From the IMG/VR virus record IMGVR_UViG_3300021197_001949, positions 1 to 64,000 of that record: a stretch of DNA of 64,000 bases; one strand, 5' to 3'. Under the pieces are notes generated by a model that saw nothing but the letters and a program-made list of their open reading frames with translations, was not told the DNA's origin and did no database searches. This document shows positions 1-64,000 of this stretch, piece by piece. The first letter of the stretch is position 1, and each line of letters opens with the position of its first letter. Source of the DNA: a virus. The position numbers and the translations under genes were made by a program.

Positions 1-66
1 GCCTGCTAAACCTTCTGTAAGAGCGGCTTTAGTTTCGCCCCATTTTGATTCAAATATATCTGACAT
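1..66 (-). CDS. gp23: Major capsid protein, N-terminal 22 codons (partial)
   Basis: Only the first 22 codons are in the window; the gene continues beyond position 1. The ATG is at 66-64 (minus strand), with the ribosome site AAAGGAAG about 9 bases upstream. The peptide begins MSDIFESKWGE. The residues alone do not identify the product. The call rests on gene order: portal, prohead core protein, protease and scaffold lie directly upstream, and in T4-like phages the next gene is 23, the main shell protein. The frame just upstream ends at 92, leaving a 25-base gap. A TATATAAC word overlapping that stop could be a late promoter, as gene 23 in T4 has its own late promoter. Confidence 0.7.
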   Translation of the reverse strand, partial: MSDIFESKWGETKAALTEGLAG

Positions 67-91
67 TTGTAATCTTCCTTTAGTTTAGTTG

Positions 92-1159
92 TTATATACC
101 CGCTAACTTACGGATATTAGTTAAGTCAGCATCTTCCCTTTGTGCTCTGTCGCCGCCTGACTCGGAAAGTACTTTCGCACCCTCTCTTGTCACAGCCTTG
201 TCAGCCATCACGTGTGGTAGATACTTGTTGAACGAAGCCTCAAGTTTCGCTGTTGAAACTGATTCCAACAGTTGACTCATTACTTCACTCTTTTCTTTGC
301 CCAATGGTTTGAGCATCTCAGCCATCTTTTCCTTACGTTCCATCAAGTCGGCCTGTCTTTTGGACTCAGCCTCTTTTGACTCAATCACCGCTTGTTTCTC
401 TTCGATAGCCTTCTCCGCGTCTTTCAACTTAATAGTTGTTTCATCAACTACTTTCATTAACTTCGCAGTCTCAGATTTCTCATTTAAGTAAGAATTCTGG
501 TACTCAGAAGCAAACGCTTCGAATATTTTCTTGCCAAAGTTGACAGTTCTAGCCGCTGTGATGTCTTCCTTAAGAGATTTTAACTCTTCAGCAAGTTTTG
601 TGTTTACAGCATTTTCTACAACTTTAGCAGATCTTGTTATGAAAGCCTCTTTCATCTTAGCCATTTGTTTTTTGGCTTCGGCTACTAGTTTGACTTTCGT
701 TTCCACAACGCCTTTTTTGTCTTCATGGAACTCTTTGATTTCTTTAGCAAGAGCACCAACTACGAATTCTTCCATCTTCTTGAAGTTTTCGTGAACACCT
801 TTTCGGTCGCCGTGTAGTTCTTTTAACTCTTCTGATAATTTAGAAAGCATAAATGATTCTAATTTAGCAGAATGTTTGCCTACGTTTTCTTTGTAAGCGA
901 TTTTTTCTTGTGCAAGTGCTTTTCTGTCTTCAACGAACTTCGTGATCTCTTCAGATAACTTCTCGTTCATCATAGAGTCGATTGCTTCGATCATGTTTGA
1001 CTTGTCATGTTCGTATCTTTTAGCGAATTCTTCTCTTAACTCAGCGCCTACAACTTCTTTGTTTTCTTTAATTTTCGAATCCCAAGCCTCTTGGATGCCT
1101 TTTTGAACATCTTCTGAGATTGCTCCAGACTCTACTAATTTTGATATTGCGTCTATCAT
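92..1159 (-). CDS. gp22: Prohead core scaffolding protein (gp22-like)
   Basis: This is a 355-residue, strongly charged Lys/Glu-rich protein predicted to be almost entirely helical. Repeated segments of the type KLSEEL-K-L-xDRK recur near residues 65-80, 105-120 and 135-150, as expected for a coiled-coil core. It has no signal peptide and no membrane segment. In T4, gp22 fills the procapsid interior, drives shell assembly and is then degraded by the gp21 protease. Here it sits one base after the protease gene and just before the probable capsid gene, the T4 order 21-22-23. The C-terminus ends in an RKLAGI-type tail. The identification rests on order and architecture and is fairly sure; direct sequence similarity was not tested. 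Confidence 0.8.
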   Translation of the reverse strand: MIDAISKLVESGAISEDVQKGIQEAWDSKIKENKEVVGAELREEFAKRYEHDKSNMIEAIDSMMNEKLSEEITKFVEDRKALAQEKIAYKENVGKHSAKLESFMLSKLSEELKELHGDRKGVHENFKKMEEFVVGALAKEIKEFHEDKKGVVETKVKLVAEAKKQMAKMKEAFITRSAKVVENAVNTKLAEELKSLKEDITAARTVNFGKKIFEAFASEYQNSYLNEKSETAKLMKVVDETTIKLKDAEKAIEEKQAVIESKEAESKRQADLMERKEKMAEMLKPLGKEKSEVMSQLLESVSTAKLEASFNKYLPHVMADKAVTREGAKVLSESGGDRAQREDADLTNIRKLAGI

Positions 1160-1160
1160 G

Positions 1161-1793
1161 TTATTTCAGGTCCTTTATTATGTTTGTTAGTGCCTCTTTC
1201 AGGAACTTTTGTGCTTTAGGGTCATTTCTAACTTCAGCCGCCAAACCCTTTGCCATATTTCCACCCTTTGTATTCATTAGGTGTTCGTAAATTGGCGTAG
1301 GATAAGCACCCGGTGCCGAAGGTTGGGCTACAACATCAACTGTGATGATCTCAAAGTCTGAAACTTCGCCGCTTCCGTATTCGTTCATGTTTCCAGAACC
1401 TCTACTTGAAACGCCTAATTTCACACCTGATTCCAACATAGTTTTGACAAGTGAGCCCATTGGGGTTGGTAGGATTTTCATCTTACCATATCCATTTGGT
1501 CCGTCCATCCACATTTCTGTGATCATGTGAGACACACGGTCCAAATTAATCTTTAAATCATCTGGGTGATCAACTTCACCTAGTACAGAGTATCCTGAAC
1601 TGATCTGATCGTTTAGTGTTTTCGTTGCTTTCGCAATCTCTGACACTGGGTAAACTCTCTGATTAGCGTTCTTGATCCCACCTTGAATGCAGATGCCCTT
1701 CATGTACAAATCCTTACCGTCTTTTCCCTCGTGTAAGACCTGCACTCTGGCCTGATCAAATGTTAGATTCTCTCTTAGGTATAGTGATGCCAT
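1161..1793 (-). CDS. gp21: Prohead maturation protease (gp21-like)
   Basis: This is a 210-residue serine protease of the T4 gp21/herpes assemblin type, which cleaves scaffold and shell proteins inside the prohead. Visible motifs are GEVDHPDDL near residue 97 (catalytic His) and LGVSSRGSG near residue 130 (catalytic Ser), followed by DFEIITVDVVAQPSAPGA, the usual family ending of the catalytic domain. A TTG codon lies directly in front of the ATG. I chose the ATG at 1793-1791 because its AGGAG site is 7 bases away, whereas it would be only 4 from the TTG. The gene is followed after one base by the scaffold gene, so the two are probably translationally coupled. Confidence 0.92.
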   Translation of the reverse strand: MASLYLRENLTFDQARVQVLHEGKDGKDLYMKGICIQGGIKNANQRVYPVSEIAKATKTLNDQISSGYSVLGEVDHPDDLKINLDRVSHMITEMWMDGPNGYGKMKILPTPMGSLVKTMLESGVKLGVSSRGSGNMNEYGSGEVSDFEIITVDVVAQPSAPGAYPTPIYEHLMNTKGGNMAKGLAAEVRNDPKAQKFLKEALTNIIKDLK

Positions 1794-1817
1794 CAATGAT
1801 CTCCTTTAAATCAAAAA

Positions 1818-2714
1818 TTACTTGCTAGAAGTAATAGGTGATTTTGCAGATTTGTCTGAATGGTCCGCGGTATCAGCCTTGCCTTGCTTCTTGTATGAAG
1901 TAGACTTGTCTTTACCTGGACTGTTCTCGAAATCGCTCATTTTCTGTGCAGTTGGAGCCGCTCTTCCTGACTCTTCACCACCTTTTGTCATATTGCTGGC
2001 ACTTGCCGCATTAGGTGACTTCACTGTAGAAACTGATGATTTCTTGTTATCTGCATGGTCGGCGTTGTCCGCTGACTTCTGGATCTTGTATTCTTTTACA
2101 GTTTCCTTCTTGTCCATTTTGCCTTCCATTTCAACTTCTGGAGTTAACTCTGGTGCAACTTCTGGTGCTAGAGATTCTTCTTCTTTCTCTTCTTCACCGT
2201 CTTTCTTGCCCATCATTGCTTCGAATTCTGCTTTTAGTTCATCTAAAGCGTCTTCCAAGTCAACTACTCTGTCTTCAACATCGCCTTCTGCGTCTTTGTC
2301 AGCGTCCATGTCTGCTGGCATTTCTTCGCCTTTGTCCATATCCATTTCGCCTTCTTCTTCGCTAGAGATGTCTTTAACCAATTCGTCAGTTGCGTCTCCG
2401 CCTACTTCTTCAATTGATTCTTCTTCAGTAGTTTCTGATTCCGTTGCCTCGTCTTCGATTTCAACAACTTCGTCAACTTGTTCGTCTTTAGACTCATCTG
2501 AAGCCTCGTCAACTGCTTCGTCTTTAGATTCGTCAGTAGTTTCTTCTACTTTCTCATCTTTTGATGCTTCAGTTTCTTTAACTTCTTCGTCTGCTAGATT
2601 CTCGTAGATATCTCTTGATTTTTCTACTACGATTTCATGGAATAAAGCCTCTGCTTTATCGTTTTCTTCGTTTATTAGCAATTCTAATAAACTCTCAAAT
2701 TTATTGTTTGACAT
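1818..2714 (-). CDS. gp67: Acidic prohead core protein (gp67-like, expanded)
   Basis: This 298-residue protein has a short N-terminal helix (LLELLINEENDKAEALFHEI, about residues 8-28) followed by about 150 residues dominated by Glu, Asp, Ser and Thr, including repeated DESKDE units near residues 60-90. The C-terminal third is Lys/Ser/Asp-rich. T4 gp67 has the same plan, a short 'ARKLFAE'-like helix plus an acidic tail, but is only about 80 residues, so this copy is greatly enlarged. It sits between a gene downstream of the portal and the protease gene, the expected place for gp67/gp68. AAAGGAGC lies about 11 bases before the ATG. In T4 these peptides fill the prohead core and are degraded to internal peptides. 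Confidence 0.72.
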   Translation of the reverse strand: MSNNKFESLLELLINEENDKAEALFHEIVVEKSRDIYENLADEEVKETEASKDEKVEETTDESKDEAVDEASDESKDEQVDEVVEIEDEATESETTEEESIEEVGGDATDELVKDISSEEEGEMDMDKGEEMPADMDADKDAEGDVEDRVVDLEDALDELKAEFEAMMGKKDGEEEKEEESLAPEVAPELTPEVEMEGKMDKKETVKEYKIQKSADNADHADNKKSSVSTVKSPNAASASNMTKGGEESGRAAPTAQKMSDFENSPGKDKSTSYKKQGKADTADHSDKSAKSPITSSK

Positions 2715-2820
2715 GTTTACACGTGCTCCTTTGTATAGTCGATTTGTACTTATAAGTGTTTGTATTTACTGTAAAGCGGTAGAAACGGTAGTGTAATTGG
2801 TGTGAAAAGGTGTATTTTGG

Positions 2821-3447
2821 CTATATTTTGATCTGCAGGTCAAATTTTGATAGGAATTCCTCAGTTGTGGGATGATCTATGTTGCCTTTCCACTCGAGAT
2901 CCTTGGGCCGGAACCAGCCTTTGGGTATCACACGATGGAATTGTACGTCCTTGTAGTCATCCAAGCAACGTTTGGTCTGGTTCATCCAGTTGCCGTAGAA
3001 TGTGGCCTCGTCGCTACGCTTCTTGTAGTTTCTTGTGTCACCAAAAACATTGTTCAATTTGTATCTGTTGTTCTTGCTGTCTTCCTTGTGCCCTTGGTAG
3101 TCAAATCCCAGTATGTAGATCTCTTTGAATCCGTGGTCACAGGCCAGTTTCAGTGCAGTTGGTCCACTGCTCCAGCCCAGGCTGGGTTTACTCCATGTGA
3201 CGTGATCCAACAACTTCTGATGTTTCTGGTATTGATTATTGTAGTTGGAGTACACCTTATTATGTGTAACATAATCCGTCTCCGCTATCTCTAGAATCAT
3301 TTTAGGGTCAACTGCGACCAACCAGTGGGGTTCGTGTGTCCTGTAAACTGCGTTGCAGGCGTACACCGTTCCCTTTTGTTTGAGATCGTTGATATCTATG
3401 CCCCTACGGGACTCACCGTTACCCAGTACGAATGCTGTTTGTGACAT
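2821..3447 (-). CDS. Rossmann-like protein of the DUF115/MptE or sialyltransferase-like type
   Basis: This is a 208-residue soluble protein. The N-terminus FVLGNGESRRGID resembles the GNGxS nucleotide-binding loop of MptE/DUF115 and CstII-type transferases, followed by VYACNAVY, a conserved VAVDPKM strand, and SSGPTALKLACDHGFKEIYILGFDY near residues 92-117, which has the look of a Rossmann helix-strand unit. The function is not known. Candidates are a pyrophosphate-using or sugar-nucleotide-using transferase. It starts inside the stop codon of the gene before it (TAATG at 3449-3445), so it is coupled to the head operon even though nothing in T4 corresponds to it at this position. Confidence 0.5.
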   Translation of the reverse strand: MSQTAFVLGNGESRRGIDINDLKQKGTVYACNAVYRTHEPHWLVAVDPKMILEIAETDYVTHNKVYSNYNNQYQKHQKLLDHVTWSKPSLGWSSGPTALKLACDHGFKEIYILGFDYQGHKEDSKNNRYKLNNVFGDTRNYKKRSDEATFYGNWMNQTKRCLDDYKDVQFHRVIPKGWFRPKDLEWKGNIDHPTTEEFLSKFDLQIKI

Positions 3448-3689
3448 TATAACTCTAAGTTATCGTCTTGGGCAGGTTGTCCGTACATTTTTTGGACGAA
3501 TACTGCCTCTTCCTTCTGTTGAGCATCGTGTGCCTCTGATGCCAATCTCATAGAGTTGATTTGTTTGAGTGTTAATCTTGTTTTCCTGGTGTCTTCTGCA
3601 TCCAGTATTGAAATATCGTTCTCGGGCTCGTATGTTTTGTCCTGTTCAAAACCATCTGCGCCATATGTGAAGAATTCATTGAGTTTCAT
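3447..3689 (-). CDS. Small conserved-looking protein after the portal gene, unknown function
   Basis: An 80-residue hydrophilic protein, acidic in its first half (EQDKTYEPENDIS) and then helical with Gln/Glu-rich stretches (LTLKQINSMRLASEAHDAQQKEE). No catalytic motif, signal or membrane segment is visible. It lies 15 bases after the portal gene and shares a TAATG junction with the next gene, so it is part of the head operon. It may be a small capsid or portal-associated factor, but that is only inferred from position. Confidence 0.6.
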   Translation of the reverse strand: MKLNEFFTYGADGFEQDKTYEPENDISILDAEDTRKTRLTLKQINSMRLASEAHDAQQKEEAVFVQKMYGQPAQDDNLEL

Positions 3690-3704
3690 AATCGTATTTA
3701 ATCC

Positions 3705-5435
3705 TTATACCTGTCCGCCGCCACCTGTACCGCCTGGTGTTTGTCCGCCTGGTGTCTGTCCTGGTCCACCCGGTTGTGGTGATCCTGGTTCTGGTGCTTC
3801 TGGATCCGCTGTTGGTTCCTCGAATTGGTCTAGGTCACTTGATATACCCGACTGTGTGACACCACCGCCTCTTAATTCGTTTGATTTGCTCTGTTTCTTC
3901 TGTGGTATGTTGTTTTCTTCTGCCCACAGTTCAGCATTCCTTGCCATTTCTTCCTCAGAAAGACCGAGATATCTTTTCAGTGCGAATCTTTTTGACATGT
4001 AAGGTAGATCTGCCACTGCTGTGAATGTGTTCACCCTGCTTTGGTCCATTTCTGTCTGTCTGTACTGTGCAAAGTTCTGTGGTGGGTTAAGTTTTATTTC
4101 AAACATTCCGTTGTCTATGTTGTAACCTTTTGTTTTGACCCATAATTTGAACTCACTGTCAAAAGTTTCGGCCAACATTGACTGTAGTCTAGCACAATAC
4201 TTGTTGAATCTCAGTTCCTGGATGTATGCTGTTCCAACCCTACCGTCATTGTACTGTTGTCCACCGTCTTCTGCACCTGTTGGTAGATAAGAACTTGGAA
4301 TCCTCAGTCCCCTGAACAGTTTGTTAGTGAAGAATCTTAAGTCATCTATCTCACCTAGGTTTGTACCACCTGGTAGTGTGTCAACTTTAGATCCTCTACC
4401 CTCTGCTGTCTGTGGGAAGAAGTAATCTTCGTTTATACTCATCGGGTTGTATGTTGCATCTATGAAGTTTGCTCCCCCCGATGCACTTGGAATTCTTCTT
4501 TGATTGATCTCGTTTTTGACTCTCTCAACGAACTGCATCGCCAAGTGGGTAGGCATGTTACCCACGTCTATGTAGAATACTCTTCTTTCAGGTGCTCTCT
4601 GTACCCTGTAGATGATGATTGCGTCTTCTAATAATTCTTTTTGTTTGTAAACTTTGAAAACTTGTTCCAACACTGACTGTCCAAATGGGAAAAGGTTGTC
4701 TAAACCATCTGACATTGACATATGGATAACGTGCTCTGCGTTTATGTTGTACGCATTCATCGTTTTGTAGAATCTTCCACCTGCGTTTCCACCAGCGAAG
4801 CCTGACATGTTATTTGTGGCACCTGCGTTGGCATAACTTGAACCGTATGCCGCTGTACCACCACCAGTTGTTCCACCACCACCGTATGTTTGGTTGGGTG
4901 TGATCTGTGTAGCACTTAATCTCTGTAGGTTGGGGTTGATGTCTCTGATCACATACTGTTCGGGTTTCTTGCCCTCGGATTCATTCACAACGATCCTGTC
5001 AACCTTGGCGTTGTCAATGTACAACCATTTGTTCGTTTCTGGATCTCTTACGAAGAAACAGTCTCCATACTTCAGTGCGTTCCTGAAAATCCTGAAGATT
5101 CTCTTGTTGAACTGATTAGATTTCGTCCACTGTTGCAAAGCCTTCTTTAAAAGTTTCACTTCGTGTTCTGTGGTCTCGTCCTTGAACACAAGATCAAACG
5201 GGGTCTCGTTCTCTGTGTTCTTCTGTGTTGAGAATTCTGCCAGGATGTCCAGTGCCGCGTTGATCTCTGAATCCGAATCCATCTGGTCATACTGGAAGTA
5301 TCTCTGTATCCTGTTGGGGTGTCCCGTGTACACGTCCGGCAAGTAAGAACTGTAGTTCCTCTTGGCGAAGTTAGGTACCTTCTCTCCACTGATTGGAGAC
5401 ATGTTTGCGTCTTTAAAATATTTTTTCCAAGCCAT
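3705..5435 (-). CDS. gp20: Portal vertex protein (gp20-like)
   Basis: This is a 576-residue protein with the character of T4-like portals. It has an N-terminal PNRIQRYFQYDQMDSDSEI segment, the helical LDILAEFSTQKN region, the IRDINPNLQRL stretch, and the well conserved block EDAIIIYRVQRAPERRVFYIDVGNMP near residues 275-300 that is often used as a marker for this family. The last 60 residues are low-complexity Pro/Gly (PGGPGQTPGGQTPGG), an extension not seen in T4 gp20. Another Gly/Ala/Thr insertion lies near residues 185-215. Portals form a 12-mer at one capsid vertex, start head assembly and are the DNA channel. The ATG is at 5435, 35 bases after the preceding gene. Confidence 0.93.
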   Translation of the reverse strand: MAWKKYFKDANMSPISGEKVPNFAKRNYSSYLPDVYTGHPNRIQRYFQYDQMDSDSEINAALDILAEFSTQKNTENETPFDLVFKDETTEHEVKLLKKALQQWTKSNQFNKRIFRIFRNALKYGDCFFVRDPETNKWLYIDNAKVDRIVVNESEGKKPEQYVIRDINPNLQRLSATQITPNQTYGGGGTTGGGTAAYGSSYANAGATNNMSGFAGGNAGGRFYKTMNAYNINAEHVIHMSMSDGLDNLFPFGQSVLEQVFKVYKQKELLEDAIIIYRVQRAPERRVFYIDVGNMPTHLAMQFVERVKNEINQRRIPSASGGANFIDATYNPMSINEDYFFPQTAEGRGSKVDTLPGGTNLGEIDDLRFFTNKLFRGLRIPSSYLPTGAEDGGQQYNDGRVGTAYIQELRFNKYCARLQSMLAETFDSEFKLWVKTKGYNIDNGMFEIKLNPPQNFAQYRQTEMDQSRVNTFTAVADLPYMSKRFALKRYLGLSEEEMARNAELWAEENNIPQKKQSKSNELRGGGVTQSGISSDLDQFEEPTADPEAPEPGSPQPGGPGQTPGGQTPGGTGGGGQV

Positions 5436-5470
5436 GCTTTATATTACACTTTTTTATTCATTTTAGCAAC

Positions 5471-7582
5471 CTAAACCAGTCCAACTTGGTTACGGTCTTT
5501 ACGTGCTGTTGTTTCAACTGCTTTCAAGGCCCTGGATTCCACTGCTACAAGCGTATTTACGCCATTTACCATACTTGCTAGTGCCTTGTTGGCGTTGTTC
5601 AGTTCAGTTGACATAGCGGCCATCTTGGTCTCCAATGCAGATGTATCAAATGTTTTCTGTAGATCCTGGTTCGCTGTCACTGTTGACTTGGTTCCTGCGG
5701 TGATCAATTCGGGACCACGTTCACCTGTGAGGTATGTTTTGCCTTCGTCCATGCCTCCGCCAAACTGTTTTTCACCACCGTAGGCTTTCATCAGTCCATA
5801 TGCACCGCCAAGTGCACCACCGATTGCTGTGCCTATTCCTGGTGCTATTGCTGATCCCAATAGAGCTCCGGAAGCCGCCGATCCCAACGCACCTAAAATC
5901 TTTTCTTCATTGCTTTCACCGGAAGCAAGTCCTCCTGAATATGCCAGTCCGGCCGCACCTGCGGCACCTAACCCTGTTCGACCCATAAATCCTAATGCAC
6001 CTCTGGCGGCTCCACCTTTGCCAAAGCCTTTTGTAACACTTCCTATCGTTCTGCCTAAGCCTCTCATTCCTATACTAGTACCTGCGGCTATTATTCCTAT
6101 CTGAGCGGCCTTATTAAAAAGAAATTTGCCTCCTAATGCAGTTCCTATCAAAGTTGCAGTAAGATAAGGTGCTTTGGCCAGTGCTGTGGCTATGCCTCCT
6201 GTTCCTCCCATGATACCCTGTATGCCTCCTATCAGTCCACCTAATGCTGGACCAAACGCACTCAACAGTCCTGTCTCGATAGACTGAAATTGGCTTGATA
6301 ACACTTTTGAAGCCTGTTCAAATGTCGTTAAATTTTTCACTAGATCGGTCGCACCCGGTTTAAGTTCTTGGAACACACCATCAACGTCCACGATCCTATT
6401 ACCCAGGTTAATTACATCACCTTGCAACCTTAAGAATTCTACCTGTCCTGTCACGGTCGCCTTGCCAAATCTGTCTATACTCTTAGTTGACGCATCTCTG
6501 ATCTGTCCCAGTGCGTTCTCGGCCGATATTGTGCCGTTGATCAAACTCCTGATCACTCCAGACGCTTCCGGAATGTTTTGTATCAGTGCCAGTGCTGACT
6601 CTGTTACCGGAACACCTGCGTTGGCGATCAAGTCCTGGAATCCTTCGTTAAGTCCTGGTGCTATGTTTCCAACCGTTGCCGCGAAACCCTGCAACCTCCT
6701 ACGTGTCTCTTCCGTCTGTCCCTGTAGTGCTACCTGAAATCTTTCATTGCTCTGTTGTGCTTCTATCTGTGCCCTTAGTTCGTCTCGTTGTGCACCTGTG
6801 AGTTTAGCCAACCTGTCTAATTCTTCCGCGAAATTTATCGCACTGTCTCGTCTCTGGGCATTGGTCAGTTGGTCCAGTACACCTGTCCTTCTCTGACTGT
6901 CTAGGTTCAATAGCAGTGTCTCGTTGATCTCGTCGACCGTCAGTCCCAACGGAGCCAATCTGTCAATGCCAACTTCCCTGACCTGTCTGCCCAGTGAAGC
7001 GATCTCCTTGGCACCTTGCGTGGTGGTTCCAAACAGTGCGGCCAGATTGGATGAATTGTTGGCGACCAATGAGGCGAAGTCGTCTAGTGGCAATGCCGCA
7101 TCCGCGGCCGCCGTCCTCAATTCCACAATGCTCTGTCCAAAGTTGGCACCTGACTGCGAGAGTTGTCTGAATGTTTCTATGTTTACATCTAACCTGTTAC
7201 CTAGTGTGCCAAGACCCTTGACGTTGTCAGTGAATGCACTGATGTTTCCTTGACCTTCGAATGCGGCCTTGCCCAAACCCATGAAACTGTTTCCAACCTT
7301 TTCCAGGATGTCCACCATGTCGGCATTCGCTTTGCTTAAATTCTCTTGTGATTTAATTGCTTTTTCAACTACTTTGACCTGTTCCTTGTCATTTTTCAGC
7401 AGTTCTTTTGATACCTTTAATTGGGCGATTAGTATGTCACGCTCTTTAGTGGTAAGTGGTAATTTCTTCTGCAGGGCCGCTAGTTCATCTAAGGCTATTT
7501 TCCTTTTTTTGGCTTGATCTCTAGATGGATTTAGTTTCTGTAGTTCATCTATCAGTTGTTTTATAAGTTGTTGATCGTCCAT
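5471..7582 (-). CDS. Tape-measure-like tail structural protein
   Basis: This is a 703-residue protein. Residues 1-90 are charged and coiled-coil-like. The middle part (about 90-430) is helical with many Asn/Gln/Leu. Residues about 430-610 are Gly/Ala-rich and hydrophobic (GLIGGIQGIMGG, ALGGKFLF, AAGAAGLAYSGG, GSAIAPGIGTAIGG). A block near residue 630, KTYLTGERGPELI, is typical of the end of phage tape-measure proteins, and the C-terminus is helical again. I infer a tail-length or inner-tail protein. In T4 the tape measure (gp29) lies with baseplate hub genes; here the gene leads the head operon on the other strand. Its promoter is the TATAAATA at 7653-7646. Confidence 0.6.
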   Translation of the reverse strand: MDDQQLIKQLIDELQKLNPSRDQAKKRKIALDELAALQKKLPLTTKERDILIAQLKVSKELLKNDKEQVKVVEKAIKSQENLSKANADMVDILEKVGNSFMGLGKAAFEGQGNISAFTDNVKGLGTLGNRLDVNIETFRQLSQSGANFGQSIVELRTAAADAALPLDDFASLVANNSSNLAALFGTTTQGAKEIASLGRQVREVGIDRLAPLGLTVDEINETLLLNLDSQRRTGVLDQLTNAQRRDSAINFAEELDRLAKLTGAQRDELRAQIEAQQSNERFQVALQGQTEETRRRLQGFAATVGNIAPGLNEGFQDLIANAGVPVTESALALIQNIPEASGVIRSLINGTISAENALGQIRDASTKSIDRFGKATVTGQVEFLRLQGDVINLGNRIVDVDGVFQELKPGATDLVKNLTTFEQASKVLSSQFQSIETGLLSAFGPALGGLIGGIQGIMGGTGGIATALAKAPYLTATLIGTALGGKFLFNKAAQIGIIAAGTSIGMRGLGRTIGSVTKGFGKGGAARGALGFMGRTGLGAAGAAGLAYSGGLASGESNEEKILGALGSAASGALLGSAIAPGIGTAIGGALGGAYGLMKAYGGEKQFGGGMDEGKTYLTGERGPELITAGTKSTVTANQDLQKTFDTSALETKMAAMSTELNNANKALASMVNGVNTLVAVESRALKAVETTARKDRNQVGLV

Positions 7583-7612
7583 ACGAAGTTTTTTCAGCCC
7601 TTTTTATACGCA

Positions 7613-7620
7613 TATAAATA
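7613..7620 (+). promoter_or_regulatory. Late promoter (TATAAATA) for the gp26-like gene
   Basis: This is an exact match to the T4-type late -10 element, read by gp55, which is also encoded in this window. Transcription should start near 7626, giving a leader of about 38 bases before the ATG at 7664. It lies inside the region transcribed from the opposite-strand promoter at 7653-7646. Confidence 0.75.
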
Positions 7621-7645
7621 TAGACATCTATACGCTTTTAGTGTA

Positions 7646-7653
7646 TATTTATA
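7646..7653 (-). promoter_or_regulatory. Late promoter (TATAAATA) for the tape-measure/head operon
   Basis: An exact TATAAATA on the minus strand, start expected near 7640, leader of about 58 bases to the ATG at 7582. It faces the plus-strand late promoter at 7613-7620, so the two transcripts should overlap by about 15 bases at their 5' ends. Confidence 0.75.
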
Positions 7654-7663
7654 GAATAAAAAA

Positions 7664-8518
7664 ATGACGGAAAACACAAACCCATTAAACAAGTACTTCA
7701 GACAGCCGGCTATATACGTGTCGTTGCCGTCGGGTACTGCCTATCCACCACACGTGGTCACACCAGCACAGACCGGTGAACTGGGTGTGATGCCCATGAC
7801 TGCCAAGGATGAGATCAGATTCAAGACACCAGACGCACTAATGAATGGTCAAGGTGTGGTAGACGTGATACAGAGTTGTGTGCCTGACATCAAGGACGCA
7901 TGGCAGATCAAGAGCTATGACCTGGACACTATACTGGTTGCCATAAGGATCGCCACTTACGGCGAGACCATGGAGATTAATTTCAACGTGCCGGGTGCGA
8001 ACGAGAACGTTTCACACACAGTGAACCTGCCCAGCATATTGGATCAGTTGAGATCCACTAAAGTTGACAGTGATATTGTGTTGAAGGATGGTTTGAAGAT
8101 CACTGTCAGACCTCTAACATACAAGGACATGACATCGACATCGCTACAGACTTTCCAACAACAGAAGATGTACAGTGCCATACAGGATTCACAACTGTCG
8201 GACGAGGACAAGGCCGCTAGATTCAATGATGCATTCAAGACACTGACCGAATTGAATGCCAGCATACTGCTCAAGAACATAGAGAAGGTCACAATGACGG
8301 AAGGAACAGAGATAACTGACCCTGCCCACATCAAAGAATTCATAGAAAATGCAAACGCAACATTGGTCAAAGAGATCGAAGACAAACTGATGCAACTGCG
8401 TGGACAGGGTGCGGTGAAACCACTCAAACTGAAAGCAACGGAAGACCAGATCAAGAAGGGTGCACCGGCCACTTACGAGGTACCCGTAACTTTCGACACA
8501 TCAAATTTTTTCGTATAA
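7664..8518 (+). CDS. gp26: Baseplate hub assembly protein (gp26-like, T4_baseplate family)
   Basis: This is a 284-residue protein resembling the T4_baseplate (gp26) family. It has an N-terminal segment with PAIYVSLPSG, then GELGVMPMTAKDEI, a helical VVDVIQSCVPDIKD and a DLDTILVAIRIATYG strand-helix, followed by a second domain starting near LPSILDQLRS. In T4 gene 26 is directly followed by gene 51, both needed to build the hub. Here the next frame is a small gp51-like protein without a good start codon. The last codons of this gene contain overlapping slippery heptamers (8503-8512), so a fraction of ribosomes probably continue into that frame. No clear ribosome site is seen before the ATG. 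Confidence 0.72.
   Translation: MTENTNPLNKYFRQPAIYVSLPSGTAYPPHVVTPAQTGELGVMPMTAKDEIRFKTPDALMNGQGVVDVIQSCVPDIKDAWQIKSYDLDTILVAIRIATYGETMEINFNVPGANENVSHTVNLPSILDQLRSTKVDSDIVLKDGLKITVRPLTYKDMTSTSLQTFQQQKMYSAIQDSQLSDEDKAARFNDAFKTLTELNASILLKNIEKVTMTEGTEITDPAHIKEFIENANATLVKEIEDKLMQLRGQGAVKPLKLKATEDQIKKGAPATYEVPVTFDTSNFFV
8503..8512 (+). promoter_or_regulatory. Putative programmed -1 ribosomal frameshift site
   Basis: The end of the gp26-like frame reads TCA AAT TTT TTC GTA TAA. It contains two overlapping heptamers of the X-XXY-YYZ type: A-AAT-TTT (8503-8509) and T-TTT-TTC (8506-8512). A slip of -1 moves ribosomes into the frame of the 73-codon downstream region with no intervening stop, making a protein of about 359 residues. 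The zero-frame stop lies 4 bases after the site. Confidence 0.65.
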
Positions 8519-8520
8519 CC

Positions 8521-8742
8521 TTGCTTTCACAATCGGAGTCTGATATAATCAAGACCCTGAAGGACATGGAGAACGGGCAGAAGGAACTCAAGCACGAACT
8601 GGTTAAGATCAGTTGGTACATGAGGGGAGGACTTTCATACTCGGAGGCCATGGGGTTGAGTCCAACAGAACGAGAGATCATAGCACAACTGGTAAAAGAT
8701 AACCTGGAAACTACCAAGAAAAGCGGTCAACCTTTCTTCTAG
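8521..8742 (+). CDS. gp51: gp51-like / tail-assembly-chaperone C-terminal part, probably made by frameshift
   Basis: This open frame has no ATG at its start, only a TTG at 8521 without a ribosome site. It encodes about 73 residues: a helical N-terminus, then ISWYMRGGLSYSEAMGLSP and TEREIIAQL, ending KKSGQPFF. The W-x-x-R...S...E pattern resembles small phage tail-assembly chaperone domains, and gene order (26 then 51) matches T4. The frame is open upstream across the slippery site at 8503-8512, so I read it as the C-terminal extension of a gp26-gp51 fusion made by -1 frameshifting. Independent initiation at TTG cannot be excluded. Confidence 0.65.
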   Translation: MLSQSESDIIKTLKDMENGQKELKHELVKISWYMRGGLSYSEAMGLSPTEREIIAQLVKDNLETTKKSGQPFF

Positions 8743-8745
8743 AAT

Positions 8746-8757
8746 ATAGTATACTAT
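8746..8757 (+). repeat. 12-bp perfect palindrome
   Basis: ATAGTATACTAT reads the same on both strands, four bases after the gp51-like stop and 38 bases before the next start codon. It could be an operator or a weak RNA hairpin; with such an AT-rich sequence it may also be chance. Confidence 0.35.
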
Positions 8758-8794
8758 TATGGTATCCAAAAATGCAGATAATTAACACTTACAT

Positions 8795-9112
8795 ATGTCC
8801 GACAAAGACCTAGTCAAGGAACTCAAAGCCGAACTCGCAGAAATCACAAAAGACCGTGATGACACTCTGGCGAAAATGAAATCAAAGGAGAGCCGGATCA
8901 AGCAGGTGTTGATCAAACTGGAACACAGGGAACAGGACGTACACAGTTGTGGACACAAGATAGGTGAGCAGAACAAGGAGATCGCGGACCTCAAGGCCAA
9001 GTTGGAGACCAAGAGCAAGTTGCTGGACGAGGCACTCGAAAAGATAAAAAACATACACAACGATTCCACGACAGAACTATCCCAAACAATAACAGATAGC
9101 GAACAACAATAG
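8795..9112 (+). CDS. Small coiled-coil protein, unknown function
   Basis: A 105-residue Lys/Glu-rich protein, helical for almost its whole length with heptad-like spacing (LVKELKAELAEITKDRDD, then EIADLKAKLETKSKLLDEAL). It has one Cys-His pair (HSCGHK) near residue 50 and a Ser/Thr/Gln-rich tail. There is no enzyme motif. It is followed 30 bases later by a transcription terminator (9142-9171), so it is the last gene of the gp26 unit. It might be a structural or assembly helper; that is inference only. Confidence 0.6.
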   Translation: MSDKDLVKELKAELAEITKDRDDTLAKMKSKESRIKQVLIKLEHREQDVHSCGHKIGEQNKEIADLKAKLETKSKLLDEALEKIKNIHNDSTTELSQTITDSEQQ

Positions 9113-9141
9113 TTGATTGTCAGAGACGGCTTACGCCATCT

Positions 9142-9171
9142 GAAACTTCGCTTACGCTCGTTTCTTTTTTT
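9142..9171 (+). terminator. Rho-independent-type terminator
   Basis: The arms GAAAC (9142-9146) and GTTTC (9160-9164) pair and are followed by seven T residues (9165-9171). The loop contains CGCTTACGC. It follows the coiled-coil gene and would end the transcript that starts at 7626. The stem is short, so strength is uncertain. Confidence 0.55.
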
Positions 9172-9179
9172 AACTTACG

Positions 9180-9427
9180 CAGTTGTAAAACTAAATGACG
9201 CATCTTTGCGTCGCCTGTGGTAGATGAGCAGTCACAATTCGGCTATTTCTAGCCGAACCGACTTGAACCCTGTGGTGAGTTCGCAGTCACTATACATCGC
9301 TACCGGAGTTGGGCGGTTGTGCTGTACCCATTTGCTCATTCATTACAACGCGAGCCCGTCAAACCCTTGTATAATAGTTCTTGGCGGACCTGGGGATTAT
9401 CTTTTTCTAAGAGCCCCATCATTTTTT
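9180..9427 (+). ncRNA. Candidate structured RNA in a 485-bp gene-free stretch
   Basis: The stretch 9113-9597 has no convincing gene. It is packed with inverted repeats: GACGCA/TGCGTC (9197-9202 with 9207-9212), TTCGGCTA/TAGCCGAA (9238-9245 with 9250-9257), GGGC-G-GTTGT with ACAAC-GCGA-GCCC (9311-9320 with 9345-9357), and a long-range match ATGAGCA/TGCTCAT (9224-9230 with 9333-9339) that would form a pseudoknot with the last stem. An imperfect direct repeat CCTGTGGT...GCAGTCAC occurs at about 9214-9235 and 9269-9290. It lies between two terminator-like hairpins (9142-9171 and 9391-9427). No promoter was recognised, and the strand is chosen from the second terminator. This is inference from structure only. 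Confidence 0.35.
9391..9427 (+). terminator. Terminator-like hairpin
   Basis: TGGGG (9391-9395) pairs with CCCCA (9414-9418); the loop contains a weak CTT/AAG pairing, and TCATTTTTT follows. It would end a transcript coming from the structured 9180-9390 region and insulate the GIY-YIG gene downstream. It could equally be part of the RNA fold. Confidence 0.4.
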
Positions 9428-9584
9428 GCTGTCTGCATCTAAGGATTCACCTGTCGCCTTGTCGGCCGCATTTCCTTGCTCACTGGTTGCGATGCTATGT
9501 TTGCCTGTTGGAAATTTTTGAGAAGTTTTGTTTGCCTATCGCACTTGTTTATATGAGTTTTCTTTATAGGTCAATCTTTTTGGC

Positions 9585-9592
9585 TTTAAATA
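9585..9592 (+). promoter_or_regulatory. Possible late promoter (TTTAAATA) for the GIY-YIG gene
   Basis: One mismatch from TATAAATA. The expected start base, about 6 bases downstream, is the A of the ATG at 9598, which would give a leaderless mRNA. No ribosome-binding site is present, which agrees with that reading. Confidence 0.4.
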
Positions 9593-9597
9593 CCACG

Positions 9598-10005
9598 ATG
9601 CATTGGACGTACCAAGGAAATAAAATTACCAACATGCCGGAAGATGTTGTGGGATTTGTTTATCTCATAACAAATACAACTAACGGTAGGAAGTACATAG
9701 GCAAGAAATTGGCCAGGTTCAAACGATCTAGGCCACCACTCAAAGGCAGGAAGAACAAGCGTAGATACAAGGTGGATTCAGACTGGCAGGACTACTATGG
9801 ATCCAGCGATGATCTAACGATGGATGTGAATAAACTTGGTAAAGAAAAATTCACCAGGGAGATACTGTTTTGGTGTAGGTCCAAGGCGGAACTGTCATAC
9901 GTGGAGGCACGTGAACAGTTTGCACGTAAGGTGCTTGAGTCAAACGATTACTACAACGGCCATATCCGTGTGAGGGTGCATGGAAAAGGGATTATAAAGT
10001 CTTAA
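9598..10005 (+). CDS. GIY-YIG-type endonuclease-like protein
   Basis: A 135-residue protein from the ATG at 9598. An open frame extends further upstream but crosses the structured non-coding stretch, and protein-like sequence begins only at MHWTYQG. The GIY-YIG core is visible as GFVYLITN (residues 19-26) followed by GRKYIGKK (31-38). A basic stretch comes next (KRSRPPLKGRKNKRR), then DWQDYYGSS and a C-terminal helical part ending in NGHIRVRVHGK. Such small GIY-YIG proteins in T4-like phages may be free-standing endonucleases (Seg-like) or repair-type nucleases. The gene ends overlapping the end of the opposite-strand SGNH gene by 14 bases. Confidence 0.72.
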   Translation: MHWTYQGNKITNMPEDVVGFVYLITNTTNGRKYIGKKLARFKRSRPPLKGRKNKRRYKVDSDWQDYYGSSDDLTMDVNKLGKEKFTREILFWCRSKAELSYVEAREQFARKVLESNDYYNGHIRVRVHGKGIIKS

Positions 10006-10996
10006 CAATTTCGTCAGCAAAATACTCGTAGTGTTTCCTGTGAGGATGTGCCCCATCATCTGCACGTTCTGTGAACAGTGATAATTTAGGGAATCTCGGC
10101 AACATTGTAAAATTCATTTTGTCTCTTTGCTTTTGAAGATATTGGTACACCTCATCAACCCAACTTGAAACAAACAAGTCTATGTTGTTTTGCTTACAGT
10201 AGTCTATTATTTTGTTCAAAAATCTTTTAGAATATCTATTTTTTACATCTTTTATGATGTTATCCCTGACCTCTTGCATTTTGGACAGCAATCTTTTATT
10301 CCTGTAAAACGAGTATTCACTAGTCACGTGGGACAAATCTACAGTGCTATAGATACTTATATATTTGTCATCAATAGCACAACGAACCACCCTGCGTTCA
10401 AAATTAGGAAACAGTATTAAACACTGATCAAACCCTTTTCTTTTGTGCAGTAACTTCAGATTGTGGTAAATGCCATCCACACCACTTCCGTTGATACCCA
10501 TATTGAGATAGTTTGCACCTGTCCTTTGAGATAACTGAAATGGCCAAGTGTCCGAAGCGGATTGGTAAGCACCATATGTATTAGAACAGCCAAAGCAAGG
10601 AATGAATTTTTTTCCAAAGCCTTTGTGATCTCGATCTCTGTACCAATTGGTAAAACTATCGTTTGTAAATTCGTATTGAAAAATATAATCATCCTTTTTT
10701 GTAGCACAATGCCAATTATTTGACCTATGAGATAAGATGTAAAGGTCATCTAGTTCTAGGGTGAATACTCCTTTCATGGATACTTCATGTATAGATGTCA
10801 GTACAACATCACTGCCGTCTATGAGTAATGATGTGTTGTAAAATTTATTGGTTTCGATACCGTTAAGAATAATTTTATTAATGCCGATGGTATTACCCTT
10901 TGGATCCAAAGGGAAGGAAATTTTATTTTGCTTGGGATAATCTATGTCCCACTCCATAACTTTTGTGCTGAGGTGGATTTCAATTTTCAAATTCAT
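9992..10996 (-). CDS. SGNH/GDSL-hydrolase-like protein
   Basis: This is a 334-residue protein. The motif order fits an SGNH esterase/acyltransferase fold: FGCSNTYGAY near residue 137 (block I, nucleophile Ser after GC), a Gly/Asn block NMGINGSGVDG near 168, and DDGAHPHRKHYEYFADEI near the C-terminus (catalytic Asp-x-x-His). Residues 1-120 form a separate beta-rich domain. I start at the ATG 10996-10994. A TTG further upstream would put codons inside the terminator of the preceding gene. The GGAGG that may serve as ribosome site is the second arm of that terminator, 12 bases before the ATG. A role in removing or adding acyl groups on a glycan is inferred. A relative with the same motifs is at 56477-57280. 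Confidence 0.6.
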   Translation of the reverse strand: MNLKIEIHLSTKVMEWDIDYPKQNKISFPLDPKGNTIGINKIILNGIETNKFYNTSLLIDGSDVVLTSIHEVSMKGVFTLELDDLYILSHRSNNWHCATKKDDYIFQYEFTNDSFTNWYRDRDHKGFGKKFIPCFGCSNTYGAYQSASDTWPFQLSQRTGANYLNMGINGSGVDGIYHNLKLLHKRKGFDQCLILFPNFERRVVRCAIDDKYISIYSTVDLSHVTSEYSFYRNKRLLSKMQEVRDNIIKDVKNRYSKRFLNKIIDYCKQNNIDLFVSSWVDEVYQYLQKQRDKMNFTMLPRFPKLSLFTERADDGAHPHRKHYEYFADEIVKTL

Positions 10997-11001
10997 ACTA
11001 C

Positions 11002-11032
11002 AAAAAAACCTCCGACTCGTTAAAGACGGAGG
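11002..11032 (-). terminator. Rho-independent terminator of the Hc1-like gene
   Basis: On the minus strand CCTCCG (11032-11027) pairs with CGGAGG (11014-11009), followed by seven T residues (11008-11002). It lies 30 bases after the stop of the histone-like gene. The GGAGG arm sits 12 bases before the next start codon and may double as ribosome site, so the hairpin could also control translation of the SGNH gene. Confidence 0.75.
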
Positions 11033-11061
11033 CTTTGGGTTTTGCAAAATCCAATGATCGA

Positions 11062-11256
11062 TTACGCCGCTGTTTTGGCCGCGTTCTTAACTTCTTGAAT
11101 TTCTTTTCTTCTTGCTTTGATCAGTTTAGATAATTCTGCTAGGGCCTTTCTGGCTCTTGTTGCAGAGGCTTTTACACCCTTATCAACAAACTTCCCATTC
11201 TCTTCAGAGTAAGTTTGAATTGCTGTCATTATAGCGTCATGTGTTTCATTTGACAT
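11062..11256 (-). CDS. Histone H1/Hc1-like DNA-binding protein
   Basis: A 64-residue basic protein. The segment DKGVKASATRARKALAEL and KLIKARRKEIQEVK (residues 24-55), followed by an Ala/Lys tail (KNAAKTAA), closely resembles the N-terminal half of chlamydial histone H1-like Hc1 (GNKAAAQRVR... KVYRKESIK). It has no long Lys/Ala repeat tail, so it may be a minimal version. The ATG has AGGAAGGAC about 7 bases upstream. It is the only gene in this part with its own host-type promoter (11339-11310) and its own terminator (11032-11002), suggesting strong, independent expression. The likely role is binding or compacting DNA (phage or host), by analogy; I did not test this. Confidence 0.7.
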   Translation of the reverse strand: MSNETHDAIMTAIQTYSEENGKFVDKGVKASATRARKALAELSKLIKARRKEIQEVKNAAKTAA

Positions 11257-11309
11257 ATTATTGTCCTTCCTTTATTATCGTACGATTAACATTAATTAAC
11301 GTCAGTGTA

Positions 11310-11339
11310 ATTAAAGCACGTAAGAAGTGGTTTTGTCAA
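11310..11339 (-). promoter_or_regulatory. Sigma70-type promoter for the Hc1-like gene
   Basis: TTGACA at 11339-11334 and TTTAAT at 11315-11310, 18 bases apart, on the minus strand. The -35 is a perfect consensus. Transcription would start near 11303, leaving about 47 bases before the ATG. It is a host-polymerase promoter, so early expression is expected. Confidence 0.7.
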
Positions 11340-11347
11340 CATAAAAA

Positions 11348-13123
11348 TTAAACAATTATGTCAACATCATTGGCATAGTTGGTAAAACCATTTTCTTTGA
11401 CTACTTTTAATACAGAGTTCACTCTGCTTACCAATTCGTCTTTGTGTGAGATAAGGAATATGTTCTTTTTCTGTGTCCTACTCATATCTTTTAAAACCGC
11501 CATTGAACTCTCAACACCTGATATGTCCATGCCTGCGTCCACAAGTTCGTCAATGAACAGCAAGTTGATCTGTTGATAAAGACTTTCCCACACATCTCTG
11601 AACGCCCAACTCAGACTCAGAATCAATCTGTTTCTCTCACCTCTGCTTAGATTATCAAAATCTAGTTCTCTGCCAAGTTCTTCGATACGCACACTTAGAT
11701 CCGATTGGAAAGTCACAGTGTGTGGCAGTTTGACCTTGCCCAGGAAGTATGCCAATCGCTGATTCAGGTACGTTAAGTTCTGTTCTATGATCCTTGTTCT
11801 TATAAATGAATCTTTCGCTGTCAACAGTTTGTATAAAAACTCTTGATGTCTGTGTAGGTCTTCTAGTTCGTTTGCCTTCTCGTAATCGATATCTTGTATT
11901 GCCGATTTCTTCATTTCTGCAATCTGTTCTGCGTAGGTATCTTCTTTTTTCTCTGTCTGTTCCAACTGTCTCTTAAGATCCTGTAGTGATCCTTTGTGAT
12001 TGAATGCTTCATCTATGGTGTCGTAGTATGTCTCTGGTATCTGACCGAGATTTCCCACGTCGTCTATGCCTTCTTGTATTTTTGCTAGATCTGTTTTTAA
12101 TTTTGTTACGTAGTCCGCAGATTCTGTAAGTTGCACTTTTAGTTTGTCAACAAGATGTGTGTGCTTGTCGTCGTGTAGTTCCTGTTCACAAGTTGGACAT
12201 TTCTGTTGTTCTGCATATTCTAAGTCTGCGTTTGTTTTTGTCACGGTGCTTTCCGCTTTTGTTAATGAGTTCTCGTGGTAGGCCTTTTCCTTCTCTAGAC
12301 TTCTCAGCATAGTTTGTAATTCGGTTCTTTTTTGAAGTTTTTTGTGTTTTGCAATCTCTATCTCGCTGTCCACTTTGTCCAGTTCCGCTATTGCTTCTTT
12401 GAAACTTTTTATATCATCATCTTTTTGCTTTGTCCAAGCGTTTGATCTGATCTGCAGGCTTTCTATGGACTCCTGTATTTTTTCATTACTAGCAACCCTG
12501 GCATCTATCTTTAATTTTTCTTCAGTCAGCATCTGTTTTGTTGCTTTTTGTTTTTCCTTCAACAGATCTGCTTTTTGTGACAGAAGTGTTATGCCAAGCA
12601 ACTGTTCGATTATCTCTCTTTGTTCTGCTTGTTTTGTAGACAAAAACGGTTGTGTGTAAGTGTTCAGTGCTATTATGTTCTTGAACATAGAATGGGTCAT
12701 GCCCATTAGTTTGTTTATTTCTACCTGTGTTTCTCTGTTCTCACCTTGTGCTTCGTTACTCTCTGTTTTCTGTTCTATATCGTTGGCATAGAATCTAAAT
12801 ATCTGCGGTTTACGTCCTCTCTCGATCGTGTAAGTTATTCCGTTCTTTATAAATTTTACAGCAACTAACATACCTTTCTCGTTGGTCTTGTTTACAAGGT
12901 TGTCTCTTCTGATGTTTGTCAGTGCTTCGCCAAAGAACACATAACTCAATGCGTTTATGATAGTTGTCTTACCTGTACCATTCCTGGCACCTGCGTCGTC
13001 ACCACCTAGGTCCATGTTCTCACCGATAACAAGCACTAGGCTTTTGTTAGAGAAGTCTATGGCTTGGACCTGATTGCCCACGCTCATGAAGTTCTTTACT
13101 GTGAGTTCTTTAATCGTTAGCAA
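11348..13123 (-). CDS. gp46: Recombination nuclease subunit gp46 (Rad50-like ATPase)
   Basis: This 591-residue protein has the Rad50/SMC plan: N-terminal FMSVGNQ and a Walker A loop ARNGTGKTTIINAL near residues 46-60, a long coiled coil, a zinc hook CPTCEQ near residue 306, a second coiled coil, then the signature LSRGERNRLILSLSWAF near 500 and a Walker B LLFIDELVDAGMD. It is the ATP-driven partner of gp47 in making recombinogenic DNA ends and degrading host DNA. The start is a TTG at 13123, which keeps the family N-terminus (LTVKNFMSVG) intact and has GGAAGAG about 8 bases upstream. It overlaps the preceding 54-residue gene by 14 bases. Confidence 0.95.
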   Translation of the reverse strand: MLTIKELTVKNFMSVGNQVQAIDFSNKSLVLVIGENMDLGGDDAGARNGTGKTTIINALSYVFFGEALTNIRRDNLVNKTNEKGMLVAVKFIKNGITYTIERGRKPQIFRFYANDIEQKTESNEAQGENRETQVEINKLMGMTHSMFKNIIALNTYTQPFLSTKQAEQREIIEQLLGITLLSQKADLLKEKQKATKQMLTEEKLKIDARVASNEKIQESIESLQIRSNAWTKQKDDDIKSFKEAIAELDKVDSEIEIAKHKKLQKRTELQTMLRSLEKEKAYHENSLTKAESTVTKTNADLEYAEQQKCPTCEQELHDDKHTHLVDKLKVQLTESADYVTKLKTDLAKIQEGIDDVGNLGQIPETYYDTIDEAFNHKGSLQDLKRQLEQTEKKEDTYAEQIAEMKKSAIQDIDYEKANELEDLHRHQEFLYKLLTAKDSFIRTRIIEQNLTYLNQRLAYFLGKVKLPHTVTFQSDLSVRIEELGRELDFDNLSRGERNRLILSLSWAFRDVWESLYQQINLLFIDELVDAGMDISGVESSMAVLKDMSRTQKKNIFLISHKDELVSRVNSVLKVVKENGFTNYANDVDIIV

Positions 13124-13274
13124 GTTGTTTTCTCTTCCATTCGTTATATCCTTTCAACCACTCTTCCTGTGTCACAGGTTTCGCAAGTTGATCTAAAAGT
13201 GATTGTTTGGTTACAGGTTGCTCGAGATCACCCTTCAATACTTTTATCAATTTCTTTTTACTAATTCTGGACAT
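13110..13274 (-). CDS. 54-residue basic protein between genes 47 and 46
   Basis: A short gene that overlaps the end of gene 47 by 14 bases and the start of gene 46 by 14 bases. It fills the 137-base gap between them exactly. The product begins MSRISKKKLIKVL, is Lys-rich, contains a helical TQEEWLKGYNEWKRK and ends LAND. No family is recognised. T4 also has small genes near 47 and 46, but I cannot claim homology. The coupling on both sides and the lack of stops make it a likely real gene, perhaps an accessory of the gp46/47 complex. Confidence 0.65.
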   Translation of the reverse strand: MSRISKKKLIKVLKGDLEQPVTKQSLLDQLAKPVTQEEWLKGYNEWKRKQLAND

Positions 13275-14283
13275 CTAGATCATTGTAAATTGCTGTCAAT
13301 ACGTTCTTGTCATAGACTTCTGAGTCCACACCCTGTAACTGCTTGATAACAATTTGATCAACACTGTCAAACTTCTGCACTTCAACAAGTGGTTGCTGTG
13401 CATTGTCCACCTGTTCAGGTATCAGTTGTAGTTCTCTCAACTGGTATTTGTCTATGAATGTCTCTCTTACGAAGTTTGCTTCCTCGTAACTAATTTTTAT
13501 ATCAAGAGTAACCCTCACATACATTTTTGGTTTTAGGTACTTGTCTGGATCTTCTAGTAGCTCAGAAACCTTGATAGTGATGTATCTAGGCATATCCGGC
13601 CAATTGACAAATTTTGGTTCATTGCCATATTCCAATACCATCATGCCACGATCGTCATCCCAAGCATCTGCATAGTTGTGTGGGAAGGCGTTGCCCATAT
13701 ACGTGACGTTCTTCATGTACTGTCTCTTGTGGAAGTGTCCTGAGAACACTTTACCGCAACCTGCGAAATGATCTGTCTGTATTCCGCCCACGTCTGGCAT
13801 CTCCACCATTGCGTTCATTTTGAAGTAAGGCAGTTCGAAGTGTCCAAAAACATACTTCTGTTTCATTTTTTCAATTTTCTTCCATTCGTCTTCCACAATC
13901 CATGGGAGTATGGCAACATCGTCTTCCACTAGCCATTCATTTACGATGTGTATGTTTGGAATGTTCCTGATGTATTCCATTGAATTAATTTCTCTCTTGT
14001 CTCTGTAATACAGGTCATGGTTTCCCATGATCACATAAACTTTTTCAAATGCCGCACCCAGCCGTTCCATGTTGGAAACTGTGTAGTTCATGGTGCTTAC
14101 GTTTGTGGCAGATCTATGGTGATGCCAGTCGCCCAGGAATATACAGGTCTCACAACCTTCTGCCTTGGCCTGTGTTATGAACCACTTTACGAACTCTTCG
14201 CAGTCATCGTTGTGTACACGACTGTTGCCTTTGAGGCCAAAGTGTATGTCCGTAAAACAGGCTACCTTTTTAAAGAATGCCAT
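13261..14283 (-). CDS. gp47: Recombination nuclease subunit gp47 (Mre11-like)
   Basis: A 340-residue calcineurin-type phosphoesterase. The metal-binding motifs appear in the usual order: FTDIHFG (residues 10-16), LGDWHHHR near 50, MGNHDLYYR near 86, FGHFELP near 148 and SGHFHKRQ near 177. A C-terminal domain of about 120 residues would contact gp46. It forms the 46/47 nuclease used in recombination-dependent replication. It lies 3 bases after gene 55. Confidence 0.95.
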   Translation of the reverse strand: MAFFKKVACFTDIHFGLKGNSRVHNDDCEEFVKWFITQAKAEGCETCIFLGDWHHHRSATNVSTMNYTVSNMERLGAAFEKVYVIMGNHDLYYRDKREINSMEYIRNIPNIHIVNEWLVEDDVAILPWIVEDEWKKIEKMKQKYVFGHFELPYFKMNAMVEMPDVGGIQTDHFAGCGKVFSGHFHKRQYMKNVTYMGNAFPHNYADAWDDDRGMMVLEYGNEPKFVNWPDMPRYITIKVSELLEDPDKYLKPKMYVRVTLDIKISYEEANFVRETFIDKYQLRELQLIPEQVDNAQQPLVEVQKFDSVDQIVIKQLQGVDSEVYDKNVLTAIYNDLDVQN

Positions 14284-14286
14284 GGA

Positions 14287-15270
14287 TTACCATTTCTTCT
14301 TAACGATTGGTTTATGATTGGTCATGTCTATCTTGTTCTTGAATTGCACGTCGTCAAAATCATCAGAGTCCAGTTTGCCTTTTTTCTTTAACGTCTTGTT
14401 TAATTTCTTTAATGTGGTCTTGTTGACCTCATGCACGTCACCGTGTGCGGTCTTCATTCTCTTCTGGTATGACGGTCCTGCAGTCTCGTTCTCATTCTGT
14501 CTCGTGAAACTAGGCATCATGCCGTTGAACTCCAATAGGTCATCTCTGATCGCTTGATTCTTCTTTTCAATGTTCAGTATCCTCGTGAAACTGTTTGTGA
14601 TCGCCGCCGTGTAGTACGCGAACGGGTTGTCTGATTTTGATTCATCAAACTGTAGTCCAATCTGACTCAACTGCATCAGTGCCTGTGATTGCATCTCGTC
14701 GTTGTAGGTGTAACCTCTCCAGTTGGCCCTGGTACCATATCTCTCACACAACTTCATGTACATCATGGCCAGTTGGTTGGTCATCTTGCCATGGTCCACA
14801 GAGAAGTGTCCGTTGTCCATGCCACCCACCCAGTGGCTTTTGCCCACACACACCAGTTTGCCTTTTTTGTCAAACTTGTAGTGTTGGAATGGAGGGAAGT
14901 TCACTTTTGAATGATGGTCCGCTGTTGTCTTGGGATTTCGTTTCCGCTCGTCATCCATGGGCACGTGATCGAACATCATGACCCTGAACACGAGATCGGT
15001 CTTCTCTATCTTCCTGGGACTGACAGTGTAGTCCACTAATTTTATTTTTTTAAGTCCTGACGCTTTGGCTTCCTCCCATGCTTCTTGTGTGAGTCTCTTG
15101 GCCTTGGCTTTTCTGGCCTGCGCCACCGCACTGGCGTTGACTTTCTTTAAATTTGGCACTATTAAGTCATACTGTGCGTCCTCGGGTGCGACGTATGAGC
15201 AGTAGGTGTTTTTGCTGGCGTGTATCTGTGCCAGTAGATCTCGGTTGTTTAGGTACTTGACTCTCTTCAT
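14287..15270 (-). CDS. gp55: Late-transcription sigma factor (gp55-like)
   Basis: A 327-residue protein. The conserved core, near residues 185-245, reads WRGYTYNDEMQSQAL...FDESKSDNPFAYYTAAITNSFTRILN, the sigma region-2-like segment of T4-type gp55, which steers host RNA polymerase to TATAAATA late promoters. T4 gp55 is about 185 residues. This protein has about 160 extra N-terminal residues, including Lys/Ala-rich RKAKAKRLTQEAW, and a basic C-terminus ending KPIVKKKW that may bind the clamp, as gp55's C-terminus does in T4. Exact TATAAATA words stand before several genes in this window, matching its presence. Confidence 0.88.
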   Translation of the reverse strand: MKRVKYLNNRDLLAQIHASKNTYCSYVAPEDAQYDLIVPNLKKVNASAVAQARKAKAKRLTQEAWEEAKASGLKKIKLVDYTVSPRKIEKTDLVFRVMMFDHVPMDDERKRNPKTTADHHSKVNFPPFQHYKFDKKGKLVCVGKSHWVGGMDNGHFSVDHGKMTNQLAMMYMKLCERYGTRANWRGYTYNDEMQSQALMQLSQIGLQFDESKSDNPFAYYTAAITNSFTRILNIEKKNQAIRDDLLEFNGMMPSFTRQNENETAGPSYQKRMKTAHGDVHEVNKTTLKKLNKTLKKKGKLDSDDFDDVQFKNKIDMTNHKPIVKKKW

Positions 15271-15337
15271 AATTTGTTCTCTTTATATTGTGTTGATTCG
15301 TGTCGTATGGTGAATTAAGTGCGCCTAAAATAATGCC

Positions 15338-15345
15338 TATAAATA
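15338..15345 (+). promoter_or_regulatory. Late promoter (TATAAATA) for the baseplate operon
   Basis: Exact late -10 word in the 118-bp gap between the divergent gene 55 and the first baseplate gene. Start expected near 15351, about 38 bases before the ATG at 15389. The AAAGGAAAG ribosome site follows at about 15370. Confidence 0.8.
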
Positions 15346-15388
15346 TAGTTAAAGTATACGAAATTTTACAAAGGAAAGCAACCATATA

Positions 15389-16219
15389 ATGGCATTCGGA
15401 GACATAGGCAAGATAGTGAAGAACGTGGGAGGGGGCATATTCAACAGGACCCTGGGCAGGCTAACGGGTGCTGGTATTTCCACGGATTCGAGGATAGTGC
15501 AGGCCAGGGCAAAATGGTCTGGACGGAGTGATAAAAGAGATTGGCGTGTGAGACTGCAGATACCAAACGGCGCAGACGCGGTCTACGATTCAATACTGGC
15601 CAACAACGACCTATTGAATCCATTGGTGCCTTCACGTGGCATATTCTGGCCATTGACTCCAGCGGTTGTGATACAGCATTCCGCCAACTACAATCCGTTG
15701 GCACAGACACACAGCAACTATCCGTTCCAGGCGTACCAGAACTCACAAGTGGATTCCATGAACATAATCGGAGAGTTCCCTGTGCAGAATTCAGATGATG
15801 CCAAACACTGGGTGGCCACTGTGAACTTCCTGAGGACCATAACCAAGATGTATTTTGGTAAGGAACAAGCACTCAAAGGTAACCCACCACCGATCATGCA
15901 CCTGTCAGGGTATGGTGATCACATGTTCAACAAGGTGCCGGTTGTAGTTAACACATTCAACGTGGAACTTAGACCAGGCATTGACTACATCTCCACCAAA
16001 CAGACAAACACACCCTACAGAGAACTGAATGGACCAGATGCTGGTTTTGACTTGTCTAATGACCAAGGAGCATCACAGACCTGGGCACCAACACTGTCAA
16101 ACATATCAGTGCTGGTTACACCTATCTACAGCAGAGAGTCCGTAAAGAACTTCTCACTGTCAGAATTCGCACGTGGCAAGTTGAGTGGCAAGGGTGACGG
16201 AGAGATAGGATTCATCTAA
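15389..16219 (+). CDS. Baseplate tail-tube junction protein (gp48/gp54-like)
   Basis: A 276-residue protein. After a Gly-rich start (VKNVGGGIFN) it has WRVRLQIP, LTPAVVIQHSANYNPLAQTHSNY, FLRTITKMYFG, then VPVVVNTFNVELRPGIDYI and SNISVLVTPIYSRESVKNF. This series resembles the tube-cap and tube-initiator proteins of T4-like phages, whose C-terminal part has the tail-tube fold. Which of gp48 and gp54 it matches cannot be decided by eye. As first gene of the operon, followed by 53 and 5, gp48 is slightly favoured. Confidence 0.55.
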   Translation: MAFGDIGKIVKNVGGGIFNRTLGRLTGAGISTDSRIVQARAKWSGRSDKRDWRVRLQIPNGADAVYDSILANNDLLNPLVPSRGIFWPLTPAVVIQHSANYNPLAQTHSNYPFQAYQNSQVDSMNIIGEFPVQNSDDAKHWVATVNFLRTITKMYFGKEQALKGNPPPIMHLSGYGDHMFNKVPVVVNTFNVELRPGIDYISTKQTNTPYRELNGPDAGFDLSNDQGASQTWAPTLSNISVLVTPIYSRESVKNFSLSEFARGKLSGKGDGEIGFI

Positions 16220-16518
16220 TGGCCAAGTACTCTTCAACATCACCATACTTCAATACTCCACAGAATGAGGTCAATCTTGAAACGTTTGTTCCCAGAACCA
16301 TAACTGCGGAGGACGATGATCAGAGTTACACCATCGAGAGGACATACGCATACAGGCCAGACCTGTTGGCCTATGACCTATATGGATCACCTAGACTATG
16401 GTGGGTGTTCGCACAACGTAACCCAGACCAGATAGAGGATCCCATATACGACTTCAAACCAGGAGTGACCATACAGTTGCCTAAACCCAGCAACGTCAAC
16501 TCAGATCTAGGAATATAA
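16219..16518 (+). CDS. gp53: Baseplate wedge protein (gp53-like)
   Basis: A 99-residue protein. The centre reads IERTYAYRPDLLAYDLYGSPRLWWVFAQRNPDQIEDPIYDF, followed by GVTIQLP, the LysM-like stretch typical of gp53 proteins. In T4 gp53 sits at the wedge edge and completes the baseplate wedges. The ATG overlaps the stop of the preceding gene (TAATG), so the two are coupled. Confidence 0.9.
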   Translation: MAKYSSTSPYFNTPQNEVNLETFVPRTITAEDDDQSYTIERTYAYRPDLLAYDLYGSPRLWWVFAQRNPDQIEDPIYDFKPGVTIQLPKPSNVNSDLGI

Positions 16519-16519
16519 C

Positions 16520-18748
16520 ATGGCGTCAAGCATGAAGGAAACAAATCCGCTACACATGGCCGCCAGTTACAACACGATATTCACCCTCAGTGGTATCAGA
16601 GAGTCTGAAATACGAGATCACAGTTTCTTAAAGAATGCTCCACATGACATCATAGCACGTACTGGAGGCATCGGTGAGAACCCTAAGCTCACTAGTGGTG
16701 GAGACATATTTGCGGGCACAGGTGGTGCGAAGGCAGATGACAAGATTGTCAGGGACGCATACAAAGATTTCACAGGACGTTATCAGGACAGCATAAGCAT
16801 CTTGAAGAGGAGCCATGACATGTTTATTGAGAACGTCAACATACTTTCAACGGTGGGACCAAATGCAGAAAGGAACCTGGCCAACTTCACCAAGATGGAG
16901 TTCGAGGTGCACGAGCCCTATGGCATCACACTGATAGAGAAGGTCAGGGCCGCGACCGCACTGAACGGATTCCAGGACTACCAGGACGCACCATTGTTGC
17001 TGACCATAGAATTTAAAGGGTTCGACGAAAACGGGAGACCACTTGGGTTCAAAAGGAAAGGCGGCACCGATGGGCTTGTAAGGAAGATACCCATACTGAT
17101 AGCACGTGTAGATTTTGACGTGAACGAGGGTGGTGCCAAGTACAACGTGGTTGCGGTCCCGTACACTGATCTAGGGTTCGACGACAGATTCAAATTCCCA
17201 AGGACAAGTTTGATACAGGCTGGCAACAAAGCAGAAGATTGGTGCATTGATGTTGCCGCACAACTTGACGTACAGATGGAGCAGGAGATAGCAGAAAACA
17301 AACGGCAATTCAAAGACACATACATATTCAAGATAGATCCCGAAGTGTCCAAAAACGGCCTCGATTATCAATCAGTCACGGACAGCATCGCTAACACTTC
17401 CACTGCGGAACAACATGATGAGATAATCAACATTGGTGGAGGGTACAAAGAGACCGCCACGAACAAATTACAGGGACTGGTAACAGGAACCCAATACAAG
17501 AGCACGGCCAAGGCAGACAGTTTCACCGCACTAACTAAATTCTTCGAGGACGCGGTAAGGCAGTCGTTTGGTTACCTCAGCCTGGTGCAGAACTTCTGGG
17601 TGGGATACCTGACAAGCCTGGGACACACAGTGACCAAGGACGACACAGACAAGATCCGGAGCATAATCCGTAGCAAGAAATTCCAGGAAGATGTAGCCAA
17701 GGAGCCTTTCGTTCCGTGGTTCAAGGTAAAACCCACTGTAGAGACTGATACGACTCGATTCGACAACATAACCAAGATGCATCCAAAGACCATAATATAC
17801 CGTGCCATGCCTTACAAGATACACATCTTGAAACTGATAGGTTCGGGAATGAGTCTAAAGACAGACTGGTCCAAGTACGTGCGGAAGGAATACAATTACC
17901 TGTACACAGGAGATAACCTGGATGTGCAGGGATTGAGGATTAATTACAAGTCAGCCTATTACATGAGGAATGTGAGGGAAGCCAAGGACACAACCGAGGC
18001 AGGTATATTAGAGGATTTGAAACAAACAATACTGGAAGCATTTGGCCAGGAAAAAGACCCAGAGCCCACACTACCATTGAGACAGTATCCGTCTATAATC
18101 AAGGGTAGGAGTACCGTTAGCACGACCAATCCAGAGAATCTTAAAGCACAGGAATTCTATGACTACCTGACCAATCCAGAGGCGGACATGATGCGTATAG
18201 AACTGGACATACTGGGAGACCCGGCATACATATGCCAGGACATATACATGCCTGTGGATGACAAGGAAAAAGACAAAACCCCAACAACAACCGGCGGTGG
18301 CACAGGACCATTCAACAATAGGGCACACAGTTTCAACGCAGATCAGTTCATGACCTGCATAAATCTCAGATACAGATTGCCCGCGGACATAAATGAAAAA
18401 GAAGGAACCATGTTTTCAGGCACAGAAAAATTCAGAGACGAGAACCTGTTCTTCAGCGGAGTGTACCAGGTGGTAAAAGTGGACAGCAAGATGGACAATG
18501 GACAGTTCATGCAGACGCTGACCTGTGTGAGGATGAACAACCAGACTGGCGAAGGTTTACCAGTGGAATTGGTCAACTCAGCAAGGATAGGAAACGAAAT
18601 CATAGCAAGTGCAAAATCAGATGCTGGTAATAAATTCAAAGGTAATAGGACCAGGCACGGCACCGTAGAGAACATCACAACCAAGGTAAGTGAGAAAATC
18701 AACGAGGTAACTAAAATAAAAAAAAATTTAAGAGGGATGAATAGATAA
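16520..18748 (+). CDS. Large baseplate-hub-type virion protein, family not assigned
   Basis: This 742-residue protein lies between gp53 and gp5 genes in a late baseplate operon. Residues 130-240 look beta-rich (FEVHEPYGITLIEKV, LLTIEFKGFDENG, VPYTDLGFDDRFKFP). The last 200 residues contain MRIELDILGDPAYI and TGVYQVV-like strands (FFSGVYQVVKVDSKM, FMQTLTCVRM), similar in style to hub proteins with tube-like domains. A gp27-like role is possible from its place next to gp5, but no signature proves it. A basic C-terminal tail (KIKKNLRGMNR) is present. Its stop overlaps the next ATG (ATAATG). Confidence 0.55.
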   Translation: MASSMKETNPLHMAASYNTIFTLSGIRESEIRDHSFLKNAPHDIIARTGGIGENPKLTSGGDIFAGTGGAKADDKIVRDAYKDFTGRYQDSISILKRSHDMFIENVNILSTVGPNAERNLANFTKMEFEVHEPYGITLIEKVRAATALNGFQDYQDAPLLLTIEFKGFDENGRPLGFKRKGGTDGLVRKIPILIARVDFDVNEGGAKYNVVAVPYTDLGFDDRFKFPRTSLIQAGNKAEDWCIDVAAQLDVQMEQEIAENKRQFKDTYIFKIDPEVSKNGLDYQSVTDSIANTSTAEQHDEIINIGGGYKETATNKLQGLVTGTQYKSTAKADSFTALTKFFEDAVRQSFGYLSLVQNFWVGYLTSLGHTVTKDDTDKIRSIIRSKKFQEDVAKEPFVPWFKVKPTVETDTTRFDNITKMHPKTIIYRAMPYKIHILKLIGSGMSLKTDWSKYVRKEYNYLYTGDNLDVQGLRINYKSAYYMRNVREAKDTTEAGILEDLKQTILEAFGQEKDPEPTLPLRQYPSIIKGRSTVSTTNPENLKAQEFYDYLTNPEADMMRIELDILGDPAYICQDIYMPVDDKEKDKTPTTTGGGTGPFNNRAHSFNADQFMTCINLRYRLPADINEKEGTMFSGTEKFRDENLFFSGVYQVVKVDSKMDNGQFMQTLTCVRMNNQTGEGLPVELVNSARIGNEIIASAKSDAGNKFKGNRTRHGTVENITTKVSEKINEVTKIKKNLRGMNR

Positions 18749-20520
18749 TGTCATACACAGATTCCAGGGGATTTACGGACTCGCAGGACAACCAGAAGAG
18801 TTTCAACGAGAAGTACGTTGACAACGATGCCGGTCCCTACATTGCCACTGTAAAGACCACAGTGGATCCATTGAGGATGGGACGTCTGGGAGTCAACATA
18901 CCAGCACTGACCAACACCACTAATCCCAAGCCATCACAGATCACTTGGTGCCAATACCTGTCACCGTTCTATGGGGTCAAGAGTCTCAGGACAGTGTCTA
19001 AGACAGATCCCTATTCATTCAAGGACACACAGCAGTCATACGGAATGTGGGCAGTGCCACCAGACATAGACACCACGGTGTTGGTGATATTTGCCAAGGG
19101 AGAAAATCAAAACGCAAACGCCTTTTGGATGGGTTGTGTGCAGGATCCACTGACCAACCAGATGGTTCCAGGACACGGTGCCACAAACAAAACCAGGGTC
19201 GCCGGCAACAACACAGATTTCGCACAGAGCAAAAAAGATCTTTACGGCACGGATGTTTTACCAGCAGGTGAGAAAAATAGAAACATGTTTGATCCGGGCG
19301 ACACTGTAGCCAGTGCCGACAAATGGAATTATCCCATTAACGACGCATTGGCAGAACAACTGCAGTCGCAGGGACTTGTGCAAGACACAGTCAGGGGCAC
19401 CACTACCTCATCTGCACGTAGGGAATCACCAAGCCGAGTATTTGGTTGGAACACCCCTGGCAGGATCAAAGAAGACAGCACACCGAGAAATATTGGTCTC
19501 GGTGAATCACCGGAATTAGTTGAAAGAGAAACTGGACACAGTTTCGTAATGGATGACGGTGCAGTAGACGGCACCAACCAACTCACAAGATTGAGAACCG
19601 CTTCAGGACACCAACTGTTGATGAACGACTCGGAGGGTGTGGTGTACTTGGCCAACGGATCAGGAAAAGCATTCATTGAGATGGCCAAGGACGGCACTAT
19701 CAGTGTGTATTCAGACGGTGGAATAAATTTAAGATCAGGTAGGGACTTCAACCTACACTCAGACATGAACATCAACTTCCACGCCAAGGGTGCCATAAAT
19801 TTCACTTCAGAGACAAACGTGGCCTTGAACGCGGAAGGTTATGTGTTTGCGATGGGGGACAAAGGCATACTGAACAGTTCACAGAAGGGCTCAGTTAGGA
19901 ACTACGCTAGGGACGGGATAAGTTCATTCACGGACGGAACACAACTGCACGGAGCGAAGGGCAGGATAGACCTGGCAGGATCACAGGTGCACTTCAACTC
20001 GGTGGGTGCTAGTAGCACGTGGGGGCCTGGTTGGCTAAAACCAGATGCCATAGGCATCAAGGTCACAGACGGCTTGATAGACATCGACGACGACAATCCT
20101 CTACCGCAAGGAAAACCCAACAAGATCGAGAACAAGACCACTGTGTCGGACTTCGTCACCCATGAACCATATGACAGGCAGAGTAGCACACAGAGGACAA
20201 AGGCATTCATAAATGAAGCAATGGCAGAGATCAAGGCAACCAGCCCGGAACTGTCAGCAACAGAACTGAAAATAATCAAGGCGGAACTGTTGAAACAGCC
20301 GAGCATAAAGGCAGTGTCTGACAAACTGGGCAAAGTGGTCAAACTCAACGACAAGATCAAACTGCCCGTGAAGAATCTCAACACGCTCGTGAGCAAGGCA
20401 AATGACATACAAAAATTATTTGAAGATCCAAAAGGTGCGGCGATGAATTTCGTGCAAGGTAAAATTGCAGACTTGAAAAATCAGGCCATCTCGGCGGTGA
20501 GGAGTTTCTTTAGATTTTAG
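18748..20520 (+). CDS. gp5: Baseplate central spike protein (gp5-like, without lysozyme domain)
   Basis: A 590-residue protein. Residues 28-135 look like the gp5 OB-fold (PYIATVKTTVDPLRMGRLGVNIP, then YGMWAVPPDIDTTVLVIFAKG and NAFWMGCVQD). A region with GHSFVMDDG, GHQLLMNDS and FIEMAKDGTISVYSDGGINLRS near residues 255-340 then leads into the repetitive beta-helix of VgrG/gp5 spikes (INFHAKGAINFTSETNVALNAEG). A helical C-terminal part follows. T4 gp5 carries a lysozyme between OB-fold and helix. No such domain is visible here, so the needle must be helped by another enzyme or be purely mechanical. Confidence 0.85.
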   Translation: MSYTDSRGFTDSQDNQKSFNEKYVDNDAGPYIATVKTTVDPLRMGRLGVNIPALTNTTNPKPSQITWCQYLSPFYGVKSLRTVSKTDPYSFKDTQQSYGMWAVPPDIDTTVLVIFAKGENQNANAFWMGCVQDPLTNQMVPGHGATNKTRVAGNNTDFAQSKKDLYGTDVLPAGEKNRNMFDPGDTVASADKWNYPINDALAEQLQSQGLVQDTVRGTTTSSARRESPSRVFGWNTPGRIKEDSTPRNIGLGESPELVERETGHSFVMDDGAVDGTNQLTRLRTASGHQLLMNDSEGVVYLANGSGKAFIEMAKDGTISVYSDGGINLRSGRDFNLHSDMNINFHAKGAINFTSETNVALNAEGYVFAMGDKGILNSSQKGSVRNYARDGISSFTDGTQLHGAKGRIDLAGSQVHFNSVGASSTWGPGWLKPDAIGIKVTDGLIDIDDDNPLPQGKPNKIENKTTVSDFVTHEPYDRQSSTQRTKAFINEAMAEIKATSPELSATELKIIKAELLKQPSIKAVSDKLGKVVKLNDKIKLPVKNLNTLVSKANDIQKLFEDPKGAAMNFVQGKIADLKNQAISAVRSFFRF

Positions 20521-20536
20521 GGAGTAAATATAGCAT

Positions 20537-20950
20537 ATGGCATACGGGGATTCAGGATCAGGCGATTTATCAAACAAATCAGTTACCTTCAAGGGTTTCA
20601 GTTCACGTGCGGACAAGAAGAACTTCAAACTGTATGACTTCGAGGTGGCCAAGCAGGACCTGATCAACAGGTTGAGCATACGTAAGGGCGAGAGGGTGGA
20701 GAATCCAGAGTTTGGCACAATAATATATGATGCCATATTCGAACCATTCACAGAGGATCTGAAAGACGCCATTGTAGAGGACATAACAGCAAATCTCAAC
20801 GCAGATCCACGTATCAGCACGGAAGAGATCTTGGTCACGGAAGCGGACAAGGGCATAGCCATACAGGCCACTATAACCTATGTGCCACTGAACATCACAG
20901 AGAAACTGAGATTCAACTTCGATGAGAATTCGTTGTTACGCCTATCTTAA
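20537..20950 (+). CDS. gp25: Baseplate wedge protein (gp25-like)
   Basis: A 137-residue protein. The gp25 family core is clear: VAKQDLINRLSIRKGERVENPEFG and IIYDAIFEPFTEDL (residues 37-76), then the EDITANLNADPRI helix-strand and a beta end. gp25 is a sheath-fold wedge protein with a lysozyme-like name from old annotation; it starts sheath assembly. The ATG is 16 bases after the gp5 stop. Confidence 0.93.
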   Translation: MAYGDSGSGDLSNKSVTFKGFSSRADKKNFKLYDFEVAKQDLINRLSIRKGERVENPEFGTIIYDAIFEPFTEDLKDAIVEDITANLNADPRISTEEILVTEADKGIAIQATITYVPLNITEKLRFNFDENSLLRLS

Positions 20951-20970
20951 TATACGCATATTTCCTAACA

Positions 20971-20978
20971 TATAAATA
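20971..20978 (+). promoter_or_regulatory. Late promoter (TATAAATA) for gene 6
   Basis: Exact late -10 word. The start base is expected near 20984, giving a leader of only about 9 bases before the ATG at 20993, with no ribosome site. The start region is covered by a perfect palindrome (20979-20996). Confidence 0.75.
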
Positions 20979-20996
20979 CCATTGTAATTACAATGG
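20979..20996 (+). repeat. 18-bp perfect palindrome over the start codon of gene 6
   Basis: CCATTGTAATTACAATGG is its own reverse complement. It begins directly after the TATAAATA element and includes the ATG (20993-20995). It may be a DNA operator or a short hairpin in the mRNA 5' end. Confidence 0.6.
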
Positions 20997-23900
20997 CCAC
21001 AACAGATAGACAGAACAGATTATTAGTAGCGGAAGATTGGAGGAAGATCTACCAGGCTTTCCAACAGGCCGACTTCAAATCATACGATTTCGAGACCTTG
21101 AGAAGGACCATGGTGGCCTATCTCAAGGAGAACTACCCGGATGACTTCAACGATTTCGTTGAAAGTTCTGAGTACGTGGCACTGATAGATCTCATAGCAT
21201 ACATCTCACAGGCACTTTCATTCAGGGTTGACCTGAACGCCAGGGAGAACTTCCTAGAGACAGCGGAGAGAAGGAATAGTGTTCTACGATTGGCGAGATT
21301 GATCAACTACAACGCCAAGAGGAATCAACCAGCCACAGGAATGTTGAAGATAGATTCAATATCCACCACACAGGACGTGCAGGACAGCACAGGTACAAAT
21401 CTAGCAAATCAAAATATTATTTGGAATGATTCAGCAAACTCAAACTACAGGGAGCAGTTCACTGCGATACTGAACGCGGCCAACCAATCAGGACAACTGT
21501 TCGGCAATCCCAGGGAGTCAGGCACAATAGGTGGCATCAGCACAGAGGTCTACACCCTGAGCTCAAATCAGTTGGATCTACCCATATTCAAATTCCAGAA
21601 GTCAGTGGGAGGCGTGTCTAGATCATTCGAGATAGTGCCCAGCACTATTAATGATTCTGATTCAATATACGAATCTTCACCAGTGCCCGGAACTGGGTTG
21701 ACCTACACCTATAGGACCGATGGTTCTGGTGACAGTTCAAACAACACGGGATTCTTCTTCCTGTTCAAACAGGGCACTCTACAGCAGTCAGACTTCACAG
21801 TGGACACGTCAGTGACCAACTACGTCAAACCTTTGGATGCATCCAACATCAACAACACAGACGTGTGGTTGTACAAGTTAGATCAGTTTGGACAGTTGTC
21901 AGAGTCATGGACCAAAGTTCCATCACTGTCGGGCAACAACGCAATTTATAACTCTCTGTCAAAGGCAGAGAGAAACACTTACAACGTGGTGACCAAGAAC
22001 AACGACGCGATCGACCTTGTGTTTGGAGACGGCAACTTCTCTAACATACCACTTGGAAGTTTCAGGACCTACTACAGGGTCAGCGACAACGCCAAGTATG
22101 CGATACAGTCATCGGACATACAGAACGTACAGTTGACCGTGCCATACACGGACGCCAACGGTGCACAGCAGAGTTTGACCATGAGCATAAGTTTGAAGGC
22201 CAGCGTTTACAATTCAGCGGCGACCGAATCAAATGATTCAATAAAAGAGAAAGCCGCACAGGTCTACTATTCACAGAACAGGATGATCACAGCAGAGGAC
22301 TACCAAGTGGTGCCTTTGAGTGCGTCACAGGAAATAGTGAAAGTGAGATCCGTAAACAGATCGGCATCAGGTATATCGAGGGCAAAAGAAATACTTGATC
22401 CAACCGGTGCATATTCTAACGTGAGTGTGTTCGCAGAGGACGGAATATTATACAGGGAAGAATCTCTACAGCAGTTCACATTCACTTTCAACAACAGGAG
22501 TGACGTACAGTCAACAATAGACACATCTGTAGAAGCGAAACTTAAAGAAGCGTATGCTAGGCAGTTCTACTATCTGAAGTACGGAACTAAAGATGCCAGC
22601 ACACTTTCCGCAACATGGAATTCAACTACAACATCTACGAATACCAACACAGGTTATTTCACTTCTGGTGGAGCGTTGGTGATAGGTGATTTTGCAACTT
22701 CAAACATGAAGTTCGCTAAACCAGGTGCTTTGGTTAAATTCACATCACCGGACACAAGAAAGTTCTTGAACGGTACACTAGTAACCTCTACTACGGACAA
22801 CGCAGAAGACAGGGCATGGGCCAAGATAGGAGATGTTGTGCTTGATGGAGCCAACGGTGGAGTTGGCAATCTTGAATCAGGGGTAGGTCCTGTGACTCTG
22901 GCAGACATCATACCAAACGGGTCTGTGGTCAATGCCATAATCCCTAATTTTACAACTTCGTTTTCATCAACACTAGAAACAGATTTGCAAGACAGGATAG
23001 AGGCTTACGAGGAATTTGGATTGAGATATGACGTCGATTCAGAAACATGGAAGGTGATAACATCAACAAATTTAAGCACTAGCACAGTCTTTGATTTAGC
23101 CGGAGCGGGATCAACCACAGGCACAAACGCTGATGCTAGTTGGTGGTTCAAGTTCACAAATGACGGCAATACATATACGGTGCAGTACAGGAAATTAGAT
23201 TACATATTCGAATCTGAATCACAGAACAAGTTCCATTATGACGTGGAAGAGAAAATTTACGATTACACAACAGGCAAGAGTGTCAAGGACACAGTCAAGA
23301 TATTGAAGACCAATAGCATTGTTTCAACGGGCAATAGTGTTGGATATCCAATCACGTGGCAAGTGGTTGACGTAGTCACAGAAGCAGACGGTTTCCAGGA
23401 TAACAGGAAAGTAAAGATTGGATTCTTTGATGCTGATGATGATGGAGTAGTAGACAACCCTGAAATATTTGACATTTACGTTGAGCCTACACTTTCGGAA
23501 TCTACTAAATTTGTGTTCTTTGAAAAGTACACGTCCTATGACAACATCGAAAGATTCAGACCATACGCATCAACCAACTTTGTTGTTGCTGAAAAAGAAA
23601 CTGATATCAATTTAAACACGTCCACTTATACCGACGGGCAACTATTTTATTTCTATGACAGTGCCGAGGACGTGATCAAGAAGTACAGTTCTACCACCAA
23701 CACTTTAAGCACTACTACTGACTACACAGCAAGGAAAGGCAGAGGTTCTATTGATTTCCAGTACAAGCACCACGCAGGACAGGAAACCAGAATTGATCCT
23801 AGTGTATCAAACATCGTTGACGTATATCTGTTGGAGAGAACCTATGACAACCTGTTCAGAATCTGGTTGCAGGAAGGTGGATCGAAACCAACTGTGTCCA

Positions 23901-24475
23901 CAGCAGACCAGTTGAGGATAAATTACTCAGGCACACTTAACCCATTGAAATCTTTATCTGATCAAATCATTTACCATCCAGTAAAATACAAAATTTTGTT
24001 TGGTTCAAATGCAGATGAACAACTACAGGCAACTTTCAAGGTTGTTAAAAATCCAAAGACCAATGTGTCAGATGCAGTGATCAAGACCAGAGTGATCGCC
24101 TCAATAAACGAATTCTTCGCACTAGACAACTGGGATTTTGGAGACACTTTTTACTTCACAGAATTGGCCGCTTACATACACAATCAACTAGCACCAGACT
24201 TGTTGACAGCGGTTATTGTGCCCAACCAGTCAGGACAGGGTTTTGGGTCCTTGTTCCAACTTGACTCAGCGGCAGACGAAATTTTCATCAGTGGGGCCAC
24301 CGTTGATGATGTGTCAATCATAACAGCACTGGGAGCCAACCAACTGGCGGCCTCCGGCACTGTGGTCACATCGACATCAACTGCCACGACGAACACCACG
24401 ACAGGATCAGCAGTGTCAGGCTCTACTACAACAGGTTCCGGTTCAAGCACCGGCAGTAGTGGGTCAGGATACTAA
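20993..24475 (+). CDS. gp6: Baseplate wedge protein (gp6-like)
   Basis: This 1,160-residue protein is large compared with T4 gp6 (about 660). The N-terminus (DWRKIYQAFQQADFKSYDFETLRRTMVAYLKENYPDDFNDF) and the helical EYVALIDLIAYISQALSFRVDLNARENFLETA near residues 60-90 are the gp6/J-family wedge signature. It also has a central beta domain with KAAQVYYSQNRMITAEDYQVVPL near 420. Residues about 1080-1160 form a Ser/Thr/Gly-rich low-complexity tail (TATTNTTTGSAVSGS). gp6 forms the ring that holds the wedges. The stop overlaps the ATG of the next gene by one base (TAATGG). Confidence 0.92.
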   Translation: MATTDRQNRLLVAEDWRKIYQAFQQADFKSYDFETLRRTMVAYLKENYPDDFNDFVESSEYVALIDLIAYISQALSFRVDLNARENFLETAERRNSVLRLARLINYNAKRNQPATGMLKIDSISTTQDVQDSTGTNLANQNIIWNDSANSNYREQFTAILNAANQSGQLFGNPRESGTIGGISTEVYTLSSNQLDLPIFKFQKSVGGVSRSFEIVPSTINDSDSIYESSPVPGTGLTYTYRTDGSGDSSNNTGFFFLFKQGTLQQSDFTVDTSVTNYVKPLDASNINNTDVWLYKLDQFGQLSESWTKVPSLSGNNAIYNSLSKAERNTYNVVTKNNDAIDLVFGDGNFSNIPLGSFRTYYRVSDNAKYAIQSSDIQNVQLTVPYTDANGAQQSLTMSISLKASVYNSAATESNDSIKEKAAQVYYSQNRMITAEDYQVVPLSASQEIVKVRSVNRSASGISRAKEILDPTGAYSNVSVFAEDGILYREESLQQFTFTFNNRSDVQSTIDTSVEAKLKEAYARQFYYLKYGTKDASTLSATWNSTTTSTNTNTGYFTSGGALVIGDFATSNMKFAKPGALVKFTSPDTRKFLNGTLVTSTTDNAEDRAWAKIGDVVLDGANGGVGNLESGVGPVTLADIIPNGSVVNAIIPNFTTSFSSTLETDLQDRIEAYEEFGLRYDVDSETWKVITSTNLSTSTVFDLAGAGSTTGTNADASWWFKFTNDGNTYTVQYRKLDYIFESESQNKFHYDVEEKIYDYTTGKSVKDTVKILKTNSIVSTGNSVGYPITWQVVDVVTEADGFQDNRKVKIGFFDADDDGVVDNPEIFDIYVEPTLSESTKFVFFEKYTSYDNIERFRPYASTNFVVAEKETDINLNTSTYTDGQLFYFYDSAEDVIKKYSSTTNTLSTTTDYTARKGRGSIDFQYKHHAGQETRIDPSVSNIVDVYLLERTYDNLFRIWLQEGGSKPTVSTADQLRINYSGTLNPLKSLSDQIIYHPVKYKILFGSNADEQLQATFKVVKNPKTNVSDAVIKTRVIASINEFFALDNWDFGDTFYFTELAAYIHNQLAPDLLTAVIVPNQSGQGFGSLFQLDSAADEIFISGATVDDVSIITALGANQLAASGTVVTSTSTATTNTTTGSAVSGSTTTGSGSSTGSSGSGY

Positions 24476-27400
24476 TGGCGGACAATCCCACAAACGCATT
24501 AACAAATAACGAAGTTGTCAAACAGGGCACGAACGAGTACAGACGTACAGTACAGCACCTACCCGCTTTCTACAGGACGGACGCTAACCAGCGGTTCCTG
24601 GCCAGCACCATGGATCCGTTGGTACAGAAAGGTTCACTGGAGAGGCTGGATGGTTACATTGGTAGACAGGACGCATACACAAGGAGTGTCAGTGATAGAT
24701 ATATCACCGCAACAAGCAGGGACAGATTCGCATATCAGTTAGAACCTGCAGTCACATACACGGATAGAGACACAACGTCGGTGAATCCTGAAGATCAGGT
24801 CAAGTTCACAGGAACGTACGATGATTATATAAACCAGATAAAGTATCTGGGAGGCAAGGTCAACAACCACGACAGGCTCAACAAAGAGACCGTGTACAGT
24901 TGGAACCCAGCCATAGACTACGACAAATTAGTCAACTACAGAGAATACTACTGGATGCCGGATGGTCCTAGCTCTATTGAAATTGATTCTGTTGGACCAA
25001 GTGTGGTAGCGGAATACAGTGTAAAAAACAACAGTCAATCAGCATACGAGTTCACACACAGGGAGAATGAGAACAATCCCATACTGACACTATACAGAGG
25101 CAACACATACAAGTTCAGTGTGAATGCCAAAGGACACCCTTTCTGGATAATGACCGAACCCTACAAGAGCAAGGTTTCATTAGACGGATCAACATCTACC
25201 ATATTTGACACAGGTGTCACTAACAACGGTGCCGACGAAGGAACGGTCACATTCACCGTGCCCACGTCTGGTGCACCAGACACTTTATACTACCAGTGTG
25301 GCAACCATGATGCCATGTACGGCATACTACAGATAAAAGATGCCACAAGCACCACAGCGATAAATGTCGAGGACGATATCATAGGGGTCAAGAATTACAG
25401 TATTAGAACTCTGGACCTATCAAACGGTATGAAGATAAAATTCACAAATTCCCTAGTGACAAGTTCTTATCAAGACAAGGAATACTACGTAGAGGGTGTT
25501 GGTGATGCCATAACATTAACCGATGTGGAGGATCTTATCACACCAGGCAGTTATGCCACTGAATCTACGCTACTGTATGATCAAGCAGGATACGATTCAC
25601 GTCCATACGCCAAAGCGTTCTACACACCAGAAAACAAAGATTACATGACGATCAAGAGAGACTCACGTGATCAGAATGCCTGGTCAAGATACAACAGATG
25701 GTTCCATAAATCCGTCATAGAGGAAACTGCGAGGGTCGGTGGATTCACTCCCGTCCTTGATGAAGATGACAGAGCAAAGAGACCGATCATAGAATTTGAC
25801 TCTGGACTTGCATTATACAATCATGGCACTGTGGCCAAAAGATCCATCACACTGTATGACACAGTCACAACGGACGCATTCAGCACAGTGGTCAAACAGA
25901 CAGGCTACATCATTGATGGACTGGCACTAGCAGACGGAATGAGAGTCATATTTGCGGCGGACACAGATCCAATAGTAAAGAACAAGATATATGACGTCAA
26001 CTTTGTGACAGCGGGAGATTCCACGCAAGTCATTAACTTGACCGAAGCGTCGGATGCCACACCCACCGCAAACGATTCAATTTTCATCGAATTTGGAACA
26101 AATAATCAAGGCAAATCTTTTTACTATGATTCAACAACAGAGACTTTCAAGGAAGCACAACAGAAAACAGGAGTAAATCAGCAACCTCTGTTCGGTATGT
26201 GGGACAACAATCACATCTCGTTCGATGATGCCACAGCATATCCCAACTCAACCTTCGCAGGAGCAAAAGTGTTCGCTTTCGCAACGTCGGACACGGCAAC
26301 CAAGGACACAGTGTTGGGAATCAAAGTCAAGTACAACACAATCAACAATGTGGGCGACATAGTCTTTGAATCGGACCACACATCGGGAACGTTCACTTAC
26401 AAGGACGGTGCACAGACATTAACAAAAAATTTAGCAGAAGGCCATCTGCACTACACAACAGGAAGAGCAACACACAATTCACGTAGTGCCTGGATCAAAA
26501 GGACGACGGAAAACAAACAGCGTGTGATCAGGACTTTCATAGTCGACGCAACTGAGAAGCAGTTTTTCCCGATTGACTTCTACAAGGATTCAGCGGAACT
26601 AACCGATCTTGAAGTATCAGTTTCTGTAAACGGTTCGCGTAAGACACTGACCACCGATTACACACTAGAAACAGGAACAAAAAACAAATACGTAAAATTT
26701 AATACTGCCCTTGAAGTCGATGATCAGATCAGGATAGCAGGACACAGCAGTACTGACAAGATTGCTGAAAAGGGTATATACGAGATACCGGAAAATTTAG
26801 CGACAAACAGTCTCAACCAACAGTTAGGCACATTCACATTTGGACAGATACTGGCCCATGTCAGAGATATACTTGACAAGAATCAAGATGTCACAGGGGC
26901 GATACCAGGAGTTTCGAATCTACGAGATAAACCAGATGCGAGATTGAAGGGCGGTAGCATACACCAACACGAAGGGCCATTGCTCCCAGCCATATTTGGG
27001 TTGGTGGATCAGAATTCCAACGTAACTTCATCGATAGATTATGTCAGCCAGGAATACGAGAAATGGTACAATGCTTTCTTGACACACGCCACAGGCACTG
27101 CTTACGAAGGCGTGGCCGCGGACAGAGTCGATGAAATTATAACAGCCATAACACCAGGAAGGAACAGCACGTTTCCATTCTTTTATGAGGACATGTTAGG
27201 GTGGGGAGAAAATGTTTCAACGAGATCGTACACAGTGATGGGATCATCTCAGACCGAGTATGCTCTCGACTCACAACACAACATCACAACATTGAGCAAT
27301 AGAGCAGTATACGTTTATCTCAATGACGTTCAGTTATTATTAGGAACAGATTACACTTTCAGCACAACAGACGATAGTGTCAACATTAGCAAGGCATTGG

Positions 27401-30400
27401 CCGAAGGCGATAAGATCTTGATCAAAGATTACGCAGACACCACGGGCAGTTACATGCCACCGTCACCGACTAAACTGGGAATGTATCCCAAGTTCACACC
27501 GGAGACATTCACAGACACTACGTATCTCACAGACACAGCGGTTATCCGTAAGCACGACGGTTCCATAATCAAGGCGTATGGAGATGAACGTGATGATTTA
27601 ATATTAGAGTTGGAAAAAAGAATTTACAACAACATCAAGGTGACCTACGATGCCACTTTGGTAGACTTACACGATGTGTTGCCAAGTGCTTTCACATCAA
27701 CGGAATACACGCTACAAGAAGTGGACGGGGTGATGGGACCTGATTTCTATCAGTGGGCAGGTCGCAACAATGTGCAGTACATCAACAACACAGCGTTCAC
27801 AGAAGGATCACCATTTACGTACAACTATGCTAGATCAAAAGGCAGACTGATAAATGAAAACTTACCAGGATACTGGAGAGGCATATACAAATATTTCTAC
27901 GACACAGATGCTCCGCATGTCAGACCATGGGAGATGTTGGGTCATTCAGAGAAGCCTAGCACGTGGGACGCTACCTACGGAACTGCTCCATACACATCAG
28001 GCAATGATGTCTTATGGAACGCGATAGCAACTGAGCCTGGCAGATACGGCAAGCCTTTGATCAGGAACTACCTACCTGTTGATGCATCGGGTAACCTACT
28101 AGATCCATTGGCGGCGGGACTAGTTGACAATTTTGATATACCAGGAAGGCAGAATGCATGGAAGTTTGGCGATCAAGCACCAGCGGAGACGGCATGGAGG
28201 AGATCCAGTGCTTACCCATTCACGGTCATAAAGACATTGGTACTGACTAAACCGGCTAAGTTCTTCTCAAATTTATTTGATCCATCCAGATTAACGACTA
28301 ACGTTGCAGGCAACCAGATCAACACAGAGACTGGTATCAGGAACACACTGGCAACAGCGAAATATCATCTGGAAACAGAAACAAATACAGCAACAGGTGT
28401 AACGACAAGATACCAGACGGCAGGATATCAACCCTTTGTGATCAATTATTTGATATCAAGGAACCTAGACACTAAAACTTTTTATTATGATAAAATGAAG
28501 AACTTATCTGTACAACTATCGTACAAGTTGGGCGGATTCACAGACAAAGCCAATATAAAGATCTTAACAGACAGCGTGTCTCCGGGATCTAAGTCAGGGT
28601 CAAAATTCATACCAGATGAAAACTACAAGATACTTTTCAGGACATCAAATCCTGTAGAGAGTTACCAATATTCTGGTGTGCTGATCGAGTACAACACAGA
28701 TATCAGCCAGGATGGATCTACATTACTGGGCGGATACAAGGTGTTGGGTTACAGCACTACCAAACCATATTTCAATTTCAACTATCCGGTCAAGACCACG
28801 ACGGCCACAGCGGTATCGATCGAGGGGTCGACAGTAGTCAGACAATACACTGCATACCAAGAAACCACGCAGACCATACCATATGGTCACGTGTTTGACA
28901 CCATACAGGACGTTACAGACTTCTTGTTTGGCTATGGACAATGGCTTGAATCACAAGGATTCCGATTCAACAAGTTCTCGAACGAACTCAAAGAAACACT
29001 GAACTGGTCAAATGCTGTACGAGAATTTTTATTCTGGACCACACAGGAATGGGCTCCAGGATCAGCGATAACTGTTTCTCCGGCCGCTGATGGTTTCGAA
29101 CTAGACACCAACAACAGCATTGTTGGGAAACTGAAGAACCTGGCAGGTGACTATTCACTACTAGACTCGGGAGGCAGGAAGATAGACATCAGTGAGATAT
29201 CAACCAAGCGAATTGGCAAGACTTTTGAACTGGGGATCAAGTCCGACACGGTTGGACTGTACAACATAGCACTGAACACCGTACAGAAGGAACACGTACT
29301 GTTGTTCGACAACAGCACAGTGTTCGCTGACATCATTTATGATCCATTCACAGGATTCAGACAACAGAGACTGAAACTGGTGGGTTGGAAGACAGCAGGA
29401 TGGAATGGAGACTACTACGCACCTGGCTTCGTATTTGACGCCGCACAGGTCACATACTGGACTGCCAACACAGACTACAGGATCGGCGACAGCGTAGAGT
29501 ACCAAGGCAAGTTCTACGTGGCAAAAACCAATCACAACTCGGGTGCCACTTTTGAAAAAACCAACTGGACACTCAAAGATGAGAAACCAGCACCACAGTT
29601 AATACCCAACTTCGAGTACAAGATAGCACAGTTCAACGACTTCTATGATTTAGAGACCAACAACTTCGACGAATCGCAACAGCAGTTGGCCCAGAGGCTC
29701 ACAGGATACCAGTCTAGGGACTACCTGGAGAACCTTTTCGTCAATGACGTGTCGCAGTACAAGTTCTACCAAGGCTACATCAGGGAGAAGGGCACACAGA
29801 ACGCCATAGACAAGATCTTGAAGGCCAAGTATGAGGGAGAGGACATCACGCTGGACCTGTATCCGGAATGGATGATTCGTACAGGTAACTTTGGTAACAC
29901 AGATTCAATACAGAACATACAGATCACGTTGAAAGACGACGAGATCACGGCAAATCCACAGAGCATAGAGTTGTTGGACACAACCAATGACACGGTAGAA
30001 TATGCAAGATCAGATGCCATAGTCAAAGACAACTTCTACTACAAGCCAGTTGAGTACACGGCATCTACCACATTCCATAGATTGGACTACACCAAGGAAG
30101 GGGTCAGCAGGGACACAGCACAGGTCTTTAAGACCGCAGGGTATCCTCAACCACAACAGGTACAGCACACAGCGTTCAACATAGAAGAGATCCTCAACTT
30201 GGACATGAATGCTATATCAACCAATGATCTAATATGGGTTGCCAACAAAAGCAACAGGGATTGGGACGTTTTCAGGATCACGAGTGCAAGTATAAAGATA
30301 GCAGATCTACACTTGATAAACGATGCCTCACAGTTGGAGATCACGTTCACTGGCTCCCACAACCTGACGGCAGGGTCAACGACCACACAGGCAGATTATT

Positions 30401-33400
30401 TTGCAATATCAAACAGCGAGGAAGCAACACTTAATGGTGTGTACCAGGTCAGTGCAACGCCGGACCACAAGACAGTGATCATAGATTATGACGGCAATGT
30501 GGGATTCATTCCCGCACTTGAGGACGGGTCAACGGCAGACAGTTACGGAAACATCTACAAGTTCGTGTCTGTGAGATTAGCGTCAATGGACAACGTCAAC
30601 GACCTGATAGATTTTGAAAATTACACAGACAAGGATGACGCTATAGAACAGCCGGGAGACAAAGTGTTCGCAGATGCGGACAGTTCAGGATTGTGGCGTG
30701 TTTACGAGAAGCAAGATCCGTACACCACAGCGATAGTCTTATCGCCAGACGCCAGCACAGCAGAGCAGGAGTTTGGACACAGGATCGTGGCACGTAATGA
30801 CGGAAGGACGGTGATTGCGTCCGCACCAGGCAAAGGCCAAGGTGAGGTACACTTCCTGTTTAGATCTTCCACAGAAGCAGGAGCAACATTACAGACGCAG
30901 TCAACAGCCACCATGACAGACAACAACGACAACACCAGCAGGCTGGGAGAGTCTCTGTCGATCAGTACTGACGAGAACTTTGTGGTCGCAGGAGCACCAT
31001 ACACCAATGCAGTTGGCGCCGATGGAAGCACAAGATTTATTGATTCAGGGCTGGTCAAGGTCTACATATGGGATCAAAGCACATTCAAGTATGGAATACT
31101 AGACACAGTGAGAGCACCTACAGATGGTTCCACGTTGAATGAGAATGCCAACTTTGGGTGGGCACATAAGGTTTCGGAACCTGGCGCTAGTTCTGTTAGA
31201 TCAACCCCTGACAAATACATGTTCGTATCAGCACCAGGTCATGACAACGACAAGGGTCGGGTGTACATGTACACGTGGGGAATTGGTGCAGACGGATCAA
31301 CATACGACACTTGGACACAGGACTACACCATAGAAGCACCGGCGGGTGGGTCAGGACAGAGATTTGGACACAGGATACAGGCCAACGACAACGGTGATAT
31401 TCTGGCAGTAAGTTCACTTGCACCAGGCAATGCAGGCAAGGTAGAGATATTCATCAAGACATCACAAAGCAATGATGGTAGCACACAGAATTCATTCGCA
31501 CTGGCACAGACCTTGACAGGTGTGGCGTCAGACGGGTCAAGCATAAACACAGCGTTTGGTGAATCCATAGCAATGAGCAAGGATGGCACTACACTTATCA
31601 TAGGTGCACCAGGTGTTGATGGCACTACACATCCAGATGCGGGGGCCATATACTACTACAAATGGAACGCAGACGATTCAACAAACACTTACACCTTACA
31701 ACAGACCATAACTGCACCTGAATCAAGTACCAACATCAAGTTTGGTACAAGTTTAGATATTAATAATAATGGTACAAGGATTATAATAGGTGCAGAAAAA
31801 TTTGCGAGCTCTAGGGAGATGAAATTTGACGCAGGCGAGACGACCTTTGATCTACAGGATACTACTATAGTTGACAGCAACACAGAATCCGGAGGTGCGT
31901 TCACGGCAACCATGTACAACACAAAATACATCGTGGATGACAGATTGATGACAGACAATGTCACAGCAGACGATGACTTTGGAAGAGGCGTTTGCATGAT
32001 TGACAATTCCGTTTTCGTTGGAGCACCAAAAGACGACGGCAACACAACATCAGACGGAAGCACCAAGGTAGTAAACGATGGTACTGTCGCGTGTTACGAT
32101 CTCACAGTGAATGGTCAATATGCATGGAATAACCTAGTCACTGAAACGGCGTTGATGGACACTGATAAACTGGGCAAAGTTTTTGAATTCAATAAAAAAA
32201 CAAAACAATTACAAGACTATTATGATTTGTATGATCCTATAAAAGGCAGAATACTTGGTTTAGCAGACAGGGAGATCGACATCAAGACTGCGTGGGATCC
32301 AGCGACCTACAACGTGGGGGACAAAGCCGACCTTAAAACACCATGGGCGGAGACACACGTAGGAGAGGTATGGTGGGATCTATCAACGGTGAAATGGTTG
32401 TGGTACGAACAAGACACACAGGAATACAAGCAAAATCATTGGGGACAGACGTTCCCAGGTTCAAGCATAGATGTTTATGAATGGGTCGAGTCAAGGCTCC
32501 TACCGAGTGAATGGGACAACAGGGTCGAAGGAACAAGTTCAACGATATCAGGCACAGCATTATATGGTGATGACTCTCGATACACAGTGGTTCAGAAATA
32601 TGATTCGAGATTAGACACATTTGTCAACTATTACTACTACTGGGTCAAAGACAAGACAACATTGCCAACAGGCCACCATACAAGGGGTGACAGGCACGCT
32701 CACCAACACAGGAAGAACACAGTGGCCTTTGTTGCCAACTTGATCACAAACCCGAAGGCGTTTGACACCAAATATTATTCTGTCACAGACACTAACAAAT
32801 TATTATTGAATAATGTTACAAATTTAACCAATGACGATATAGTACTGAATGTAGATATAAGAACAAATACGTTCGAGGGAGATTCACACAGCATATGGAA
32901 ATTAGTCAAGGAAGGCGATGCTGACTACAGGCCAGGACTTCAGACAGAGACACGTTGGTGGGATTCGTTGATAGGTAAAAATTCTGCAGGTGACTTAGTT
33001 CCAGATGTGAACCTGCCGGTAAATGAGAGATACGGCAACAACATCAGACCAAGACAGAGTTGGTATGTTGACAGGTATGATGCCCTGAAAGAGATCATAG
33101 ATTACGCAAACAGTGTCTTGAAGAACAATCAATTGGTGGGACAGGTCAATCTAACAAACTTGGATTCCCAAGATCCACAACCCACAGCACAGAGTGGCGA
33201 ATGGGACGCTTCGGTGGAAACATATGCTGATTTGACTTACATAAACACAGCAGATCTTTCAGGAACAGTGAATTACTTGGTCACGGCAGACGAGACAGCC
33301 AACAACTACTGGGCGATATACACCTGGGATGGCACGGAATGGTCAAGGACCAAAATACAAACTTACAACACTTCTGCATACTGGAGTTACACTGATTGGT

Positions 33401-36400
33401 ACAAGACAGACGGTGACATGGTGCATGATGACAATACCAAGATCGACAAACAGGTCACGTACCAGTACGAATTGGACACACTGGATCTTGCGATAGGTAA
33501 ACATGTGAAAGTGACAAGTGCGGACACAGGTGGCTGGAAACTGTTTATGAGGACAGCAGACGGATGGGAAAATGTTGGGACAGAAAATGGGACCATCAGG
33601 TTAAGCACTAAACTTTACGACTACAGCCAGGACGGATCAGGATTCGCAGGACAGGACAATTTCGATGACAACTTCTTTGATCAGGAACCAAGCATAGAGA
33701 CCAGGAAGGTTTTGACTGCACTGAGAGATGATCTATTCATTAATGACCTAGCAGGTGAATACAACACATTGTTTTTTACAGGACTGAGAAAAGTACTTTC
33801 TGAACAGACATATGTGGACTGGATGTTTAAGACATCGTTTATAAATGCAAAAAATTCTGTGAGGCAACTGGACCAGAGGAAGACCTACACAACAGGCACT
33901 GACAGTTGGATCGAGAGTTACATCAATGAAGTGAAGCCATTCCATACAAAATTGAGGGAGTACAAACTTGCCTATGACAAGACTGAAACACAAGACGGTA
34001 TATTCTCTGACTTTGATAATCCAACTTTTTATGATGCCACAACAGGCAAAATCAGGAGTCTCAACGTTGATTTAGACACAGCGAAATTGACGGAGTATCC
34101 GTATCAGATGTGGTATGACTACCATAAGAAATATGTGCAGTCGATAACTGTCACAGCAGGTGGCTCAGGATACGAAGTGGCACCGACAGTGACTATTCTA
34201 GGCGGAACTACGGGATCAACGGGACCTTTCCAGATACAGGCGACTAGTTCCTCTGGTGCTACAAGCGGACAGTTCGGTTACTACTATCCCTTATTCACTA
34301 GTAAGCAACAGGCAGAGATATATGACACACAGAATTCAGGCTCAGGCACAACCAAAACTTATACTTTTGACGGGTACACCGACACATTCTATGGTCCTAC
34401 AGCATCAACCAGTGAAGCACAGGGCGATAAATCAGGCACGTTCAAGATATATGTTACACCAACGACCACTGCGGCAACTGCCACTGCTATCATACAAGGT
34501 GGAGCAGTAACAAAAATAAATGTGACAGGTAAAGGTGCGAACTACACAGCAACACCGACGGTTGTTATATCAGGTGGTAAGACAGACGGAACGACACCAA
34601 CAGACACTGCCAAAGCATATGCCAACCTAAACAACGACCTTGTAAGAGACTTTGACACAACTATAAAATTTGACAGGGTTTCAAGCACTTCACGTGTTGT
34701 TGATTGGACGGCATCAACAGCATACGCTTACAACGATTTACTAAGATACAACAATCAACTGTACAAAGTTACAAACGCATTCACTTCAAGCACAGACTTC
34801 GATGACAACATAGGAAGTGTGTACAAGGTGTACGGTGACGAGACAGGACTTACAGCGGCAGACAGGACGAAAGGTTTCTACACGCCAGGCTCTGAAATGC
34901 CAGGTAATGAACTAGATCAATTGATGACAGGTGTTGACTATGGTGGTACCATGGTTACAGGCCTACTATTCAACCAAGAAGCAGGTTGGGACAAAGCGGG
35001 TTGGTATGACTTCCCATGGGACAACTACGGAGACTCGAGAGTCAAGGCGTTCAGGGCAGATGGTTCAACAGCGGCGTACACATTTGACATTGCACCAGCA
35101 ACTTCAGAAGTATATCAGGTATACTTGACACAAGACGACAGCACAAGGAAAAAATTATCAGATGTAATCAGGGGTGACGGGTCTACAGCGACTTTCACAA
35201 TCAGTGAGACACCAGAAGAGAACGCATTAGTTGAGTTCATCCCTTTCGATGACGACGGTGTGCTTACTCCGACAGATGATAGGACATTGGACTCTATAGT
35301 CAAAGGTGGACTTTTCACATCAGCGTTGGGCCATGCACCGAGTGATATAGTTTTAGAAGGCGACGAGTTTGTATCTCCGGACACAAGTTATGCACCTGAA
35401 GAAACTGTGCCAGGCCAGTTGTTTGATACATTGGACATAAAAGTTTACACGTCACCGGAGTCTGGCGTGCCATTCATCAGTGAGATGAATCACAGAGGTA
35501 ACGGAAGCACAACAACATTCAGCATAGGTGACTATCCTGGCTCACTTGGGTCAGTGACTGTTGCAGTTGACGGTGTGGTACAGAAAGGCAGTGCATTAGA
35601 TTCAACAGTGTCTGATTATTCAATCAATGTTGCAAACAAAACAATTACATTTGACACGGCACCTGCAAATCACACACAGATATCAACGAAAGTGTTTGCT
35701 ATATCCGGAGAAAATTACAGAGTGTTGAATTCATTCACAGGAGACGGGAGTACTACTACATTCCTTACTTCAACTAGAGGTGAATTTAATTTAGATTCAA
35801 CATCTTCTGACATCTATGTCACAGTGGACGGTGTGCCAACAACTGCATACTCGACTACCACTTCGGCCAACACAATCACAGTCGTGTTCGACTCGGCTCC
35901 TGAAGCAAGTTCTTATATACAGATAGCCGGTTTCAACAAGTCAGCAACATCTACACGAAGTTATGCAAGTGTCAGAAACCAATCCATAACATATGATGGT
36001 TCAACAAACAGATACACTTTGACATATCCACCTGGTGCAATAGGACCGTTCTCTGGTCTTACAACGGTAGAAGTCAATGGTAGGGTGCTACGTGGACCAG
36101 ACAACACTTATTACTTGGGAGATGGAAGCACTTACACGTATGGTGTGGTTTCAGGATTGGAAGATGACTCAACGGTGGATCCTGCTAAAACTATTTCGAG
36201 TGCAAGTGAAGTACAGGTTTTCGTAAACGGTGTCAAGAAAGATTTGAGCACACATTACACTGTGGATGTTGGGAATCAAAATGTTGAATTTGTTACTGCA
36301 CACGTACCGACTACTACGGATGTGATATGTATTTCAACCTTAGTTGATCATCAGTATTTCAATGAGGGGACTGATATAATATTAGTACCAAGTGCAATTA

Positions 36401-37365
36401 CATCACCTTACAGTTTGAGTTCTAGTGATGTATTATCAGTCACGACATTCAACAACGCTCTAGGCATGAAGCAAAGAAGAGAAGTGTTAGAAGGCAGAAG
36501 TAATGGTGTGTTCAAACTAAGATTTGACACCCTTGATGCAGGATACACGTATGTTTGGTTGAATGGACAACAATTAATACAGGCAAGTGATTACACGGTC
36601 AGTGGAAACACAATAACAATCAATGGCAGAACGATCTCATCATCCGACAGGCTTGATGTGATGTACTTTGCGGTGGATTCAGCGGTAAATGCCACGGGAT
36701 TCAGGATATTCAAAGACATGCTTAACAGGACGTTCTACAAACGTATATCAAAAACAGCAACAACAAAATTAACACTGGACATGACAGAAAGCACACAGAC
36801 ATTTACTGTGGAAGATGGTAGTGTATTGCCTACACCAGATATTGCCAGCAACACCCCAGGCGTTGTGTTCATAGACAAAGAAAGAATTGAATATTTTATC
36901 AAGACAGACAACGTGTTGAGTCAATTAAGACGTGGAACTCTTGGAACAGGAATTAAGGAGCATGGATCAGGCACGGAAGTGGTAGATGCGTCTGGTACTC
37001 AAACCATCCCTTATGCGGACACAGTGTACACCAACACCTTCACAGGTGACGGCAGTACGTTGACGTTTGCACTATCACAAGCACCATCATCCGCTAGTGA
37101 GTTAGACATATTCATTGGTGGCCAACGATTGTTGCTCACTAGCGAGGATGGATCGACTATTAACTATTCTGTGGACGGAAGCACAACAGCAGTAACATTG
37201 AGCTCTGCACCTGCTTCAGGAACACAGGTTAAAATTTTACACAAGAAAGGACAGGTATGGTACACGGCACTAGATGGTAATCCAGCAGATGGTAAAGGAT
37301 TACAGGCTTCCGGCACACAACAGGCTAAATTCATTGCTAACGAGCCTACAAACTCACCTGAATAA
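24475..37365 (+). CDS. Giant mosaic virion protein (4,296 residues) in the gp7 position
   Basis: The reading frame is open for 12.9 kb without a frameshift. It follows gene 6, where T4 has gene 7, so it is probably a wedge or fibre-like baseplate protein. Modules seen: residues about 205-285, a cupredoxin-like domain with His221 (GHPFWI), Cys275, His278 and Met281 (CGNHDAM); about 1658-1690, a CBM5/12-like segment (YWTANTDYRIGDSVEYQGKFY) and a second similar one near 3410-3440; about 2095-2530, seven FG-GAP-like repeats (FGHRI...GAP) forming a likely beta-propeller; about 3220-3400, two SGYxxxPTV repeats; about 3525-4260, a string of GDGSTTTF-type beta repeats. Host binding is inferred. Confidence 0.75.
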   Translation: MADNPTNALTNNEVVKQGTNEYRRTVQHLPAFYRTDANQRFLASTMDPLVQKGSLERLDGYIGRQDAYTRSVSDRYITATSRDRFAYQLEPAVTYTDRDTTSVNPEDQVKFTGTYDDYINQIKYLGGKVNNHDRLNKETVYSWNPAIDYDKLVNYREYYWMPDGPSSIEIDSVGPSVVAEYSVKNNSQSAYEFTHRENENNPILTLYRGNTYKFSVNAKGHPFWIMTEPYKSKVSLDGSTSTIFDTGVTNNGADEGTVTFTVPTSGAPDTLYYQCGNHDAMYGILQIKDATSTTAINVEDDIIGVKNYSIRTLDLSNGMKIKFTNSLVTSSYQDKEYYVEGVGDAITLTDVEDLITPGSYATESTLLYDQAGYDSRPYAKAFYTPENKDYMTIKRDSRDQNAWSRYNRWFHKSVIEETARVGGFTPVLDEDDRAKRPIIEFDSGLALYNHGTVAKRSITLYDTVTTDAFSTVVKQTGYIIDGLALADGMRVIFAADTDPIVKNKIYDVNFVTAGDSTQVINLTEASDATPTANDSIFIEFGTNNQGKSFYYDSTTETFKEAQQKTGVNQQPLFGMWDNNHISFDDATAYPNSTFAGAKVFAFATSDTATKDTVLGIKVKYNTINNVGDIVFESDHTSGTFTYKDGAQTLTKNLAEGHLHYTTGRATHNSRSAWIKRTTENKQRVIRTFIVDATEKQFFPIDFYKDSAELTDLEVSVSVNGSRKTLTTDYTLETGTKNKYVKFNTALEVDDQIRIAGHSSTDKIAEKGIYEIPENLATNSLNQQLGTFTFGQILAHVRDILDKNQDVTGAIPGVSNLRDKPDARLKGGSIHQHEGPLLPAIFGLVDQNSNVTSSIDYVSQEYEKWYNAFLTHATGTAYEGVAADRVDEIITAITPGRNSTFPFFYEDMLGWGENVSTRSYTVMGSSQTEYALDSQHNITTLSNRAVYVYLNDVQLLLGTDYTFSTTDDSVNISKALAEGDKILIKDYADTTGSYMPPSPTKLGMYPKFTPETFTDTTYLTDTAVIRKHDGSIIKAYGDERDDLILELEKRIYNNIKVTYDATLVDLHDVLPSAFTSTEYTLQEVDGVMGPDFYQWAGRNNVQYINNTAFTEGSPFTYNYARSKGRLINENLPGYWRGIYKYFYDTDAPHVRPWEMLGHSEKPSTWDATYGTAPYTSGNDVLWNAIATEPGRYGKPLIRNYLPVDASGNLLDPLAAGLVDNFDIPGRQNAWKFGDQAPAETAWRRSSAYPFTVIKTLVLTKPAKFFSNLFDPSRLTTNVAGNQINTETGIRNTLATAKYHLETETNTATGVTTRYQTAGYQPFVINYLISRNLDTKTFYYDKMKNLSVQLSYKLGGFTDKANIKILTDSVSPGSKSGSKFIPDENYKILFRTSNPVESYQYSGVLIEYNTDISQDGSTLLGGYKVLGYSTTKPYFNFNYPVKTTTATAVSIEGSTVVRQYTAYQETTQTIPYGHVFDTIQDVTDFLFGYGQWLESQGFRFNKFSNELKETLNWSNAVREFLFWTTQEWAPGSAITVSPAADGFELDTNNSIVGKLKNLAGDYSLLDSGGRKIDISEISTKRIGKTFELGIKSDTVGLYNIALNTVQKEHVLLFDNSTVFADIIYDPFTGFRQQRLKLVGWKTAGWNGDYYAPGFVFDAAQVTYWTANTDYRIGDSVEYQGKFYVAKTNHNSGATFEKTNWTLKDEKPAPQLIPNFEYKIAQFNDFYDLETNNFDESQQQLAQRLTGYQSRDYLENLFVNDVSQYKFYQGYIREKGTQNAIDKILKAKYEGEDITLDLYPEWMIRTGNFGNTDSIQNIQITLKDDEITANPQSIELLDTTNDTVEYARSDAIVKDNFYYKPVEYTASTTFHRLDYTKEGVSRDTAQVFKTAGYPQPQQVQHTAFNIEEILNLDMNAISTNDLIWVANKSNRDWDVFRITSASIKIADLHLINDASQLEITFTGSHNLTAGSTTTQADYFAISNSEEATLNGVYQVSATPDHKTVIIDYDGNVGFIPALEDGSTADSYGNIYKFVSVRLASMDNVNDLIDFENYTDKDDAIEQPGDKVFADADSSGLWRVYEKQDPYTTAIVLSPDASTAEQEFGHRIVARNDGRTVIASAPGKGQGEVHFLFRSSTEAGATLQTQSTATMTDNNDNTSRLGESLSISTDENFVVAGAPYTNAVGADGSTRFIDSGLVKVYIWDQSTFKYGILDTVRAPTDGSTLNENANFGWAHKVSEPGASSVRSTPDKYMFVSAPGHDNDKGRVYMYTWGIGADGSTYDTWTQDYTIEAPAGGSGQRFGHRIQANDNGDILAVSSLAPGNAGKVEIFIKTSQSNDGSTQNSFALAQTLTGVASDGSSINTAFGESIAMSKDGTTLIIGAPGVDGTTHPDAGAIYYYKWNADDSTNTYTLQQTITAPESSTNIKFGTSLDINNNGTRIIIGAEKFASSREMKFDAGETTFDLQDTTIVDSNTESGGAFTATMYNTKYIVDDRLMTDNVTADDDFGRGVCMIDNSVFVGAPKDDGNTTSDGSTKVVNDGTVACYDLTVNGQYAWNNLVTETALMDTDKLGKVFEFNKKTKQLQDYYDLYDPIKGRILGLADREIDIKTAWDPATYNVGDKADLKTPWAETHVGEVWWDLSTVKWLWYEQDTQEYKQNHWGQTFPGSSIDVYEWVESRLLPSEWDNRVEGTSSTISGTALYGDDSRYTVVQKYDSRLDTFVNYYYYWVKDKTTLPTGHHTRGDRHAHQHRKNTVAFVANLITNPKAFDTKYYSVTDTNKLLLNNVTNLTNDDIVLNVDIRTNTFEGDSHSIWKLVKEGDADYRPGLQTETRWWDSLIGKNSAGDLVPDVNLPVNERYGNNIRPRQSWYVDRYDALKEIIDYANSVLKNNQLVGQVNLTNLDSQDPQPTAQSGEWDASVETYADLTYINTADLSGTVNYLVTADETANNYWAIYTWDGTEWSRTKIQTYNTSAYWSYTDWYKTDGDMVHDDNTKIDKQVTYQYELDTLDLAIGKHVKVTSADTGGWKLFMRTADGWENVGTENGTIRLSTKLYDYSQDGSGFAGQDNFDDNFFDQEPSIETRKVLTALRDDLFINDLAGEYNTLFFTGLRKVLSEQTYVDWMFKTSFINAKNSVRQLDQRKTYTTGTDSWIESYINEVKPFHTKLREYKLAYDKTETQDGIFSDFDNPTFYDATTGKIRSLNVDLDTAKLTEYPYQMWYDYHKKYVQSITVTAGGSGYEVAPTVTILGGTTGSTGPFQIQATSSSGATSGQFGYYYPLFTSKQQAEIYDTQNSGSGTTKTYTFDGYTDTFYGPTASTSEAQGDKSGTFKIYVTPTTTAATATAIIQGGAVTKINVTGKGANYTATPTVVISGGKTDGTTPTDTAKAYANLNNDLVRDFDTTIKFDRVSSTSRVVDWTASTAYAYNDLLRYNNQLYKVTNAFTSSTDFDDNIGSVYKVYGDETGLTAADRTKGFYTPGSEMPGNELDQLMTGVDYGGTMVTGLLFNQEAGWDKAGWYDFPWDNYGDSRVKAFRADGSTAAYTFDIAPATSEVYQVYLTQDDSTRKKLSDVIRGDGSTATFTISETPEENALVEFIPFDDDGVLTPTDDRTLDSIVKGGLFTSALGHAPSDIVLEGDEFVSPDTSYAPEETVPGQLFDTLDIKVYTSPESGVPFISEMNHRGNGSTTTFSIGDYPGSLGSVTVAVDGVVQKGSALDSTVSDYSINVANKTITFDTAPANHTQISTKVFAISGENYRVLNSFTGDGSTTTFLTSTRGEFNLDSTSSDIYVTVDGVPTTAYSTTTSANTITVVFDSAPEASSYIQIAGFNKSATSTRSYASVRNQSITYDGSTNRYTLTYPPGAIGPFSGLTTVEVNGRVLRGPDNTYYLGDGSTYTYGVVSGLEDDSTVDPAKTISSASEVQVFVNGVKKDLSTHYTVDVGNQNVEFVTAHVPTTTDVICISTLVDHQYFNEGTDIILVPSAITSPYSLSSSDVLSVTTFNNALGMKQRREVLEGRSNGVFKLRFDTLDAGYTYVWLNGQQLIQASDYTVSGNTITINGRTISSSDRLDVMYFAVDSAVNATGFRIFKDMLNRTFYKRISKTATTKLTLDMTESTQTFTVEDGSVLPTPDIASNTPGVVFIDKERIEYFIKTDNVLSQLRRGTLGTGIKEHGSGTEVVDASGTQTIPYADTVYTNTFTGDGSTLTFALSQAPSSASELDIFIGGQRLLLTSEDGSTINYSVDGSTTAVTLSSAPASGTQVKILHKKGQVWYTALDGNPADGKGLQASGTQQAKFIANEPTNSPE

Positions 37366-37374
37366 ATACACTAG

Positions 37375-38100
37375 ATGACACAGGACAACAAACCCACAGA
37401 AGCAAAAGAAGAGAACAAAAAGCCTCAGGATAACACGGGTGTTATGATGACGGGCCACATAAAGATTTCAGATCCAGAGACAGGTGAGGTTATCGTGGAC
37501 AAAAGAAATGCGATACACTACGAGAACATGTCTCAGGCACTTGCTAATTCTTTAGCAAACAAGACAACAGGCTTTGTACATGAGATTGCACTGGGCAATG
37601 GTGGTACGAGCGTTGATCCAACAGGTATAATAACATATCTTACTCCAAACTCAACAGGCACAAATGCATCACTTTATAATCAAACTTATTACAAAGTAAT
37701 AGATGACAATTCTGCAACCAACAAAGACACAACCAGAAACAAGATGGAAGTTAGACACACTGCAGGTAACAAGTACACTGACATAGTAGTCACTTGTACA
37801 TTAGACTACGGCGAGCCGACAGGACAGGCGGCATTTGATAACACAACAGATTTCAATGGTGATTATGTTTTTGACGAACTAGGACTTAAGAGTTGGGAAG
37901 GAACAGAGAACGGTTCAACTAATAAATTATTGACACACGTAATATTCCACCCGGTACAGAAGTCATTGAACAGACTTATACAGATTGATTACACATTAAG
38001 GATACAGAGTTTAACAACATTCACTGAGACTAGTTCAACAGCACTGTCAACATCCAACACAGTTAGTGGAACGACATCAGGTGGTAACACAGGATACTAA
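37375..38100 (+). CDS. Virion structural protein before the fibre genes, unassigned
   Basis: A 241-residue protein. The N-terminal 20 residues are Lys/Glu/Asn-rich, then MTGHIKISDPETGEVIVDKRNAIHYENM (residues 25-52), a beta-rich body (EIALGNGGTSVDP, DIVVTCTLDYGEPTG) and a Ser/Thr-rich tail ending GGNTGY. The DPETGEVLVxKRNAIHFEN pattern occurs in tail-associated proteins of marine T4-like phages; function is unknown. Possible roles are a connector between baseplate and fibres. Its stop overlaps the next ATG (TAATGG), so it is translated together with the first fibre-like gene. Confidence 0.6.
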   Translation: MTQDNKPTEAKEENKKPQDNTGVMMTGHIKISDPETGEVIVDKRNAIHYENMSQALANSLANKTTGFVHEIALGNGGTSVDPTGIITYLTPNSTGTNASLYNQTYYKVIDDNSATNKDTTRNKMEVRHTAGNKYTDIVVTCTLDYGEPTGQAAFDNTTDFNGDYVFDELGLKSWEGTENGSTNKLLTHVIFHPVQKSLNRLIQIDYTLRIQSLTTFTETSSTALSTSNTVSGTTSGGNTGY

Positions 38101-39596
38101 TGGCATACACTGTTAACAAGACAAATAGTTCAGCGTCACCGAACTCATACACTGTACAGGATGGTGTGGTAAACACACAGACTGATCTCAGTTTCGTTGG
38201 AAAAGGGTATGCTGGATACGGAGAAAGCATAGCAGAGAACTTCCTGCATCTTCTAGAAAATTTCTCAAACACATCAGCACCTTCCAAACCAATACAAGGA
38301 CAACTTTGGTGGGATTCAACAAATTCAAAATTACAAGTGTACAACGGAACTGCATTCCAAACCGCTGGAGGCAGTGCACCATATCAATCAACTGCACCGG
38401 CCAACCTGGCCTCGGGAGACATCTGGATAGATTCAGACACGGGACAGATGTACTTTTACAACGGCACATCGTCTGTGTTGGTAGGTCCACCTAGTTCCAC
38501 AGGAACAACTAATGGTTTCACGTACGACACAATACTAGATTCTAGTGATGCAAATCAAAACATCACTAAATTATTCAATGACGGTAACTTGATAGCAATC
38601 ATTTCGGAAGACGAGTTCACCCCAAAAGTTTCTATATCTGGATTCGCAACTATAAAGAAAGGTATCACTTTATCTACAGCAATTTCAGGCAACAAGTTCC
38701 AAGGAACGGCCACAGACTCAGATGCACTGGGCGGTGTTGCGGCGGAAAACTACTTACGATCAAATGCCAATGACACAACATCAGGCACAATAAGTGTGGC
38801 CAATGATGGTGGTGTCATAGTTGGAGTAGACAGTGACATGACATTAACGGTAGATTCATCGGGTGGTATCATAGCCAATACCGTGCCAAACACAGACATC
38901 ACATTCAAGGTCAACGATGGTGGAACAACAACCACTGTGATGACCATAGACGGTTCTGAATCAAGAGTTGGTATAGGAACAACCACACCTACAGCCAAAT
39001 TAGAAGTAAGCGGTACTATAAAAGCAACCTCACTTGAAACTTCTGTCACAGGAAACGTCGCAGGTAACCTAACAAGTTCAGGCGCCAACACAATGGGCAC
39101 TTTGACAATGGGAGGCAATCTAACATCGAAAGCGATACTGCCAGACACAGATGCTTCATACGACATAGGAACAAGTTCAAAAGGATACAACACTGTATAC
39201 GCAAAAGCAACATCGGCGCAGTACGCTGACTTGGCGGAGGTGTATGAGACCGACGCGGAATACGAAGTGGGTACTGTTGTAGTGTTCGGAGGAGACAAGG
39301 AAGTCACTATATCCACCGAAGGAAATGACCCAAGGGTGGCAGGCGTGATAAGTGAAAAACCTGCTTACTTGATGAATTCAGAATCAGCGGGACAACCGGT
39401 AGCATTAATGGGTAAAGTGCCTTGCAAAGTGATAGGACACATTGTAAAAGGTGATATGTTATCAACAGATCCGGCAAACAACGGTGTTGCCAAGAAAACA
39501 CATGACCCACAGGTAGGTGAAGTGATAGGAAAAGCGTTAGAGAATTACGATTCTGACGAAATAGGCACAATTAATATAGTAGTGGGAAGGTGCTAA
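38100..39596 (+). CDS. Tail-fibre-like protein 1 with YADLAE C-terminal domain
   Basis: A 498-residue protein. Residues 1-95 are a module (VNKTN..., FVGKGYAGYGESIAENFLHLLENF, GQLWWDST, LQVYNGTAF) found again in the products at 39607-41058 and 44381-46009. A second copy of the GDxWxDS...GQMYFYNGT unit follows near residue 105. The middle is beta-rich and repetitive. The C-terminus, from about residue 375, has QYADLAEVYETDAEYEVGT, VAGVISEKPAYLMNS and VALMGKVPCKVIG, a domain often ending marine phage fibres and similar in look to autocleaving G2-type ends. A role as a receptor-binding fibre is inferred. Confidence 0.7.
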   Translation: MAYTVNKTNSSASPNSYTVQDGVVNTQTDLSFVGKGYAGYGESIAENFLHLLENFSNTSAPSKPIQGQLWWDSTNSKLQVYNGTAFQTAGGSAPYQSTAPANLASGDIWIDSDTGQMYFYNGTSSVLVGPPSSTGTTNGFTYDTILDSSDANQNITKLFNDGNLIAIISEDEFTPKVSISGFATIKKGITLSTAISGNKFQGTATDSDALGGVAAENYLRSNANDTTSGTISVANDGGVIVGVDSDMTLTVDSSGGIIANTVPNTDITFKVNDGGTTTTVMTIDGSESRVGIGTTTPTAKLEVSGTIKATSLETSVTGNVAGNLTSSGANTMGTLTMGGNLTSKAILPDTDASYDIGTSSKGYNTVYAKATSAQYADLAEVYETDAEYEVGTVVVFGGDKEVTISTEGNDPRVAGVISEKPAYLMNSESAGQPVALMGKVPCKVIGHIVKGDMLSTDPANNGVAKKTHDPQVGEVIGKALENYDSDEIGTINIVVGRC

Positions 39597-39606
39597 ATAT
39601 AAGCAA

Positions 39607-41058
39607 ATGGCGTACACAATTAACAAAACAGACGGAACAGTAGTAACAACGATCACAGACGGAACAGTGGACAACACCACTTCGTTGCAGTTGTTTGGAA
39701 AGTCATATTCAGGTTTTGGTGAAGGTTTAAACGAGAATCTTGTAAAATTATTAGAGAATGCGGCTTCGACCGCGGCACCCACAGCACCACTCAAAGGTGA
39801 ACTGTGGTTCGACACAACAACAAACCAGTTAAAAGTTTACGACGGCACGAGTTTCAAACCCACGGGTGGTTCAAAATCTAGTTCAAGCGAACCGACATCA
39901 CCATCAGCGGGTGACCTATGGCATGACACAGCAAACGACCAAGTATTTGTGTACACAGGAAGTGCGTGGTTGTTGGTTGGACCGGTTTACACATCAGGAC
40001 AGACATTGTCAGGATGGAAAATAGAAACGTTAGCAAGTTCGGGAGGCAACAAGGTTGTTTCTTCTATGTACGCAGGCAACACAAGGGTTTGCATAGTGTC
40101 CAAAGAAACATTCACTCCGAGTGTTACACAATCAGGTTTCGCAGAAATCAAAGCAGGCCTAACACTTAACTCAACGTTGAGTGCAGTGTTTGAAGGTACT
40201 AACACACAGGCGGCTACTATCGATGTGTCATCAACAACAAACACATCAGGTACACTCATTGCAGGCGGAAATTTTTTAAGGGCAGATGCGGCAGACACAA
40301 CAACAGGTGCACTCACAGTTGATGCAGATGGGGGTGTGATCATAGGTGATGCACAAGAATTAAGCATAACTGTATCAAGCAATGATGTAACAGTAGCACA
40401 GACTTCTCAAGATAAAGATCTAAGTTTCACAATCAATGATGGTGGCGTTACAAAGACTCCATTGTCGTTTGAAGGTGCGTCAGGTAACATCGCTTTGACA
40501 GGTGTGACAACAATCACAGGCAATACAACAATCACAGGTAACTTGACAATCACTGGAGAATTTGAAAACAGTTCGAGTGAGATCAACATTGTAAATGATG
40601 CTTTCTTAAAATTAAACACGGGTAACTCCGAAGCAGATTCGGGTATAATTGTTGAAACAACAGACACTGACGATGCGAGATTGTTTTACGACGTGTCAGA
40701 GAACTACTGGGCGGCTGGTGAAAATGAAAGTTATTCGCAGATTATTAGATTAGCAGATGCAGTTGCAGACGGCAACGCGGCAAAAGAAAAAGTTCTTAAA
40801 ACTACGGCGGCAGGTTTGTTGACAGTGACCAACGTAAGTTTGGCCGCAGTAGGTTCAGACATCACGTCATCTACAAGTACATCAAGCACCTCGGTTCCAA
40901 CTACAGGACAGGTGGCCAAATCATTAAAACTTTGGGGTGGATCTACAATCTCAGATGACAGCAGTAACAGTATCGCAGGAAACAGATACGTTGAGACTTC
41001 GGCACCAACATCTGGACAAGGTTCAAACGGGGATCTTTGGTTCGTAAGGGAGGCGTAA
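39607..41058 (+). CDS. Tail-fibre-like protein 2, shared N-terminus but different C-terminus
   Basis: A 483-residue paralogue of the neighbouring fibre-like proteins in its first 130 residues (INKTDGT, LFGKSYSGFGEGLNENLVKLLEN, GELWFDTTTNQLKVYDGTSF, GDLWHDTANDQVFVYTGSAWLLVGP). The beta-rich middle (GNTTITGNLTITGEF) shows short repeats. The C-terminus lacks the YADLAE domain of the two related genes and instead ends TSVPTTGQVAKSLKLWGG...GDLWFVREA. It may be a shorter fibre or a distal piece whose tip protein is made by the adjacent polyglycine adhesin gene. Confidence 0.65.
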   Translation: MAYTINKTDGTVVTTITDGTVDNTTSLQLFGKSYSGFGEGLNENLVKLLENAASTAAPTAPLKGELWFDTTTNQLKVYDGTSFKPTGGSKSSSSEPTSPSAGDLWHDTANDQVFVYTGSAWLLVGPVYTSGQTLSGWKIETLASSGGNKVVSSMYAGNTRVCIVSKETFTPSVTQSGFAEIKAGLTLNSTLSAVFEGTNTQAATIDVSSTTNTSGTLIAGGNFLRADAADTTTGALTVDADGGVIIGDAQELSITVSSNDVTVAQTSQDKDLSFTINDGGVTKTPLSFEGASGNIALTGVTTITGNTTITGNLTITGEFENSSSEINIVNDAFLKLNTGNSEADSGIIVETTDTDDARLFYDVSENYWAAGENESYSQIIRLADAVADGNAAKEKVLKTTAAGLLTVTNVSLAAVGSDITSSTSTSSTSVPTTGQVAKSLKLWGGSTISDDSSNSIAGNRYVETSAPTSGQGSNGDLWFVREA

Positions 41059-41064
41059 TCCCAA

Positions 41065-42495
41065 ATGGTCGCAGTCACTAAGACATTCAACTACACAGGT
41101 ACTCTACAACAGGCAACGATTCCACCAGGCACTACATCTATAGATGTACATCTCTGGGGCGGCGCTGGAGGTGGTGGAAGTTCAGATGCGGGAGGCCCAG
41201 GAGGCACAGGAGCCGCAGGACATTACGTTACATCGTCCACGATAACCATATCATCAGCACAGGTCAACACCACGCTGGAAGTGGCAGTGGGTGGTGGTGG
41301 AGCAGGTGGTAGTTCAGGTGGCGGTGCACCAGGTGGCACTAACGGAAAAAGCAAAACAGGTTATTCAGGTGGAGAAGGCGGTAACGCTGGACCAAACCCA
41401 TACTCGGGTTCAGGCGGAGGCGGCGGAGGAGCCACTCTAGTAAGGATTGACGGAACAGACATTGCAGTCGCAGGAGGCGGCGGTGGAGGAGCAGGCGCAG
41501 GACAAGGCTCTAATGGAACAGCAGGGGTAAACACAAACACAGCAACAGGTAATTCACCAGGCACACTGGGAGAAGACGGCAAGGACCACTCCGGAGACGG
41601 AGGTGGTGGTGGAGCCGGCGGAGGTGGTGTCGATGGCGGTACTTCTGGTGACGCAGGAACAGGAGATGCGGGCGGTACTGGCGGTAAGTCAGGATCCAAC
41701 AACGCGGCCGGTGGCACACAAGATAACGGATCCGGAGTAACTCCGGGTGGCACGGGATCAGCATATTACAGTTCAGGAATTGCGGTAGGCGGACAACCAA
41801 GTTCGTCAGGAGCAGATGGTAAAGCGGTAGTGATATTCAACATAGGTGTGCAAGGAGAATTCAAAGTTGGAGGAGCATGGAAGTCTATAGAACAGGCTTT
41901 TTTCAAAGTCGGTGGTGCATGGAAGCAGATCACAGCAGGTTATGTTAAGATTGGTGGAGCATGGAAGGCATTGTTCAACTCGGGCGTGACTTTCGTGTCG
42001 ACAGCCGCAGGCTTTGGTGACAGCAACGGTAGTTCTAGTTCAGGTGGCGGTGGATCTGGTGGTGGTGGTTGTTTCATTGCAGGCACACCGATAACAATGG
42101 CGGATGGTTCATTCAAGCCAGTTGAACAAGTCGAACTGGGTGATAGAGTAGCGGTTGGCGGCAAAGTGTTCGCAACAGCGAAGTTCTTGATAGACAACTT
42201 ATACGAGTACAAAGGCATACAAGTATCAGGCACGCACATGGTCAAAGAAGACGGCATGTGGACAAGGGTGGAGAACAGCAAACACGGTGAATCCCTTGGC
42301 AATGACGATGCAATAGTGTATGTGTTTGGATCAGAGAACAGAAGAATCATAATTGACGGAATAGAATTCACAGACTACTTCGAATTGAGCGAGCAACAAG
42401 AATTAGTAAATCACGGCGAACAAATCTTTAGTAATTGGCAGGATCATGATAGACAGATACATGATAAAAATGTTAATATACTGAATGCTTCATAG
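41065..42495 (+). CDS. Polyglycine adhesin with C-terminal Hint (hedgehog/intein) domain
   Basis: A 476-residue protein. An N-terminal beta strand pair (TFNYTGTLQQATIPPGT, SIDVHLWGGAGGGG) leads into about 200 residues of Gly-rich repeats, as in gp38-type adhesins built of polyglycine helices. Near residues 266-309 a unit of the type KVGGAWK is repeated three times. At residue 336 a Hint domain begins: GCFIAGTPITMADGSFKPVEQV, then ELGDRVAV and the GTHMVKEDGMW motif with the conserved Thr-x-x... His, ending DYFELS and a short helical tail. Such domains can cleave the chain at the Cys. The gene follows the second fibre gene by 6 bases. Confidence 0.7.
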   Translation: MVAVTKTFNYTGTLQQATIPPGTTSIDVHLWGGAGGGGSSDAGGPGGTGAAGHYVTSSTITISSAQVNTTLEVAVGGGGAGGSSGGGAPGGTNGKSKTGYSGGEGGNAGPNPYSGSGGGGGGATLVRIDGTDIAVAGGGGGGAGAGQGSNGTAGVNTNTATGNSPGTLGEDGKDHSGDGGGGGAGGGGVDGGTSGDAGTGDAGGTGGKSGSNNAAGGTQDNGSGVTPGGTGSAYYSSGIAVGGQPSSSGADGKAVVIFNIGVQGEFKVGGAWKSIEQAFFKVGGAWKQITAGYVKIGGAWKALFNSGVTFVSTAAGFGDSNGSSSSGGGGSGGGGCFIAGTPITMADGSFKPVEQVELGDRVAVGGKVFATAKFLIDNLYEYKGIQVSGTHMVKEDGMWTRVENSKHGESLGNDDAIVYVFGSENRRIIIDGIEFTDYFELSEQQELVNHGEQIFSNWQDHDRQIHDKNVNILNAS

Positions 42496-43156
42496 TAGTT
42501 TTTACCAAGGACAGCAAGGCGAATGTTTCAGACAGTTAGACAAACACTGGGAAGACATAAAGCACGAGTTCGACACACAACCAAACAAAACTTTCCTGGA
42601 ACCAGAAGATTTCTCTGACAGTGTGAGGGGATTGCCCGATGACTTTGATGACAGGTCAGGTGACTATGTTCACGGAGAATGGCAGGCGTTGGCAATACAG
42701 ATCGGAGAGAAGGAACTGCAAAATTTTAACGATTATCCGATGCTGTACTCCATACTGAGAAAATTTCCCTACAAGACCAATGTCGCTATCATGACTGTCG
42801 GACCAGACACGAAGATTGGTAATCATACTGACAACGAAGGAGGATGGCGGTACCAAATGTGCCTAGATGACGGAGGGGGAGACCAAAGCGGTATGCAAGT
42901 GATGAATTTAGAAACACGTGTGCAGGAACCTATGATTTGGAAAACAGGTGAAGCGTATGTTTTCCAGCCTGACAAACAATTACACAACGGATTCAACAAA
43001 AATACAAGGCCAAGGACCACGTTATTGATTGACTTTTGGAAAGAATCAGCGTACACTAAAGACAAGTTTGAAAAATATTACCAACACTATTCGGAGTGCT
43101 TCGAAGGGTTGGAAAATTTAGTGGACACATATGAATCTAGGAAAAAACAAAAATAA
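42485..43156 (+). CDS. Asp/Asn hydroxylase-like 2-oxoglutarate/Fe(II) oxygenase
   Basis: A 223-residue protein. The facial metal triad and oxoglutarate Arg can be placed: IGNHTDNEGGWRYQ near residue 111-125 (His-x-Asp), KQLHNGFNKNTRPRTTLLIDFW near 163-185 (second His, then Arg). This is the pattern of the aspartyl/asparaginyl beta-hydroxylase family. The substrate is unknown; an adhesin Asp/Asn or a small molecule are both possible. The ATG overlaps the end of the adhesin gene by 11 bases and no ribosome site is visible, so translation is probably coupled. It begins a three-enzyme island inside the fibre region. Confidence 0.7.
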   Translation: MLHSSFYQGQQGECFRQLDKHWEDIKHEFDTQPNKTFLEPEDFSDSVRGLPDDFDDRSGDYVHGEWQALAIQIGEKELQNFNDYPMLYSILRKFPYKTNVAIMTVGPDTKIGNHTDNEGGWRYQMCLDDGGGDQSGMQVMNLETRVQEPMIWKTGEAYVFQPDKQLHNGFNKNTRPRTTLLIDFWKESAYTKDKFEKYYQHYSECFEGLENLVDTYESRKKQK

Positions 43157-43721
43157 GATCGCAATAATAGGTCACACACGAGGCATAGGTAAAGCAATAG
43201 CCGATCTATACATCGACAAGAAATATAACGTGATAGGTATGAGCAGGAGCAATGGCTTTGATCTTGTTCATGATCAAGAAAAAATTTTAGAGAAAATTGA
43301 GGACTGTGATCTCGTGGTGCTGAATGCACACTCCTTGCAAGGACAGTTGACCCTGCTGAAGAGAATTTACGGAAGATATTCATTTAATAAAATGCAAGTG
43401 GCAGTGATCACAAGCACGTCAGGACTAGATGACGAACCCGACCTACAACAATTTAAACTCTGGGATAAGTTTGAGTACTCGCAGTATTGCGAAATTAAAA
43501 AAGAATTGATAGAATACATCAGTGAACTACAAGAAGAATTATTCACTAAACCTTTGTCGGTGTATGACATATGTCCAGACGTGGTGGACACAGATATGAC
43601 AAAAGGATTATGGAACAATCTGCCAAAATTAACAGCACAAGAAGTTGCGGATGCAGTAAGATACTGTTTTGAGTCAACTTTCAATGTGAACAAGATAGTG
43701 TTACAGAAAAATGCAAAGTAG
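43131..43721 (+). CDS. Short-chain dehydrogenase/reductase
   Basis: A 196-residue protein of the SDR family. The nucleotide-binding motif IIGHTRGIGKAIADLY is at residues 12-27, the LVVLNAHS strand follows near 60, and the active-site TSTSG (near 88) and YCEIK (Tyr-x-x-x-Lys, near 118-122) are present. It is shorter than typical SDRs (about 250), lacking most of the C-terminal substrate region. It overlaps the previous gene by 26 bases and the next by 11. Substrate unknown. Confidence 0.8.
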   Translation: MNLGKNKNKIAIIGHTRGIGKAIADLYIDKKYNVIGMSRSNGFDLVHDQEKILEKIEDCDLVVLNAHSLQGQLTLLKRIYGRYSFNKMQVAVITSTSGLDDEPDLQQFKLWDKFEYSQYCEIKKELIEYISELQEELFTKPLSVYDICPDVVDTDMTKGLWNNLPKLTAQEVADAVRYCFESTFNVNKIVLQKNAK

Positions 43722-44175
43722 ATCGTGGGACAGAGACAAGGATTATGAAACACTGGTCAAATGGTGGACACAATGGGAATTTGGAATAGTACCAAAGGAT
43801 ATGCTTCCTGTAGACGGAGTGATAGTTTCGATAGATGACAAACCAATTTGCGCCGCTGGGATATATTTGTATCCAAAGACAGCTCTCGCATTGATGGAAT
43901 GGGTCGTATCAGACAAAGATTCGAATCTGAGGGAAAGGCACAAAGCTCTCAAAATGTGCATAGACAGTATTATGAATCTTGCCAAAGAAAGAGGTGCAAA
44001 GTTAGTGTACACAATGACAAAAGATGAGGCATTACACAAAAGATACACAAAATACCACAATATGGTGCTTACGGAGAGCAACGTAAAGACTTTTTTACGA
44101 GATCTAGACGGATCAAATTCTGAGGACTTAACTTGGATATCCGACGATGAGCAGATCGAATCACGTAATAAATAA
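43711..44175 (+). CDS. GNAT-type acetyltransferase-like protein
   Basis: A 154-residue protein. The start (WDRDKDYETLVKWWTQWEF) and VDGVIVSIDDKPICAAGIYLYPKTALALMEWVVSD strands resemble the N-terminal half of a GNAT fold, followed by a helix (LKMCIDSIMNLAKERGAKLVYTMT) and HKRYTKYHNMV, which matches the usual final helix-strand. The Q/RxxGxG acetyl-CoA loop is not obvious, so it could be degenerate. It lies between an SDR and a 60-residue gene. Confidence 0.6.
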   Translation: MQSRSWDRDKDYETLVKWWTQWEFGIVPKDMLPVDGVIVSIDDKPICAAGIYLYPKTALALMEWVVSDKDSNLRERHKALKMCIDSIMNLAKERGAKLVYTMTKDEALHKRYTKYHNMVLTESNVKTFLRDLDGSNSEDLTWISDDEQIESRNK

Positions 44176-44194
44176 GCATAAGGAGAGCATTTAA

Positions 44195-44377
44195 ATGGCA
44201 ACAAAACAAGAAGTCGCAGACTACATCAACGCAAATTACGAATCGGAGTGGACGGCAGAAGAAGAAGCAAAGATCGATGCTATGCTGACACCCGAACTGG
44301 CAACCATATTGATCAAATTAGTAGGCGATGTAAGTTTCTTGACAGAAGTCAGAGACAACGCATCAAACAACGACTAG
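44195..44377 (+). CDS. Small acidic helical protein, unknown function
   Basis: A 60-residue protein with a good ribosome site (AAGGAG about 9 bases before the ATG). It is acidic and predicted helical (KQEVADYINANYESEWTAEEEAKIDAML, then ATILIKLVGDVSFL). No family is recognised. It ends 3 bases before the next fibre-like gene and may be a fibre-assembly helper, but this is only from position. Confidence 0.6.
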   Translation: MATKQEVADYINANYESEWTAEEEAKIDAMLTPELATILIKLVGDVSFLTEVRDNASNND

Positions 44378-44380
44378 AAA

Positions 44381-46009
44381 ATGGCATACAAGATAAACAA
44401 CACATTCGGAACCTTATTGGTTACCCTAGCGGACGGAACAATTGATGTTGCGACCACAGACCTCACACTGATAGGAAAAGGATACGCAGGGTTTGGCGAG
44501 AAGTTAAATGAGAACCTTGTAAAACTACTAGAGAATTTCAACAACACAACGGCACCAACAAATAAAGTGCAAGGACAGTTGTGGTACGACAAGACGAACA
44601 ATCAGTTGAACGTCTACACAGGATCAAAATTCAAACCAGTTGGGTCAACAGCCAACTCTGCCACAGCGCCAACTAACGCGGTGCAGGGTGACTTGTGGTT
44701 TGACACAACCAACACTCAACTTTATGTGTACACAGGTTCTGCCTGGACACTTATTGGGCCGACAACAGTCGCTGGATCAGGAGTAACACAGGTTATCACA
44801 GAATCACCAGAAGACAACACAGGCGTCAAACGAAGTATTCTAAAACTTGTTGCCAATGACACCGTTGTTGGTGTGGTATCCAACCTAGCATTCACACCAA
44901 GTTCAACGGAAACATTGGGTGCCGCACTGGTATCGGCGGGGTTCGCTACAGTGGCACAAGGTATTCAATTATCATCATCGGTTACATCAGTGAAATTCAG
45001 AGGTACTGCCACGGACGCAGACGCATTGGGAGGCGTAGCCGCGGCCAACTATCTGAGATCAGATTCGGCTGACACTACAACAGGTAGATTAACAATACAA
45101 ACAGACGACGGTATACGTATTGGTGCAGGTACTGATGTCACCATGAGTATGTCATCAGATGATTTCACCATTGCACAGACAACACAGGACAAGGACATAA
45201 TTTTCACGGTCAATGATGGCGGAACTACAAAAGAAGCATTAAGAATTACAGGTTCTACAGGTAGGATAGAACATTTAAGAGTAGGCGACCTTACAGTGGA
45301 CGGCACAAATACCATACTTAACACAAGCACTTTGAGTGTTGAGGACAACATCATTGAATTAAACAGGAACATATCTAACAACGCAGGTATGCCTAGTTTC
45401 ACAGGATTAAAAGTGAACAGAGGTGAGACATCATCAGCAACTGAACAGAACCTTTATTGGGTATGGGACGAAACGTTTGCAGATGACGGAACAACCATAC
45501 ATGGAAATGCAGGCGGTGCCTGGACAGCATTCAAGTCAGGTGGCGGAGAAAACGAATTATCAGCACCTACATTAGTTGATGTGAGAGCAAACATAGTACA
45601 TGCAACATCAACATCGGCTCAGTACGCGGATTTGGCCGAAAGATACGCATCAGATGTACCACTATCTGTAGGTGAAGTTGTTATATTGGGCGGATCGGAA
45701 GAGATAACAAGATGTGATAGTGATTTAAGTGACGCAGTTTTTGGAGTGGTCAGCGACAGTCCAGCATTTCTCATGAATGCTTCAGCAGGAAACAACGATT
45801 CACACCCAATGATAGCTCTAAAAGGAAGGGTATTTGTCAAACTTAACGGTTCTGGCAAGGCAGGAGACAGGATTGTTTCAGCAGGCGGAGGCGAGGCACG
45901 TGTCGCTACTTTAGACGAGTGCAACCATTTCAACGTGCTTGGGCGTTTAATTAAAGATAAATATAATGAAGAAACGGCACTCACAGAGTGCATTATAGGA
46001 GTTAAGTAG
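44381..46009 (+). CDS. Tail-fibre-like protein 3 with YADLAE C-terminal domain
   Basis: A 542-residue paralogue of the fibre-like genes at 38100 and 39607. The N-terminal module (INNTFGTLLVTLADGTID, LIGKGYAGFGEKLNENLVKLLENF, GQLWYDKTNNQLNVYTGSKF, GDLWFDTTNTQLYVYTGSAWTLIGP) covers residues 1-130. The middle has the same VAAANYLRSDSADTTTGRL unit as the first copy. A segment near 300-350 (LSVEDNIIELNRN, EQNLYWVWDETF) is different. The C-terminus has QYADLAERYASDVPLSVGE, VVSDSPAFLMNA and MIALKGRVFVKLNG, matching copy 1. Host-range fibre function is inferred. Confidence 0.7.
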   Translation: MAYKINNTFGTLLVTLADGTIDVATTDLTLIGKGYAGFGEKLNENLVKLLENFNNTTAPTNKVQGQLWYDKTNNQLNVYTGSKFKPVGSTANSATAPTNAVQGDLWFDTTNTQLYVYTGSAWTLIGPTTVAGSGVTQVITESPEDNTGVKRSILKLVANDTVVGVVSNLAFTPSSTETLGAALVSAGFATVAQGIQLSSSVTSVKFRGTATDADALGGVAAANYLRSDSADTTTGRLTIQTDDGIRIGAGTDVTMSMSSDDFTIAQTTQDKDIIFTVNDGGTTKEALRITGSTGRIEHLRVGDLTVDGTNTILNTSTLSVEDNIIELNRNISNNAGMPSFTGLKVNRGETSSATEQNLYWVWDETFADDGTTIHGNAGGAWTAFKSGGGENELSAPTLVDVRANIVHATSTSAQYADLAERYASDVPLSVGEVVILGGSEEITRCDSDLSDAVFGVVSDSPAFLMNASAGNNDSHPMIALKGRVFVKLNGSGKAGDRIVSAGGGEARVATLDECNHFNVLGRLIKDKYNEETALTECIIGVK

Positions 46010-46013
46010 TAAC

Positions 46014-46982
46014 ATGGCATATTCGGCAGGTGATACAATTTTAGACGACGAATACAACACATTCGTAAACAGCAGTTCAGATCCATACGGATACAATCAT
46101 TTCGCAGGTACAGGAGCAGGTTCGTACGGTCTTGGACAGACACACATTGGCACAGTAGTAGCAGGCGATAACACTGTAACTGCATCAAGTTGGAATTCAT
46201 TATTCACGGGCATGGACAACATTTCCAACCACACAAACGTTTCTATCACAGCATCATCGGTCACAGCGGGAGACACAATCGCCGTGAGATCAGCATTGAT
46301 CTCAGACCTAGCCAACCTGGCGGCGGCGGTCGCGGGCGGTTCAACATCCGCAACAGCAATTTCAGAATCATCAGAATTACAGAGTTCAGTCTCATCAACA
46401 AGATGGGTAGGATCACACATAGTAGAACACTCAATCACTTTCTCTAACAACGCTGACCTAAGGCACTTCTTCAATGCTGGAGGAACCATGAGGATGAAGT
46501 TTACAAGGAATGGCAACGGCGGAAGCGGAGCCACTTCTAAGGATTCGTCAGTAGATGAACTTATCAGTGCTTGTGGAAACTTCGACCTAAAGGCGCAGGT
46601 GTCAACTAGATCAGGTTCAGGAGAGAGTCTCACAGACGGTCTGGCAAACGGAGCGGCAGATCTTGATGCTAGTTACACGCAGTTGATGATCCTGACACAG
46701 TCTTCAGGCACATACACCTCAATGAACTTGAAGGTAGAGGCAAAGACAAACAACACAGACTACACAGATGCGACAGTGATAACAATGAAATACTCACTGA
46801 CTGATCCAGACTCAGGTGACGGCGAGTTCACAAGCGGTAACACATCAGGTGTTGATCAATACGCGAACTTCATCGGTCAGACCGACTTCGCCTTACACAC
46901 TGTGAACCCAACAACAGCACAGGGTCTAGCAAGTGTGGCGGCAATCGCCAGTAGCGCCGTGGTCAGCAACACTACTGCATAA
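46014..46982 (+). CDS. Virion/tail-fibre-associated protein, unassigned
   Basis: A 322-residue protein, Ser/Thr/Ala-rich and beta-rich. The middle (SSTRWVGSHIVEHSITFSNNADLRHFFNAGGTMRMKF) resembles a segment common in virion proteins of marine myoviruses. The C-terminal half has alternating strands (STYTSMNLKVEAKTN, VITMKYSLTDPDSGD). No enzyme motif. Last gene of the fibre block; a host-type promoter follows directly after it. It may be an additional fibre tip or whisker-like part. Confidence 0.6.
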   Translation: MAYSAGDTILDDEYNTFVNSSSDPYGYNHFAGTGAGSYGLGQTHIGTVVAGDNTVTASSWNSLFTGMDNISNHTNVSITASSVTAGDTIAVRSALISDLANLAAAVAGGSTSATAISESSELQSSVSSTRWVGSHIVEHSITFSNNADLRHFFNAGGTMRMKFTRNGNGGSGATSKDSSVDELISACGNFDLKAQVSTRSGSGESLTDGLANGAADLDASYTQLMILTQSSGTYTSMNLKVEAKTNNTDYTDATVITMKYSLTDPDSGDGEFTSGNTSGVDQYANFIGQTDFALHTVNPTTAQGLASVAAIASSAVVSNTTA

Positions 46983-46998
46983 TAAATTTTTCCCAGTA

Positions 46999-47027
46999 TT
47001 GATTTTATCCATAAATTACTGTATAAT
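46999..47027 (+). promoter_or_regulatory. Sigma70-type promoter for the carbohydrate/radical-SAM operon
   Basis: TTGATT (46999-47004) and a perfect TATAAT (47022-47027), 17 bases apart. The start base, 7 bases after the -10, is at 47034, the A of the first ATG of the operon, so a leaderless transcript is expected. It would be read by host polymerase early in infection. Confidence 0.75.
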
Positions 47028-47033
47028 ACAGTT

Positions 47034-47351
47034 ATGGATATTGGCAATCTCAAAAAACATGCAGACCTTACGTTCAAGGTAGTCCAGGCCAAGAAGAACG
47101 CCTTGGAGCGACTTAATTCGAGGCAACTGATGGCCTACAACGGACGACTGTTCCGTGCGGACGCCAACACAATAAACATAGTGAGCACACTGAAACAACA
47201 TATGCATGAATTCTATGTGCTGGATGTCAATGACAATCCCTGCCACATCACGGATCCTGTGGATTTTCTTAGAAAACTCATCGAAAGGAATCAGGAAACA
47301 TTAAATGCATATCAACAGTTACACCAAGATCTTGCGAACAAAAGGATCTAA
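47034..47351 (+). CDS. Small protein at the head of the carbohydrate operon, unknown function
   Basis: A 105-residue protein, mostly helical at both ends (LKKHADLTFKVVQAKKNALERLN; RKLIERNQETLNAYQQLHQDLAN) with a beta-like middle (NGRLFRADANTINIVSTLK, FYVLDVNDNPCHITDPVDFL). No family recognised. No ribosome site precedes the ATG; the sigma70 promoter places the transcript start at the ATG itself. Its stop overlaps the next ATG. It may regulate or assist the operon, unproven. Confidence 0.65.
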   Translation: MDIGNLKKHADLTFKVVQAKKNALERLNSRQLMAYNGRLFRADANTINIVSTLKQHMHEFYVLDVNDNPCHITDPVDFLRKLIERNQETLNAYQQLHQDLANKRI

Positions 47352-48103
47352 TGACCACAGGTGTATTACTGTACTGCTTTGACACCCCGGAGATGGACTA
47401 CCACAAGTTGGCGGAACGTTGTGTGGCACAGATACGCAAATATCTACGACTGCCCGTTACGATCGTAACAAACTTTGAAACTTTTAAAAAATTCAAACCA
47501 TTAGGGATGATCGATTATAGGTTGGTTAAAAACAAAACCACGAATACCAGATCATACAGAGGACAGAAAGTAGCATGGCACAACAAGGAACGTGCCCTGG
47601 CATACGACCATTCACCCTACGAAACCACGATCTTGATGGATTGTGATTACTTCGTGTTTTCCTCAACACTTTTAGAATTAGTTAACACAGAGTTTGATAT
47701 TTTGTTGCATGACCGTGTGCATGACATCACAGGGAAGGACATGATCATGGGACGGAATGAAAGCACTCTGCCTTTGGTGTGGGCAACAGTCACATTGTTC
47801 CGAAAAACAGAGAATGCACGTAGGGTGTTCGACATGATAAAACATGTTCAACAGTATTACCCTCACTATCAAAATTTATATAGAATAAGATACCCTAACT
47901 ACAGGAATGATTATGCTTTTGCGATAGCCCTACACCAGTTGAATCTGGGCAACTTTATCCCAACACCCATGGCCATGTCAGCCGACAAGGTCGATGTAAT
48001 AGACAGTGATGACGACGGTATTGTTTTCAAGTATGACGACTGTGTAAACCTCATAACAGGACAGGATGTCCATGTCATGGACAAGGAGTGGTGTAATGGA
48101 TAG
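47351..48103 (+). CDS. Glycosyltransferase-like protein (GT-A type) 1
   Basis: A 250-residue protein. It opens with a Rossmann-type strand (GVLLYCFDTPEMDY), then LPVTIVTNF, and the metal-binding triad TILMDCDYFVFS (Asp-x-Asp, near residues 97-99), the DxD of GT-A glycosyltransferases. WATVTLFRKTENARRVFDMI and the NDYAFAIALHQL helix follow, typical of the acceptor half. No signal or membrane helix. Donor and acceptor are unknown. The ribosome site AAAGG lies just upstream. Confidence 0.65.
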   Translation: MTTGVLLYCFDTPEMDYHKLAERCVAQIRKYLRLPVTIVTNFETFKKFKPLGMIDYRLVKNKTTNTRSYRGQKVAWHNKERALAYDHSPYETTILMDCDYFVFSSTLLELVNTEFDILLHDRVHDITGKDMIMGRNESTLPLVWATVTLFRKTENARRVFDMIKHVQQYYPHYQNLYRIRYPNYRNDYAFAIALHQLNLGNFIPTPMAMSADKVDVIDSDDDGIVFKYDDCVNLITGQDVHVMDKEWCNG

Positions 48104-48896
48104 AGGATACATGTGGTTTGCATTGAATAATTCGACCACAGATTACATAGCACTCAGCAAGATACTAGCAACAAGCATCAAGAAATTCAACACACACAAT
48201 AAAGTTTGTATAGTGACTAACGAGCCCATCGAAGATGAATTATTTGACTATGTGAAAATTTTAAAGACAGATGATAGTGCAGGCCAGGAATGGAAGTTGA
48301 GCAATGAATACAAGGCTTTCGGTTTGTCACCATTCACACACACAATTAAATTGGAGGCCGACATGATCTTCACACAGACCACTGACTGGTGGTGGAATCA
48401 ATTATGGCAACATGATCAGGTGTTCTCCTACCACTGCAGGAACTACAAAGATAAATTGATTGAGCAAAGTTACTATAGAAAATTATTCGCCAGAAACAAT
48501 CTACCAGACGTGTACAATGGGTTGCACTATTTCAGGAAAAGCATGAAAGCGAAACAGTTCTATGACATCTGTAAGATTATTACAAAACAGTGGTCAACAG
48601 TTAAAGAAATGGTATTAGTAAACTGTCATGACGAACAACCCACCACAGATGTCGTTTATGCATTGGCAAACAAAATGCAAGATCCTTTACAGTTGGACAA
48701 AGTTGATTACGCATGGTTCAAATTCATGCATAACAAATTACACATAAATGAAATTGACTCATCATTTGACAATGACAATTACTTAAACCCTTTGAAAGTC
48801 AACGATACGTTGTACATAGGCGGATACAGACAGGACAGGGTAGTACATTATCATAACAAAGACATAGCAAAGGATTTAGATGTCCGGATTTTTTGA
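48096..48896 (+). CDS. Glycosyltransferase-like protein (GT-A type) 2
   Basis: A 266-residue protein from the ATG at 48096, chosen because AAGGAG lies 7 bases upstream and the residues from MDRGYMWFALNNST look like the family start. A frame 10 codons longer exists but has no ribosome site. Strand CIVTNEP, EYKAFGLSPFTHTIKLEADMIF (Glu-Ala-Asp instead of DxD, near residue 90) and VYNGLHYFRKSMKAKQFYDI resemble the first glycosyltransferase. It overlaps the preceding gene by 8 bases. The EAD instead of a DxD may mean weak or different metal use. Confidence 0.6.
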   Translation: MDRGYMWFALNNSTTDYIALSKILATSIKKFNTHNKVCIVTNEPIEDELFDYVKILKTDDSAGQEWKLSNEYKAFGLSPFTHTIKLEADMIFTQTTDWWWNQLWQHDQVFSYHCRNYKDKLIEQSYYRKLFARNNLPDVYNGLHYFRKSMKAKQFYDICKIITKQWSTVKEMVLVNCHDEQPTTDVVYALANKMQDPLQLDKVDYAWFKFMHNKLHINEIDSSFDNDNYLNPLKVNDTLYIGGYRQDRVVHYHNKDIAKDLDVRIF

Positions 48897-49185
48897 AGCA
48901 TTTAACAATTGGCCAAAACCTGATGTGAAGAAATACATGGTTACTTTGCAGGGCAAAGAGATAGAGGTATCTTTGCAACAGAAACTTGAAATAATTAGGA
49001 TGGGCGAGGACAAGTACATGTTGGAAAACGGTAAAATTATTTTAAAACCAGTACAAAGAAAAACAGACAGGAAGTTTCCTGTATTGTGTAGACATTCAAA
49101 TGGTTTAGGTTTCCATGACAAAGACCCCCACTGGGTGCAAGGTGTCATAAAGGAAGGGTACAAATGGCAGATAGAGTCAGAATAA
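48880..49185 (+). CDS. Small protein between two glycosyltransferase-like genes, unknown function
   Basis: A 101-residue protein. Segments: MSGFFEAFNNWPKPDVKKYMVTLQGKEIEVSLQQKLEIIRM, KYMLENGKIILKPV, FPVLCRHSNGLGFHDKDPHWVQGVI. No known family. The ATG has AAAGGA about 6 bases upstream and overlaps the previous gene by 17 bases and the next by 22. It is probably a real gene, since both overlaps have ribosome sites. Confidence 0.6.
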   Translation: MSGFFEAFNNWPKPDVKKYMVTLQGKEIEVSLQQKLEIIRMGEDKYMLENGKIILKPVQRKTDRKFPVLCRHSNGLGFHDKDPHWVQGVIKEGYKWQIESE

Positions 49186-50066
49186 GCGACCTAGACTTCG
49201 TGTACATCTCATTCAAGGAGCCAAACAAGGAAGAGAACTGGGCAGACCTCAAGAACAAAGTGCCATGGGCGAAAAGAGTTGACGGTGTCGTTGGATTCGA
49301 CAATGCACACAAGGCCGCGGCGAAAGTTGCGGAGACAGACTTCTTCATCAGCGTGGACGGGGATAACATTATAGATGAAACATTTCTTTTACAAACTCTA
49401 GATTGGGAGAAAACAAATAAAAAAGCAGTGCATAGATGGAGAGCAAAAAATAATATTAATGGATTAGTCTATGGCAATGGCGGTTTAGTTGGATGGGACA
49501 AGGAGACCTGTCTGGCAATGAAGACCCATGAGAACGCAGACAAAGATGAGAACCAGATAGACTTCTGTTGGGGTGTGCCACATGAAAACCTGTACAACTG
49601 TTATTCAAAGACAGTGATCAACGCAAGTGAGGAACAGGCGTTTGTGGCAGGTTACAGGGAAGGAGTCAAGATGAGCACTGAAAAGGGAAAACCTTTTCGC
49701 TCAAAAAATTTCAATACAATATGGCCGGAGAACTTACAGAGATTGAGCACGTGGTGTACCATTGGTGCTGACGTGGAGTATGGCAAGTACGCCATGTTGG
49801 GGGCCAGAATGGGTTGCTTCTACACGGTGCTGGAGAACTACAACACTGAATTACACATGGTTCGGGATCTTGATCACATGCTAGAGTACTTCAAAGGCAT
49901 AGTCGATAGTGACAACGTTGACTACCAACTCACCATGTTCGGCAACAGCCTGAGACAGCAATTGGACCTGCCTATAGCAGAGATGGATGAAGCACAGAGC
50001 AGATTCTACAGGTTCGTTAAACCAACACACAGGAACAAGGGGGTGCAAGATCGTGAGTACCAGTAA
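49164..50066 (+). CDS. Glycosyltransferase-like protein 3
   Basis: A 300-residue protein. The order is DLDFVYISFKEPNKEENWADL (residues 9-29), WAKRVDGVVGFDNAHKAAAKVAETDFFISVDGDNIIDE (about 36-73, with the Asp-Gly-Asp metal motif), INGLVYGNGGLVGWDKETCL, then a C-terminal half with ENYNTELHMVRDLDH. The C-terminal half of the protein at 60334-61638 has the same order, so the two are paralogues. A nucleotide-sugar glycosyltransferase is likely. AGGAAGGG stands before the ATG. It overlaps the first radical-SAM gene by 14 bases. Confidence 0.6.
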   Translation: MADRVRISDLDFVYISFKEPNKEENWADLKNKVPWAKRVDGVVGFDNAHKAAAKVAETDFFISVDGDNIIDETFLLQTLDWEKTNKKAVHRWRAKNNINGLVYGNGGLVGWDKETCLAMKTHENADKDENQIDFCWGVPHENLYNCYSKTVINASEEQAFVAGYREGVKMSTEKGKPFRSKNFNTIWPENLQRLSTWCTIGADVEYGKYAMLGARMGCFYTVLENYNTELHMVRDLDHMLEYFKGIVDSDNVDYQLTMFGNSLRQQLDLPIAEMDEAQSRFYRFVKPTHRNKGVQDREYQ

Positions 50067-51423
50067 TTACAAGTCAGACGCACTGAAGGCCAAGGAAAAA
50101 TTGAAAACAGTGTCTCCCACGATGTGCCTGGCCAAGTGGAACCAGACGTCACTGCACCTGCCAACAGGACTGACCAACAGTTGCTACCATCCACCACTGC
50201 ACAGCATAGATGAGGGCATGCTGAAAGGCAATCCCGCCGCACTGCACAACACACACGAGAAACTGCAGGAACGTGCCATGATGTTAGACGGTGACAAGCC
50301 TCAAGGTTGTAGTTACTGCTGGAACATAGAGAAGACAGGAGAAATGTCAGACAGGCACTATCGTTCGGGTGAGCCATGGGCCATGCAGGATTTCGAGGAC
50401 ATCAGGAACAATCCCATAGATGACAAGTGGTCGCCGAGATACGTGGAAGTGAACTTCAACAACGCCTGCAACTTCAAGTGCAGTTATTGTAGTCCACAGT
50501 TCTCGACCACGTGGGGCAAAGAGATCGACAGGTACGGAGAGTACCCCACTTCGCCACCACACAACGCACCAGAGCACTTCCAGGGGCGTAGACGTCCCAT
50601 ACCCAACAGGGAGGAGAACCCATACGTGACCGCTTTCTGGCGATGGTGGCCCACGCTGTACAAGAATCTGAAACACTTCCGTATGACCGGCGGTGAACCC
50701 ATGATGGATGTGAACACATACAAGGTGTTCCAGTACATAATTGACAATCCCAAACAGGACCTGCACCTAAACGTTACCAGCAACATGTGTCCGCCCGACA
50801 AGAAACTCAAAGAGAAGTACTTCAACATGGCACAGACGATATGTATGCAGGAGAAGGTGGAACACATGATGCAGTTTGTGAGCGTGGATGCGTTCGGCAA
50901 ACGTGCGGAGTACATACGTGACGGGCTGGACTTCAATCGCATGATGGACAACGTGGAGGAGTTCTTGGAGAGGATACCCGGACGTAACAGCATAACCTTC
51001 ATATGCACCTACAACAACCTCAGCATAACCAGTATGGACAGACTGTTGGAGAAGATATTGGAACTGCGTAAAAGGTACTCCAAGACGTATCAGAGGATTT
51101 GGTTCGACGTGCCACTGCTGAGGCAACCCGCATGGCAACAGATCACACTGCTACCGGAGTCATACCAGAGCATACATGAGGCGAACATAGAATACATGAA
51201 GGCCAATTCCGGTGAGGCTAACGGACTACACATATTCAAGGACTTCGAGATTCAGAAGATGCAACGCAATCTAGCATACTGGCGCGAAAACGCGGACGCA
51301 AGTACGCAAAACAAAAAAAACTTTTACGCTTTCTTCAACGAGCACGATCGCAGACGTCTCACAAGGTTCTTGAACACCTTCCCTGAGATGGAAGAGTTTT
51401 GGGAGGTATGCAGGACAGCATAA
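50053..51423 (+). CDS. Radical SAM protein 1 with N-terminal Cys cluster
   Basis: A 456-residue protein starting at GTG 50053, with AAGGGGG 9 bases upstream. An in-frame ATG at 49987 would lengthen the overlap with the previous gene to 80 bases and adds non-conserved residues. The N-terminal cluster is Cys25-x3-Trp29, Cys44, then Cys86-x2-Cys89-Trp. The radical SAM core follows: Cys139-x3-Cys143-x2-Cys146 (ACNFKCSYC) and GGEPMM near residue 214. Three cysteines bind the SAM-type 4Fe-4S cluster; the N-terminal set would hold an auxiliary cluster, as in SPASM/twitch enzymes but placed before the core. First of five consecutive related genes. Substrate unknown. Confidence 0.8.
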   Translation: MSTSNYKSDALKAKEKLKTVSPTMCLAKWNQTSLHLPTGLTNSCYHPPLHSIDEGMLKGNPAALHNTHEKLQERAMMLDGDKPQGCSYCWNIEKTGEMSDRHYRSGEPWAMQDFEDIRNNPIDDKWSPRYVEVNFNNACNFKCSYCSPQFSTTWGKEIDRYGEYPTSPPHNAPEHFQGRRRPIPNREENPYVTAFWRWWPTLYKNLKHFRMTGGEPMMDVNTYKVFQYIIDNPKQDLHLNVTSNMCPPDKKLKEKYFNMAQTICMQEKVEHMMQFVSVDAFGKRAEYIRDGLDFNRMMDNVEEFLERIPGRNSITFICTYNNLSITSMDRLLEKILELRKRYSKTYQRIWFDVPLLRQPAWQQITLLPESYQSIHEANIEYMKANSGEANGLHIFKDFEIQKMQRNLAYWRENADASTQNKKNFYAFFNEHDRRRLTRFLNTFPEMEEFWEVCRTA

Positions 51424-51425
51424 TT

Positions 51426-52769
51426 ATGGAAGATTTAGAATACAAAAAACAGATACTAGATACGAAAAGTGCAAGTTTTTGTGGAGCCAAGTGGTATAAT
51501 GCCACTATATGGTTGGGCAGTGGTATGACCACAAGTTGTCATCACCCACTTCCACACAAGATTGATCTAGAAGCAATCAAAACTAATCCTAGTGCAATAC
51601 ACAACACAGCACAAAAGAAACTGGAACGTAAACAGATGCAGTGCGGAGACAGACCAAAAGGCTGTGAATACTGTTGGAAGATAGAGGATATCAAAAGAGA
51701 TAATATCAGCGACAGGGTCTACAAATCAAAAATATTTACAAACGAAGCATTGGACTACGCACACAAAACTGATGCCAACACAGATGTAAATCTTAAAACA
51801 CTAGAAATAGCATTTGATAGGACCTGTAACTTTGCCTGTACATACTGTAATCCTGCATTTAGTTCAACGTGGGCAAACAATATCAAGAGGCAAGGACCAT
51901 ACACAGACATGAAAACAGATGGACGTAATCACTTCACCCATAGTCATGAAAGTGCAGAGCCATATAAGAAGGACGAAACGAATCCCTACGTGGAAGCGTT
52001 CTACAAATGGTGGGAAACAGATCTACACAAAAGTTTAGATGAATTAAGGATCACAGGCGGAGAGCCAATGATGTCGCCTAACCTGTGGAGACTGTTGGAT
52101 TGGATAGAAACACAAGGCGATAAAATGAATCCTAACATGACACTTGCCGTAAATTCTAACCTGGGTGCAAAGCAAAGCATCATTGACAGATTTAAAACAA
52201 AATTAAAGAAGTTTGAAAACTTTGAACTGTATACCAGTTGTGAAGCAACATTTGGACAAGCAGAATACATCAGAGATGGGTTGGTATACGGAGATTGGCA
52301 TAGTAATTTCTTGCATATGATGTTGGACAAAGTTCCACGTGCGATCCATAACATGTGTACCATAAATGCACTGTGTTTGGAGTCTCTTCCTAACCTGTTG
52401 GAAAAAATGGTATGGTTTAAGAGTGCGAGCAAGGTGTACGGACCGGAGGTCAATTTCACATTGAATATATTGAGGTTTCCTAGTTTCCAATCACCACTTG
52501 TTCTACCGGACGACCTGAGAAATAAATTTAAAGGGGACTTGGTAAAGTTTTTAAATAGCAATGAACAGCATCTAGAACACATGGAAATTAATCAAACTCA
52601 AAGGCTTATTGACTATCTGGATGTTGTGAAGACCCCACACGCAGGGGCGGCCGAACAGAGTAAACTACAAAAAGACTTTAAAGCATTTTACAGTCAATAC
52701 GACAAACGATCAGGAAAGGACTTCGAGAAGACTTTTCCAATAATAGGAGAATGGTACTGTGGCATATGA
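51426..52769 (+). CDS. Radical SAM protein 2, paralogue of protein 1
   Basis: A 447-residue protein from the ATG at 51426, which gives an N-terminus matching protein 1. N-terminal cluster: Cys19-x3-Trp23, Cys38, Cys80-x2-Cys83-Trp. Radical SAM motif Cys134-x3-Cys138-x2-Cys141 (TCNFACTYC), then GGEPMM near residue 215 and a helical C-terminal half ending KTFPIIGEWYCGI. The similarity to protein 1 extends along the whole length (for example RDGL, PYVEAF/PYVTAF). It is AT-richer than the first copy in wobble positions. Function unknown; acting with the other four is inferred from tandem layout. Confidence 0.78.
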   Translation: MEDLEYKKQILDTKSASFCGAKWYNATIWLGSGMTTSCHHPLPHKIDLEAIKTNPSAIHNTAQKKLERKQMQCGDRPKGCEYCWKIEDIKRDNISDRVYKSKIFTNEALDYAHKTDANTDVNLKTLEIAFDRTCNFACTYCNPAFSSTWANNIKRQGPYTDMKTDGRNHFTHSHESAEPYKKDETNPYVEAFYKWWETDLHKSLDELRITGGEPMMSPNLWRLLDWIETQGDKMNPNMTLAVNSNLGAKQSIIDRFKTKLKKFENFELYTSCEATFGQAEYIRDGLVYGDWHSNFLHMMLDKVPRAIHNMCTINALCLESLPNLLEKMVWFKSASKVYGPEVNFTLNILRFPSFQSPLVLPDDLRNKFKGDLVKFLNSNEQHLEHMEINQTQRLIDYLDVVKTPHAGAAEQSKLQKDFKAFYSQYDKRSGKDFEKTFPIIGEWYCGI

Positions 52770-54057
52770 GTACGGGGCCAAAGAGCCCGAGAAACTAAAA
52801 ATTAAAGATATGACTCCTAGAGAAAAAGAGTTGTTGATAGAGAGTGATACATTTTGTATGCTTCCATGGATGCATTTACATGCCTATCCGGATGGCAGGG
52901 CATACCCTTGTTGTTTTTCGTTTGATGCCTATCCTGTTGGCAATCTAAACAAACATAGTCTGAAGGAAGTGTTTAACGGAGATAAGATGAAAGAAATGCG
53001 AGTCAGGATGTTGAATAACCAGAAATCACGTGAATGTATGAAATGTTATGATCAAGAGAAATCGGGCTTTTTCTCATTACGTCTGAGTTCCAATAAACAT
53101 TTTGGTCACAATATTCCTCTGGTACACAACACACTACCAAACGGTGAAGCGGACTTCGTGATGAAGTACTGGGACATACGTTTCTCAAACTTGTGTAACA
53201 TGGCTTGCAGGAGTTGTGGTACGTGGTTTAGTTCGAATTGGTACGAAGATCATAAAAAACTTACAGGCAGTCCACCACCACATGCAAAAGTAATGAAAGT
53301 GGGAAGAAGCACCAATGACATGTGGGAACAGATGCTGGAGTCATTCGAACACGCAGAACAGTTCTACTTTGCAGGTGGTGAGCCAATCATAATGGAGGAG
53401 CATTATAGGATATTGAAAGAATTAGACAAACGTAAAATGTATCACGTGAGATTAATCTACAACACAAACTTTAGTAGAACAACGTTTAAGGATATCGATG
53501 TATTTGAATTATGGAACAAGTTTGACTCGGTATCGATCGGGGCCAGCCTAGATGCGGAAGGATCAAGAGCGGAACTTATGCGTAAAGGAACTGTATGGCA
53601 AGAAACAGTGGCAAACAGGAAACGTATGATGGAAGTTTGTCCACAGGTGGATTTTTACATATCATCAACTGTGGGACTGGTTAACAGTTTGCATGTGACT
53701 GATTTTCATAAGAGTTGGGTAGATCAAGGGTTGATCAAACCTGCAGACTTCAACTTCAATCTTTTGCAACACCCGATATGGCAGAGGATGGACATATTAC
53801 CACCAGAATACAAACAGCAAGTCAAAGAAAAATACGAGTCACACATAGAATGGTTGAAGGACAAGGATCCATTGACAAGAGCAACCAAAGGATACGAATC
53901 AGCAATCAAATGGATGCTAAAAGAAGACAATCAAAAACACCTAGAGCTCCATATTGATCAAACAAAGAAATATGACAAAATGAGGAATGAGAACACATTA
54001 GACGTGTTCCCAGAATGGAAAGAACTGTTTGACAAGTATGACAAGAATAAAACCTAA
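52759..54057 (+). CDS. Radical SAM protein 3
   Basis: A 432-residue protein starting at GTG 52759 (GGAG 9 bases upstream). The N-terminal cluster is Cys33-x2-Pro-Trp (CMLPWMHLHAYPDG), Cys51-Cys52, and Cys93-x2-Cys96. The radical SAM motif is Cys146-x3-Cys150-x2-Cys153 (LCNMACRSC), then GGEPIIMEE near residue 210. CxxPWxH...G...PCC is a SPASM-like pattern, which in most enzymes sits after the core; here it is in front. It belongs to the same subfamily as proteins 4 and 5. Overlaps the previous gene by 11 bases. Confidence 0.8.
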   Translation: MAYEYGAKEPEKLKIKDMTPREKELLIESDTFCMLPWMHLHAYPDGRAYPCCFSFDAYPVGNLNKHSLKEVFNGDKMKEMRVRMLNNQKSRECMKCYDQEKSGFFSLRLSSNKHFGHNIPLVHNTLPNGEADFVMKYWDIRFSNLCNMACRSCGTWFSSNWYEDHKKLTGSPPPHAKVMKVGRSTNDMWEQMLESFEHAEQFYFAGGEPIIMEEHYRILKELDKRKMYHVRLIYNTNFSRTTFKDIDVFELWNKFDSVSIGASLDAEGSRAELMRKGTVWQETVANRKRMMEVCPQVDFYISSTVGLVNSLHVTDFHKSWVDQGLIKPADFNFNLLQHPIWQRMDILPPEYKQQVKEKYESHIEWLKDKDPLTRATKGYESAIKWMLKEDNQKHLELHIDQTKKYDKMRNENTLDVFPEWKELFDKYDKNKT

Positions 54058-55321
54058 AGACGGCAACAAGACATTCTGCATGGCGCCATGGACGCACACG
54101 TATCTGTCACCCCAGACTGAGAGACGTATGTGTTGTGCATCGAGGGAGCCTGCACAGAGTTTCAAGCAGTACATAGACACAGGCAATGACGCCAAGGAAT
54201 ACAAGCCTCTAACACTGAAAGAACACTGGAATTCAGATCACATGCGATCTGTGAGACTGCGTATGATGGCGGGGGAAGAACTGTCAGAGTGTGAAGTGTG
54301 CGACCACAAACTGTTGAACACAGACGTATACAGGTCATACTGGAATCAGTTGTTCAAGGACAGGGTAGACGAAGCATTTGAAAGCACGGACGAGACGGGT
54401 GCGACCACAATGCAAACGATCAGTTTTGATTATAGGTTCAACAACCTATGCAACTTCAAATGTAGGATGTGTGGTGACATGTTGAGCAGTAGTTGGGAAG
54501 CAGAATCTAGGAAAAATAAAACTTGGACCAAGGAATCACAACCATGGATGGCATCACCTTTAAGGGAACAAATAATAAAATTCCAAGACACGCAGGTTGT
54601 ACAGGAGTTCGTCGAAGCAGTTGAAACAAAAAGAATAAAAGAAATATATTGGTGCGGTGGAGAACCGTTAATGTGGGAGATGCATTGGAAAGCCATGCAA
54701 CGAATAATAGAACTAGGATTCGCAAAAGAAGTTTATGTGAGATACAACACCAATCTAAGCAGGACGTCATTCAAAGGCACAAAGTTATTTGACTTGTTAC
54801 CGCAGTTCCAAGACTGGCAAATATGTTCATCACTGGACGGAACAGGAGAAGTTGGTGAATATATCAGAGACGGACTGAACTATGAGCAGTGGTTACGTAA
54901 TTTCAAAGAAGGATTAGCAGTGGCAAAAACGGCCAGGGAGATGAGATTAGATTACACAATTACAATGCCTGGTTTGCTAGAACTTAAAAATATGTTTGAT
55001 TTAAGCAGAGAGCTGGACACAGAGATATTGACAAAAGTCATGTTCACTTTTAGCAATGATGAGGTTCTAAGTCCATTAGCACTGCCTAAACAACTGCTAC
55101 ACACACTCATTGACGAAGCACTGGCATACATGGAACCTCTTGCCTCTAGAAAACAACGCTCATTGATAGACGTAATAAAAAATTTAAAAAATAGAGAAAC
55201 CTTTACACCAACTAAAAAAGGAAAACAGAGACAAGAAAGCATTGACAAGATCAGAAGACAGGATATAGCCAAAATATTAAGCAGAGATGAAAGGGTGTTG
55301 GACTGGTGGACAAGTATATAG
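54038..55321 (+). CDS. Radical SAM protein 4
   Basis: A 427-residue protein from the ATG at 54038 (an in-frame TTG lies 9 bases earlier). N-terminal cluster: Cys14-x2-Pro-Trp (CMAPWTHTYLSP), Cys32-Cys33, and Cys-x-x-Cys in SECEVCDHKLL. The radical SAM motif is Cys138-x3-Cys142-x2-Cys145 (LCNFKCRMC), and WCGGEPLMWE follows near residue 207. The last third is helical and ends DWWTSI. Lys/Arg-rich KKGKQRQESIDKIRRQ near the C-terminus might bind nucleic acid or phosphate; that is speculative. Confidence 0.8.
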   Translation: MTRIKPKDGNKTFCMAPWTHTYLSPQTERRMCCASREPAQSFKQYIDTGNDAKEYKPLTLKEHWNSDHMRSVRLRMMAGEELSECEVCDHKLLNTDVYRSYWNQLFKDRVDEAFESTDETGATTMQTISFDYRFNNLCNFKCRMCGDMLSSSWEAESRKNKTWTKESQPWMASPLREQIIKFQDTQVVQEFVEAVETKRIKEIYWCGGEPLMWEMHWKAMQRIIELGFAKEVYVRYNTNLSRTSFKGTKLFDLLPQFQDWQICSSLDGTGEVGEYIRDGLNYEQWLRNFKEGLAVAKTAREMRLDYTITMPGLLELKNMFDLSRELDTEILTKVMFTFSNDEVLSPLALPKQLLHTLIDEALAYMEPLASRKQRSLIDVIKNLKNRETFTPTKKGKQRQESIDKIRRQDIAKILSRDERVLDWWTSI

Positions 55322-56484
55322 ATTCAAACATATGTCCATTGCCGTGGAACCATTTAGAGGTTGATGTAAATGGCGGTGCATCTCCTTGCTGTTTGTACAA
55401 GGGCAGTATTCCTGGAGTAAAAGTGTACGAACAAAGTCTAAAGTCTATACAATATACAGAATACATGGACAATCTTAGAGCACAGTTTAGAAAAGGTGAA
55501 CGTCCTAAAGGTTGTCAGAGTTGTTGGCAAGAAGAAGATGCCGGCAAAACTTCTAAAAGGCAAAACTCCATATACAAGATGCGTAGCAGTCTAGAAAAAT
55601 GGACACCTAATAGCGAGCCAACGTTGAAGTTTATTGACTTTAAGTTAGGCAACGTGTGTAATTTAAAATGTAGGATATGTGGATCGTGGAGTTCTAGCAA
55701 ATGGGCACAGGAAGAAATAGATTATGAGACAGCCAAGGGTGGAGACAATCCTGTCGCTAGAAAACAACTGAAGGAGGGCGGCTGGCCAAAACGTAACCCA
55801 CAATTTTTTGAGGAGTTACAAGAGGATCTAAAACACGTGGAGTACTTTGAGTTCACCGGCGGCGAGCCGTTCATGATTAAGGACCACTTCAAGATCTTGA
55901 TGCATTGTGTGGAGAAGGGATATGCAAAGAACATAGACATACACTACAACACCAACGGCACACAGTTGCCTCCGCAGGATATATTTGACCTGTGGAGTTA
56001 TTTCAAACATGTAGAAGTGGCGTTCAGCATCGATGACGTCGGAGAACCTTTTGAGTATCAGAGGCATCCAGCCAAATGGAGAGAGGTGAGTCAGAATCTC
56101 GTCAAGTTTAAGGAAATGAAAACACACAACATGGATTTCCAGATATGTTCTACGGTTTCTATTTTTAACGTTTTTAACTGGGCCAAGATAGCATTATGGG
56201 TGGCACAATTCCAGCCGAAGTTCTTCTACGTCAACACCTGTTTTGATCCGGACGTGTTCAACATACAGACACTGCCACGACAGGTAAAAGACATAGTAGT
56301 GGACAGATACCACATGCTCACAGACTATCAGCCCAGCATACGATTCATGAATGCGGCCGACAGGGATACTCCTGAGATACGGGCAGAAAGAAAAAGAAGG
56401 ATACTACAGACGGACCGGTATCGGAAGGAAAATTTTGGAGAGGTGTTCCCACTTTTAAATAACATATTGAGGATATATGAGTAA
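55306..56484 (+). CDS. Radical SAM protein 5
   Basis: A 392-residue protein from a GTG at 55306, overlapping the previous gene by 16 bases. N-terminal cluster Cys10-x2-Pro-Trp-Asn-His (CPLPWNH), Cys28-Cys29, then GCQSCWQEED. Radical SAM motif Cys118-x3-Cys122-x2-Cys125 (VCNLKCRIC), GGEPFMIKD near 190, and NTNGTQLPP plus SIDDVGEPFEYQR in the second half, which is typical of the radical SAM barrel. It is the shortest of the five and is followed directly by an SGNH-type gene (ATG overlaps by 8 bases). Confidence 0.8.
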   Translation: MDKYIDSNICPLPWNHLEVDVNGGASPCCLYKGSIPGVKVYEQSLKSIQYTEYMDNLRAQFRKGERPKGCQSCWQEEDAGKTSKRQNSIYKMRSSLEKWTPNSEPTLKFIDFKLGNVCNLKCRICGSWSSSKWAQEEIDYETAKGGDNPVARKQLKEGGWPKRNPQFFEELQEDLKHVEYFEFTGGEPFMIKDHFKILMHCVEKGYAKNIDIHYNTNGTQLPPQDIFDLWSYFKHVEVAFSIDDVGEPFEYQRHPAKWREVSQNLVKFKEMKTHNMDFQICSTVSIFNVFNWAKIALWVAQFQPKFFYVNTCFDPDVFNIQTLPRQVKDIVVDRYHMLTDYQPSIRFMNAADRDTPEIRAERKRRILQTDRYRKENFGEVFPLLNNILRIYE

Positions 56485-57280
56485 ATTTATAGCAGGCGGA
56501 TGCAGTTTCACGTTGGGCAATGAACTCAGTGATGACAAGGATGGAAAGACACCATCCAAAAAATCTTGGGCCCATGGCTTATTCAAAACCTGTAGGGACG
56601 ACGACAACACAACGTATCTGTGCTCTGCTTTCGGTGGTCTAGGAAATTCTGCGATAGCCAGGAGGACCTTCAATGCTATAAGCCAGAGTGAACGTGTGGA
56701 CTGTGTGGTCGTGATGTGGAGTTTCCTGTCCAGGTATGACTGGGCCATGCCCAGGCACAAATCTTTAGAAAACACTAGGTGGACATCTATTTCTCCCTGG
56801 GACACGAACGCAGGCAATGAAGAAGCACTAATAACATTGGCAGGATCAGAGACACAGCAGGAGCAATGGAGAACCAGGAGGGACACATTCGCGGAGTCGG
56901 GAGTGAAACCGTTCGCGGAAGCAATCTACAAACATGCGGCCAACCAGTACCACGAGACATACCTCAGTTGGAAGAGCATAATCTGGTTGCAGAACATCCT
57001 GGAGAAGAAGAAAATACCATACATGTTTACCCTGGCGGACAATACCTTGTTCTATAACGAATTTAAGCAACACAAGGATCAAGATACTTTTATGACTGCT
57101 CTGCATGACGAGATCAATTTTAATAATTGGTATTTCTTTGGAGAAAGGAAAATGGGGTTCAACCAATGGGCAATGCTGGAAGATTATCCACGTGGTACAA
57201 CACACCCACTTGACGAGGCACACCGAGATGCTGTAAAATTAATGCTACCAACGTTTAAAAAACTAATAGGAGAGAAATAA
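56477..57280 (+). CDS. SGNH/GDSL-hydrolase-like protein in the carbohydrate operon
   Basis: A 267-residue protein with GGCSFTLGNEL at residues 7-17 (Ser nucleophile after GC), FGGLGNSAIARRTFNAI near 53 (second block, Gly and Asn of the oxyanion hole), a WSFLSRYDW stretch, and RGTTHPLDEAHRDAVKLM near the C-terminus (Asp/His pair; here the His is in THP). GAGG lies 5 bases before the ATG. It shares its motif series with the protein at 9992-10996. An esterase or acyltransferase acting on a glycan is likely. TAATG connects it with the next small gene. Confidence 0.65.
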   Translation: MSKFIAGGCSFTLGNELSDDKDGKTPSKKSWAHGLFKTCRDDDNTTYLCSAFGGLGNSAIARRTFNAISQSERVDCVVVMWSFLSRYDWAMPRHKSLENTRWTSISPWDTNAGNEEALITLAGSETQQEQWRTRRDTFAESGVKPFAEAIYKHAANQYHETYLSWKSIIWLQNILEKKKIPYMFTLADNTLFYNEFKQHKDQDTFMTALHDEINFNNWYFFGERKMGFNQWAMLEDYPRGTTHPLDEAHRDAVKLMLPTFKKLIGEK

Positions 57281-57384
57281 TGTTCACTTGGATTAAGAAC
57301 CTGATCAACAAGATCAAACAAGAGATCAAGTACAGGAAGAGATTGAAAGAACTCAAAAAGAAAGATCCATTCATATACAAATAG
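57280..57384 (+). CDS. 34-residue basic helical peptide
   Basis: A short gene with AGGAG 7 bases before its ATG, overlapping the stop of the SGNH gene (TAATG). It ends one base before the next ATG. The product starts MFTWIKNLINKIK, has a strongly basic helix with Lys/Arg at regular spacing and ends DPFIYK. It could be an amphipathic helix that binds membrane or partner proteins. I believe similar short proteins occur in marine T4-like phages, but I did not check. The coupling argues that it is translated. Confidence 0.7.
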   Translation: MFTWIKNLINKIKQEIKYRKRLKELKKKDPFIYK

Positions 57385-57385
57385 G

Positions 57386-57943
57386 ATGGTGCTCACAAAA
57401 ATTAAGAAAGCGTTGGAAAAAACGCCAAAGTTCGAACTGATCGAACTGCCTTACATAGATGTCACGGAAGATCCTGTGAGACCAGAATTGAGTCTGGAAT
57501 TCAGACAGGCATACGGTAGAAAGATATACGGCATCAAGGACGTGGAGGGCGACATAGCGGCCGTGATGTGTTTCGCATTCACACATGGTATTCCCAAAAG
57601 TGTAGAGGAGATGGACACCATGAGCCGGGACGCCGCTATGCAGGCCATACACAGGGCAGGACAACAAGGTTCGGTAGCAATAGCCTACACGGTGTGGGCC
57701 AAGAAGAAAGGCGGTGGCAAGCACATAGTCAATGAAGTATACAAGATGATCAAACAAAGCAATCACCTTAATAGACTGATTACATTGAGTCCATTAACGG
57801 ACATGGCCAGGAAGTTCCATCTCAAGAATGGAGCCAAGGAAGTGCAGGTTAACCTCACAACACAGAATTTCGAGTATGACGTAGAGTTGAATGATTGGGA
57901 GAAGTTCAGGGACAGGGCGAAAGGGTGGTTTAACATCAAATGA
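57386..57943 (+). CDS. GNAT-family N-acetyltransferase
   Basis: A 185-residue protein. The GNAT fold is visible as GDIAAVMCFAF (strand), SVAIAYTVWAKKKGGGKHIVNEVYKMI (strand 4 with the Gly-rich acetyl-CoA loop GGGKH near 110), RLITLSPLTDMARKFHLKNGAKEV (final helix-strand pair). These enzymes acetylate an amino group, for example on an amino sugar made by the aminotransferase further down the operon (inferred). It overlaps the carbamoyltransferase by 4 bases (ATGA). Confidence 0.75.
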   Translation: MVLTKIKKALEKTPKFELIELPYIDVTEDPVRPELSLEFRQAYGRKIYGIKDVEGDIAAVMCFAFTHGIPKSVEEMDTMSRDAAMQAIHRAGQQGSVAIAYTVWAKKKGGGKHIVNEVYKMIKQSNHLNRLITLSPLTDMARKFHLKNGAKEVQVNLTTQNFEYDVELNDWEKFRDRAKGWFNIK

Positions 57944-59412
57944 AGATACTAGGAATAAATTGCATGAATCACGATGCCGCAATGGCAGTTGTCGACTACA
58001 GCTCAGGAATGGGTGAGATACTATGGGCGGCACACAGTGAACGATATTCAAAGGTAAAGAATGATCACTACCTGAATCAGAAGATAGTGGACGAGGCCAA
58101 CACGTTTGGTCCTTTCGACAAAGTGGTGTACTACGAGAAACCCTTGCTTAAGAAAACGAGACAGTTCTACGCAGGACAGTATGGTTTGGCCATGAGTTAC
58201 ACAGAGATGCCACAATGGCATTTGGATCACTTTGGCATAAAGATAGATGAATACGTCAAACACCACGACTCACACGCCGCGGCAGGATACTTCACGTCAC
58301 CGTTCAAGGACACAGGAGCAACTATACTCACAGTGGACGCCATAGGTGAGTGGGATACTGTTTCCATATCAACAGCGGATAAGAATCACATAGAAAGAAA
58401 AGAAACAATCAAATATCCACACAGCATAGGTATATTGTATTCAGCATTCACACATCGTTGTGGACTCAAGCCTGCGGAAGAGGAATACATCCTGATGGGA
58501 ATGGCCGCTTATGGCACGCCAAAGTACAAACAGAAGATATATGATGACTTCGTGGAACAGTCTCCTTTCAAACTTAAACAGAATTTACACAGGGGACTGA
58601 GCGGTTGGGAACCAAACGCAGACGTGATGGACATAGCGGCCAGCATACAGGCAGTCACAGAAGAATGCCTCGCAGATCTATGGACGAGAGCATCCAAGTA
58701 TGGCAGTAGGAACTTGGTGTATGCAGGCGGGGTGGCACTCAATTGTGCCGCAAATAGAGTATTGGCAAACATGGGACTGTTCGATAACATATGGATTATT
58801 CCAAATCCAGGAGATGCAGGGTCAAGCCTAGGATGTATTGCCGCACACGAAAAGAGACATCTTAATTGGCAACACCCATTCCTTGGCCACAACATAGATG
58901 GAGAGTATCCTGTAGATGCACTGATAAAAGAATTAAAGGAAAACAAGATGGTAGGAGTGGCCAGTGGCAGGGCGGAGTTTGGTCCTAGGGCACTTGGTAA
59001 TAGATCACTGTTGGCAGACCCCAGGGGTGAGGACATCAAGGATCTGGTAAACTCAATCAAGAAAAGACAGAAGTTCAGACCGTTCGCTCCGGCCATATTA
59101 GAGGAGGATGTACACGAGTATTTTGACCTGCCTAAAGCAGTACAAAACACCCCTTATATGCAATTTACAGCGGCGTGTACGCATGGTAAAGAGTTTCCTG
59201 CCATAATACATCATGATCACACAAGTAGGGTCCAAACGGTGCGTAAGACGGATAATCCAGGGTTTCATGCGTTGTTAACGGAATGGAAACGACAGACTGG
59301 TTGCCCTATACTTTTGAACACCAGTTTGAACATAAAAGGACAACCAATAGTCAACGACAGGGAGGATGGTAAAGCGTTTACCAACAAATACGGAGTGAAA
59401 GTACTAGGATGA
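57940..59412 (+). CDS. Carbamoyltransferase (NodU/CmcH/TobZ family)
   Basis: A 490-residue protein with the two-domain plan of carbamoyltransferases. N-terminal ASKHA-type domain: MNHDAAMAVVDY near residue 9, HHDSHAAAGYF near 107, VDAIGEWDTVS, GGVALNCAANR near 266. C-terminal YrdC-like domain: ASGRAEFGPRALGNRSLLADPR near 345, KFRPFAPAIL near 375, NTSLNIKGQPIV near 465. It transfers a carbamoyl group from carbamoyl phosphate through an adenylate to a hydroxyl of a sugar or antibiotic. The acceptor here is unknown; a sugar from this operon is the obvious guess. Confidence 0.88.
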   Translation: MKILGINCMNHDAAMAVVDYSSGMGEILWAAHSERYSKVKNDHYLNQKIVDEANTFGPFDKVVYYEKPLLKKTRQFYAGQYGLAMSYTEMPQWHLDHFGIKIDEYVKHHDSHAAAGYFTSPFKDTGATILTVDAIGEWDTVSISTADKNHIERKETIKYPHSIGILYSAFTHRCGLKPAEEEYILMGMAAYGTPKYKQKIYDDFVEQSPFKLKQNLHRGLSGWEPNADVMDIAASIQAVTEECLADLWTRASKYGSRNLVYAGGVALNCAANRVLANMGLFDNIWIIPNPGDAGSSLGCIAAHEKRHLNWQHPFLGHNIDGEYPVDALIKELKENKMVGVASGRAEFGPRALGNRSLLADPRGEDIKDLVNSIKKRQKFRPFAPAILEEDVHEYFDLPKAVQNTPYMQFTAACTHGKEFPAIIHHDHTSRVQTVRKTDNPGFHALLTEWKRQTGCPILLNTSLNIKGQPIVNDREDGKAFTNKYGVKVLG

Positions 59413-60368
59413 AATATCTAATAACTGGCGGACTTGGATTTATTGGATCTAAGATTATTGAAAAACTTTCCAATGACGGACACAGTATCACGTGTGTGGA
59501 CAACGAAGACACGTATGACATACTGACAAAGGTGGAGTTAAACAAACTTATTGCGTGGAGGACACGTAACTGGATACACAAGAACATAAATGTGATAAAG
59601 GGTGACATACTAGATCGGATGGTATGTCTAAAAGCATTTACAACTCGTCCGGAGATTGTGATACATCTTGCAACGTACCCGAGGGCAAAGATAGTAGACC
59701 AAGATCCAATAAACGGAATACCCAAAGTGATCGGCACAACAACAAATTTATTGTGGCACGCCACTCAGTTTGACACAAAGAAATTTGTGTACATCAGCAG
59801 TAGTATGGTTTATGGAGATTTTGGAGACGGAACAAGGGAAGAATCAAACACTAAACCACAAAATATATATGGCGAGGCCAAACTCACAGGGGAGAGGTTA
59901 ACGAAACTATTCGCAAAGCGTGATGGACTAAATTACACGATAGTAAGACCCAGTGGCGTGTACGGTCCTGGTGACCTACCAGATAGGGTAGTATCTAAGT
60001 TTTTTGCCAAGGCGATGGCCAATGAACAGATCACTTTACACAACGGTGAGAACAAAGTGGACTTCACGTACAGGCAGGATGCCGCGTATGGAATAATCAA
60101 GGCGGCCAACAGTGAAGTTGCCAACACAAGTTTCAACATCACGGCGGGCAACGCTACAAGCCTAAGGACACTAGCAGAAACAATAATTGATATCACAGGC
60201 AGTAAGTCCGAAGTGAAAGACATCGGAATGCACAAATTGTACCCAATGAGGGGAACACTAGATATCAGAAGGGCAAAGGATCTGCTCGATTACGAACCAC
60301 AGTATTCATTTAGACAAGGACTTGAAAGTTACTATGACTGGATTCGACAGTATACAGGTAAGATTTAA
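59409..60368 (+). CDS. NAD-dependent nucleotide-sugar epimerase/dehydratase
   Basis: A 319-residue extended SDR protein. ITGGLGFIGSKIIEKL at residues 4-19 (NAD-binding GxxGxxG), VIHLATYPRAK near 85, SSSMVYGDFGDGTREES near 126 (Ser of the catalytic triad), IYGEAKLTGERL near 154 (Tyr-x-x-x-Lys), VRPSGVYGPGD near 180. Length and motifs fit UDP-glucose 4-epimerase or dTDP-glucose dehydratase relatives; the exact activity cannot be told. The ATG overlaps the stop of the carbamoyltransferase gene by 4 bases. Confidence 0.88.
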   Translation: MKYLITGGLGFIGSKIIEKLSNDGHSITCVDNEDTYDILTKVELNKLIAWRTRNWIHKNINVIKGDILDRMVCLKAFTTRPEIVIHLATYPRAKIVDQDPINGIPKVIGTTTNLLWHATQFDTKKFVYISSSMVYGDFGDGTREESNTKPQNIYGEAKLTGERLTKLFAKRDGLNYTIVRPSGVYGPGDLPDRVVSKFFAKAMANEQITLHNGENKVDFTYRQDAAYGIIKAANSEVANTSFNITAGNATSLRTLAETIIDITGSKSEVKDIGMHKLYPMRGTLDIRRAKDLLDYEPQYSFRQGLESYYDWIRQYTGKI

Positions 60369-61638
60369 AAACACTAAACACTGGCCATCACCTTTTGCTA
60401 ACACAAGAGAAGTGCCGTTTGTTGACAGTTACCTTACTGTGTTGAAGTCGGTAATAGACGATATACAGACAGAATACTTTTGGTTCTTCGCAAACTTCAT
60501 GAATCTCAAAACAATGGATCTTAATTATATTCCAGAACAGCACGAGAGTAAACAGGTACATGTTTGGTACAACACTCATCCGTTGGGAGGTACCAACAAG
60601 GAGGGCAATGTATTTTTATTGCCTACCGAGGCACTTCGGAAACAGATAAAGGATCTAAAATTTTTACGAGACTTCAAAGATATTAATTATCATGCCCACA
60701 CTAATCTTTTTCAAAATTTTATACCTAAGATAAGTTTCAAATTGAAGAATCCTTACACGAGGTACAAAGACACAGAACCAACTTACTACAAATGGCTACA
60801 CAACAAAGATTTGGAGCCATCAATAATACCTAACTTTTTTCCTAGTTTTTGGGAGGATGTCAAATTGTATACGTTTGGTGAAACAAAGGACGTGATGTTA
60901 GTACCTCACAAAGATAATATAAAACAGTTTTATGATATTGATAGGATAGTCCACCATGACCTAGAATATCCGGTCAAGCCAATGGACATAATATTCATAT
61001 CATACGATGAGCCTAGTGCGGAAAAACGATTTAATCAATTAAAGAAAAGGTTTCCCAGAGCCAAATGGGCGAAGAACATCATAGGACAAACACTTGCTTA
61101 CATGGCGGCGGCCGCCATGAGCGATACAGATTATTTCTTTGCGGTATTTCCTAAATTAGAAATAGTAGAAAATTTTAAATTTGACTTCCAACCAGACAGG
61201 CTTAAAAATCCTTGCCATTATATATTCAATTGCAAGAATCCAGTGAATGGACTGGAATACGGACACGGTGCAGTATTACTGTACAACAAGGAACTTGTTA
61301 TGAAAACTACCAATCCCGGACTTGATTTTACTCTGTCAGCACCACACGAAGTTGTACCAATTTTAAGTGCAATAAATCATTTCAACCAGACACCATGGTT
61401 AGCATGGCGTACCTCATTTAGAGAGGTTATTAAATTACTACAAGCAAAACCAACCGTAGAGGGTGTTTATAGATTAAAGAAATGGCTCATGATGGGAGAG
61501 GGAGAAAACGCAGACTGGGTATTCAAAGGGGCCAATGATGCCAAGAAGTTTTTTGATAAAAACAAAGACAACCATGACGAATTAATGTTATCATATGATT
61601 TTGAATGGTTAAAGAAATATTATGAATCAAAATATTAA
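60334..61638 (+). CDS. Glycosyltransferase-like protein 4, two domains
   Basis: A 434-residue protein. The N-terminal domain (about 1-200, starting MTGFDSIQVRFKN) resembles a strand-rich domain with repeated VHVWYNTHPLGG and VFLLPTE segments. The C-terminal half (MDIIFISYDEPSAEKRF, AKWAKNIIGQTLAYMAAAAMSDTDYFFAVFP, GLEYGHGAVLLYN) follows the order of the protein at 49164-50066, but the Asp-x-Asp is not obvious (FAVFP). An in-frame TTG at 60322 lies 12 bases upstream; I chose the ATG at 60334. It overlaps the epimerase by 35 bases and the aminotransferase gene by 17. Confidence 0.6.
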   Translation: MTGFDSIQVRFKNTKHWPSPFANTREVPFVDSYLTVLKSVIDDIQTEYFWFFANFMNLKTMDLNYIPEQHESKQVHVWYNTHPLGGTNKEGNVFLLPTEALRKQIKDLKFLRDFKDINYHAHTNLFQNFIPKISFKLKNPYTRYKDTEPTYYKWLHNKDLEPSIIPNFFPSFWEDVKLYTFGETKDVMLVPHKDNIKQFYDIDRIVHHDLEYPVKPMDIIFISYDEPSAEKRFNQLKKRFPRAKWAKNIIGQTLAYMAAAAMSDTDYFFAVFPKLEIVENFKFDFQPDRLKNPCHYIFNCKNPVNGLEYGHGAVLLYNKELVMKTTNPGLDFTLSAPHEVVPILSAINHFNQTPWLAWRTSFREVIKLLQAKPTVEGVYRLKKWLMMGEGENADWVFKGANDAKKFFDKNKDNHDELMLSYDFEWLKKYYESKY

Positions 61639-62716
61639 GATACCTTTTGTAGATCTATATCCTCAATACGAAGAGGTACAAACAGAAATAGACATGGCGA
61701 TAAAGGACATTATAACAAGATCCGATTTTATCACCGGACCAACTGTTGACAAGTTTGAAAGATCTATATGTGATTACACAGGTGCAGAAGACTGTGCCAG
61801 TATTGGATCTGGAACGAATGCTTTGGTTTGTGCCTTGAAAGCATTGGGAATAGGAGCCGGGGATCAAGTCATGACAGTGGGACACACTTTTGTTTCAACA
61901 ACAGAAGCAATAGTCAATGTTGGTGCAGAACCTGTCTTCGTCGATATAGACGAGTACTATCATTTAGATACAAAACAGATGCAGTCGAATGATAGACTCA
62001 AAGCCATACTATTTGTAGATCTTTATGGACAGACTCCGGACATAAGCAAAATTAAAGATTTTGCCAAGCAGTTTAACTTGAAAGTGATCCAAGATGCCGC
62101 ACAGAGTTTTGGTTCAGAGTATAAAGGTAAGAAAGTAGGAAGTTTAGTCGACCTTACTTGTTTCAGTTTCAACCCTGTTAAGAACCTAGGAGCCATGGGT
62201 GACGCAGGTGCAGTGACGGGCCGTAAAGAATTTGTTGATAAAGTGAGAATGTACAGGGATCACGGAAGAAAGACAAAATTTGAATACGACACTGTTGGCT
62301 ACAACGCAAGGATAGACAATCTACAAGCGGTCATTGTCCAAGCAAAACTGAAAAAGATAGACGCTTGGTTGGATAAGAAAAGACAGATATGCAGAAAGTA
62401 CACAGATCAACTTAAAGACATAGTGGAATGTCCTAAGGAAGCACCATGGTCAAAGCACACCTACTACGTGTATGTCATACACACACCCGAAGGCACACGT
62501 GATACTCTACAAACATTTTTAAGAGACAAAGGTATAGCCACCAACATACATTATAAATTCCCAACACACAAAACGAAAGCATTTGATAATGGTACAATAC
62601 TACCAAGAACAGAATATATATGTGACAATATAATTAGTCTGCCTTGCTATCACACACTGCCAGAACATCATCAAGACTACATAATCAAGGCCATAAAGGA
62701 GTTCTATGGAGATTAG
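61622..62716 (+). CDS. DegT/DnrJ/EryC1/StrS-family sugar aminotransferase
   Basis: A 364-residue PLP-dependent enzyme. Visible landmarks are the N-terminal FVDLYPQYEEVQTEI, CASIGSGTNALVCALKALG near residue 55-75, FVSTTEAIVNVGAEPVFVDID, QDAAQSFGSEYKG near 157 and CFSFNPVKNLGAMGDAG with the PLP Lys at residue 187. Near 210 YRDHGRKTKFEYDTVGYNARI is a family hallmark. These enzymes put an amino group on a keto-sugar nucleotide. With the epimerase and the oxidoreductase it makes an amino-sugar pathway likely. Confidence 0.93.
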   Translation: MNQNIKIPFVDLYPQYEEVQTEIDMAIKDIITRSDFITGPTVDKFERSICDYTGAEDCASIGSGTNALVCALKALGIGAGDQVMTVGHTFVSTTEAIVNVGAEPVFVDIDEYYHLDTKQMQSNDRLKAILFVDLYGQTPDISKIKDFAKQFNLKVIQDAAQSFGSEYKGKKVGSLVDLTCFSFNPVKNLGAMGDAGAVTGRKEFVDKVRMYRDHGRKTKFEYDTVGYNARIDNLQAVIVQAKLKKIDAWLDKKRQICRKYTDQLKDIVECPKEAPWSKHTYYVYVIHTPEGTRDTLQTFLRDKGIATNIHYKFPTHKTKAFDNGTILPRTEYICDNIISLPCYHTLPEHHQDYIIKAIKEFYGD

Positions 62717-63584
62717 TCTAGTTGGTGCAGGATACTGGGGATCAAAATTAAAAGCAGAACTTGAGACGATACCTGGTGTTGATGCAATAGAAATAATTGA
62801 TATAAAAGACGGCAAGGATCTCAAGGACATCAAGTACAACAATGTGATACTGGCCACACCTGCTTGGGATCACTACAATCAAACTGTGAAACTACTTCAG
62901 CAGGACAAAAATCTATATGTGGAGAAACCACTTGCTTTGACTTGCACAGACTGTTGTATAATAAAAAGTTTCCTACGTGAACAGACATTAATGGTGGGAC
63001 ATATCTTCTTGTACAATGACAGGGTGCATAAGATAAAAGAACTTCTGCCTGAAATAGGTGATGTACAACATATCGAAATGAACAGGCTCAATTGGGGCAG
63101 ATTTCAGACAAAAATAAGCACACTGCACAGTTTGGCACCACACGATGTCAGCATAATACATTATTGGTTGGGCACTCATGATTTCCAAAACATCAAACAC
63201 AGGGGCCAAAAGTACAGCGGTAAAGTACAGAACGACAGGGATGAGTTCTCATTTACTTGCAATCGTATTCCAATTGACTTCAACCTAAGTTGGTACCATC
63301 CAGAAAAAGTTCGTACAACAACTATAATAGGAACAAAAGGGATGATTTTTTGGGATGAAGAAACAAAGTTAATAAAACTAGTAACAAATATATGGAATGG
63401 AGACAGGATGAACTACGAACCTACTGTAGTGGAATACCAAGTATCATCTAATCCTTTGCGTAATGAATTGATAGAATTTGTGGAGTGTGTGAAAGAAAAA
63501 AGGACACCTCTTTCTGATGTTGACAATGCGATTGCAGTAGCAAAAAATTTAGATTTACTTTTTAAAAGTCTTAGCCATAATTAG
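62706..63584 (+). CDS. Gfo/Idh/MocA-family oxidoreductase
   Basis: A 292-residue NAD(P)-dependent enzyme. VGAGYWGSKL at residues 6-15 (Rossmann loop), ILATPAWDHY near 48, YVEKPLALT at 71-79 (the conserved Glu-Lys-Pro), HSLAPHDVSIIHYWLG near 140-155 (catalytic His/Asp helix). It is shorter than the usual 330-370 residues. In nucleotide-sugar pathways such enzymes oxidise the sugar before the DegT aminotransferase acts, which fits the gene next door. AAGGAG lies 4 bases before the ATG. The end overlaps the opposite-strand gene by 30 bases. Confidence 0.85.
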   Translation: MEISLVGAGYWGSKLKAELETIPGVDAIEIIDIKDGKDLKDIKYNNVILATPAWDHYNQTVKLLQQDKNLYVEKPLALTCTDCCIIKSFLREQTLMVGHIFLYNDRVHKIKELLPEIGDVQHIEMNRLNWGRFQTKISTLHSLAPHDVSIIHYWLGTHDFQNIKHRGQKYSGKVQNDRDEFSFTCNRIPIDFNLSWYHPEKVRTTTIIGTKGMIFWDEETKLIKLVTNIWNGDRMNYEPTVVEYQVSSNPLRNELIEFVECVKEKRTPLSDVDNAIAVAKNLDLLFKSLSHN

Positions 63585-63899
63585 AGAAGTCCTAGATTCC
63601 ATATCCTTTTTCAAAGCAGGGATGTCAAATTTCATATCTACACTTTTAATTTTCATGTAGTTTTGTTCTATTGTTTTTTTTAAGAATCTAGCGATAGTAT
63701 CTTGCTTTTTAGATTTTAACTCTTTGGCTATATCGTAGTGTATGGTGAGATTATTTTTTAGTATAATGTTTATGTACATTAGGTACTTGACCGGCATGTT
63801 CTGAAAGTGTAGTCCCTCTAGAACCTCCGGCCATTCCTTGACGAAATCTTGCGTCAACTGTACCCATGTCTTATTTCTTCGCGGGTGTTTTTTTGGCAT
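63555..63899 (-). CDS. Conserved-looking phage protein, unknown function
   Basis: A 114-residue basic protein from the ATG at 63899 (MPKKHPRRNKTW); a longer frame upstream runs through the coding end of the next gene and has poor residue character. It contains WVQLTQDFVKEWPEVLEGLHF, MPVKYLMYINIILKNNLTIHYDIAKEL and a C-terminal KFDIPALKKDMES. No family is recognised; phage DNA metabolism or recombination are possible because it lies at the edge of a different block. Its 3' end overlaps the oxidoreductase gene tail to tail by 30 bases. Confidence 0.6.
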   Translation of the reverse strand: MPKKHPRRNKTWVQLTQDFVKEWPEVLEGLHFQNMPVKYLMYINIILKNNLTIHYDIAKELKSKKQDTIARFLKKTIEQNYMKIKSVDMKFDIPALKKDMESRTSLIMAKTFKK

Positions 63900-64000
63900 C
63901 CGCTTTCTTGGTAGTCTTTTCTGCTGGTGCATCAGGATCAGTGGCCATGTCTTTTACTGATATGCCTTTCTCCTTGGCAACCATCTCGTTCAACTTGTTA
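63871..64000 (-). CDS. C-terminal part of an unknown protein (partial)
   Basis: The frame enters from the right edge and ends with TAA at 63871-63873. The visible 42 residues are NKLNEMVAKEKGISVKDM, then DPDAPAEKTTKKADAKK and a Lys/Ala/Pro tail (TPAKK). The Lys/Ala-rich tail suggests a nucleic-acid-binding or charged C-terminus. It overlaps the next minus-strand gene by 29 bases. Nothing more can be said without the rest of the gene. Confidence 0.6.
   Translation of the reverse strand, partial: NKLNEMVAKEKGISVKDMATDPDAPAEKTTKKADAKKTPAKK

Follow-up and report, generated by a model that had tools for sequence, protein, structure and literature searches.

Five ordered N-terminal-twitch radical SAM genes behind glycosyltransferase-like genes in uncultured T4-like phages, with homologues in predatory bacteria

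In canonical SPASM/twitch radical SAM enzymes, the auxiliary domain lies C-terminal to the radical SAM core, and the butirosin 2-deoxy-scyllo-inosamine dehydrogenase BtrN, which has a four-cysteine twitch domain, oxidises an aminocyclitol by two-electron oxidation (PMC9012708). An N-terminal twitch domain followed by the radical SAM core is not a new architecture, since NF033640 (N_Twi_rSAM) already names a family with this arrangement. This family is defined by sequence only; our literature search found no paper on NF033640, on N-terminal twitch/SPASM domains or on Bdellovibrio with radical SAM, and for the members no function, assigned reaction, solved structure, measured substrate, product or cluster, nor any ordered multi-paralog set. 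In T4-like uncultured pelagimyophages, one host-recognition cluster combines cassettes of radical SAM genes with GT8 and tail-fibre genes; it lies in the structural region between VrlC and gp14 of SAR11 phage and contains an Asp/Asn hydroxylase (PMC7029224).

The window analysed here is a stretch of 64,000 nucleotides (positions 1 to 64,000 of IMGVR_UViG_3300021197_001949) and comes from an uncultured T4-like phage. A first-pass annotation had pointed out five adjacent, mostly overlapping radical SAM genes at 50053-56484, and all five are present: RS1 (50053-51423, GTG start), RS2 (51399-52769, start codon uncertain), RS3 (52759-54057), RS4 (54029-55321) and RS5 (55306-56484), all on the plus strand. 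The genes overlap at all four junctions (by 25, 11, 29 and 16 bp in order), the start of RS1 overlaps the upstream gene by 14 bp and the end of RS5 overlaps the downstream gene by 8 bp. The window has 46 called ORFs that are 100 aa or longer; CxxxCxxC and GGE occur together in exactly five of them, and these are RS1-RS5, consecutively.

All five proteins are full-length members of NF033640, with the same order of N-terminal twitch and radical SAM core. They score 319, 291, 400, 321 and 365 bits with this NCBIfam profile over nearly its whole length (E-values from 1e-86 to 1e-119), exceeding the curated whole-protein cut-off of 170 bits by 120-230 bits. Membership in the viperin and QueE families was rejected, as the scores of 14-31 bits fall far below the respective cut-offs (180 and 260). 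Moreover, the Pfam SPASM domain (PF13186) scores above its gathering threshold at the N terminus of RS3 (residues 33-97), RS4 and RS5 (residues 10-74).

The cysteine cluster noticed ahead of the core proved to be real. In alignments of orthologs with bacterial homologues, the auxiliary cysteines C25/C44/C86/C89 of RS1 and RS2 (one alignment, 33 sequences), C33/C51/C93/C96 of RS3 (47 sequences) and C17/C35/C36/C88/C91 of RS4 (13 sequences) are invariant, as are the CxxxCxxC and GGE motifs, and they lie N-terminal to CxxxCxxC (C139/C143/C146 in RS1). Loss of these cysteines in homologues, named beforehand as a reason to give the idea up, was seen in none of the alignments made, which covered RS1 and RS2, RS3, and RS4. 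Their spacing follows the SPASM motif in its first half, CX9-15GX4C-gap-CX2C (PMC6231123), of which RS4 lacks the glycine; instead of the seven cysteines of the entire motif, which hold two auxiliary clusters, RS3 and the RS1 and RS2 pair have only four invariant auxiliary cysteines. Each RS protein is predicted to hold the SAM-cleaving [4Fe-4S] cluster and one four-cysteine auxiliary cluster.

With four cysteines that may ligate a single auxiliary cluster, RS1-RS5 recall BtrN, but the twitch domain of BtrN is C-terminal and that of RS1-RS5 N-terminal; BtrN was absent among the Foldseek matches listed. AlphaFold2 models of RS1 and RS3 (pLDDT 93.5 and 92.8) have as their best solved neighbours the peptide or protein maturases CteB, anSME (anSMEcpe), SuiB and SkfB, with low query TM-scores no higher than 0.38, and a PDB search with the RS3 profile gave no sequence hits at E 0.01. 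These maturases share the half-SPASM cysteine spacing, but their auxiliary domain is C-terminal, and neither a precursor peptide nor a RiPP recognition element was seen in the RS1-RS5 block.

RS1-RS5 are five distinct, ancient orthologs, here called slots, each of which is monophyletic in the viral tree. RS1 and RS2 form a single subfamily (support 1.0), as the first-pass annotation had proposed, whereas RS3, RS4 and RS5, which it had grouped as another, are three separate old clades. The neighbourhood search in other phages that it had recommended recovered the complete, ordered five-enzyme set in 71 of 95 nonredundant viral loci, in only two gene orders (1-2-3-4-5 in 39 loci and 1-2-3-5-4 in 32); the loci without all five slots are mostly cut by contig ends. 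Since the slots are monophyletic and all five occur in these 71 loci in only two orders, the copies are not interchangeable. Orthologs across distant phages have 46-60% identity, compared with 20-35% for paralogs within one genome.

The ordered five-slot set is new, while the N-terminal-twitch family and the pelagimyophage radical SAM cassettes were already known; the first-pass statement that no such phage set is known to have been described holds for the set, which none of the 50,697 deposited phage records contains, but not for radical SAM cassettes as such (PMC7029224). Like the pelagimyophage cluster, the island in the window is part of the structural region; tail-fibre-like and GT8-like genes precede RS1, and an Asp/Asn hydroxylase gene is present as well. 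However, the five-slot order, the N-terminal twitch and the homologues in predatory bacteria are not described for that cluster (PMC7029224), and the portal of the window phage is nearest, among cultured phages, to those of Atu_ph07/PA5oct/CBB-type jumbo phages (about 50%) and not to those of pelagimyophages.

The block has a fixed order in phages: a 322-aa tail-type protein, s, A, B, m, C and RS1-5, with the block genes ahead of RS1 in the window also on the plus strand. The first gene (46014-46982) is followed by s (47034-47351), a small conserved protein of 105 aa with no Pfam or PHROG match, whose family occurs in 76/95 loci, and by A (47351-48103; 82/95 loci), a GT-A-like protein with an invariant DxD (D97, D99) and no database match found. 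Protein B (48066-48896; 85/95 loci) is GT8-like, and its profile matches glycogenin structures over an N-terminal stretch that takes in the DxD region (E 5.7e-5). The small protein m (48880-49185, 101 aa) is syntenic and poorly conserved, falling into families 11 and 27. GT2-like protein C (49164-50066) has an invariant DGD in the alignment (D65, D67); it had no meaningful match in the PDB, and a homologue from a bacterium (L393:8490-10037) exceeds the PF00535 (Glycos_transf_2) cut-off. Reverse searches from the glycosyltransferase genes or the 322-aa gene recovered the same block. RS1, B, C and the 322-aa protein had no cultured phage relatives found, the last having no match in the 50,697 phage records. 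Due to the overlaps, no small ORF fits between RS1-RS5, and a small RiPP precursor was rejected, with no candidate there and no leader or core features in s or m; the earlier remark that no precursor-peptide gene is evident was correct.

Downstream of RS5, on the same strand, the usual next genes are those for an SGNH-like protein (56477-57280; 58/95 loci), which may be an esterase or acyltransferase, and a NodU/TobZ-type carbamoyltransferase (57940-59412; 56/95 loci). As the former has no Pfam match, its label comes from the motif, a G-x-S-F block in the alignment. The latter matches PF16861, PF02543 and phrog_1601 (E 1e-94), and in the PDB novobiocin carbamoyltransferase, GdmN and TobZ. Between them, the protein at 57386-57943 is possibly GNAT-like by eye (28/95 loci; no significant family match). 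A nucleotide-sugar epimerase/dehydratase of the SDR type (59409-60368; PF01370, E 2e-41) belongs to the variable part of the island (26/95 loci), and a DegT/DnrJ/EryC1/StrS sugar aminotransferase follows at 61622-62716 (PF01041, E 2.5e-96).

Members of all five slots are also found on one Bacteriovoracaceae chromosome (array L170), which has no GT-C homologue and, beside the set, no obvious sugar genes. N-terminal-twitch enzymes occur in 63 of the 129 genomes of class Bacteriovoracia, and the nine with a GT-C homologue are all among these 63 (hypergeometric p = 0.001); in at least seven of the nine, this homologue lies within about 5 kb of the N-terminal-twitch genes. Some of the Bacteriovoracia enzymes adjoin GT2-like genes. 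Thus, a row standing behind sugar-transferase genes in dozens of uncultured phages and matched member for member in a predator suggests an old radical-chemistry pathway.

We give about even chances to the reading that the five genes form a pathway of radical tailoring whose substrate is a glycan of the host envelope or the virion, the most likely purpose being to remodel a sugar coat at the surface. Family membership, cysteine conservation, the slots, their order and the link to the glycosyltransferase-like genes are established by the results above; we infer cluster occupancy, redox role, substrate, step order and biological purpose as follows. RS1-RS5 and the three glycosyltransferase-like proteins would be made from one translationally coupled operon, the glycosyltransferases would build or extend a saccharide, and RS1-RS5 would act afterwards. 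Each RS enzyme would abstract a hydrogen via the 5'-deoxyadenosyl radical and pass an electron to the auxiliary cluster, a role proposed for that of the sugar dehydrogenase BtrN, and different positions of the saccharide would be oxidised, epimerised or altered in a similar way. The SGNH-like protein and the carbamoyltransferase may attach further groups. The product would most likely appear either on the virion or on the host envelope, where it could change a receptor or exclude superinfection.

The association of GT-C homologues with N-terminal-twitch enzymes in Bacteriovoracia is independent evidence for the glycan pathway; the array L170, lacking both a GT-C homologue and obvious neighbouring sugar genes, and the maturases as nearest solved folds count against it. 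Association of genes in a block is not the same as function. The glycosyltransferase-like, SGNH-like, carbamoyltransferase, epimerase and aminotransferase genes point to a glycan or the adjacent tail-type protein as target, and not to several peptides, which had been offered as possible substrates. The 322-aa protein travelling with the block fits a protein target equally well, and the main rival reading is that A, B and C glycosylate this protein, or the 542-aa tail fibre encoded ahead of it, and that RS1-5 alter the residues or attached sugars of the target. The block follows the 322-aa gene in every locus not cut just behind it (39 of 43 recovered), although such synteny is expected anyway in a tail operon. 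Moreover, a homologue of the 322-aa protein heads the only copy of the block on a chromosome (L393), which keeps none of the other tail genes, but this case is one contig and the array L170 has no 322-aa-type protein beside it. Scanned with the single window sequence (the family profile was too divergent), the bacterial collections gave this protein in only one genome of Bacteriovoracia (G060) and in none of class Bdellovibrionia (the class of G004). The maturases as best Foldseek neighbours and the Asp/Asn hydroxylase gene at 42485, also of a protein-modifying type, would agree with a protein target, while the poor conservation of the 322-aa protein and its lack of an obvious repeated acceptor motif speak against it, and we consider this reading rather less probable than the glycan pathway. 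The specific picture of an ancient five-step radical assembly line, shared by phages and predators, which puts a radical-modified glycoconjugate on the phage's 322-aa protein, appears unlikely.

A RiPP-like pathway acting on small peptides encoded nearby would agree with the characterised SPASM/twitch enzymes of neighbouring fold, most of which act on peptides, and with the synteny of s and m; these two, however, have no conserved leader or core pattern, no peptide-recognition domain is among the Pfam matches, and the neighbours are glycosyltransferase and sugar enzymes, leaving this reading quite improbable. In phages, hypermodification of DNA is known to involve radical SAM enzymes, and viperin and QueE are weak neighbours in Foldseek and NCBIfam, but viperin to our knowledge has no N-terminal twitch domain, and the RS genes sit in a tail/glycan island, not with replication genes; viperin-like or hypermodification-like chemistry on nucleotides or DNA is a shade more improbable still. 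That one family stands in tandem could suggest near-redundant copies kept for dosage, which the identities of orthologs and paralogs given above make hardly conceivable; redundancy is contradicted by the slot phylogeny and the fixed order.

If the product of the glycan pathway is a surface glycan, some uncultured phages would carry sugar chemistry unknown from any cultured phage. If instead the 322-aa reading is true, this would be a viral post-translational glyco-radical modification system with twitch clusters at the front of the enzymes. The orphan family NF033640 gains a fixed, ordered five-member pathway with constant glycosyltransferase partners and candidate targets. Genetically approachable relatives of the set exist in Bacteriovoracia and in Vibrio phages. 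The single gene of Vibrio phage KVP40 (Q6WHP4) has a similar predicted fold, with TM of 0.55 on the query and 0.70 on the target, and Vibrio phages K566 and K567 hold N-Twi-like arrays. The proteins of these three phages have 15-22% identity and fall outside the five slots; in K566, about five such genes lie, by eye, near glycosyltransferase-like genes.

The first-pass annotation had placed five radical SAM genes at 50053-56484, and all of them were found at exactly those positions: RS1 (50053-51423, with a GTG start), RS2 (51399-52769), RS3 (52759-54057), RS4 (54029-55321) and RS5 (55306-56484), with every junction between neighbours overlapping according to the ORF coordinates. Among window ORFs of at least 100 aa, CxxxCxxC and GGE occurred together only in RS1-RS5, and all five matched NCBIfam NF033640 (twitch domain-containing radical SAM protein, N_Twi_rSAM; here N-Twi) across the whole profile with 291-400 bits, the cut-off being 170 bits. 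The Pfam SPASM domain was found at the N terminus of RS3, RS4 and RS5 with scores above cut-off, and no sixth family member was present in the virus record of the window (66,983 bases).

The same annotation had proposed an N-terminal auxiliary cysteine cluster, to be refuted if homologues lacked the cysteines; on alignment these proved conserved. C33, C51, C93 and C96 of RS3 were invariant among 47 viral and bacterial sequences, C25, C44, C86 and C89 of RS1 among 33 sequences of the slot 1 and slot 2 ortholog groups (bacterial ones included), and C17, C35, C36, C88 and C91 in slot 4. The spacing, C-x12-G-x4-C ... C-x2-C, reads as the first half of the SPASM motif, given as CX9-15GX4C-gap-CX2C (PMC6231123), i.e. 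a predicted twitch domain; in RS4 the Gly is absent. SPASM and twitch domains described so far are C-terminal extensions (PMC9012708), whereas the RS enzymes carry the domain ahead of the core. AlphaFold2 models of RS3 and RS1 were confident (pLDDT 92.8 and 93.5), and the closest solved folds were CteB, anSMEcpe, SuiB, SkfB and viperin; because their TM-scores reach only ≤0.38 on query, none of the solved structures is a close relative. Of the predicted structures of viral proteins, one from an uncultured Caudovirales member came top (TM 0.90, 43% identity), and a protein of Vibrio phage KVP40, 15% identical, is predicted to fold similarly.

IMG/VR scans recovered 84 relatives with RS3 and 111 with RS1 as query, leaving 95 nonredundant loci after removal of overlaps. 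A tree of 429 proteins resolved one clade per position, each with members from two distant phage groups, and orthologs across these groups share 46-60% identity versus 20-35% for paralogs inside the window; thus RS1-RS5 are old, distinct enzymes. All five slots were present in 71 of the 95 loci, in the order 1-2-3-4-5 (39 loci) or 1-2-3-5-4 (32 loci). The majority of incomplete loci were cut by a contig end, whereas L070, L073, L074, L079 and L080 carried other family members. Among 50,697 deposited phage records, RS1, GT-B, GT-C and the 322-aa tail-type protein were each without match, and the relatives of RS3, at 22-27%, were confined to Vibrio phages K566/K567 and one virus contig from a single-cell assembly. 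In the latter (L163, Marine virus AG-345-D19) an N-Twi gene neighbours a NodU-type carbamoyltransferase gene and two SGNH-like ones, which supports that this combination is not a metagenome artefact. Vibrio phage K566 (L162, 11714-29087), where roughly five N-Twi-like genes lie close to genes that by eye resemble glycosyltransferases, is a possible laboratory model.

Upstream of the array the order was constant: the 322-aa tail-type protein (46014-46982), a 105-aa protein, A, B, a 101-aa protein and C. The alignments showed an invariant DxD in A and an invariant DGD in the GT2-like C, a bacterial homologue of which matches Glycos_transf_2; B is GT8-like and matches glycogenin. On the 3′ side follow an SGNH-like protein, a NodU/TobZ-type carbamoyltransferase and, beyond these, a variable set of sugar genes (epimerase, DegT aminotransferase). 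Since the first scans had picked loci by RS genes, reverse scans were started from GT-C (49 loci), GT-B (80 kept of 532) and the 322-aa protein (43), and the same block was recovered nearly everywhere. A distant GT-C phage group (L282, L285, L290) shares the upstream genes but has different radical SAM genes behind them, so that the array is the exchangeable part of the block. By portal, the closest deposited phages are large T4-like ones, among them Phosso, Atu_ph07, PA5oct and CBB, at about 50%. Elsewhere in the window, the second half of a 438-aa protein (60322-61638) resembles GT-C by eye without the DGD motif and is possibly a degenerate glycosyltransferase, an aspartyl/asparaginyl beta-hydroxylase-like gene (PF05118; 42485-43156) lies among tail genes as in pelagimyophages, and the structural region holds an ORF of 4,296 aa (24475-37365).

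Most likely, each RS enzyme would cleave SAM at the core cluster and take hydrogen from the substrate, and the four-Cys auxiliary cluster would accept the electron, as has been put forward for the twitch enzyme BtrN, which oxidises an aminocyclitol (PMC9012708). The placement of five fixed enzymes after three glycosyltransferases suggests successive changes of one glycan, which would be finished by carbamoylation, perhaps acylation, and displayed on the host envelope or virion. For pelagimyophages, host-recognition clusters that combine radical SAM cassettes with GT8 genes and tail fibres have been proposed as modifiers of the host O-chain (PMC7029224). We give glycan tailoring as a whole an even chance; the main rival, rather unlikely, is modification of a protein, foremost the 322-aa tail-type protein, which always heads the block.

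In the bacterial genome scan, L164-L168 were phage contigs binned into MAGs, and true chromosomal members occurred in Bacteriovoracia, Bdellovibrionia and Bacteroidota, more rarely elsewhere, e.g. Paenibacillus. One Bacteriovoracaceae chromosome (UBA6144; L170, 6049-18045) has eight N-Twi genes in a cluster adjoining genes resembling obgE, rpmA and lgt, with all five slots represented (slot 3 with weakly supported placement) and no GT-C homologue in that genome. The family was found in 63 of 129 Bacteriovoracia genomes, in up to 12 copies, and GT-C homologues in 9, all among the 63 (p = 0.001); by coordinates, both lie within about 5 kb in at least seven of the 9. Several of these islands (L388, L394, L395) contain, by eye, genes resembling GT2 glycosyltransferases and other polysaccharide enzymes. 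A phage-type block (308-aa tail-type homologue, the 105-aa-type protein, A, B, the 101-aa-type protein, C and N-Twi genes) was seen once, at a contig end (L393, 11389-19513), about 4 kb from genes resembling pheT (pheS/pheT) and with G+C dropping from about 0.46 to 0.37; this single case points to phage-cell exchange or a captured phage island, chimeric assembly being less likely.

The first-pass annotation knew of no described phage set of this kind. Both the N-Twi family and islands of this general type are already known; as far as our literature searches reach, there is no description of the ordered five-slot set, of its fixed glycosyltransferase partners or of its counterpart in predatory bacteria.

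One Bdellovibrionia genome has 20 members, and about 14 of its N-Twi genes lie within some 30 kb, interspersed with other radical SAM genes (L243-L244), a putative biosynthetic island. In Paenibacillus sp., a lone N-Twi gene (L196, 10004-11296) sits among genes resembling acyl-carrier protein, ketosynthase and ketoreductase, which reads as a secondary-metabolite context for the family. Short radical SAM proteins paired with a neighbour bearing SPASM-like cysteines were seen at L285 (11459-13463), L393 (18363-19513) and L243 (12295-13400); such pairs may represent a form in which the auxiliary domain is a subunit of its own.
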